Below are positions 1 to 34,790 of a stretch of DNA of 34,790 nt, piece by piece (the stretch's first letter is position 1; each line of letters starts with the position of its first letter). Location of the stretch: IMG/VR virus record IMGVR_UViG_3300042938_000934, positions 1 to 34,790 of that record; one strand, given 5' to 3'. Under the pieces are notes generated by a model. The model worked only from the letters and a program-made list of their open reading frames with translations. It made no database searches and had not been told where the DNA came from. This DNA is from a virus. Both the position numbers and the translations under genes were made by a program.

Positions 1-552
1 AGTTTTAGGATCTCTTCCTTTTTTAATCTCTCGTACTTTCCTGATCTTTCTGGGATCGGTGTATCGTAGTTCTTGAATGCCTTCTTTGGGATTTTTATCG
101 TTTACTAGAACCTGAAAATACATTCTGCCGTCAATATACCAACGTCTGAAAATATCTCCACCTAAATTCTGAAAATTCAACATTCTCAATACATTACCAA
201 ATTCTTCATTAATTAATTTCTTGATTCTTTCTGGTTGTTTGAGTTTGTCTAAGACGATATCAACAACTTTATTATCTTTGGAATGTGTGATAGCTTCATC
301 AACAATTTCCATGATTGCCATGTCACATTCAGGATGATTTGCCATTTCTCTGTAACGAGTAATAAGTTCCAACTCATTACGAACCGAACCTTCTAGGTCA
401 ACATATGTTCCGTAATGTGCATTCTGTGTGATGGTTACTGCACCATCATCTAGTGCTGCGGTCGGAAGTGTAAAGGAGGCCTGTTCAGGTTTTTCGTTCT
501 GAACAATATCCTTATTACCTATCGTAAATCCGAATAGTTTTATTGATGCCAC
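1..552 (-). CDS. gp20: Portal vertex protein gp20 (N-terminal part, runs off the window)
   Basis: This is the first 184 codons of the portal protein, the dodecameric ring at the head vertex through which DNA is packaged and to which the neck attaches. The visible segment contains NELELITRYREMANHPECD followed by a MEIVDEAIT-type helix and, near the window edge, a DPRKIRKVREIKK stretch. These are hallmarks of gp20 in cyanophage-like T4 relatives. The start is GTG at 552-550: an in-frame TGA lies just upstream, no in-frame ATG is nearby, and AAAAAAGGA sits about 7 bases before the GTG. It follows gp19, as in T4. A hairpin terminator separates the two genes, so gp20 may need its own promoter; a TATAAT hexamer at 575-570 is a weak candidate. 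T4 gp20 is 524 residues, so roughly two thirds is missing. Confidence 0.93.
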   Translation of the reverse strand, partial: MASIKLFGFTIGNKDIVQNEKPEQASFTLPTAALDDGAVTITQNAHYGTYVDLEGSVRNELELITRYREMANHPECDMAIMEIVDEAITHSKDNKVVDIVLDKLKQPERIKKLINEEFGNVLRMLNFQNLGGDIFRRWYIDGRMYFQVLVNDKNPKEGIQELRYTDPRKIRKVREIKKGRDPKT

Positions 553-574
553 TGGTTTATCCTTTTTTCATTAT

Positions 575-605
575 AAAAAGTACGGTGGAAGATTTCTCTT
601 CCACC
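575..605 (-). terminator. Rho-independent terminator between gp19 and gp20
   Basis: A perfect 9-bp inverted repeat (584-592 with 597-605, GGTGGAAGA/TCTTCCACC) encloses a four-base loop that reads GAAA on the transcribed minus strand. Four bases after the stem, the minus strand runs into TTTTT (579-575). It begins 6 bases past the gp19 stop codon and ends 23 bases before the gp20 start, so it would cap the gp18-gp19 transcript or reduce read-through into gp20. The stem and T-run are directly visible; termination efficiency is inferred. Confidence 0.8.
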
Positions 606-610
606 TTTAC

Positions 611-1156
611 TTATGCTACGCTATCCTCAGTAGATTCCCACCACTGGTAACTCAGTGAAACTGTAAATTCTTCAATAGAATCATTTGAACCCCAATCTAC
701 ATCGATTGGAGACAAATCAGTTGGGAAAACACCGATAAACTTATAACGTTTCAATACATCACCTTGTTTACCATATTGTCTAACTTCAGAGTCTACAGTA
801 TAACCCAATGATGTTGCTGCAGCTGCATTTCTTAAGTTGCCAGCATGACTGTTGATACCGTTCATCCATCTTTCGAATGCATTACGGATAACAAAGTCTT
901 CATCATTAATAACAGACACGGTCCAATCTGCGAACGTTCGATTACCTGCAAATTTCAGTTCACGGCCAAAATATTGAACGGGAACAGAACCAACCGATGA
1001 TCCTGGTAACTGTGCTGTCTTACACATAAAACTCATTTTAGTTTGAGCATTTCCTGGTAACGCAAAAGCAGGAAACGGCATACTCACCTCAAATAAATTT
1101 GGGCGAGCGCCATCTCCTTGCATTTGAGATCGGAATTCATTTACATTAAATGCCAT
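611..1156 (-). CDS. gp19: Tail tube protein gp19
   Basis: This 181-residue protein is the tail tube subunit, which stacks as hexameric rings inside the sheath and forms the DNA channel. The N-terminus (MAFNVNEFRSQM then GARPNLFEVSMPFP) and the C-terminal ...SLSYQWWES segment fit gp19 of cyanophage-type T4-like phages. The length is close to the 163 residues of T4 gp19. The ATG at 1156-1154 is preceded by GAGGAG about 9 bases upstream. It lies directly downstream of the sheath gene, as in T4. An AATAAATA box that overlaps the gp18 stop codon sits 20 bases before the start and could drive separate high-level late expression, as expected for a very abundant protein. Confidence 0.95.
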   Translation of the reverse strand: MAFNVNEFRSQMQGDGARPNLFEVSMPFPAFALPGNAQTKMSFMCKTAQLPGSSVGSVPVQYFGRELKFAGNRTFADWTVSVINDEDFVIRNAFERWMNGINSHAGNLRNAAAATSLGYTVDSEVRQYGKQGDVLKRYKFIGVFPTDLSPIDVDWGSNDSIEEFTVSLSYQWWESTEDSVA

Positions 1157-1175
1157 TTTCTTATCTCCTCTCTCT

Positions 1176-1183
1176 TATTTATT
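1176..1183 (-). promoter_or_regulatory. Putative T4-type late promoter for gp19 (AATAAATA)
   Basis: The minus strand reads AATAAATA, one mismatch from the T4 late -10 consensus TATAAATA. Its first bases overlap the TAA stop of gp18 (1184-1182), and it lies 20 bases before the gp19 ATG. The same arrangement recurs at 20048-20055 and 25574-25581, which raises confidence above chance in this AT-rich DNA. Confidence 0.5.
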
Positions 1184-2849
1184 AGAACTGCCCAACAACT
1201 TCTTGGAACGAAACACCAGTGCGTACAGCAATGAAATTAAGTTGAATGAAGTTAATTGAACGGGATGGTTTAATATAGATATCACCTACAAATTCATTAC
1301 GGTCAATGACTTCTGGAGTGTTATTTGTGGTATCACACACAACACGGAAATCATAGACACCACGGCGACCCTGAACTTCACGAAGGAAAGGTTCAACCAA
1401 GTTAACAAATTGAGCTCGAGTAAATTCATCATTAAACTCAAACATACTTGAACGTGCAGCTTTAGCAATAGATTTCTCTAGAACAATAAAGAGTCTGCGA
1501 ACGTTGATTCTATCAAATGCGCTAGGTCTGGACAACAGTGTCTTATCACCATACAAGACTGTACCTTCTCCGGGGAATGTAACCACAGGGTTGACACCGT
1601 TTTTGTATAAATCATCACGGTTAGCTTGTCCTGGATTCCAGGCCAACTTAACAACATTTTTAATAACACCACGATTGAAACCAGCTGGTGAGAACCAAGG
1701 ATCTCTTTCAACATCAGTTCTGACTGTTAATCCAGCAATATCACCATTTAATGGAATCCAACGATACACATCGTTGTACTTATCATATTGATATTTCCAG
1801 CCACTATCCATCACAACATATGATGATGATGTATAATTTGCACGTGTTGAAAGAATTGATGTTGTTTCCGAACCTGAGTTGTCAACAACATCCGATTTTT
1901 GTGGTGAAACAAAAACCAAACAATCTTTTCTACTCTCTGCGATACCAATAAGGTGATTGACCAGTGTACTTCCTGTTGTTGGTCCGGACATAATAAGTGA
2001 AACGTCCACCGAGTCAGCGTTAGAAAACAGATTATATGCTTGCTGTAAATCACCAACAGAAGGTGCAGTTGAAGTACCGCCAGCTAGTGTGAAAGTATCA
2101 GCAGCTGTCATTCGAGCAAAGCTTTTTCCTGCAGCTGTTGTACCCCAGTTTGTACCGTCTGAATTATGTTTCGTCCACCAAACATATTTTGAACGCTCGT
2201 TAATAACATCTTTGTAATAGTTACTCGAACCATCGGAATTTTTAGCATCGGAGGCTTTCGAAACATATCCGAATCTTTCCAAAACCGTGTTTGCTGCACC
2301 TGAAATGTTTCCGTTGGTGTCATAAACCACGATATGCAATTCATCATGATGTCCGTTTCTGTCTGTAACATATGTCGATGTGTTTGCTGCTGAATCGAAA
2401 GTATTTGCAAATGCCCAACCAGTAAAGGTGTTACCATCAGCAATAGAAACACCCAAAGAATTGCCTAACGTACCTGGCCATTTAGCAACGAAGTCATCGT
2501 TACCTGAACCAGATGAGTGATTGTTTTCATAGTCTGTTGAATTTTTGATTTGTATGCCAACATTCGATGTTGTTGCGTTTAATGTTCCTGTGTTCGCTGC
2601 ACGAACTACCCTCAGGTTACTTCCATATGAAAGGAAGTTAGCTGCGGTGTAGAAATGTCCGAAAGTATTTGATGTTGGTTTACCAAAAGTGTCAACGAGG
2701 CGGATTTCATTAGAAATATTGTAAACTTCTTCTACTGGTCCCCACGCAAAATCTCCTGCCAAACCACCAACAGTAGTTGCAACAGAAGGAACAACCGTTG
2801 TCAAATCTACTTCGGAGATATTAACTCCTGGTGATATCTGAAAAGCCAT
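1182..2849 (-). CDS. gp18: Contractile tail sheath protein gp18
   Basis: This 555-residue protein is the tail sheath subunit that contracts to drive the tube into the host. The N-terminus (SPGVNISEVDLTTVVPSVAT, then GLAGDFAWGPV at about residues 29-39) is the typical start of T4-like sheath proteins. The C-terminal 60-70 residues (DFRVVCDTTNNTPEVIDRNE, then SINFIQLNFIAVRTGVSF) form the conserved core that joins neighbouring subunits. T4 gp18 has 659 residues, so this is a compact version; the reduction most likely falls in the variable surface-exposed middle domains. Start ATG 2849-2847 has AAGGAG about 7 bases upstream. A CATAAATA box lies 56 bases upstream, in the gap after gp17. Confidence 0.95.
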   Translation of the reverse strand: MAFQISPGVNISEVDLTTVVPSVATTVGGLAGDFAWGPVEEVYNISNEIRLVDTFGKPTSNTFGHFYTAANFLSYGSNLRVVRAANTGTLNATTSNVGIQIKNSTDYENNHSSGSGNDDFVAKWPGTLGNSLGVSIADGNTFTGWAFANTFDSAANTSTYVTDRNGHHDELHIVVYDTNGNISGAANTVLERFGYVSKASDAKNSDGSSNYYKDVINERSKYVWWTKHNSDGTNWGTTAAGKSFARMTAADTFTLAGGTSTAPSVGDLQQAYNLFSNADSVDVSLIMSGPTTGSTLVNHLIGIAESRKDCLVFVSPQKSDVVDNSGSETTSILSTRANYTSSSYVVMDSGWKYQYDKYNDVYRWIPLNGDIAGLTVRTDVERDPWFSPAGFNRGVIKNVVKLAWNPGQANRDDLYKNGVNPVVTFPGEGTVLYGDKTLLSRPSAFDRINVRRLFIVLEKSIAKAARSSMFEFNDEFTRAQFVNLVEPFLREVQGRRGVYDFRVVCDTTNNTPEVIDRNEFVGDIYIKPSRSINFIQLNFIAVRTGVSFQEVVGQF

Positions 2850-2904
2850 ATTATGTTCTCCTTATTATATTCATAATCATAAGAAATTATCTCATTTTAT
2901 GATG

Positions 2905-2912
2905 TATTTATG
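2905..2912 (-). promoter_or_regulatory. Putative T4-type late promoter for gp18 (CATAAATA)
   Basis: CATAAATA on the minus strand lies 4 bases past the gp17 stop and 56 bases before the gp18 start. It has one mismatch to TATAAATA. The 66-base gap in which it lies (2850-2915) is the longest non-coding stretch in the window. The gap also holds a weak 7-bp inverted repeat (ATCATAA/TTATGAT) with a 14-base loop and no T-run, which I do not call a terminator. Confidence 0.5.
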
Positions 2913-2915
2913 TTT

Positions 2916-4553
2916 TTACAAAGTCGAAGTTTTATAACCTCGGTCTTCCACTATTGACCACATATCATCTCCTTCTCTGAAAGTTTCTTGTCTATAAATG
3001 TTTTCATCAAAGAAACCTACTGGAGACATGTCTTCTTCTAACATTAAATTGTGATCATCAGATAATGTTTTTCTTACGTCTGAATCTGTTATTTGTTTAA
3101 AGTAACTCTGAGCTGTCAACCAAGAAAAGAATACCAGAGTCATCACGACATCATCATTATTACCTTCTTCAGCTTCATACGAATCTTTAATTCTTACAAA
3201 AGTGTTTAACTCCGAAATAGTATCAAAGTCTTCAATGAGCAATTTATCATTTTCGATCAAAGTTTTAAGGTTAGCACAACCTATCTTTTTTACAGATTTG
3301 GTTGTTTTTAGTCCAAATGAAACAGATTTTTTAAAACCAGCTGATATGTGTTGACCTTTAATACTGTGGTGCTCTAGCGTAAAGATGTTTTCGTACTCCA
3401 GATCATAATGTAAAATATCCACTACTTGCTGTCCAATGTTATTGGTTTCTACCAGAACATATGAATTATTATACTTTCTCGCTGCATTGTATATCATAGT
3501 CGGATACAATAAAGGAGAAATAGTGTTATTCTTATATTTAGCTACTTGTCTGTATGGTAACTCGGTGACATCAAATACAGAGAATGCGGAAAAGTCTTGA
3601 CCAACACCTTCTGCACAATCTACTGTTATAACGTAAATGTGATTCTCTTCTGGTTCTCGATAAACATCGATGTCATCAAAAGATCGTTTAGGATTCTTGA
3701 AGGCCAAGGTTCTCAGTTTCGATGCGGGAATTAGTGTTGCTGAAGAACCAATGAACTCACACTCAAATTCCTGTCTAAACTGTTCTTCACTGGTGTTTCG
3801 TACCGTCTGTTCACGCCAGGCCTCATCTCTTCCTGGTACCATCGACCAGTGTACTTCAATAGTCTTATAATCTGATCTACCTTCTTCCGCATCAATCCAC
3901 ATTTTATAGAAGTGATTCAGACCGTAGGGAGTAGATACAATAATAACCTTTGTTGTTTTACCGGAAGAGATTACTGGATATGTTGATGTGAAGAAGTCGT
4001 TAGCCATATTCTGTGGAACGAATGCAAACTCATCTAGGAAGATTAGGTTATAAGAACCGCCTCGAACACCATCTGCACTTGTGGCATATGCAGCAATCTT
4101 TGATCCGTTTTCCAGTTCAATGTTGCGTTTATTCCAAGTAATGATTCCTTGTTGCAACCATATTGGAAGATATTCGAAAGCATATTGTATTCTACTAAGA
4201 ATATCTTGAGCAAGAGCACCTTTGTTGGCAAGAATTGCAATACTGTAGTTTTCTTGGAATAGTACACACCATAACATATATCCTGCGGCCGTGGTAGTCT
4301 TACCAACCTGACGAGGCATCTTTGCAATTGAGAATCTATTTTCATGAAACGTTTGCACCATGCCTTCTTGAAAGTCCCACATAGCAAATGGAACAAGACC
4401 ATGGTCAACGTTAACAATTTTTACATACGTTTTAATGAAATAGATGGGATCATCAATGCACCTAGCGATTTCTTTTAACTGTTCTTCAGTATAAGAAATC
4501 TCTACGCCGGCACGTTTTAACCTACTATTACCAAGATAACCTTCATCACTCAT
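2916..4553 (-). CDS. gp17: Terminase large subunit gp17 (packaging ATPase and nuclease)
   Basis: This 545-residue protein is the DNA-packaging motor and headful nuclease. The ATPase domain shows Walker A RQVGKTT (residues 81-87, Lys85), Walker B LIFLDEF with Asp174/Glu175, and a coupling motif VSTPYG (206-211). The RNase H-like nuclease domain shows VDCAEGVGQD (311-320, Asp312), an acidic residue in VLVETNN (Glu369), and NNDDVV (Asp467/Asp468), matching the three-acid nuclease site known for T4 gp17 (D401, E458, D542). T4 gp17 has 610 residues. The gene starts at ATG 4553, 3 bases after the stop of the Dps-like gene, and has no clear Shine-Dalgarno sequence, so translational coupling to the upstream gene is likely. 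All key residues are present and no frameshift is seen. Confidence 0.97.
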   Translation of the reverse strand: MSDEGYLGNSRLKRAGVEISYTEEQLKEIARCIDDPIYFIKTYVKIVNVDHGLVPFAMWDFQEGMVQTFHENRFSIAKMPRQVGKTTTAAGYMLWCVLFQENYSIAILANKGALAQDILSRIQYAFEYLPIWLQQGIITWNKRNIELENGSKIAAYATSADGVRGGSYNLIFLDEFAFVPQNMANDFFTSTYPVISSGKTTKVIIVSTPYGLNHFYKMWIDAEEGRSDYKTIEVHWSMVPGRDEAWREQTVRNTSEEQFRQEFECEFIGSSATLIPASKLRTLAFKNPKRSFDDIDVYREPEENHIYVITVDCAEGVGQDFSAFSVFDVTELPYRQVAKYKNNTISPLLYPTMIYNAARKYNNSYVLVETNNIGQQVVDILHYDLEYENIFTLEHHSIKGQHISAGFKKSVSFGLKTTKSVKKIGCANLKTLIENDKLLIEDFDTISELNTFVRIKDSYEAEEGNNDDVVMTLVFFSWLTAQSYFKQITDSDVRKTLSDDHNLMLEEDMSPVGFFDENIYRQETFREGDDMWSIVEDRGYKTSTL

Positions 4554-4556
4554 AAT

Positions 4557-4991
4557 TTATTTTAAAAAACTTCTTAACATCCAACCATGCTTTTCATGTG
4601 CATCAATTCTACCTGCAATAAAGTCAGCAATACCTTGTTTCTTAAAATTGTCAGCTAAATCAAAAGCTACATCTAAAGTTCTCAAAACTTTAGTATTATC
4701 GGATTCAAGTCTTCGACACATTTCTCTAAAATCAGGTACAGAATTTTCACATTCAATATCTGTCATTTCAAGAAATCTCGTCATCGATGTTGGTGCATAA
4801 ATGTCCAAAGTGCGAATTTCTTCAGCTATTGGGTCAATCGAACCGTGTAATTCGGTATATAAGTCACCTAAAAAACCATGAGCCTGTGCAAAAAGAGGAC
4901 CCTCTACATTCCAGTGGTAAGCATGAGATTTGACATAGAGCGCAAAGGTATCAGCTAAGGCCTTTTTTAAAATTTCTTGTAGAGTTTCCAT
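4557..4991 (-). CDS. dps: Dps-like ferritin-fold DNA-protection protein
   Basis: This 144-residue protein resembles Dps, a dodecameric ferritin-fold protein that oxidises and stores iron and protects DNA. Visible family signatures are SHAYHWNVEGPLF (22-34), AHGFLGDLY (37-45), DPIAEEIRTL (53-62) and the C-terminal AHEKHGWMLRSFL. By spacing to E. coli Dps, His26, His38, Asp53 and Glu57 match ferroxidase ligands H51, H63, D78 and E82. The position of D67 is Gly42, with Asp43 next to it. E. coli Dps has 167 residues and a Lys-rich N-terminal tail; here the protein begins almost directly at helix A, so no DNA-binding tail is evident. The gene sits 2 bases downstream of gp16 and 3 bases upstream of gp17, with AAGGAAT about 6 bases before its ATG. 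A Dps gene inside the terminase pair is not part of T4 gene order. The family call is firm; the role in infection is inference. Confidence 0.88.
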   Translation of the reverse strand: METLQEILKKALADTFALYVKSHAYHWNVEGPLFAQAHGFLGDLYTELHGSIDPIAEEIRTLDIYAPTSMTRFLEMTDIECENSVPDFREMCRRLESDNTKVLRTLDVAFDLADNFKKQGIADFIAGRIDAHEKHGWMLRSFLK

Positions 4992-4993
4992 CT

Positions 4994-5401
4994 TTATTCC
5001 TTGTTATTTTTTATCATTTTTATTAAATCGGTTGTTGATCCGATGAATACAGCTTTATCAACACTTATAGAATTATTTTCTTTAGTTGAAACACCTGTCA
5101 ACTCTTTGCGCTTCTTCTGTATATCTATAAGGTCTTTATTTAAGTCTGCCATAGTCTTTATTAGAGTTGCTGCAACTTCGTAAGCTCTGGGGTGTTCTGA
5201 TTCTTCCGCTACTTTTAATAAATTATCAATAGCACCGTCACTTTTTTGTAACAGTTCTCGTATATTACTTCTTGCTAATTTAAGATCGGAATCCAAATCT
5301 GAACTCGTTTCTACTTCCGCAACTACAAGTTCAGATTTAGGTTCTTCAGGTATTGGTTCTATGTCAAATATTTCAGATAAATTTTGATTCAATTGTTTCA
5401 T
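4994..5401 (-). CDS. gp16: Terminase small subunit gp16
   Basis: This 135-residue protein is the small terminase, which recognises or holds DNA and stimulates gp17. The central SEHPRAYEVAATLIKTMADL (about residues 68-87), continuing with NKDLIDIQKKRKEL, matches the coiled-coil oligomerisation core of T4 gp16, which carries the same RAYEVA...LIKTM...NKDL pattern. T4 gp16 has 164 residues. The ATG (5401-5399) overlaps the gp15 stop by four bases (ATGA), and the Dps-like gene follows after 2 bases, so gp15, gp16, Dps and gp17 are probably translated from one message. The N-terminal 40 residues are acidic and poorly conserved. Confidence 0.92.
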   Translation of the reverse strand: MKQLNQNLSEIFDIEPIPEEPKSELVVAEVETSSDLDSDLKLARSNIRELLQKSDGAIDNLLKVAEESEHPRAYEVAATLIKTMADLNKDLIDIQKKRKELTGVSTKENNSISVDKAVFIGSTTDLIKMIKNNKE

Positions 5402-6399
5402 GTTATAGTTCTAGGCCACTCAGTTATGGTTTCTGTGAAACCGTATTCATCATCTGGTTGAGCATTAATTGGGTTCGGTTCAGTCACAACAGCAAATGCC
5501 TTTACTGGACTTAAATCTACCGAATCAACTGAGAAGAGAGCATTAGAGTAGTCTCCTCTAATTATATCGTTTTCTTCAAGTAACTCGGTTAACTCTTCTA
5601 CGATTAAAACACCAGTCGAATTATTACTGAAATATGTGACCTTTCCAGTTACTGGTTTGTTACTCACTCTTATTGTTTCACCCGTAGTGAATACCCCATT
5701 ACCTGTTGCAAAATCAACAAAAACTTTTTGTGCATCGAGTTTTCTTGTATCTGTATAAATGTTCGTATTGGCCCTTCTAATTAAACCAGTATTTGGTGAA
5801 ATGACGGGAGGAAATATAAATGATTTAACCGTAAAGTTTAAATTCCAAATGATCATTCTAGTTGAAATCATATCTCCTTCATAATCAATCTCAGGCGTAA
5901 CTGAATTGAGTATGATTGGCATATCATATTTTTGGTCAAGGTCTTTAATCAGGTCCACTGTAACCGTAAAATCTGGCGTAAAGAATGGTAAAATTTGTTC
6001 GATGATTTGAGTGCCATCTTCCGTATTTCTAACATAGATAGACATTGTAAAGTCGAAATTATATGGTAAAGGTACATACTGTGAAGTTATACCATTCCCA
6101 CCAAAAGAGAAGTTTCGTGTTAGTGATACTTGTTTTCTGGAAGAATCATACGTTATTCCTTCCATATTAAAACTTATTCTAGGCAAAACAACACCAAATG
6201 AACGAAGAAGGTCTGGATCCGAGGCCAATCTGGTAATATATTTCTCTTTTGGTCCATATGAAAGTGGAACTTTAAGTCTTTCATATTCTGTTGAACCGTC
6301 TTTACTGTAACGAACTATTTCAAGATCGTTGAACAGTGTTCCGAAGGCAACCACAATCTTTCTGATTGTTCTATTATAAAAATGACGATTGCCTAACAT
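5398..6399 (-). CDS. gp15: Tail sheath stabiliser / tail terminator gp15
   Basis: This 333-residue protein is the T4 gp15 homologue, a hexamer that caps the finished tail and joins it to the neck. Conserved pieces are HFYNRTIRKIVVAFGTLFND (residues 6-25), VPLSYGPKEKY, VLPRISFNMEGITYD (71-85), SQYVPLPYNFDF and IIEQILPFFTPDFTVTV (132-148). T4 gp15 has 272 residues. The extra length is mainly an insertion at about 228-298 (GNGVFTTGETI ... NDIIRGDYSNALFSV) that resembles an insertion in gp14 and a segment of the gp8-like protein at the right end. GGAG sits about 8 bases before the ATG, which overlaps the gp14 stop by one base (TAATG). Confidence 0.93.
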   Translation of the reverse strand: MLGNRHFYNRTIRKIVVAFGTLFNDLEIVRYSKDGSTEYERLKVPLSYGPKEKYITRLASDPDLLRSFGVVLPRISFNMEGITYDSSRKQVSLTRNFSFGGNGITSQYVPLPYNFDFTMSIYVRNTEDGTQIIEQILPFFTPDFTVTVDLIKDLDQKYDMPIILNSVTPEIDYEGDMISTRMIIWNLNFTVKSFIFPPVISPNTGLIRRANTNIYTDTRKLDAQKVFVDFATGNGVFTTGETIRVSNKPVTGKVTYFSNNSTGVLIVEELTELLEENDIIRGDYSNALFSVDSVDLSPVKAFAVVTEPNPINAQPDDEYGFTETITEWPRTIT

Positions 6400-7292
6400 T
6401 AAGGTTCTCCGAACGGATTTTTATCCGTAAAATCTATGATATCCAATCCTTCTTGTTCGATCAGTTTGTTATCAGCTATGTCTTCAAAAATATTCTCACT
6501 TACTGGTGAGAATTCATCCACAGACTGCACAAAAGCACGAGCATTACTTGTGTTACCAATTAACTGAGAATTATTAGAGAAGTAACCTTGTACTCTTATA
6601 ACTTCCATATGCGAGTTTGCAGTGAACGAATATACAATAGCTTGTGCTGATGAATTGGCCAAATTTGTTCCTTGATAAACAATTTCATTAGGTACAAATA
6701 CACCTGTCACATTATTCGCAACCGCAACTCTCGTTTTTCTATATGCACTAACTGCTTCACTATCGATTTCATCAACACCAGTTTCAATAATTTCTTCGGA
6801 GAAAGTGAACTGTTTCAGTTTCAAAGCGTAAACATAAACGTTACTATCACGGCCTCTACCCAATGTATAGAACATTGCCTGATCGTTTTCATGTTCGACA
6901 AAGGTAACTTCAAAAAAGTTTTGTACCAGTGGAACATAGATCAGATCACCTTCTCTAGGACGATTGAGTGGTACTGTCATTGCGAATCTTCTTCTAGAAA
7001 CGAGTAAAGAAACCTCGTCTCTAATTTCTAATCCAAATTTAGAGATAAAGTCACCTTCACCATCCATACCCGAGATGTTTTCTAAGTACATTTCAATTGG
7101 GTATGCATTTCTAAATTCTTTTAGAGTGTCTTCACCATAAAGATTGTCCACACTATCTCTACTAGTTCTGGAAATATAATAAACATCCATGCCATTAATT
7201 TGCATGGCTTCTATTACTAGGTCTTCTACAAGAAGTTGCTCACTGTTTACTTGTTGAAGAGGAAAATTATTAAAATAAAAATTAGTGGACAT
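6399..7292 (-). CDS. gp14: Neck protein gp14
   Basis: This 297-residue protein is the T4 gp14-type neck protein, part of the ring that completes the head after packaging and accepts the tail. Recognisable elements are LLVEDLVIEAMQINGMDVYY (20-39), DNLYGEDTLKEF (49-60), AYPIEMYLENISGMDGEGDF (63-82) and a central VSRRRFAMTV segment. T4 gp14 has 256 residues. The surplus corresponds to a beta-rich insertion at about 190-260 (TGVFVPNEIVYQG ... NNSQLIGNTSNARAFV), which has the same GxF-xxGExV...GxxSxA pattern as gp15. The gene starts 1 base after the gp13 stop with only a weak AGG upstream, so translational coupling is likely. Confidence 0.93.
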   Translation of the reverse strand: MSTNFYFNNFPLQQVNSEQLLVEDLVIEAMQINGMDVYYISRTSRDSVDNLYGEDTLKEFRNAYPIEMYLENISGMDGEGDFISKFGLEIRDEVSLLVSRRRFAMTVPLNRPREGDLIYVPLVQNFFEVTFVEHENDQAMFYTLGRGRDSNVYVYALKLKQFTFSEEIIETGVDEIDSEAVSAYRKTRVAVANNVTGVFVPNEIVYQGTNLANSSAQAIVYSFTANSHMEVIRVQGYFSNNSQLIGNTSNARAFVQSVDEFSPVSENIFEDIADNKLIEQEGLDIIDFTDKNPFGEP

Positions 7293-7293
7293 T

Positions 7294-8247
7294 TTAGCCT
7301 AAAAAGAATTCACCAGGCAATACATTATAGGATTGCATTTCTTCTTCGATCTTGTCGATTTCTGCTTGTGCTTCGGTAGCAATTCTGACACCATCAAGTG
7401 TTACACCACCCGGCATTTGAATGCCTGCAAACTTAGATAAGTTATTACCCCATTGCAATTTCAACATAGCTGTTGCATATCTCTTCAGAAATCTGTCGTT
7501 CCAAACATCAGAGATTCCAGTTTTAATCATCGTTAAACCTGATGTGTTTGCGATGAATGGTGTGTCAACCTTTAGATTTGTTGGTGAAGAGATTTGTATG
7601 ATACGTTTAGTTTCTTGGCCAAAAGTGATCTCATCACCAGGTAAGATATCTTGATCAAATCTACTATCAACACCAACAACATCAACTGAACTTACAGTTG
7701 TATTGGCCGTACCAAACAATGTCTGATTGTCAGGATCAAGTTTACGGTAACATTCAACCACCACATATTGTCCAACTTGCACATCTCTCGACCAATCAAT
7801 ATCCAAGAACAATTTATTCATATGTCTATTGAATCTAAACAAAGGTGTTCCCGAGAACAATAAGTTTAGTGTACGAATATGTTGCATCGTTATTTCATAT
7901 GAAACATACGAGACTGAGGTGAAGTCATAAAGATCGTGTAATCTTAACTGATATCTCAGATCAAACATATTTACTGATGATGACGATTGATCAAAGGGCA
8001 TAACACCAGTAACAAAAAGTACCGTGTCAGGACAATAGATCCAACCACGGTCAATATCCGCCTGTTGAATCATATGCTTCATATAGATTTGTTGGCAACC
8101 ATCAAAGTGATAGTCGTGAAAAAACTGGAGAGAATCATCGATTCGATCTGAGATTTGGTCTTCATCCACGTTAATCTGAATAACAGGATGACCCAATCTT
8201 CTTAAGCAATAATCTATGAACTGTGCTCTTGTCTGTGGTGCGGCCAT
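7294..8247 (-). CDS. gp13: Neck protein gp13
   Basis: This 317-residue protein is the T4 gp13-type neck protein, an adaptor between portal and tail. The N-terminal FIDYCLRRLGHPVIQINVDE (about 10-29), followed by RIDDSLQFFHDYHFDG (36-51), matches the gp13 pattern of a conserved CLRKLG motif and then a helical segment. The central region has a typical SGTPLFRFNRHMNKLFLDID stretch. Residues about 182-245 form a beta module (DILPGDEITFG...). Length is close to the 309 residues of T4 gp13. It is the first gene of the conserved neck-to-portal block and has its own late-promoter box 25 bases before the ATG. A modest AGG lies about 8 bases upstream. Confidence 0.93.
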   Translation of the reverse strand: MAAPQTRAQFIDYCLRRLGHPVIQINVDEDQISDRIDDSLQFFHDYHFDGCQQIYMKHMIQQADIDRGWIYCPDTVLFVTGVMPFDQSSSSVNMFDLRYQLRLHDLYDFTSVSYVSYEITMQHIRTLNLLFSGTPLFRFNRHMNKLFLDIDWSRDVQVGQYVVVECYRKLDPDNQTLFGTANTTVSSVDVVGVDSRFDQDILPGDEITFGQETKRIIQISSPTNLKVDTPFIANTSGLTMIKTGISDVWNDRFLKRYATAMLKLQWGNNLSKFAGIQMPGGVTLDGVRIATEAQAEIDKIEEEMQSYNVLPGEFFLG

Positions 8248-8271
8248 TTGTTTACCTATAAGTTTATCGAT

Positions 8272-8279
8272 TATTTATG
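8272..8279 (-). promoter_or_regulatory. Putative T4-type late promoter for gp13 (CATAAATA)
   Basis: CATAAATA on the minus strand lies 4 bases past the stop of the gene at 8284-8613 and 25 bases before the gp13 ATG. The spacing matches the boxes before the genes starting at 12237, 20026 and 25553. It marks the switch from the fibre cassette to the conserved neck/packaging block. Confidence 0.55.
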
Positions 8280-8283
8280 TTAA

Positions 8284-8613
8284 TCAATTCCAAGGTGCAG
8301 TTAAAGATACTGATTTAGGATTGATGATAACTTCGATTTGATCATCGAGATTTTGTTTGTAACTTGTAACCTGTTCCTCACCTAATGCAGATTCTACCCA
8401 AGTTGTGACAGTTTCTTTTGTCAGTTCTGCAAATTCTACAAATTGTCCTTCACCGTCATATGGTGCAAGACCAACGGTGCCGTAAACTTCAGCTGCATTT
8501 CCTAATTGATCTTGGCCACGTAGTCTCCAATGTACAGTAAATACTACATTGGTTTTATCTTCGACGGTAGGATATGCTTCTAATTGTGGGAACTGCCATG
8601 TATATGTGTTCAT
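8284..8613 (-). CDS. Small structural-type protein of unknown function, paralogue of the next gene
   Basis: This is a 109-residue protein with no signal peptide or membrane segment. It begins MNTYTWQFPQLEAYP, has VVFTVHWRLRGQD near residues 23-35, a helical TVTTWVESALGEEQV segment in the middle, and ends SLTAPWN. The gene beside it encodes a protein with the same plan (Y-T-W near the start, VIMNVRWTLTGAD, a W-containing helix, and a late PDISLPW). The two are therefore tandem duplicates. I recall similar small proteins near structural genes of cyanophage-type T4-like phages (perhaps the DUF7936 group, not verified). The leader AAAAGGAAATTAA before the ATG is shared with the neighbour. The function is unknown; a virion accessory is plausible. 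Confidence 0.8.
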   Translation of the reverse strand: MNTYTWQFPQLEAYPTVEDKTNVVFTVHWRLRGQDQLGNAAEVYGTVGLAPYDGEGQFVEFAELTKETVTTWVESALGEEQVTSYKQNLDDQIEVIINPKSVSLTAPWN

Positions 8614-8624
8614 TTAATTTCCTT

Positions 8625-8987
8625 TTATACCGGAGGTGGAGTTGGTGTCTGTTGCGGCGCCCATGGTAATGAGATGTCCGGATTGACTTGTTGTTTTTTG
8701 AAAGTAATCTTATTATTGATTTGCTCGTTAATATGTTTCCAATATTCTTCATTATTTTCAACAATTGGCTGCACCCAAGATAAGACAAGGGCTTGCGTGA
8801 GTTGGTCGTAAGGTACAAAAGTTGCAGGATCAATATCGCTAGTGGATAAAGGTGTTGCGCCATTAAAAACGCCTTCGCCGCCTTCTGCGTCCGCACCTGT
8901 TAATGTCCAACGCACGTTCATAATGACGTTAGATTCCACGGTTGTATTAACCGATGTCATGCCTGTAACTGCCCATGTGTAGTCCAT
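8625..8987 (-). CDS. Small structural-type protein of unknown function, tandem paralogue
   Basis: This 120-residue protein begins MDYTWAVTGMTSVNTTVESN and contains a VIMNVRWTLTGADAEG strand pair, a helical ALVLSWVQPIVENNEEYW segment and a proline-rich tail (QQTPTPPPV) that its neighbour lacks. The core order matches the 109-residue protein just downstream, so the pair arose by duplication. Its ATG directly follows the TAA of the 852-residue fibre gene (TAAATG), and its Shine-Dalgarno AAGGAAA lies inside the last codons of that fibre. This suggests coupled expression with the fibre. The specific role is unknown. Confidence 0.8.
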   Translation of the reverse strand: MDYTWAVTGMTSVNTTVESNVIMNVRWTLTGADAEGGEGVFNGATPLSTSDIDPATFVPYDQLTQALVLSWVQPIVENNEEYWKHINEQINNKITFKKQQVNPDISLPWAPQQTPTPPPV

Positions 8988-11546
8988 TTAATTTCCTTTT
9001 AGTGCGGCTACTTCAGCCATAAGTTGTTCTATTAACTGCTGCTGCTTTTGCATCGCTGAGCATATTGAAGGTATCAAAAAAGAAGCATCCACGCTCTGTG
9101 GGTTCATTGATCCGTTTTCATTTACAGCGTCTTTTTCGCCGTTAACACACTCAGGTGCAACCAAGTCAAGTTCATGTGCAATAAAGCCAATGCCTTTCAT
9201 TCCACCAAATTGTTGTTTCCAATCAAACGCAACAGGACGCAGTGACATAATTTTAGCAAGTGCTGCTGTAGTATCTAGGCCTACATCATTTTCTTTCATC
9301 CGGTAATCAGACGAGGTGTTGTAAGCGGTTGATCCACCGGAAGCAATAATAGAACCGGAAACCGTGGCACCGCTACTAACAGTAAAGTAACAGGGGATGC
9401 CAGAACCGGAAGAATTGCCAAAAATAATTCCTCTGTCTGTACTACTTATGGATACTGGAAAAGTGCCAGAACCTGCGGGAGAAGGCACCGATAAAATATT
9501 AAATCGTGATGTACTCTGTGGATCACAATAATAAGCTGTGTCGTTTAAATCGTAAAAAATAGGCGCACGCATTGATACTGTTGCATATGCGTTACCTGAA
9601 AAATCCCAATAATGATGTACTGTGCTGGCCGACCATCCGCCTAATTTAAATATATTGTCTGTATCTAAACCTAAGTTAACTGCATATGCGCCCGGTCTGT
9701 GAAACGACATAGAAGCTGCCGTGCCTGCTCCGCTTGATCGTACAGAAAATGTAGAATCGTTTGCGCTTGTAAATGCGGATGCATTACCAACTGTAGCCAA
9801 CACCCCCGTCATACCGCCACCCGCTAAAGGCAGATAACTTGCGGCTGTGGTAGCTGTTGCAGCATTACCTGTAATGTTAATACCCCAATTACCAGAAGCT
9901 CCTGATCCCGTTAAGGATGGTGCGTATGAAGTGTAATTACTGCTATTTAAATAATAAACCCATGCGCCAAACGATCCGCCAGTTACATTTCGTGTAGCTA
10001 ATTTATTGGCGTTATCTTCCCATCCCCACGCAACCTGCGTACCCCAATAATTACTTCCGTTGGTGTGCCTAAAGTTTTGTTGTATCCACCAAGAACCACC
10101 CGGCCCATTAGTCCCGTTTGCTCCAACATCGCCGCCGTATTTGGCAGTTCCCGCAGCTGTGTTTTGAAAGTCACCATTCCAAGAGCCTGTTGAACCAGTT
10201 TGGCTAATAAAATTGCTTGAAGTTAAACTTGTTGCGCTACCCGCAATATTCATCGACTGACCGCTAATAAACGTAGCTACAGCCGCCGCTGTTGCAGAGC
10301 GATAATAGTTATCCGTCTGTTTTGCTATTATTGCTGTCACGCCAGATGATATAGAATTATCAGTAGAGTTGAAATAAGTATTAAAGATATAACCATTACC
10401 ATCACGTTGTACGATTGTGCTTGCCGCCCCTGCTGTAGTGCTTGCAGTAATCGTAGCTGAGTTTGTTTGACCGGTGATGTTGGCCGCAGTAATAGGCCAA
10501 GTACCTGTTGGTGTGCCACCTAAAGTTAAGTTACCGCTTGTTGTAACCGTTCCAGTAAGTGTCAGTCCACCGTAATTACCGGTGCCACCGACACTCGTAA
10601 CTGTTCCTACATTCGATGTCTTTGAATTAGCCGTTGCAAATGCTGAGTTAGCATAAACACCAGAAGTAACAGCACGTTGATCGGCCGTTGCAGCATTTGT
10701 TGTTGCGGTGTTTGCCTGAGAAAATGCAGTATTGGTATGATTGACAACATCATATCCTCTAACCAAAACTGAATCGGAAATTAAATTGGATCGTAACGTG
10801 GTTATTCTTAGTGATGCATCATTAGGATCCAAGATGTTAGTTTCTTGAATATGTGGTGTATAACTATCAAAAAGGTAATAGGTGTTTGCGGAAGAATCCC
10901 GTACCAATCCAGTATGTTTTGTTGTTCCGCCTTCAATGTAGTGAGCAATAAATCCTGTATCTAACAGATTTCCTGGATTATTATTTGCTAATAGAATTAA
11001 CGGATCATTGATAACTAGACTGTCAGAAGCATGTGTGACAGTATTACCAGTAATATTCAAGTTACCTGTTATGTTTACATCACCTGAAATTGTACCACCT
11101 GTGGAATTATATTTTGTATTTGCGGTGATGAATGCTGAATTAGCATATGAACCAGAAGTTACTGCTCTTTGGTCAGCTGTTGCAGCATTAGTGGTTGCGG
11201 TATTTGCTGTACTAAAAGCACTATTGGCATATGAACTGGCGCTGTTTGCAGCATCTCTAACCCATGTGTCTGTAGCATTGTTAGCTCTATCGAAAGCTGC
11301 TTGTGCTAATATGGTACCTGTGTTTGCTTGGATATAAGCTGAGTTGGCGTGATTATTAACATTGGCTTGTATCGTTGTAGATCCAATAATTAAATTACCC
11401 GAAACAGTTAGATCGCCTGTTGACGAGACCAGCATGTGATCATCGAGCATCAGGTTACCACGTACAATCACATCTCCATTAGCAGAAATAATCTCATTAC
11501 TTCCGACACTAATGCCGTTCTTTACTGTAAAGTTTTTAATTGACAT
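8988..11546 (-). CDS. Large tail fibre protein with C-terminal S74 intramolecular chaperone
   Basis: This 852-residue fibre protein has several parts. The N-terminal 60 residues (MSIKNFTVKNGISVGSNEII) look like a repetitive beta stem. Residues about 65-145 are Ala/Asn-rich repeats (ANSAF, ANTATTNAATADQR). Next comes a module with DPLILLANNNPGNLLDTG that recurs in two other genes here, then more Ala/Asn repeats and a long variable Gly/Ser/Thr-rich shaft. The C-terminus from about 745 (SSDYRMKEN ... GIGFIAHELDLVAPECV ... SVDASFLIPSI) is a Peptidase_S74 intramolecular chaperone, a family known to trimerise phage fibres and self-cleave at the Ser of the S-D-x-R-x-K motif. A short coiled coil ends the protein. 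The shaft is visibly richer in G+C than the N-terminal part, suggesting a chimera. The Shine-Dalgarno is weak. Confidence 0.88.
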   Translation of the reverse strand: MSIKNFTVKNGISVGSNEIISANGDVIVRGNLMLDDHMLVSSTGDLTVSGNLIIGSTTIQANVNNHANSAYIQANTGTILAQAAFDRANNATDTWVRDAANSASSYANSAFSTANTATTNAATADQRAVTSGSYANSAFITANTKYNSTGGTISGDVNITGNLNITGNTVTHASDSLVINDPLILLANNNPGNLLDTGFIAHYIEGGTTKHTGLVRDSSANTYYLFDSYTPHIQETNILDPNDASLRITTLRSNLISDSVLVRGYDVVNHTNTAFSQANTATTNAATADQRAVTSGVYANSAFATANSKTSNVGTVTSVGGTGNYGGLTLTGTVTTSGNLTLGGTPTGTWPITAANITGQTNSATITASTTAGAASTIVQRDGNGYIFNTYFNSTDNSISSGVTAIIAKQTDNYYRSATAAAVATFISGQSMNIAGSATSLTSSNFISQTGSTGSWNGDFQNTAAGTAKYGGDVGANGTNGPGGSWWIQQNFRHTNGSNYWGTQVAWGWEDNANKLATRNVTGGSFGAWVYYLNSSNYTSYAPSLTGSGASGNWGINITGNAATATTAASYLPLAGGGMTGVLATVGNASAFTSANDSTFSVRSSGAGTAASMSFHRPGAYAVNLGLDTDNIFKLGGWSASTVHHYWDFSGNAYATVSMRAPIFYDLNDTAYYCDPQSTSRFNILSVPSPAGSGTFPVSISSTDRGIIFGNSSGSGIPCYFTVSSGATVSGSIIASGGSTAYNTSSDYRMKENDVGLDTTAALAKIMSLRPVAFDWKQQFGGMKGIGFIAHELDLVAPECVNGEKDAVNENGSMNPQSVDASFLIPSICSAMQKQQQLIEQLMAEVAALKGN

Positions 11547-11568
11547 TCTGGTTCACTGTCCCCAAATG

Positions 11569-12237
11569 TTATATGTTAATTGTTGTTCTATGTAGTTTTG
11601 CTGTGGTAATCGAATTGACTGGTGTTAATAGTAATCTTACATTACCACTTACAATACTTGTTGCAAATGTACCTAAAGATACATTGGTAAAGTTATCACC
11701 ATATTGTACAAAAGTGGATGTTGTTCCATTATGTAGTATTGATATTTCTGTGAAGTGATAATCAGTACCACTTGTTAACTGTACGAGATATTTAGCACTT
11801 CTGTAAGTTGATGCTGAAAAACTATCTATACTTACTTGTGTGTTAGATGATGTGGTTAATGTATTCGATGCCTGTACGGTTTGTTGTATCGTTACTGTAT
11901 TTGCACCAACATCACCAATGCCTGTAATTGAGGCATAGTTCACCATCACATCACCAACACGTTTAACGTAGCCGGTGTTTACATCAGCATTTGGTATGAA
12001 TACGTGGGCTCTAAACTTATCACCAAGAACGGCAGATTCAACCAATACAACAGTACTGGAATTATTAGCAAAGTAATCTTCACCGTCCGTTAACACCGCA
12101 CCGTTAAGGAATACGTCAATATAACCTGGAGAATAACCACCAACAATACCAAATTCGGATTGCGTCAGGTCAGTTACAGTTCTATCTGTAACAGTCTTTG
12201 CAACACTTATTTGGGGAGAATTCCCGATATATGACAT
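11569..12237 (-). CDS. Fibre-associated virion protein (GYIDVFLNG-type domain)
   Basis: This 222-residue protein begins MSYIGNSPQISVAKTVTDRT, a start often seen in small virion proteins of aquatic T4-like phages. Residues about 35-85 (SPGYIDVFLNGAVLTDGEDY ... TVVLVESAVLGDKFRAHVF) form a small beta domain common in phage fibre and tail-tip proteins. The remainder is Thr/Ser-rich beta, with VQLTSGTDYHFTEISILHNG in the C-terminal half. The ATG has GGAG about 8 bases upstream, and a perfect TATAAATA late box lies 25 bases upstream. It precedes the 852-residue fibre in transcription, so it may be an attachment or collar piece for that fibre. The exact role is unknown. Confidence 0.75.
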   Translation of the reverse strand: MSYIGNSPQISVAKTVTDRTVTDLTQSEFGIVGGYSPGYIDVFLNGAVLTDGEDYFANNSSTVVLVESAVLGDKFRAHVFIPNADVNTGYVKRVGDVMVNYASITGIGDVGANTVTIQQTVQASNTLTTSSNTQVSIDSFSASTYRSAKYLVQLTSGTDYHFTEISILHNGTTSTFVQYGDNFTNVSLGTFATSIVSGNVRLLLTPVNSITTAKLHRTTINI

Positions 12238-12261
12238 TAATTACTCCAAACTTTTATATGG

Positions 12262-12269
12262 TATTTATA
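12262..12269 (-). promoter_or_regulatory. T4-type late promoter (perfect TATAAATA)
   Basis: The minus strand reads TATAAATA, an exact match to the T4 late -10 consensus. It lies 4 bases past the stop of the small gene at 12274-12450 and 25 bases before the start of the 222-residue protein. It is the best of the late-promoter candidates in this window. Confidence 0.7.
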
Positions 12270-12273
12270 GTGA

Positions 12274-12450
12274 TTAATTTGTTATATCTTCATCGGGTGG
12301 TAATGGCTCGTTGCCTTCTGCCAGCCACTTTAGGTATTCTTGATAGTCGGTATTAGCGGGTTCAAAGGGAATAAACGCACCGTCGATCAAACGCTTTACT
12401 ACCAACAAATTCTCAGAAGGATTCTTTGGGTTAGGGAGTAGTTTGTACAT
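12274..12450 (-). CDS. Small 58-residue fibre-neighbour protein
   Basis: This is a 58-codon reading frame on the minus strand. It starts MYKLLPNPKNPSENLLVVKR, continues with a GAFIPFEPANTDYQEYLKW core and ends EGNEPLPPDEDITN. The ATG (12450-12448) abuts the TAA of the upstream fibre gene, so translation is probably by re-initiation. The IPF-PAN-DY-EYL-WL-EGN pattern is one I recognise from small proteins, or protein tails, next to fibre genes in many proteobacterial phages and prophages. Their function is not established; an assembly or tip accessory is possible. The gene fills what would otherwise be a 213-base gap. Confidence 0.82.
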   Translation of the reverse strand: MYKLLPNPKNPSENLLVVKRLIDGAFIPFEPANTDYQEYLKWLAEGNEPLPPDEDITN

Positions 12451-14112
12451 TTATAGCTCCGCACTTGCTGTGAAGTGGAAATATGACTCATTGGCTTGGT
12501 TAACTGCGCTTAAATTTTGATTGATGCTCCACAAATCTTGAGATGTGTACGTTACGCCTGCAGCCAAATTTATTCCTGAACCCCCAGTGCCTTTATAGGT
12601 ATAGGTACTTCCAGAAGTACCGTCAGCCGCAGAATAAATAACAACCGTCGGACTGGTTCTTTTTTGAACAACAAATCTAATGGTTTGAGAAGTAACCGTA
12701 TCATCGCTTGCGATTAAATTTAATGTAATAGGTTTTGATGTGCCAAATGGATACGCTTGGCCAAAGTTATACCCGGGCGCAAAACCAGTTGGGTAACTTA
12801 GTTCGTAATACCGCTGACACAACGCTAACTCTGTCCCGATACTCCTAAACTCAAACGGTGTAGCGACTGAGCCTTTCTCTAGCTGTACGCCTGTGATGTA
12901 GAAGGTGGCTCCGCTTGTGCCGACTACGGATGTTGTGCCAGTAACACTAGTAAAGTTACCTGCTGTCCATACACCCGCTGTAGTTTGAAATGTAGAACCA
13001 GAACCCAAATCAAATTGAACTCGAATACCGACACCGTTATTTGTTGCCCAAGTGCCAGACGTATCACCAACTATGGTAATGGTTTTGTATTCCCAAGTAT
13101 TTGCGGCATTAATTGAGTAAGAAAAAGCGTAAGAACGATCAACCGTTGCATTGCGAAAGCTACCGCTAAATGTGCCAGTTAAGCTAGATCGAACCCAAAA
13201 TGAAAGAGTAACTGTGGACGCATTTGCTGTTCCCCACCCTAAGTCTAAACCGTTAAATCCTTCAATTGCTTGAGTAATTGCAAAGTAATCGGATGATAAG
13301 CGAGCGTATGCAGAAGTAGAAGTAATGCCAAGATAGTTAGTAAAGCCAACTGGCGGAGTAACCGAACCTGCGTTTTGCTGAACAGTAAATTTACTAGATT
13401 GAGCGACAATATATGCCCACCGATCAACTGTATAAGTAGAAGTTCCAACTACGGTTGTTGCGACACTCGCCCCCGCATTTCTCTGGTCAATCGTCATCGC
13501 ACCGTTGATAATGCGGTTCTTGAATCCAGTCTGCGGGGAGTAGTTATTACCAGCAACACTTAATGATCCAGAAACCTTTACATTCCCTGAGACATCCAAT
13601 TTCTCTGTAGGTGAACTCGTATCAATCCCCACGTTGCCGGCAGAAGTGATATACGCTTTATTTGAAAGACTCATTAACCCCGCATCAGTAACACGAATAT
13701 ATCCGTTTTCGGCGCTAACTCCAGAATTTGTGAATTGAAGTGTTGCTGCGTTTGCTGTTGCATTTGAACGCAAACGCAATGCATAGCCAAAGTTCGCAGT
13801 TGTGTCACCAGCAGCTACATCTAACCGATAACCAGGCGAACTCGTACCAATACCTATTTGTCCATTTACATCCTTGTAGAACTGACCTGAACCAATATTA
13901 ATGATGCCAGTATTACCTGTAAGTGTTCCACTATAGGAAAGGTTGGTGAATGTACCACTATAAGGTGTATTCGCACCAATGACGCCGTTGATTGGACCTG
14001 TGACGCTAAGTATTCCAGCGTCAAATGAAACAGTTGAATCACTATTGATAGTGAGACTGGGAACGTTTGATGTTGGATGTAGAATTTCGGTTACTTTGAT
14101 TATACTAGCCAT
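12451..14112 (-). CDS. Tail fibre protein with C-terminal beta-sandwich (putative receptor-binding) domain
   Basis: This 553-residue fibre protein has an N-terminal adaptor (MASIIKVTEILHPTSN) and a beta stem with the shared IINIGSGQFYKD/GIGTSSPG module (about 70-95) and a further GNVGIDTSSP repeat. From about residue 200 to the end it has a different tip: NRIINGAMTIDQRNAG, TVDRWAYIV, LSFWVRSSLTGTFSG, ITGVQLEKGSVATPFEFRS and LALCQRYYE. This tip is a widespread phage/prophage fibre end with a carbohydrate-binding-like jelly-roll look, so receptor or glycan binding is likely. Unlike its neighbours it has no S74 chaperone. Its ATG overlaps the upstream fibre stop by one base (TAATG). Confidence 0.85.
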   Translation of the reverse strand: MASIIKVTEILHPTSNVPSLTINSDSTVSFDAGILSVTGPINGVIGANTPYSGTFTNLSYSGTLTGNTGIINIGSGQFYKDVNGQIGIGTSSPGYRLDVAAGDTTANFGYALRLRSNATANAATLQFTNSGVSAENGYIRVTDAGLMSLSNKAYITSAGNVGIDTSSPTEKLDVSGNVKVSGSLSVAGNNYSPQTGFKNRIINGAMTIDQRNAGASVATTVVGTSTYTVDRWAYIVAQSSKFTVQQNAGSVTPPVGFTNYLGITSTSAYARLSSDYFAITQAIEGFNGLDLGWGTANASTVTLSFWVRSSLTGTFSGSFRNATVDRSYAFSYSINAANTWEYKTITIVGDTSGTWATNNGVGIRVQFDLGSGSTFQTTAGVWTAGNFTSVTGTTSVVGTSGATFYITGVQLEKGSVATPFEFRSIGTELALCQRYYELSYPTGFAPGYNFGQAYPFGTSKPITLNLIASDDTVTSQTIRFVVQKRTSPTVVIYSAADGTSGSTYTYKGTGGSGINLAAGVTYTSQDLWSINQNLSAVNQANESYFHFTASAEL

Positions 14113-17100
14113 TATTTGTTCTCCAGTACTTCGAGTCTAGCTGTGAGTTCTTGGATTGCCGCAACTAAGGTAGCAACTAGGAACGAGGTATCTACGCCTT
14201 GGTATTGAGGTTTACCGTCTTTATATGTTTCATCCTTTGTGCCGGTAACACAGTCAGGTACTACAGCTTGGAGTTCATGGGCGATGAAACCTTGTCCAGT
14301 GCTGCCGTCTGCTTTCCATGTATATGTGCATGGTTTTAATAGTGCGACTGTCGTTAAAGCGCCTATCATAGGTGTTACGTTTTCTTTAAGACGGTAATCA
14401 GAGGTTGTGTTGTAAGAAGTTCCTGTTGTACTGCAAGAAATACTTCCAACTGCAACTTGAGTTGCGCCTTTGTAAAAAGACAAGGCTGCAAATGTGGTTG
14501 TTCCTGTTTGCCAAATGTTAAATGTATTATTACCATTAACAGTATGCTTAATGTTAAATCCATCGCCTGTACTAGCTACTACATTTATTTGTCCTTCAGC
14601 ATTGATCAGTGGATTTGTCGTAGTCCCCAACAGCAAGTTGCCAGAGGAGTTGAGGCGCATACGTGGCGTAACTGTTGTGCCGTTGTAGCTACTGAAATCA
14701 AGACCAGCGCCAGCAGAACCATAAACAATGTTTACTTCAGCAGAACCGTTAGAATAATTTCCACCAAATGATAAGCCATATACACTTAACCCTGTTGTAC
14801 TAGCGCCACCAGAATTTGCATAAAATGTCCCCGCCCACGAAGCCGTAGCGGCAATTGAAGTTAGCCTTACGTTACTGGTAGTCACCGTACCAATCCCTAC
14901 GTTGCCAGAGGAGTCGATACGCATACGTTCGTTGCCGTTGGTTGTAATTACCAATGGGTTTGTGCTTACGCTAGTAATATACGACTCTGCGTTATTGGCG
15001 TTAAAATATAGTCTTGTTACTCCTGCCGTTTGTATCTCTAGCCCCGGATAATTTGCCGCCGTAGCATTGTTAATCGCCAAGCCACTTGATACTGTTGTAG
15101 TTCCCGCAGTCGTACCAATCCCCACGTTACCAGAGGAGTTGATACGCATCCGCTCTGTGCCATTAGTAACCCAACGATGTCCAGCATATGCGCCATATAC
15201 CATCGCACCATTTAATGCAGAAGATGTAGAGCTTGTTGTTGGAGATGAATCGTAAGCACCCCAAATAGCGTTGTATTCACCAATAGTTGTACTGGCTAAA
15301 TTATCGCCATCCAAAGGCATAGCAATACTTCTCGGAGTGCTTGTATTAGCAGCATTTCTAATAACATTTAAACCAGCATAATTCCAGTTTGACGCACCAC
15401 GAACAAAAGTAGTTGTGCCTGATGATGTGTTTCCTAAATAAACATCTCCGCGAGCATCTAAAATTCCACTAGGGCTACTCGTGCCAATTCCTACGTTTCC
15501 GGAGGAGTTAAGGAACATCTTTTCTGTGCCGCTTATTCTAAACGAATGGTCTGCCGCATCGTATGCTGTGCTTACATAACCCGGACTACTTCTGTTGTAG
15601 CTTTGGATGTAAGTGCCAACACCGCCGCCGGGGTAATTAACAAAAAACTCAAGCCCTGCTGCGCCACCGTTTGATACGGCTAGTTTTGCCTGTGGTGTAG
15701 TTGTACCAATCCCCACGTTGCCGGAGGAGTTGATTCGCATACGTTCTGTGCCAGCCGTACTCGCAGCAATCGTATCAGCAGCAGGAAACCAAATACCTGT
15801 ATTAGTGTCACCTGTTGTCGTAACAGAGGGAGTACTAGCCGCCCCTGCTGGGAACACTACCCCGCCTGTGCCTTTTGGTGTCAGGGTTAGGTTAATGTTG
15901 GTGTCTGAGCCTGCCGCCACTACTTGGACTGCGTTACCTGTGGCGCTACCCGCTACTTGTAAATAATTCACCGCACTAGCAACAGGCGTGACACGCAGGG
16001 ATTCTGAGCCTGCGGTTGCGCCGAAAGAGATTGTGCCTGTATTAGCAATGACAATTCTATTGACGTTGTTGCTTTTCAATACCAAATCTTGAGCGACACC
16101 CGCAAATATTGGTGCTTCTAGAACTTTTACTTTAAGCTCACTCATTATACTTTTCCTTCCAATGTTTTAATGCGAGCATCTTGTTGATCTATGATGGATT
16201 TTAATTCTTGGATTGCTGCAGTTAGAGTAGCAACTAGGAACGAGGTATCTACGCCTTGGTGTTGCGGCTTGCCATCTTTGTCTATAGCGTCTTTAGTTCC
16301 TGTTACGCAATCCGGCACTACCTCTTGTAACTCATGGGCTATAAAGCCTTGACCGTTTGGACTTGTTCCTGCGAACTCTGGTTTCCATGTGTAAGTCACA
16401 GGCTTAAGTGCCAACACCGTATCAAGTGCGCCAGACATAGGCTGCACGTTTTCTTTTAGTCGATAGTCCGATGACGTTGCATAAGTTGTTGTTGAGCCAG
16501 ATGAGCTAATTGTTCCAGCGCCAACAAACGCACTTCCATTGTCTGTATAAAAGTTAAGATTTGTTCCAGATGTACTATCTATGCCAAAATAAGATACACC
16601 ACTTGAGCATCTAACTCTTAAACCACCTCCAGCCAATAAGCCACTTCCATTTACTCTACTTGCAACCGGATTGGTAGAAGTAGTCCCCACCAGCAAGTTG
16701 CCAGAGGAGTCGAGGCGCATACGTTCTGAGCCGCCAGTATTAAACGCCAATAAATTGGTTCCAAAAACAATTTCTTCTTGTACTCCAGTAGCAGCATCAC
16801 TTTGGTCAACACTTCGACGTATACGATAAGATGATGTTCCCCAATCGCCAACACCAGAACCTGTAGAATCTCTGACATTAACTATTCGCAAGCCGTCATT
16901 ACTACCGCTACGACTATCGGCAAAATACGCCATATTGACGTAATCACCAGCAGTTAATCCTACTACTGGAGTCTGTGAAATTAACCCATACAATGTGCTT
17001 GAAGCAGTCGTAACATAGATTTTTGACGTAGGCGAAACCGTACCAATCCCCACGTTGCCAGAGGAGTCGAGCTTCATGCGAACAACACCATCTAACGCAA

Positions 17101-17965
17101 ACGCAATACCGCCGCTCGCATTATTTGCATTAAGAAGCATTGCATCTTGAGCGCCAGTAATGTCGGTAAAGGTGCTGCTTGTCATGCCAAAGGTTGCGTT
17201 ACCAGCATTAGAAAGAGCTATGAAGCGGGAAACCGCAGAAGCCCCTGCGGCTGAGTTTGTAACTGCGTTGCTGATATTGCCGTTTGTATTACCAACAGTG
17301 TGAAGTTGGTATACCGGCGAAGTCGTACCAATCCCTACGTTGCCAGAGGAGTCGATACGCATCTTTTCTGAAACACTACCACCAGAATTTGAAGTCCCAA
17401 AAGATAAATACCCAGCAAAATTAGATGCAGTAGCATTTTCTTTTAATCCCGCAACATAACAAAATCCGTATGGGTCAAAACTGCCACCTTCACCACTAAC
17501 TCCACCAAGAGCAATTTTCCCGCCTTTATCAGCAGCAATAGTGTCCGTTGAAAAAACTTGTAACTGACCGTTCCCTCCCGTAATTGACGGCATTGCCCCT
17601 GCGACATGAAGTTTTCCTGTTGGCGAAATCGTACCAATCCCCACGTTGCCAGAAATGTCAATCTGCATACGTTGTGAATCTGATGTCCAAAACGAAATTG
17701 GCTTGAATGCTCCGGTAGATATATAAGATGACAAAACCCTGTTTGTATCTGAAGCTGAATCGTACCCAATGCCGATAAAAGTATCGTTTGCGCTATTGAT
17801 ACTAACTACACCTAGCGATGCTGATGAGGTATTGGCGGATTGTTTGACTGACAATCTGTAACTAGGTGAAGTCGTGCCAATCCCTACTTGTCCATTTGCA
17901 TCCTTGTAGAACTGACCTGAACCAATATTAATGATTCCAGTATTACCGGTCAATGTTCCACTATA
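13861..17965 (-). repeat. Near-identical 75-bp tract shared by two fibre genes
   Basis: The tract at 13861-13935 (553-residue fibre) and the tract at 17891-17965 (655-residue fibre) agree at 70 of 75 positions by my direct count. It encodes the IINIGSGQFYKD beta-stem module. A more diverged third copy lies near 21535-21610 in the 721-residue fibre. A separate 34-base exact match, in the S74 domains, lies at 14170-14203 and 16227-16260. Confidence 0.85.
14112..16145 (-). CDS. Tail fibre protein with S74 chaperone and multiple GNVGIGT repeats
   Basis: This 677-residue fibre protein starts MSELKVKVLEAPIFAGVAQD. Residues about 70-135 include TLTPKGTGGVVFP and GDTNTGIWFPAADTI, a stem found in many S74 fibres. 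The shaft then carries about five copies of the RMRINSSGNVGIGT motif separating variable blocks. The C-terminal 98 residues (from about 580: TTSDYRLKENV, GQGFIAHELQAVVPDCVTG, QGVDTSFLVATL) are an S74 intramolecular chaperone with the S-D-x-R-x-K self-cleavage motif, followed by a coiled coil. The gene overlaps both neighbours by one base. DNA is clearly richer in G+C than the window overall; one 60-base line at 15901-15960 is 36/60 G+C, against 19/60 at 30301-30360. Confidence 0.88.
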   Translation of the reverse strand: MSELKVKVLEAPIFAGVAQDLVLKSNNVNRIVIANTGTISFGATAGSESLRVTPVASAVNYLQVAGSATGNAVQVVAAGSDTNINLTLTPKGTGGVVFPAGAASTPSVTTTGDTNTGIWFPAADTIAASTAGTERMRINSSGNVGIGTTTPQAKLAVSNGGAAGLEFFVNYPGGGVGTYIQSYNRSSPGYVSTAYDAADHSFRISGTEKMFLNSSGNVGIGTSSPSGILDARGDVYLGNTSSGTTTFVRGASNWNYAGLNVIRNAANTSTPRSIAMPLDGDNLASTTIGEYNAIWGAYDSSPTTSSTSSALNGAMVYGAYAGHRWVTNGTERMRINSSGNVGIGTTAGTTTVSSGLAINNATAANYPGLEIQTAGVTRLYFNANNAESYITSVSTNPLVITTNGNERMRIDSSGNVGIGTVTTSNVRLTSIAATASWAGTFYANSGGASTTGLSVYGLSFGGNYSNGSAEVNIVYGSAGAGLDFSSYNGTTVTPRMRLNSSGNLLLGTTTNPLINAEGQINVVASTGDGFNIKHTVNGNNTFNIWQTGTTTFAALSFYKGATQVAVGSISCSTTGTSYNTTSDYRLKENVTPMIGALTTVALLKPCTYTWKADGSTGQGFIAHELQAVVPDCVTGTKDETYKDGKPQYQGVDTSFLVATLVAAIQELTARLEVLENK

Positions 17966-18112
17966 ACTTGGATTAACATTACTTAATGGTGTATATCCTA
18001 ATCTTGCAGATATATCTGTATAGTATGTGTTGGCTTGTCCAGCAAAGGTTTCAGCATCAATAACTCCTGCCGATCCGGAAATACCTGTAGAACCATCTAA
18101 TATAAGAGACAT
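16145..18112 (-). CDS. Tail fibre protein with S74 chaperone, paralogue of the adjacent fibre
   Basis: This 655-residue fibre protein begins MSLILDGSTGISGSAGVIDA. Its early GQFYKDANGQVGIGTTSPSY module is nearly identical in DNA to the same module in the 553-residue fibre. The shaft has repeated SSGNVGIGT motifs separating variable blocks. The C-terminal 110 residues (from about 546: TSSDYRLKENV, NGQGFIAHELQEVVPDCV, QGVDTSFLVATLTAAIQEL) are an S74 chaperone very close to that of the 677-residue fibre, including a 34-base identical DNA stretch. The two look like duplicates that have diverged in the shaft, which is the part expected to meet the receptor. The ATG has AAGGT about 7 bases upstream. 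Its stop overlaps the next start (TAATG). Confidence 0.88.
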   Translation of the reverse strand: MSLILDGSTGISGSAGVIDAETFAGQANTYYTDISARLGYTPLSNVNPSYSGTLTGNTGIINIGSGQFYKDANGQVGIGTTSPSYRLSVKQSANTSSASLGVVSINSANDTFIGIGYDSASDTNRVLSSYISTGAFKPISFWTSDSQRMQIDISGNVGIGTISPTGKLHVAGAMPSITGGNGQLQVFSTDTIAADKGGKIALGGVSGEGGSFDPYGFCYVAGLKENATASNFAGYLSFGTSNSGGSVSEKMRIDSSGNVGIGTTSPVYQLHTVGNTNGNISNAVTNSAAGASAVSRFIALSNAGNATFGMTSSTFTDITGAQDAMLLNANNASGGIAFALDGVVRMKLDSSGNVGIGTVSPTSKIYVTTASSTLYGLISQTPVVGLTAGDYVNMAYFADSRSGSNDGLRIVNVRDSTGSGVGDWGTSSYRIRRSVDQSDAATGVQEEIVFGTNLLAFNTGGSERMRLDSSGNLLVGTTSTNPVASRVNGSGLLAGGGLRVRCSSGVSYFGIDSTSGTNLNFYTDNGSAFVGAGTISSSGSTTTYATSSDYRLKENVQPMSGALDTVLALKPVTYTWKPEFAGTSPNGQGFIAHELQEVVPDCVTGTKDAIDKDGKPQHQGVDTSFLVATLTAAIQELKSIIDQQDARIKTLEGKV

Positions 18113-18121
18113 TTTATTACC

Positions 18122-20026
18122 TTATACAATAGTCCAGACGGATCCGTCCGGTACAGTAACTATTACTCCATCTTGGATTTCTATTGGTCCCGCACTCATG
18201 GCGTTCTTTCCAGATGTGATTGTATATGATGCTGTTACATTGGCATCATTCTCATAGAACACTTCGTTACCACTTGATCCTGATGCGCCACCACCTATCG
18301 AACCCCATGCCGTTCCATTATATCCTTCAAACTGTTCGAGTTCTTGGTTAAATCTGAATTCACCGGATGTTCCAGTTGTTCTTTGGGCAGTATTACCAGT
18401 AGGTACTTTTATTGCCGAATTACTATTGAAAATTGCGGTACCGTTTACTATTACTCCGGATGTCGTGAATCTTGCAACCACATTCTGTTCATTGATACCA
18501 CCAACAATAATCTTAATGTCGGTAGGAACTTCAGTTGATGTTGTACCAATAACTAGGTTTCCACCCAACTGATCGATTGAACTGCCTTTGACGACCAAAT
18601 ATCCATCAAGCGGCCATGCAGAAGTTCCTAAACTGTTATTTGGATATAGATTGTTATACTGTGAGTTCTTGATACCCAAATCAACATAGAAAGAAGAATC
18701 GTCTCCTACGTCAGCGGTCAGTACATAATCAGATGTACCTTGTGGGTCAATATTTTGTTGATTAACTTGTATGTATGTGTTAGAGTTGCCAGTGAATTGA
18801 CCAAGTGCATTAGGTAATAGTGTTGCAGAATATGTAGCTACGCCAGCATAAAACTCAGTATTCGCATAGAGAACTTGTGCAAATACATTACCTGTTGTGG
18901 ATAATGCACCAGTCATTGCATCACCGCTTCTCAATACCCTACTATTAGCGGTAGAGAATGCGGCATTAGCGTATACACCAGATGTTACTGCTCTTTGATT
19001 GGCGGTATTAGCTTGTGTATATGCATTATTTGTGTGATCGACTACATCATATCCTCTAACCAAAACCAAATCTGATATAAGATTTGACTTAAGTGTTGTT
19101 ATTCTTAATGTTGGTTCATCAGGATCTATAGTATTTGTTTCTTGTAGATGAGGCACATAACTATCAAAAAGGTAATACGTATTCGCAGAAGAATCTCTTA
19201 CCAATCCAGAGTGTTTTGTTACACCACCTTCAATATAATGAGAAATGAATCCTGTGTCCAGAAGATTTCCTGGATTATTATTGGCTAACAAAATCAAAGG
19301 ATCATTAACTACGAAACTGTTTGATGAATGAGTGACTGTATTGCCTACAACATTCAAGTTACCAGTTATATTAACATCACCTGAAATCGTTCCACCACTG
19401 GAATCGTATTTGGTGTTAGCTGTAGAGAATGCTGAGTTGGCGTGATTATATGATGAATTAGCGTATGAACCAGCACTAACTGCCTTTTGATCCGCTGTCG
19501 CAGCATTAGTTGTTGCGGTATTGGCTCTAGAAAATGCCGCATTCGCATAAACACCACTTGTTACCGCTTTCTGATCAGCTGTTGCAGCATTAGTTGTTGC
19601 GGTATTTGCTTGTTCATAAGCACTATTGGCATATGATGAAGCTGAATTGGCAGCATTTCTAACCCAAGTATCTGTTGCATTGTTCGCAGCATTATATGCA
19701 GCATTAGCCTGTAAATATGCAGAGTTGGCGTATACACCAGATGTTACAGCACGTTGATCTGCTGTGTTTGCTTGAGTGTAAGCCGCATTTGCATATAGAC
19801 CAACTGTTGTCAATGCCGGTAAATCAATTGTTCCATTAACTGTAAGATTACCAGAGACAATGATATTCGAGTTGAGTAGTACACTAGATGAATTCGATGA
19901 AATGGTGTTGATGAATATTACATTGGCGGAAGGCGTAATCAATGCAGGACTTCCAGCAAAGACTAATGCTCCGTTACCGGTAGTATTACTAATTGCTTGT
20001 GCTAGGTCTAGTGCTCTTGATGCCAT
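18122..20026 (-). CDS. Fibre protein with Ala/Asn heptad repeats and GKNAMSAGP tip
   Basis: This is a 634-residue fibre protein. The N-terminus (MASRALDLAQAISNTTGNG) is followed at about 75-215 by dense Ala/Asn-rich repeats (ANTADQRAVTSGVYANSAYL and relatives), with many units 21 or 28 residues long. Then comes the DPLILLANNNPGNLLDTG module, nearly the same as in the 852-residue fibre. The C-terminus is not S74. It ends with NDANVTASYTITSGKNAMSA and GVIVTVPDGSVWTIV, a short tip found at the end of many phage fibre and tail proteins. A late-promoter-like AATAAATA lies 22 bases before the ATG. No strong Shine-Dalgarno is visible. It probably forms a trimeric rod. Confidence 0.84.
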   Translation of the reverse strand: MASRALDLAQAISNTTGNGALVFAGSPALITPSANVIFINTISSNSSSVLLNSNIIVSGNLTVNGTIDLPALTTVGLYANAAYTQANTADQRAVTSGVYANSAYLQANAAYNAANNATDTWVRNAANSASSYANSAYEQANTATTNAATADQKAVTSGVYANAAFSRANTATTNAATADQKAVSAGSYANSSYNHANSAFSTANTKYDSSGGTISGDVNITGNLNVVGNTVTHSSNSFVVNDPLILLANNNPGNLLDTGFISHYIEGGVTKHSGLVRDSSANTYYLFDSYVPHLQETNTIDPDEPTLRITTLKSNLISDLVLVRGYDVVDHTNNAYTQANTANQRAVTSGVYANAAFSTANSRVLRSGDAMTGALSTTGNVFAQVLYANTEFYAGVATYSATLLPNALGQFTGNSNTYIQVNQQNIDPQGTSDYVLTADVGDDSSFYVDLGIKNSQYNNLYPNNSLGTSAWPLDGYLVVKGSSIDQLGGNLVIGTTSTEVPTDIKIIVGGINEQNVVARFTTSGVIVNGTAIFNSNSAIKVPTGNTAQRTTGTSGEFRFNQELEQFEGYNGTAWGSIGGGASGSSGNEVFYENDANVTASYTITSGKNAMSAGPIEIQDGVIVTVPDGSVWTIV

Positions 20027-20047
20027 TTTTCGCTCGGTTTATTTTAG

Positions 20048-20055
20048 TATTTATT
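20048..20055 (-). promoter_or_regulatory. Putative T4-type late promoter (AATAAATA)
   Basis: AATAAATA on the minus strand overlaps the TAA stop of the 721-residue fibre gene and lies 22 bases before the start of the 634-residue fibre. The box-to-start spacing and the overlap with the upstream stop codon repeat the pattern before gp19. Confidence 0.5.
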
Positions 20056-22216
20056 GAGTCTTCAATAACTGTATTTCCGCACATAGTTCTTCAATCATTG
20101 TTTGTTGTTCTTGAATTGCTTTGAACGCTACAGCCACAAGTGAACCATAATCAACACCGTATTGTGTTTCTTCACTACCAAGAACAACTTCTGGAATAAT
20201 TTCTTTTAATTCTTGCGCAACAAACCCAATGTAATTACCAGCACAATCAGTTCTTGTGTAACTACGAGGTTTTGCGGCTATAACGGACGCTAAACCGTGT
20301 TCAATAGTACGAACGTTAGTTTTTAAACGTCCATCAGATGCGTTTGTCCAAGCACCAGCGGCAGACAAAGAAGGCACATTACCCGCTTGACTTGGAAAAA
20401 ACAACGTTGTATCAGCAGTATCGCCAGACCAAGACAGTTGCCGCCAAGTATTTGCGTTTCCAGTATGTGTAAGTTGAACCCCAGCTTTAATATTTACTCT
20501 GGAGTTTGTATTCCACGATGTCGCTGGCGCAACAGTTGTTAACACTAAAAGCGTACCATCGCTATTAATGCGCATACGTTCTGTTGGAGTTACTCCGGTA
20601 TAAAACGAAATTAATCCTGTGCTATCAGCCGCTTTACTAACAAGTCTTGTCTCCCGGGAAGATTCTAGAAAATGAACACCTAGTTCATAAGTGGTGCTGA
20701 ATTTTGAACCGACAAACCGATCCATTGAAGCCGCCCAAGTTTGCTGGACATCACCAGTAACCTCTAACTTACTTGCAGGCGAACTCGTACCAATCCCTAC
20801 GTTGCCAGAGGTGTCGATACGCATGGCTTCATTTGTAGTGCTAAACGCTAAGTAATTACCTGAGTTGTTTGTAATACCCGTTGCAACAATGCTGTTTTTA
20901 TAAGCACCTTGCTGCAATACCTTCAAGACATATCCACCAGCCTCTGAACCCGCAGTATTAAACTCAATAGTTGGAGCAAATTGCACATAATCTTTTTTTG
21001 CAGACGCCGCATTATTAGCACTAAACGTAAGGTTAGAAATTGAGCCGGCAGTTGCGCTAGTAAATAAATCTAGCTTACCTGTAGGTGAAACCGTACCAAT
21101 CCCCACGTTGCCAGAGCTATTAGCGACAATTAAGTTATCTGCAAAACCAACAGCATTTAATTTATAAAAATCAGCAGCACCAGAATTAACTGTCCACTCA
21201 AACGGAACTGTTGCCCCTGTCTGACGAAAAGAACCAACAACGTGAAGTTTACTTGCAGGCGAAGCAGTCCCAATCCCTACGTCTCCACCAGACTGTATTC
21301 GCATTTTTTCACTGCTGTTTGTAACAAACTTTAAAGCACCTGCTCGCAAGTTCCCTGTGTCTACGTCAATGCCGTTATGCCCAACATACCATTGCGCAAC
21401 ACTTGCGTTTGAATTAACTGTGTATAACAGAGCTGATCCAGTTTCCGCAGTTGATCTAATAGCTACAACATTACTTGCTGCGCCGCCACCAACTTCAAAT
21501 TTAACGCTAGGTGTAATGCCAATCCCCACATTCCCAGACGCATCCTTATAAATCTGCCCTGAGCCGATGTTAATAACACCTGTGCCGCCTGTGAGTGTGC
21601 CTGTGTATGATAGATTACTGAATGTTCCAGTGTTGGCAGTAACACCACCAATAGCCGGCGGTGAAGACAAATCTAAAGTGCCACCAAGTGTCAGATTTCC
21701 ACTCGTAGTGACTGTGCCCGTCAAGGTCAGACCATTAACTGTACCTGTGGCGCCAACGCTAGTAACTGTTCCTACATTAGATGTTTTAGAGTTAGCTGTC
21801 GCAAATGCTGAATTAGCATAAACACCAGAAGTTACGGCTCTTTGGTCCGCCGTGGCAGCATTAGTAGTTGCTGTGTTTGCTTGAGTATATGCACCGTTGG
21901 CATAAGAACCAGCACTTGTAGCATTAACTGATGCCGTATTAGCGACACCAAATGCAGAATTAGCATAAACACCAGAACTTACTGCCTTTTGATCTGCTGT
22001 GTTTGCAGCTGCATATGCTGAATTAGCATAAACACCAGAAGTAACAGCTTTCTGATCTGCTGTGTTTGCAGTTGCATATGCTGAGTTAGCATAATTTCCT
22101 GTTGTTGTGTTTAATTGTGTAACAGTATTCGCATCAACTGGTTGATAACCTAAACTGTCGGTGACTAATTCTGGAAGTGTAACAATTGGGTAAGTGGTTG
22201 TGCCTAGATAACTCAC
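20051..22216 (-). CDS. Tail fibre protein with heptad-repeat stem and S74 chaperone
   Basis: This is a 721-residue fibre protein. N-terminal MSYLGTTTYPIVTLPELVTD is followed at about 45-140 by tandem Ala/Asn repeats of 21 residues (ANTADQKAVTSGVYANSAY), then VGTVTSVGATGTVNGLTLTG, which is shared with the 852-residue fibre, then GNVGIGT-type stem repeats. The C-terminal 97 residues (from about 625: NASDGRLKTNV, GNYIGFVAQELKEIIPEVV, YGVDYGSLVAVAFKAIQEQ) form an S74 chaperone of a different subtype from those of the 677- and 655-residue fibres, ending in a coiled coil. The start is GTG at 22216-22214, overlapping the upstream TGA (GTGA), with GGAG about 6 bases upstream. Confidence 0.87.
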   Translation of the reverse strand: MSYLGTTTYPIVTLPELVTDSLGYQPVDANTVTQLNTTTGNYANSAYATANTADQKAVTSGVYANSAYAAANTADQKAVSSGVYANSAFGVANTASVNATSAGSYANGAYTQANTATTNAATADQRAVTSGVYANSAFATANSKTSNVGTVTSVGATGTVNGLTLTGTVTTSGNLTLGGTLDLSSPPAIGGVTANTGTFSNLSYTGTLTGGTGVINIGSGQIYKDASGNVGIGITPSVKFEVGGGAASNVVAIRSTAETGSALLYTVNSNASVAQWYVGHNGIDVDTGNLRAGALKFVTNSSEKMRIQSGGDVGIGTASPASKLHVVGSFRQTGATVPFEWTVNSGAADFYKLNAVGFADNLIVANSSGNVGIGTVSPTGKLDLFTSATAGSISNLTFSANNAASAKKDYVQFAPTIEFNTAGSEAGGYVLKVLQQGAYKNSIVATGITNNSGNYLAFSTTNEAMRIDTSGNVGIGTSSPASKLEVTGDVQQTWAASMDRFVGSKFSTTYELGVHFLESSRETRLVSKAADSTGLISFYTGVTPTERMRINSDGTLLVLTTVAPATSWNTNSRVNIKAGVQLTHTGNANTWRQLSWSGDTADTTLFFPSQAGNVPSLSAAGAWTNASDGRLKTNVRTIEHGLASVIAAKPRSYTRTDCAGNYIGFVAQELKEIIPEVVLGSEETQYGVDYGSLVAVAFKAIQEQQTMIEELCAEIQLLKTQ
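21811..22110 (-). repeat. Tandem repeats encoding Ala/Asn-rich 21- and 28-residue units
   Basis: Within the 721-residue fibre the reading frame repeats ANTADQKAVTSGVYANSAY-type units of 63 bases (21 residues), with one 84-base (28-residue) unit. The strings GCATAAACACCAGAA and TGATCTGCTGTGTTTGCAG recur on the plus strand. Related repeats occur at about 10620-11260 and 18960-19800 in two other fibre genes, and in weaker form at 22563-22740. Because 21 and 28 are multiples of seven, an Ala-core coiled coil is the simplest structural reading. Confidence 0.75.
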
Positions 22217-22548
22217 GTGATCTCCAGAACAGAAAGAATTACATCTAATGAAGTGTTTGCAGAACTGGTAACTCTTATCGACCCTCCCACTGGTATGACA
22301 ATCTTTTGATCTCCACCAATAGCAATCAAAGCACCACCAACAGGAACAAGAGCTCCTGGTCCAACAATTCTTGTTGAATTTGTGCCATCATTCAGTACAA
22401 TCTCTACTGTAACAGGATATTCAGTTATGTTTGCAACACTACAACCAATAGCGGTGACTTGCGTGTTAGCTGCAACAGTATAACTGCCGACTGTTGCGGG
22501 TGTTGTTCCTACGTTTCTACTTGTATAACTTTTAAAAGTATTGGCCAT
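22213..22548 (-). CDS. Small beta-rich virion protein of unknown function
   Basis: This 111-residue protein begins MANTFKSYTSRNVGTTPATV and has alternating hydrophobic strands (YTVAANTQVTAIGCSVANI, VTVEIVLNDGTN, QKIVIPVGGSIRVTSS), suggesting a compact beta sandwich. Proteins of this size and start are common beside fibre genes in aquatic T4-like phages, where they are usually only annotated as structural. No catalytic motif is visible. The ATG has AGGAT about 7 bases upstream. Its stop overlaps the GTG start of the 721-residue fibre, so the two are translationally coupled. A role in joining the fibre to the tail, or as a capping piece, is possible. Confidence 0.75.
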   Translation of the reverse strand: MANTFKSYTSRNVGTTPATVGSYTVAANTQVTAIGCSVANITEYPVTVEIVLNDGTNSTRIVGPGALVPVGGALIAIGGDQKIVIPVGGSIRVTSSANTSLDVILSVLEIT

Positions 22549-22551
22549 TTT

Positions 22552-23043
22552 TTATCCTAGAGCTATTGCCATAGCGACTGCATTATCGAATGCCGCATTT
22601 GCCTGTGCGAATGCTGCAGCTGCGACCTGTATTGCAGTATTAGATTGATTGTATGCTGCGGTAATTGAAGAGGAAAATGAGTTGGCGGAAGCAAAAGCTG
22701 CTGATGCAATATCTGTTGCTGTGTTTGCTTTATCAAAAGATGCAGTAATCCTAGAAACAATATTACTTGATCCTACGATTAAATTATTAACTACTAATGT
22801 GTTGTTTGCGGAATAGTAAACTAGACCTGATGAAGATCCAAACGATCCGAAATTGTTGAATTGTATTTCACCATTGAGTCCATTTGGTTCCGTTATGGCG
22901 TCAAATAATACTGATGTACTAGTGACGTTTCCATAGTATATTTTACCATCAGCATAGTTGATGGCAAGTTCACCTGGTTCCAAAGTTGTTGGTGTATTTC
23001 CTATTACACCAGAACTTTTAATTCGAATTATAGTGTTTGCCAT
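22552..23043 (-). CDS. Short fibre adaptor with Ala-rich heptad tail
   Basis: This is a 163-residue protein. Residues 1-60 (MANTIIRIKSSGVIGNTPTT, then ELAINYADGKIYYGN) match the N-terminal adaptor found on many phage fibres, where it anchors a fibre to the tail. After residue 100 the chain becomes Ala-rich repeats with near-perfect seven-residue spacing (ANTATDI, ASAAFAS, SNTAIQV, AAAAFAQ, ANAAFDN). It then stops without any shaft or tip. It could be a short linker that trimerises and binds another fibre, or the remnant of a longer fibre. Only a weak AAGAG precedes the ATG. The stop lies 3 bases before the next gene. Confidence 0.72.
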   Translation of the reverse strand: MANTIIRIKSSGVIGNTPTTLEPGELAINYADGKIYYGNVTSTSVLFDAITEPNGLNGEIQFNNFGSFGSSSGLVYYSANNTLVVNNLIVGSSNIVSRITASFDKANTATDIASAAFASANSFSSSITAAYNQSNTAIQVAAAAFAQANAAFDNAVAMAIALG

Positions 23044-23052
23044 CTAAACTCT

Positions 23053-23625
23053 TTAAAATGTTCCGCCAGTCTTTACGTTATCTTCCACTTCTTCCTGCAA
23101 AAGAATTTCTTTAGATTCAAATTGGGTTAGATCGATCGATTTAACTTTCTTCAGTTTGTTTGCAGGAACCACAATTTCAAGTTTGTCGATATATTTAGTT
23201 AACTCTTCTATACGCTTGTTATTACTAATTAATACTTCCTGAGATTGACTTTTTACATCCTTGATTTCATCTTCGAGAGATTTTATCTGTCGCATGTAAC
23301 CATTTATGGCTGACTGTAACCTATCTTTCTCTCTAATAATATTTTCTGTATTGTTAACCTGTATATCTTTTTGTCCCACATCATTTTTAAGAGATACATT
23401 TTCACCGTCAAGGGATTCTAACTTTCTCGTTAACTCATCATTGGTTTGTTGTATTGTGACGTTTCGTTCAGACAATTCAGCAATCTTTCTTTTTACATCA
23501 TCAGCTTCATTGACTGATCCTTTCATTACTTCCAATTGTGCCTGAAACATAAGGTTTTGCTTGACAACCGCTAAAAAGTTGTCAAGCAAAACTTCTACAT
23601 AAGCATTTTGTAATTTAACATCCAT
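23053..23625 (-). CDS. Long coiled-coil virion protein of unknown function
   Basis: This is a 190-residue protein. Residues about 30-155 are rich in Glu, Lys, Asn and Leu with heptad spacing (VKRKIAELSERNVTIQQTND, LESLDGENVSLKNDV, KSLEDEIKDVKS, KRIEELTKYIDKLEIVV), predicting a coiled coil of more than 100 residues. There is no membrane segment or signal. The last residues are TGGTF, resembling the C-termini of the next two upstream proteins (SGGTF and NGGRF). The ATG has AGAGGA about 9 bases upstream. It may be a trimeric stalk or scaffold in the fibre/baseplate region. I do not recognise a named family. Confidence 0.72.
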   Translation of the reverse strand: MDVKLQNAYVEVLLDNFLAVVKQNLMFQAQLEVMKGSVNEADDVKRKIAELSERNVTIQQTNDELTRKLESLDGENVSLKNDVGQKDIQVNNTENIIREKDRLQSAINGYMRQIKSLEDEIKDVKSQSQEVLISNNKRIEELTKYIDKLEIVVPANKLKKVKSIDLTQFESKEILLQEEVEDNVKTGGTF

Positions 23626-23657
23626 AGTATAATTCCTCTTTCAATTTGATTATGTAG

Positions 23658-23665
23658 TATTTAGA
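23658..23665 (-). promoter_or_regulatory. Weak late-promoter-like box (TCTAAATA)
   Basis: TCTAAATA on the minus strand overlaps the TAA stop of the 433-residue fibre gene and lies 33 bases before the start of the coiled-coil protein. It has two mismatches to TATAAATA. I list it because its position copies the stronger boxes; sequence alone is weak support. Confidence 0.3.
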
Positions 23666-24962
23666 ACGTTCCACCTGAGAGATGTTGGAATGTTGGTGCA
23701 CCTGATGAATTGATGGTTAACAAATGTCCTTCAATTGACGAACCAACCGTAGTCAAAGCTCCTGTTCCGTTACCGAGTATAACATGATTTGAAGTGAATG
23801 CAGTATTACCTGTGCCACCATCTTCTACAGCAATCGTATCGATCCACTCGGGAGTACCTGATGTACCCATTCTCAAGAATGAATTACTTGATGGTTTGAT
23901 CAACTTACCAAGAGTATTTGTTCCTGTGCCGTAGATCAGATCACCAGTATTGGCTGTTCTAAATCCAGTGCCACCATCAGTTACAGAAATTGCACTGAAC
24001 AGGTTAGAAATGTTGGCGTTATCGATATCGGCAACAAGAATTGCCTTCTTCATCGTTGGGTCATTAACATCCAGAATATTAGATTCCAGAATGTGAGGAC
24101 CATAATCTTCAAACAGATAATACTTGTCTGTCGCAGCATGACGCACAAGACCAGTATGTAATGTGTTACCGCTACTGACGTAATGTGCGGTGAAACCTAA
24201 ATCAATCGAATCACCTGGATTGGTGTTTGCCAATAAGATGATTGGATCAGAAATCACTAAAGATGATACGTTTGCTGTTACAGTATTACCTGTAATAATC
24301 AAATTACCAGCAACAGTAAAATCACCAGTGATTGTTTGAGCACCAGTATTTCTAATAACTGTATTATCAACATCAACAGCGATCGTGTTATTACCTGTAA
24401 AAGCTGTTGTCGTAATACCATCACGACCTTGTACGGTTAGTGTTTCCGATAACAAATCAATAGTTGAGGATCCAGAATCACCTGCAACAGCTAGTGATGT
24501 TGCAATACTTACGTTTGCAGCATTAAGCAATCTACCGTCTGTATCTACACGGAAAGTAGGAATCTGTGTTGTGGAACCGTAGTAACCAGCTGTGACACCC
24601 GATGCTGTCAAATCTACTGTAATAGTAACATCTTGTGATGCGTCAAAAGAAACTGTACCGTTTGCATCACCACCCAATGCAATGTTTCTAGCATTAACTA
24701 ACTTACCATTTAAATTGGCAGTAACGTTATTCGCTGAAAAATTACCAGATGTATCTCTTCTGACAATCGTATTGGCGGTATTAGCAGATGTTGCTGCATC
24801 AATGGTAGTTGTATAATATTTACCACCAATCGCTACTACACCTGTGCCATCATCAATCCAAAGTTTATTAGATACATTTGAATATGCTGGTTCTGCTAAA
24901 TTCAAAGACGGAGGTGTTCCCGTTACATTTGAATACTTTAGTTGGATTACTGTATTGGCCAT
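23661..24962 (-). CDS. Tail fibre / virion protein with adaptor N-terminus
   Basis: This 433-residue protein starts MANTVIQLKYSNVTGTPPSL and contains SNKLWIDDGTGVVAIGGKYY, an N-terminal adaptor type shared with many phage fibres. Next comes a beta stem (GDANGTVSFDASQDVTITVD), then SDPIILLANTNPGDSIDLGF and YYLFEDYGPHILESNI, a diverged copy of the module in the 852- and 634-residue fibres. Two GGTG-F/A repeats follow (VTDGGTGFRTANTGDLIYGT and VEDGGTGNTAFTSNHVILGN), a common beta-helical fibre element. It ends HLSGGTF. There is no S74 domain. It is 1 base downstream of the gene at 24964-25224 and probably coupled to it. Confidence 0.83.
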   Translation of the reverse strand: MANTVIQLKYSNVTGTPPSLNLAEPAYSNVSNKLWIDDGTGVVAIGGKYYTTTIDAATSANTANTIVRRDTSGNFSANNVTANLNGKLVNARNIALGGDANGTVSFDASQDVTITVDLTASGVTAGYYGSTTQIPTFRVDTDGRLLNAANVSIATSLAVAGDSGSSTIDLLSETLTVQGRDGITTTAFTGNNTIAVDVDNTVIRNTGAQTITGDFTVAGNLIITGNTVTANVSSLVISDPIILLANTNPGDSIDLGFTAHYVSSGNTLHTGLVRHAATDKYYLFEDYGPHILESNILDVNDPTMKKAILVADIDNANISNLFSAISVTDGGTGFRTANTGDLIYGTGTNTLGKLIKPSSNSFLRMGTSGTPEWIDTIAVEDGGTGNTAFTSNHVILGNGTGALTTVGSSIEGHLLTINSSGAPTFQHLSGGTF

Positions 24963-24963
24963 T

Positions 24964-25224
24964 TTAGAAACGTCCCCCGTTTATATTATTTAAATTTATT
25001 TGATCTGCGGTTAATTTATTCAATTCAAATTTTTCTGATGATGCATTGTAGATCAGTATATCTCCATTCGCTTTCGTTGTAAACTGAACATCGGTGATGT
25101 CGGACATAGCAACATTCGGTGCAGGTTTAAAATTAGGAGAAGATATTGAAGTACGATTAACAGGACTATTTACAACTTTACCTATTAGTCCTTGTTTTGA
25201 TTGTATTGTTCCTCTAATGGCCAT
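24964..25224 (-). CDS. Small virion protein of unknown function (GGRF C-terminus)
   Basis: This 86-residue protein begins MAIRGTIQSKQGLIGKVVNS, has a central VAMSDITDVQFTTKANGDIL segment with beta character, and ends NLNNINGGRF. The phrase DITDVQ...NGDILIYN..SEKFE resembles the short repeat often placed before fibre shafts in T4-like aquatic phages. Its start overlaps the upstream stop by one base (TAATG), and only 1 base separates it from the 433-residue fibre. It is probably a small linker in the fibre or baseplate assembly. No enzyme motif is visible. Confidence 0.72.
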   Translation of the reverse strand: MAIRGTIQSKQGLIGKVVNSPVNRTSISSPNFKPAPNVAMSDITDVQFTTKANGDILIYNASSEKFELNKLTADQINLNNINGGRF

Positions 25225-25553
25225 TATCGTGTCACCGAAGGAAGAACTGTTGCTATTCCTTCAACGACACGGTTAACTGTGTTTGCACCATTAATAATCA
25301 AATCATAAACATATCTACCAGGAGTTAACAATGCAGTATTGGAAGATGTAATCGAAAGTGTTATTTCACCATTTGATGTGCCTGTAACCGTAGCATTAAT
25401 AACATAATATGTTGAGGAATAATAGGATTTACGCATCATTGAAGACGCAGTGTAACCACTTAGATTAACTGGATTATTATACACATCAAGAACACTCACT
25501 TTTTCAGTAAATGTTGCACCTTGTTCGATTGTTAATTCAGTAAACGCAGCCAA
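25224..25553 (-). CDS. Small Ig-like virion protein with TTG start
   Basis: This 109-residue protein starts at TTG 25553-25551, preceded by AAAAGGAAT at good spacing; no in-frame ATG is near. The N-terminus MAAFTELTIEQGATFTEKVS, then YNNPVNLSGYTASSMMRKSY and LLTPGRYVYDLIINGAN, fits a compact beta-sandwich family common in T4-like and other phages near baseplate and fibre genes, usually called structural. A late-promoter-like GATAAATA is centred about 25 bases upstream. It overlaps the next gene start by one base. The specific role is unknown. Confidence 0.78.
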   Translation of the reverse strand: MAAFTELTIEQGATFTEKVSVLDVYNNPVNLSGYTASSMMRKSYYSSTYYVINATVTGTSNGEITLSITSSNTALLTPGRYVYDLIINGANTVNRVVEGIATVLPSVTR

Positions 25554-25572
25554 AATAGATTCCTTTTATAGT

Positions 25573-27840
25573 CTATTTATCTATTTTCTGTTTGAGGTAA
25601 TCAACCTCTTGAGTCAATTCTTTTATGGACTCAATCAATAATCCAATTAAGTTGCCGTATGATACAGACTTGACACCATCAACTTCATAAACCACTTCAG
25701 GAACAATCTCTTCAGCTTCTTGAGCAATAACACCCATACCAGGAACACCAGATTCTTTCCATGTAAAGGTTACACCTCTCAATTTATTAACCAAACTCAA
25801 AGCGTTTCCTATAGTTTCAATATCAGTTTTAAGGTTTCTATCTGAGCTCGCAAAGAAGTCTGTTGCCGTAACTCTACCTGAAGATGGATTGAAACTGAGT
25901 TTTGTTGAAGATACGGTCAATGCACCAATTGAACCGGAAGTGTTACTGGTGAAAGAAAGATATCTTGTTGCATTTGATGTCGTATCATCAGCTAAGGTGA
26001 TTGAACTATTAGCTTTGCTAAACGCACTATTCGCATGTAGATATGCACTATTGGCATAAGATTCTGCCGCAGCCGAACCAATATCACTAAAAACAGTACC
26101 GTCGTTAGTGAATGTCCATCTATCTGCTGTTTCATTCCAAATTATAGATGCATTGGCTGCAGATCCCCGATTGACAGAAACACCAGCATTTTCCGAAGGT
26201 GTAGTATTTGCTGACACATCAGAGTTTAGTGTAATGGTGGAATCAGCCACATTCAATTCTTGAGTGTTAACTGTTGTTGTTGTTCCAGATACCGTAAAGT
26301 TACCAGTAACAGCGAAGTCACCAGTAACCGTCTGTGATGCAGAAGTCAGTTTTACAAATGTAGTATTTGCATAGTTTGTTGATGCGAGGTTATTTGCTGT
26401 CACAACAGAGTTTGTATACAGTCTCAAATCGGTGTTTGCAGTTGCAATTGCACCATCTGTGTAGTTTTTCAGATTGGTGTTTGCAGTTGCAATTGCACCA
26501 TCTGTGTAGTTTTTCAGATTGGTGTTTGCAGTTACAATCGTGGTGTCAGTATAACTCTTCAGATTGGTATTAGCAGTAACAATTGCCGTACTCAATGTGT
26601 TTGCAGCTAGTGATGAAGCAACAGTAGATTGACTTGTTGAACTGACACTATCACTAATTAAATTCGCCGTAACAATCTTGGAATAAGTGTTGTTGGCATT
26701 CAGAACATCTCGGATGTCCCAATACTTTTCTGGTTCATTCCATCGAATATGTGCGTTAGCATACGCACCTCTATTAACACCAAAGAATGAAAACCCGGAA
26801 TCTAAAGGTTGTGGAGTTAAACTTCTCAGAGTAATAGATTCAGAGTCAATAGAAGTTGTACCACCAATACTCACGTTACCTGAAACTGTCATATCCGAAA
26901 CAGAGAATGGGCCGGTGACAGTAGAAGAACCTGTAAGGAAGATACTTCCATTTAAATCTGTACGACCATTAGCAACAAAAGCACCAGTTCTTGTTGTTCC
27001 TGTTGTTGTTAAATTTCCACCAGTAACGTTAGAAGTCACCACTAAAGTTCCACCGACAGTTTCATTACCTATAATAATAACACCATTACTGACTCTTAAA
27101 TCAGCGGTATGCACTAATCCGGAAGATACAACATTACCTGTAATAACATTCTTTGTGACTTGTACATTCGATTCGACGTTCGCATCACCAAGAACACGCA
27201 GGTAATTTGTGTAAACCAATCCATTTGTAGAAATGTTTCCGGATACTGTGTTCGATACAACGGTTAAATTTTGTCCTATAACTGCATTCGTATTAACTGT
27301 AGCGATATTTGATGTTAAATTTGTTGTGATAGTATTAGTGATTATAGCTGTTGCAATTTGTGCTACTCCGGTATTTACATACAATACTGTGCCGGCATTA
27401 GCAAGATAAAGGTTTCTGTTTACTCTAGCGTCTCTACCAACAACAATATCCAAATTAGCTGTTAAGTTATTTGTGGTTGTCATGTTTGTAATAGTTATAT
27501 TACTGTTGACAACCGCATTATTGGAAACAAGTAGTGAGTTTCCTGGACCTAAAAGAGATAGCACTCCACCAATACTGACATTGCCTTTGGCGATAGGAGC
27601 TGATCCTACTGAAATGTCTCCTGAAATTGTAACATCTTTCTGAAACAAAGCATTGTTGGATACCTGCAAAGCAGTTCCATTTGATGTTATGACTAAACTA
27701 CTGTTTCCAGATAAGGTTAAAACACCATTGGACTTAACATAATTTCCAGTTTCTAATGAATTCAGCGAATTCGCCGATTGATTAGTTTGTATTCTCCACT
27801 CGTCAATAGTGTTTGTTCTGGATATAATTGGAATTGGCAT
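25573..27840 (-). CDS. Tail fibre protein with S74 chaperone and 15-residue tandem repeat
   Basis: This is a 755-residue fibre protein. The N-terminal MPIPIISRTNTIDEWRIQTN is an adaptor-like segment seen in first fibres of aquatic T4-like phages. Residues about 35-330 are a Thr/Asn/Val-rich beta stem (TSNVTGGNLTTTGTTRTGAF type). At about 420-485 the NLKNYTDGAIATANT repeat runs in 15-residue steps. A TGDFAVTGNFTVSGTTTTVN and LNVADSTITLNSDV element follows. The C-terminal 92 residues (from about 664: ASSDRNLKTDIETIGNAL, GMGVIAQEAEEIVPEVV, SVSYGNLIGLLIESIKEL) are an S74 chaperone closer to that of the 721-residue fibre. AGGA lies about 7 bases before the ATG. It directly follows the DUF4815 protein and a small coiled-coil gene, so it may be the main long fibre. 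Confidence 0.87.
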   Translation of the reverse strand: MPIPIISRTNTIDEWRIQTNQSANSLNSLETGNYVKSNGVLTLSGNSSLVITSNGTALQVSNNALFQKDVTISGDISVGSAPIAKGNVSIGGVLSLLGPGNSLLVSNNAVVNSNITITNMTTTNNLTANLDIVVGRDARVNRNLYLANAGTVLYVNTGVAQIATAIITNTITTNLTSNIATVNTNAVIGQNLTVVSNTVSGNISTNGLVYTNYLRVLGDANVESNVQVTKNVITGNVVSSGLVHTADLRVSNGVIIIGNETVGGTLVVTSNVTGGNLTTTGTTRTGAFVANGRTDLNGSIFLTGSSTVTGPFSVSDMTVSGNVSIGGTTSIDSESITLRSLTPQPLDSGFSFFGVNRGAYANAHIRWNEPEKYWDIRDVLNANNTYSKIVTANLISDSVSSTSQSTVASSLAANTLSTAIVTANTNLKSYTDTTIVTANTNLKNYTDGAIATANTNLKNYTDGAIATANTDLRLYTNSVVTANNLASTNYANTTFVKLTSASQTVTGDFAVTGNFTVSGTTTTVNTQELNVADSTITLNSDVSANTTPSENAGVSVNRGSAANASIIWNETADRWTFTNDGTVFSDIGSAAAESYANSAYLHANSAFSKANSSITLADDTTSNATRYLSFTSNTSGSIGALTVSSTKLSFNPSSGRVTATDFFASSDRNLKTDIETIGNALSLVNKLRGVTFTWKESGVPGMGVIAQEAEEIVPEVVYEVDGVKSVSYGNLIGLLIESIKELTQEVDYLKQKIDK
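25574..25581 (-). promoter_or_regulatory. Putative T4-type late promoter (GATAAATA)
   Basis: GATAAATA on the minus strand includes part of the TAG stop and the last two codons of the 755-residue fibre, and lies 21 bases before the TTG start of the 109-residue protein. It has one mismatch to the T4 late consensus. Position and spacing follow the same rule as the boxes before gp19 and the 634-residue fibre. Confidence 0.5.
26431..26565 (-). repeat. 45-bp tandem repeat (two exact copies plus one diverged)
   Basis: Copies at 26431-26475 and 26476-26520 are identical base for base. A third at 26521-26565 is diverged, and a partial fourth follows. Each encodes a 15-residue unit of the NLKNYTDGAIATANT type in the 755-residue fibre. 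The exact pair implies a very recent duplication, so copy number could vary between related phages. Confidence 0.9.
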
Positions 27841-27848
27841 TTATAGTC

Positions 27849-28079
27849 CTAATCTGTTTGTTTTACTAGTTGTTTCAATAAAGATTTAATGTCGGATATG
27901 TCAGAACTCAACGACTCGACCTTATTCTTCAACATATTTATTTCATCATTTTTTGAATTTATCCGACTCGCAAGTTTTTTGCGAGCTTCGTTTTCTTCAA
28001 TGGCGGAACGGTTGACGGTCAATAATGCTTTGTTTTTAGTATCTTTCACAAATTGACCGCCTTCTACCTTTACTAACAT
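27849..28079 (-). CDS. Small coiled-coil virion protein
   Basis: This 76-residue protein starts at ATG 28079-28077, one base after the stop of the giant DUF4815 gene (TGATATG), with GGAAG about 7 bases upstream. A longer frame from an upstream TTG is possible but would overlap the previous gene and has no better signal. The N-terminus MLVKVEGGQFVKDTKNKALL matches a small conserved protein I recognise from aquatic T4-like phages downstream of baseplate genes. The C-terminal half (NSKNDEINMLKNKVESLSSD, continuing SDIKSLLKQL) is a heptad coiled coil. It is probably a trimeric connector between baseplate and fibre; function is unproven. Confidence 0.8.
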   Translation of the reverse strand: MLVKVEGGQFVKDTKNKALLTVNRSAIEENEARKKLASRINSKNDEINMLKNKVESLSSDISDIKSLLKQLVKQTD

Positions 28080-28080
28080 A

Positions 28081-31000
28081 TCATTCTTCCGGCAAAGCAA
28101 TAACTCTCAAATCTTTAACCTTAGGAATGACCGAAGGATCACCCGAAGTCATTACAATTTTTATTGAGAATGATTTGAAATTATCATAAGTGACACCATT
28201 TTGTCCTACATATGAGATTTGATTTGTTACCAGAGAAGGTCGATACTCATATTCTCTATAATCGCTTGTAGTCTTAGATGGTGTTACAGTAGGTTTTACA
28301 CTTTCCATTTTAAAATATGGCCGATCTTTCAAAGGAGTAGGATCGTCCGATGATAACACTTTATAAAATACATGAACCTCTGTTGTGCTAGGTTTATTGG
28401 CGGCGAGATAAACTCTCAAATCGCCTGCATCAAATCCATCAGCCAAAGTGATTGGTTTAGTGATATATCTAGCATCACAAGGACCGCCCGTAGAATCAAA
28501 TTCACTGTTCAGAACAATTTCTCCATTTGTTCCTGTGGAAGTGTTAATTGAAATGTCGAAATCATCAATGTAAGATGTACCAGAAGCTGCAACGTTCACA
28601 CTTAAGATACTTCCGTTAGCATCGACAATCAAGTTGACATTTGCACCAGAACCTGATGTAGAATTCACAGTAATGGTATCTGTATTAGCATAACCAGTAC
28701 CTGAAGAGATAATGTTAAAATCTTCTAGTTCTATTTCCGAATTATCGATGAAATTTTCCCATATATTCACATAAAGACTTTCTAGTGATATAATAGGCGT
28801 AATAGCCTTATCGTTAGAACTCATCTGTATCTGTACGGCAAAATCACCTTTATTCTGCAATTCTTTTCTGCGGTTACCAACAACATATCTGTCATCTTCA
28901 CCCATAGAATAGATCACCGAAGGTGAAAACTGTCTCAGTGAAGTTTCTATTGCTTGATCCACTGGTTTAGCCGCAAAGTAGTGATATACCGAAATAGGAG
29001 CGTTCGACAATGGTTCGATTGAAGTTTCGATAACTCTAAATTTATCAAAAACATACTTTATATCTGTGGCTTGGTTTTCAACAGTAAATAAAGCTGAACC
29101 CTCAGCGAATCTACAACGATTCAAACTAAATGTAATATCTTCGTTGATGTATGGAACATACTCCATGGCATTTTGTGATTTATACATTGTGCCAACATAT
29201 GGGTTAATAGAAACAAATTCGTTTCGAAGTGTAGTCTGTCCTTTTTCTGCAACCCACAAAGTATATTCAGGAGAATCAGTTTTAACAACAAAAGCATACA
29301 TTCCTGGTTTTAAGAAAACAGGACTAAAAAACTCAAAATTTGTTTTTGTTGAAGGATCACTTAAAGAAGGATTTTCTGAAACTACAATCTCTGAAGGATA
29401 CTTTGTAATCTTTGTTTCTGGATACCAGAAATCACTATGTGGTGTTGCGTTTACGGTAGGCCTAATTTCAACCGAGAGAGGAATATTATCATCATCTTTA
29501 TTTCTGAAGTAAAGATCAATATCGGAAAGGAATATACCGTTAGGATAAACTTGTGGATCGACAAAAAATGTCTGAGCTAAAGGATCACCACCGCCAGCAT
29601 CACCGCCAGCAAATCCATCAACCGGGTCATCAGCTCTTGTAGTATCGTTTACGAACACGGTTACAGTATTGGTTATAACTTGTGTCTGAACTTCTTTTAC
29701 GATAACAGTTTCAATGACGGTGTTGGTTATAACTTCTTTTACTACTGGAGGAAGTACAGTAGTTGTTTCAGATGAACTTTCTACAGATGAAGAAATTAGT
29801 TGATTTGATGTTTGTACTCCAACAAATTTATTTTCAACACCAACATTATATACAGTATCAACGAGATTGGTTTTGTTTACTTTTATACCAGAAGATACAA
29901 AAGTATGTTCACAGTAAGAAGTGGATTCTTTGTCAAAACTATTGTTGAAGGAATCTGTTATTCTAAGAGTTCTTTCACCGGATCGGAATGTAGCCAAAGG
30001 AGGATAGAATGCACCAGATACTTGACCAAGCAAGTTTGAACGATTTGATCCAAAACTATATGTGTATGAACTTCCTACTAAGGCTGAAAGGTCACCATTA
30101 ACTGTAGCAACTTTTGTGGAGACATTATAAGAAGTGATGACCCACCCAGCATTTAGACCTGTTGAAGATCCTGTCTCATGTATAATATAAATTACATTGC
30201 CAGAAATGTTTGAAGATGGACCATCAGATTGTAAAGTGATAGTATTCGAAGTTAAGTTCTGAGTTACACCAGATTGGTGTGTGATTACCTGACTCACGTT
30301 TGCAACACTAATACTATCCAAACCAAACAATTTTTTATTGGTTAATGATTTGCCCGTTTCATTAATAATGTAAACATTATTGGATCCAGCTACATATTCT
30401 GTGGCTGTAATTGTAGCAATCGAAAAATTTGATCCACCAGAATTATAACTTGCAAGATTGGCACTTAAATCTGAAGTCGTGTTCGCAATAAGTACTTTTT
30501 CACCAACTTTAAATCCAAAAGCATTATCTAGTGTAATTTTATTAGGAACTACAGTATACTGATAAACGGGTGTGCCGTCAAAGAAAGAATAGAATACAGA
30601 ATTCGGTCTCAGCTTTTCGGAAGAAAATATAATTTGTTGCGGTTTCAAGTAAGGCTGTATAGCTAAATCTGTTACATAGTTACCTAAATTTGTCTCGGAT
30701 GAAGATGTTGTAATTTGGTCTTGGAATAATTCAGCTCCTTTTGACAAAAACACTTCATCGCCAGTAGTTTTGATTGTGGTCCAAACACCACCAGCTCCAG
30801 CACTATTAGTGAGGTCTACAGTTAGTTCCGTAGTTTCTGTATTAACTGTATTTGTTGTAAACCATTTAGAATCTACAGTTCGTGCAAAAGGACTATTTTT
30901 ATCATATGCCCATTGTGGACTTTGATCGGAAATATACTTGTATGCATCATTAATGAACGAGAAAGCTGTATCTAACCCCTGTGTGGAATTCATAACAACT

Positions 31001-34000
31001 TTGGCATTAACATTCGTGTCAACATCAGACGAAAATTCAGGAAACAACTTTAAGTTTCCTAAGAAGTTTGCAAACAATGCTCCAGCAACCGGAACAGATT
31101 TTGTGGAAAATCTTTGGCTAGCCAATTGAGTTTTTGTATAATCCAGCATCAGAACTTTCTTGTCACCGGATCCAACAAGTTTATAAGGTCCACCAAGTTT
31201 CAGTGGATTAATTTCCATCTTAACCGTTCTCATGAGAGAAGCTGGCATTAACGAAGAATTATCGATCAAACATCGATTGTCAAAACCTACTTCACCATAT
31301 GTTGCCTGAGCATCAATTGTGGTGAAGTTGTCAACCAGAATGCCATATTTGGATCTTTCCAAACCATTGCCATCTAAAATTTTCGTAGAAGCTGCATTTT
31401 TCTCTAATGAATTGAGCGCCACATAGTATTCAAGACCTTTAATTCTGTTATCGAATTTATTAAGATCACGCATAGTATATCTGCGATTCTCTTTGAACTC
31501 AACTCTAATATCTTTAACCGATTCAGTATAAGCTGGAACATATAAAGTATAAAGCTTCATATCATCTGGACCAATAGGAGAGGCCTTTGGAGATATTGAA
31601 GATTTACCAGAAACTACAGCAAATTCTTTTGAGGGTTTTACAACAATTTGATCGATTCTACTCAAATAATATTCAAATGAAGAAACAGCTGTAAAATCTG
31701 GATCAGGATTAACTGCACCGGATAATGTCGAACCACCGATAGACCTTGTAGGCCTAAAGTCGTATGCTGAACGTAGTGATGTTAATCTATTATCTTCTTT
31801 ATTATTAAATTTAGAAATCTGATCATAAGTAAAATTCGATCCAACTTTCAAGTAAGAGTCTACCGTAAACAATCCATCGTTTTGTGGTGATGGTGCTGAT
31901 TGATGTTTTAGGTAACGATACTGTACATAAATTTTACCTTTAGGTGAACTGTAACCACGTTTAAGTTTAATTGTCGCATGGTCGTAATGGGTTTTTCTTT
32001 GACCATTATCAAATTCATAATAATCAGTAACATCATTTGAAGAACTGGTTAGCATTGCTGTTGTTACGTTCTGAGTTAGTGATCTAGAATCAATAATTTT
32101 TACAATCTCATATACATCAGGCACTTGTAAACTTACAGCAACACCAGGTGTTCTTAAATTCTTCAGAGTGTCGGTGTTATCGAAAAATGTCGATCCGATA
32201 TCATTGAATACCCATCCACTACCAGAAACGGCAGTTTTAACCGAGGAGTTTGCAGCATTTAAAGTTGTGCCTGCTATATCCAGTTCATAAGGAACCCTAG
32301 TGTGCAGGTCAACTCCGGCATTAATAGGAATATACTGTTTACCTCTAATTGCACCTGTTGAGGAATTTTCTGCATTATTAACCTTAGATGTGATCAACAA
32401 ATCCGCTCTTACACCAGTCGCTCGAACATTAATTGTAAATGTTGTTGAACTCACGGCCGTGACGGTGAAATTGTTGTTAGCTAAACTTAATACCGTATTA
32501 GGAGTAATACCGTAAGTTGCATTACTTGCTGAATCTGAACGAATAAAACAGATGATATTGTTAAGTATAACAGAATCAGAAATTGTTCCTGGTGAACCAG
32601 AGAATGCAAAAGTATCTGTTCCTTCAGCTGTGATAGTTATGATTCCATCGCCACCAGAAACTTTATTTCCGTAAAATTTTCTAGCATAAAAATCCAAGTT
32701 GTTGATTGTACCATCTTTCATTGCCACATAAGGAAAATCAAAGACTAAGCTATTTCTCGAAGGTTCATTGACATATGCATCACCAGTAACCAAATCTTTC
32801 GAATCCGAATTTACATTGCCGGCAAAAGTGATCGATCCATCTTTGTAAACAATAGATTCAGCCACTTTAAAGTCGGAATCAATCGAAAATGTATTCGATG
32901 TTGGTGTGAAAGGAAGAGCAGTACTTAGAGTGATGGTTTGACTTACACTGTTTGACTGTAAAATTGATATCGGAGAAACTCCAGAACCACTTGTGTCTGT
33001 TATTCTAAAATACATTCCAGCATAAGCATTAGCTGATGCTGTTGTAGAAAATGTTGTTGGCAAATTAATTACAGTGTTGCTTGAACCAGCTCGTGTTGTT
33101 CCAGTAATTGACGATGCAGAAGAATCAAAAACATGCACATAAAATGAGTGTGTATTACCCAAATCTGAAGATGTTGCATCATTATATTTCATCATATTGG
33201 CTCGTAGAGAACCAACTTTAGTTGATGTATATGTTGCTGTTGTTGAAACATTTACTTGTGAATATGGTACACAGTGTACATCCAACAGAGGATATGAAGA
33301 AATATCCAATGTTCCAAAAATATTATCCAGTACAACATAACTCGAATAATTTGTTGGCATATCATATTCTTCAACTGTCGCAGTGTCACGACCTCTGTTG
33401 ATTGGAATCAAAGTTGGTGCAATTGTTTGAAATTCATATCCACCAACATAGGCCTTACCTGGATCTAAGGATGCAGTAAATGTTCCGTTCGCAGCATCAC
33501 CCTCTTCGAGAGAGATTACAAAGGGATCTACGGTGTAATTACCGGATTCGTCATATGTTCTGCGAGCGAGAGTTTTCTCGATTTCATTGTAAATTGGATA
33601 TTCAAGTTCTTTTGTTTTGATACCATTAACCAATCGAATAACTTCGATGAATGATGAATCGTCGGCGCTATCCAAGGTTCTCTTTGAAAGAGTGGTTGCA
33701 ACTTTATATCGTGTAGCACCTGGTGCTTGAAAGTTAAATGAACCTTGAGCAGGATCTAAAAGACCTGTATCATCAATCTCATCAACGATAGTATCTTCAA
33801 ATTCAATACCAATTTTATATGATGGGTTTACGTTGTTGGTTAATGCATTATAACCGGTTCGGTAAAATAATTCTAGAACTAAAAATTGTGGAACAACTTT
33901 AACAAATTGACCTTTAAAGTAGTATACGCCGTCTTGAATACTGGCAACATACGATTTACCAACTGCACTATTAGTTTTTGCTTGTGCAAAAATGTTTTGG

Positions 34001-34425
34001 CCAAAGATTTTAAGTTCGTCGCTCTCGGAAAAATATTCTCCACTCAAATATTTTAATACCAAAACCGGAGCATTGCTATCTGAAACATCAACAGCTATAA
34101 CCTTTGCTCTTACCGATTTTGTGGTGTTGTATGATATGACTAATTTATCAACAAACACTTCAGGATTGATATCAACTCCATTATATTGACTTTGTAATAT
34201 CAAATAATTACATCTGTCATCCAAAGAAATTTTACCACCAACAATAGGACTACCACTTTTAAAGATGTGGTTTCCAAATTTCTCAATTTGATTTGAGAGA
34301 ATTGTTTGTAGTTGTGTGAGTTCTCTAGCCTGTACAGAATATCCAGGCCGGAATAAAACTCGCATGAAGTTGTCATCTTCATTGAAATCGTCAAAATATG
34401 GGTCGTAATTGAAAAGAGTGGTCAT
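28081..34425 (-). CDS. Giant DUF4815-type virion protein (baseplate/fibre network)
   Basis: This is a 2,114-residue protein. The N-terminus (NYDPYFDDFNEDDNFMRVLF, PGYSVQARELTQLQTILSNQ, then IFKSGSPIVGG) is the DUF4815 hallmark of large structural proteins in cyanophage-like T4 relatives. Residues about 980-1020 hold ENRRYTMRDLNKFDNRIKGL, a conserved helical part. About 1557-1595 is a Val/Thr-rich stalk with repeated KEV and ITNTV elements, then a Gly/Asp-rich hinge. From 1614, DPLAQTFFVDPQVYPNGIFL opens a well-conserved beta domain. About 1908-1960 holds a SGTGYANTDTITV repeat, and the end is KVKDLRVIALPEE. GAGGAT lies about 6 bases before the ATG. Its place after the gp8-like gene is where T4 has genes 9-10, so a baseplate-periphery role is likely. 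Identity with gp10 is not claimed. Confidence 0.85.
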   Translation of the reverse strand: MTTLFNYDPYFDDFNEDDNFMRVLFRPGYSVQARELTQLQTILSNQIEKFGNHIFKSGSPIVGGKISLDDRCNYLILQSQYNGVDINPEVFVDKLVISYNTTKSVRAKVIAVDVSDSNAPVLVLKYLSGEYFSESDELKIFGQNIFAQAKTNSAVGKSYVASIQDGVYYFKGQFVKVVPQFLVLELFYRTGYNALTNNVNPSYKIGIEFEDTIVDEIDDTGLLDPAQGSFNFQAPGATRYKVATTLSKRTLDSADDSSFIEVIRLVNGIKTKELEYPIYNEIEKTLARRTYDESGNYTVDPFVISLEEGDAANGTFTASLDPGKAYVGGYEFQTIAPTLIPINRGRDTATVEEYDMPTNYSSYVVLDNIFGTLDISSYPLLDVHCVPYSQVNVSTTATYTSTKVGSLRANMMKYNDATSSDLGNTHSFYVHVFDSSASSITGTTRAGSSNTVINLPTTFSTTASANAYAGMYFRITDTSGSGVSPISILQSNSVSQTITLSTALPFTPTSNTFSIDSDFKVAESIVYKDGSITFAGNVNSDSKDLVTGDAYVNEPSRNSLVFDFPYVAMKDGTINNLDFYARKFYGNKVSGGDGIITITAEGTDTFAFSGSPGTISDSVILNNIICFIRSDSASNATYGITPNTVLSLANNNFTVTAVSSTTFTINVRATGVRADLLITSKVNNAENSSTGAIRGKQYIPINAGVDLHTRVPYELDIAGTTLNAANSSVKTAVSGSGWVFNDIGSTFFDNTDTLKNLRTPGVAVSLQVPDVYEIVKIIDSRSLTQNVTTAMLTSSSNDVTDYYEFDNGQRKTHYDHATIKLKRGYSSPKGKIYVQYRYLKHQSAPSPQNDGLFTVDSYLKVGSNFTYDQISKFNNKEDNRLTSLRSAYDFRPTRSIGGSTLSGAVNPDPDFTAVSSFEYYLSRIDQIVVKPSKEFAVVSGKSSISPKASPIGPDDMKLYTLYVPAYTESVKDIRVEFKENRRYTMRDLNKFDNRIKGLEYYVALNSLEKNAASTKILDGNGLERSKYGILVDNFTTIDAQATYGEVGFDNRCLIDNSSLMPASLMRTVKMEINPLKLGGPYKLVGSGDKKVLMLDYTKTQLASQRFSTKSVPVAGALFANFLGNLKLFPEFSSDVDTNVNAKVVMNSTQGLDTAFSFINDAYKYISDQSPQWAYDKNSPFARTVDSKWFTTNTVNTETTELTVDLTNSAGAGGVWTTIKTTGDEVFLSKGAELFQDQITTSSSETNLGNYVTDLAIQPYLKPQQIIFSSEKLRPNSVFYSFFDGTPVYQYTVVPNKITLDNAFGFKVGEKVLIANTTSDLSANLASYNSGGSNFSIATITATEYVAGSNNVYIINETGKSLTNKKLFGLDSISVANVSQVITHQSGVTQNLTSNTITLQSDGPSSNISGNVIYIIHETGSSTGLNAGWVITSYNVSTKVATVNGDLSALVGSSYTYSFGSNRSNLLGQVSGAFYPPLATFRSGERTLRITDSFNNSFDKESTSYCEHTFVSSGIKVNKTNLVDTVYNVGVENKFVGVQTSNQLISSSVESSSETTTVLPPVVKEVITNTVIETVIVKEVQTQVITNTVTVFVNDTTRADDPVDGFAGGDAGGGDPLAQTFFVDPQVYPNGIFLSDIDLYFRNKDDDNIPLSVEIRPTVNATPHSDFWYPETKITKYPSEIVVSENPSLSDPSTKTNFEFFSPVFLKPGMYAFVVKTDSPEYTLWVAEKGQTTLRNEFVSINPYVGTMYKSQNAMEYVPYINEDITFSLNRCRFAEGSALFTVENQATDIKYVFDKFRVIETSIEPLSNAPISVYHYFAAKPVDQAIETSLRQFSPSVIYSMGEDDRYVVGNRRKELQNKGDFAVQIQMSSNDKAITPIISLESLYVNIWENFIDNSEIELEDFNIISSGTGYANTDTITVNSTSGSGANVNLIVDANGSILSVNVAASGTSYIDDFDISINTSTGTNGEIVLNSEFDSTGGPCDARYITKPITLADGFDAGDLRVYLAANKPSTTEVHVFYKVLSSDDPTPLKDRPYFKMESVKPTVTPSKTTSDYREYEYRPSLVTNQISYVGQNGVTYDNFKSFSIKIVMTSGDPSVIPKVKDLRVIALPEE

Positions 34426-34441
34426 TTAATCCTCATAACTC

Positions 34442-34790
34442 TTAAAAATTCAGTAAGAACCTAACACGGTCCGTTTGTTCTTCGTTTCTTGAAACTGGTT
34501 GTGCATTGGATATGTATAATACTTTTCCAGAGTACAATTTGAGACCGGGTAAAATAAATCCGTTCACGATTCTTATCGAACCGGTCGATAAACCTTTAAT
34601 TGATTGATTGATACCTAAATTACCTCTCACATTGTTCACATAGAGATAATTCTGAACTTCATCAAAATAAACCACATCAGCTGTAAAGGTGGCAGCGTCA
34701 AACGTGGTACCCTGAAATACAACCTCATCTTCGTTAAAGTTTCCTAAACCGGGTGAAGTTTTAATTCTATAATACATGGAATATTTTTCA
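34442..34790 (-). CDS. gp8-like baseplate wedge protein (C-terminal part, runs off the window)
   Basis: The frame stays open from its stop at 34442 to the window edge. The internal ATG at 34777 has no Shine-Dalgarno, so this is most likely the tail of a longer protein whose 5' end lies outside. About 115 codons are visible. The segment GLGNFNEDEVVFQGTTFDAA, then NLGINQSIKGLSTGSIRIV, is a beta module. The ending GKVLYISNAQPVSRNEEQTD, then RVRFLLNF, resembles the C-terminus I associate with gp8-type baseplate wedge proteins of T4-like phages. Synteny supports gp8, since T4 gene 8 lies upstream of 9, 10 and 13. The assignment is moderate because T4 gp8 itself is not visibly similar at this level. 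Confidence 0.5.
   Translation of the reverse strand, partial: EKYSMYYRIKTSPGLGNFNEDEVVFQGTTFDAATFTADVVYFDEVQNYLYVNNVRGNLGINQSIKGLSTGSIRIVNGFILPGLKLYSGKVLYISNAQPVSRNEEQTDRVRFLLNF

Follow-up and report, generated by a model that had tools for sequence, protein, structure and literature searches.

Why should a T4-like phage carry a gene for a Dps-family mini-ferritin between the two genes of its terminase? The question is raised by a 34,790-nucleotide stretch of viral DNA, positions 1 to 34,790 of IMG/VR record IMGVR_UViG_3300042938_000934, here called the window. A preliminary description, made from the letters of the window alone, had read this placement as a sign that the protein is made late and in step with packaging. 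Our analysis favours another answer, a Dps kept for its iron and peroxide chemistry at a site where single genes are exchanged.

The Dps gene in the terminase operon

The Dps reading frame is intact, with an ATG start and no internal stops, and the minus strand of the window reads gp13, gp14, gp15, gp16, Dps, gp17, gp18, gp19 (Table 1). As had been described, it is separated from gp16 by 2 nt (4992-4993) and from gp17 by 3 nt (4554-4556), and the contrast drawn with T4, where 16 and 17 are adjacent, is correct, the two T4 genes overlapping by 17 nt. Chance or an assembly error is ruled out because more than 100 contigs share the gp16-Dps-gp17 arrangement, including one that encodes 100% identical proteins (L001). 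In a further contig (L026:356-1686) the structural module is rearranged: gp16 and Dps are still paired, but the gp15 gene that comes after them lies on the other strand.

Table 1. Terminase region of the window and codons of the predicted di-iron ligands
Feature	Position	Strand	Evidence
gp18, tail sheath, flanking the insertion region downstream	1182..2849	-	phrog_23 2e-138
gp17, terminase large subunit (TerL), 545 aa	2916..4553	-	PF03237 2e-30, PF17289, phrog_2 3e-63
Dps-family mini-ferritin, lineage A, 144 aa	4557..4991	-	profiles, fold search, AlphaFold2
Glu57 codon (PaDps E68)	4821..4823	-	invariant, 147 phage copies
Asp53 codon (PaDps D64)	4833..4835	-	invariant, 147 phage copies
His38 codon (PaDps H49)	4878..4880	-	invariant, 147 phage copies
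His26 codon (PaDps H37)	4914..4916	-	invariant, 147 phage copies
gp16, terminase small subunit, 135 aa	4994..5401	-	phrog_445 1e-35, PF11053 1e-11
gp15, tail sheath stabiliser, flanking the insertion region upstream	5398..6399	-	PF16724 1e-70

No obvious GC shift marks the Dps gene. A promoter and terminator scan gave nothing above chance and no terminator between the gp16, Dps and gp17 genes; together with the close spacing this suggests that Dps is co-expressed with the terminase genes. The T4-type late promoter TATAAATA matched once in the window, below chance, and not near the Dps gene. Elsewhere in the window, positions 8988-27840 hold a long run of tail-fibre/baseplate-like ORFs (852, 553, 677, 655, 634, 721 and 755 aa), several of which match the same PHROG tail-fibre families, suggestive of duplicated fibre genes, and a 2114-aa ORF (28081-34425) lies near the contig end. 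PADLOC defence models found no match, and a tRNA search, run for a clue to the host, found none.

A Dps with conserved di-iron ligands

Profiles, fold search and AlphaFold agree that the protein belongs to the Dps family. An HMM search placing the protein outside Dps and the ferritins had been named as a refutation; the search places it inside Dps, with matches to PF00210 (4e-20; 72.6 bits against a curated cut-off of 24.5), to phrog_3636 (4e-30) and, as best sequence match in the PDB, to PaDps of P. aeruginosa (8ff9; 1.7e-29). The NCBIfam Dps equivalogs match as well, but below their own cut-offs. In the AlphaFold2 model (pLDDT 96.9) the predicted helices 4-28, 34-60, 70-76, 88-115 and 119-143 form a ferritin-like four-helix bundle whose long loop bears a short helix; all 50 PDB matches listed for the model are of Dps type, the best again being PaDps (PA0962; TM 0.94, rmsd 1.0). 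The two proteins are 40% identical over an ungapped core and share all four di-iron ligands, while the window Dps differs in being phage-encoded, in lying in a terminase operon and in having Gly instead of Glu53.

The four ligands were invariant in 49 aligned phage copies and then in all 147 phage Dps sequences, which comprise 53 of lineage A, 64 of lineage B and 30 from elsewhere; K21, W27 and W137 are likewise invariant across the 147. Position 42, which corresponds to PaDps E53 and lies four residues after the second His, is Gly in the window Dps and non-acidic in nearly all phage copies, and the kinetics may therefore differ from those of PaDps. A dead iron site, caused by loss of the acidic residue after His38, was considered but discarded for two reasons: the residues described as iron ligands in PaDps are just the four that the phage protein retains (PMC10002758), and the sampled bacterial relatives themselves have Met at this position in 31% of cases, as against Glu in 69%. 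At the Tyr radical-trap positions of PaDps, Y27 and Y81, phage Dps mostly have Phe, Leu or Met.

PaDps uses H2O2 and protects cells against it (PMC10002758). The family name and the PHROG annotation 'DNA binding protein' could instead point to a nucleoid protein that coats DNA as E. coli Dps does. Against such a role, which we regard as highly improbable, the window protein has a net charge of -8, its first helix begins at residue 4 and the chain ends at 144, so that sequence and AlphaFold2 model alike are devoid of the Lys-rich or basic terminal tail of the E. coli type. The absence of this tail had been noticed at the outset, and the preference then given to iron/peroxide chemistry over DNA coating is upheld by the invariant PaDps-type ligands in an acidic, tailless protein. 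The window Dps is thus probably a working peroxide-type ferroxidase rather than a DNA coater. PaDps, the closest solved relative, also cleaves DNA in vitro (PMC10002758), and some phages have an SNase gene at this junction; one may therefore ask whether the phage Dps is a divalent-metal-dependent nuclease acting on host DNA or in packaging. This is very unlikely given the acidity of the phage protein, and 40% identity does not transfer the activity.

Occupancy of the gp16/gp17 junction

Among 385 relatives obtained in IMG/VR with Dps as bait, 49 of the best 80 had Dps directly before gp17 in a strict test. TerL as bait does not select for Dps, and in the window's own TerL clade the junction held Dps in 73 of 75 informative loci among the best 80 matches. 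The corresponding counts, each from a scan of the best 80 matches in which loci may include near-copies, were 27/71 in the TerL clade of L005, 5/80 (12 of the 80 loci being uninformative) in the lineage of L404 and 0/69 with TerL from the side of Pelagibacter phage Mosig and the Kyanoviridae. After thinning of the TerL tree the window clade retained 17 rows with lineage A, 17 with lineage B and one that was empty. The search of gp16-gp17 junctions in T4-like genomes and viromes, which the preliminary description had called for, thus recovers the insertion. That description had held that an insertion both ubiquitous and already characterised would undo its claim: near-ubiquity within the clade was indeed found, but no paper describing it. 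In INPHARED, no cultured T4-like phage had Dps at this junction, and the Dps matches belonged to other phage groups or to Synechococcus phage S-SRM01, whose Dps lies far from the terminase.

Two contigs of one close lineage have empty sites (L118:5817-5844 and L155:1718-1745) where a third with almost identical flanks is filled (L158:5537-6001). In the former gp16 runs straight into gp17, and these contigs are too short to exclude a Dps elsewhere. The three loci constitute a gene-precise presence/absence polymorphism at the junction. Where Dps is present it is constrained: in ten pairs of close relatives dN/dS of Dps was 0.02-0.07, a range like that of gp16 (0.02-0.06, two pairs), and the window Dps is under purifying selection.

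Two lineages of Dps replace each other

In the Dps tree the phage sequences group together (96/90), separate from the bacterial Dps that were sampled (99/92), and lineage B makes up a single branch (100/100); the tree has few columns and a rough inner order, and S-SRM01 falls outside on a very long branch. Lineages A and B are about 45% identical. On the TerL tree the label has to change 12 times for A and 14 times for B, and at least 7 and 10 of these changes, respectively, are forced by branches with good support. The 702 A/B pairs whose gp17 identity was 80% or more had Dps proteins at most 53% identical (median 45%), whereas in same-type pairs Dps identity was at least 53% (median 70%); comparisons involving L018 and L019 use short gp17 fragments at contig ends.

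Individual pairs display the same pattern. Identities between L009 and L323 are 84% for gp15, 83% for gp16, 43% for Dps and 95% for gp17, and those between L006 and L324 are 82%, 83%, 45% and 92%, with 91% for gp18. Next to the window itself, L002 and L082 are 76% identical in gp15, 65% in gp16, 49% in Dps and 90% in gp17. TerL rather than Dps as the swapped gene was rejected, since gp15, gp16, gp17 and gp18 all stay close in pairs like L006/L324. As judged from these trees and identities, lineages A and B have repeatedly replaced each other at the junction while the flanks remained, for which recombination in the conserved flanks between equivalent proteins would suffice.

Dps elsewhere in the genome and other genes at the junction

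Each of the nine near-complete contigs found through TerL (at least 120 kb; L091, L334, L364, L380, L419, L423, L445, L458 and L467) carries exactly one Dps, in a small sample with only one member from the window's own TerL clade. Dps is at the junction only in L091 and elsewhere in the other eight. In L364 it comes after regA in the replication module, with gp44, an Hsp20 gene and gp43 close by, and other off-junction copies follow a nucleotidyltransferase-like gene or lie near structural genes. This order is seen at L402:3576-4438, in one near-complete phage, where nothing separates regA from Dps and the Hsp20 gene stands between Dps and DNA polymerase. The 181-kb cyanophage-like record of L319 has no Dps. 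Since Dps is single-copy but variously placed in near-complete relatives, its function seems to be kept while its position moves. Late, packaging-coupled production deduced from placement therefore finds no support as a general rule, a lone Dps being found beside regA, gp44 and gp43 in relatives, and it is weakened further by the unrelated cargo that other T4-like phages carry between gp16 and gp17. Such timing is possible, but it is no longer the natural reading.

In phages with no Dps at the junction, the genes at the site encode an unknown protein of 69 aa, 2OG-Fe(II) oxygenases, an SNase or DUF5661 proteins. Loci with cargo of the latter three kinds are L255:1443-2030, L245:898-1497, L297:3394-3999, L356:1185-1613 and L307:2658-3812. 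The stretch g15-g18 is the published hyperplastic (hyper-variable) region of cyanomyoviruses (PMC2984593), and variable occupancy within it was found here too, as the filled/empty pair, the A/B replacement and the other cargo.

It may be envisaged that Dps belongs to the core proteins of a large, uncultured group of T4-like phages and works with the packaging or capsid machinery or is itself packaged, for example scavenging iron and peroxide within or close to the head as it fills, guarding DNA ends or forming part of the virion, with the two lineages interchangeable at the junction. In agreement with this, Dps is almost fixed at the junction in the window clade and recurs there in a second, deeply split TerL clade. 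The neighbours of off-junction Dps agree with it as well: 20/125 of these ORFs begin with T4 capsid-targeting-like sequences, against 18/1112 in terminase regions and 2/893 in bacterial loci; the motif is crude, was framed after seeing the data, and is also frequent in farther ORFs of the same loci (11/104). Dps itself lacks the T4 N-terminal targeting sequence, its N-terminus METLQEILKK being without the aromatic residue of the motif. Moreover, eight of the nine near-complete relatives keep their single Dps elsewhere, one of them in the replication module, the junction admits unrelated cargo, and the literature search found no virion proteome evidence for Dps. A packaging or capsid role is therefore unlikely. 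The ORFs around off-junction Dps that start with MxxFxxFxxE, or with a second motif, YRSLExxIR, are candidate internal head proteins (L045:5722-6000, L055:738-2834, L401:802-4001, L489, L490, L491).

Dps could also be one neutral or mildly useful passenger of a hotspot, of value only in some hosts or habitats. The varied cargo in other T4-like phages, the published hyperplastic region and the empty sites of L118 and L155 are in line with this. Yet the 73/75 occupancy among the best 80 matches, the single copy in all nine near-complete relatives, the low dN/dS and the ligands invariant in both lineages speak against it, and we hold this explanation to be unlikely.

Relation to other phages and implications

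Phage-carried Dps is known from Lactobacillus phages (PMC6669764) and from 'Gratiaviridae' gut phages (PMC8008677), for which the accessible text of both papers proposes a role in oxidative stress. These proteins (phrog_3636) belong to other phage groups, and the same text describes no T4-like terminase insertion; the Lactobacillus Dps lies near replication genes. In freshwater phages, according to the accessible part of the report, ferritin is among the ROS-defence genes carried by more than 10% of those phages (PMC6802176), an anti-ROS role shared with the window Dps but treated in that part without analysis of position, family or conservation. S-SRM01 (MW015081) is, like the window phage, T4-like with an annotated Dps; on its long branch, this is 32% identical to the window protein and lies at ~187 kb, as opposed to 128 kb for the terminase. 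In cyanomyoviruses the same structural-module stretch receives inserts, but these are 4-14 variable genes at a position said to be unique to cyanophages (PMC2984593), whereas the window clade, outside the Kyanoviridae, has one gene family nearly fixed. The open-licence literature, which is weak evidence for an absence, held no report of Dps fixed between gp16 and gp17 or of A/B exchange there.

The explanation that we consider probable is that of a near-core phage Dps, acting against Fenton chemistry and lodged at a cassette-exchange site. By homology its subunits would most likely assemble into 12-mers, and by family and ligands these would use H2O2 to oxidise Fe(II) at di-iron sites between subunits, of the PaDps type. 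With Fe(II) and H2O2 thus removed from the infected cell, phage DNA and proteins would suffer less Fenton damage. The gp16/gp17 junction would accept and exchange one-gene cassettes, which would account for the location of Dps, and in the window clade the cassette is almost always a Dps, which may come from lineage A or from lineage B, the two being interchangeable, and which selection maintains. The junction itself would be unnecessary for function, given that deeper relatives keep a single Dps elsewhere. In this scheme the Dps identity, the predicted fold, the conserved ligands, the purifying selection, the near-fixation at the junction, the repeated swapping and the other locations are results of the analysis, and we infer the 12-mer, the peroxide-type ferroxidase activity, the timing and the protective benefit.

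Dps in phages has previously been seen as scattered cargo, and here it has come close to fixation within the packaging operon of T4-like phages that form an uncultured clade. It combines strong purifying selection and gene-precise A/B exchange with a single copy elsewhere in deeper relatives. These observations suggest that infection by this virus requires a protein to handle iron and peroxide, although the site where its gene lies resembles a general insertion hotspot. The clade therefore lends itself well to testing whether control of iron and peroxide is among the core needs of lytic phages, and its junction is a natural experiment on how cassettes are exchanged between conserved structural genes.
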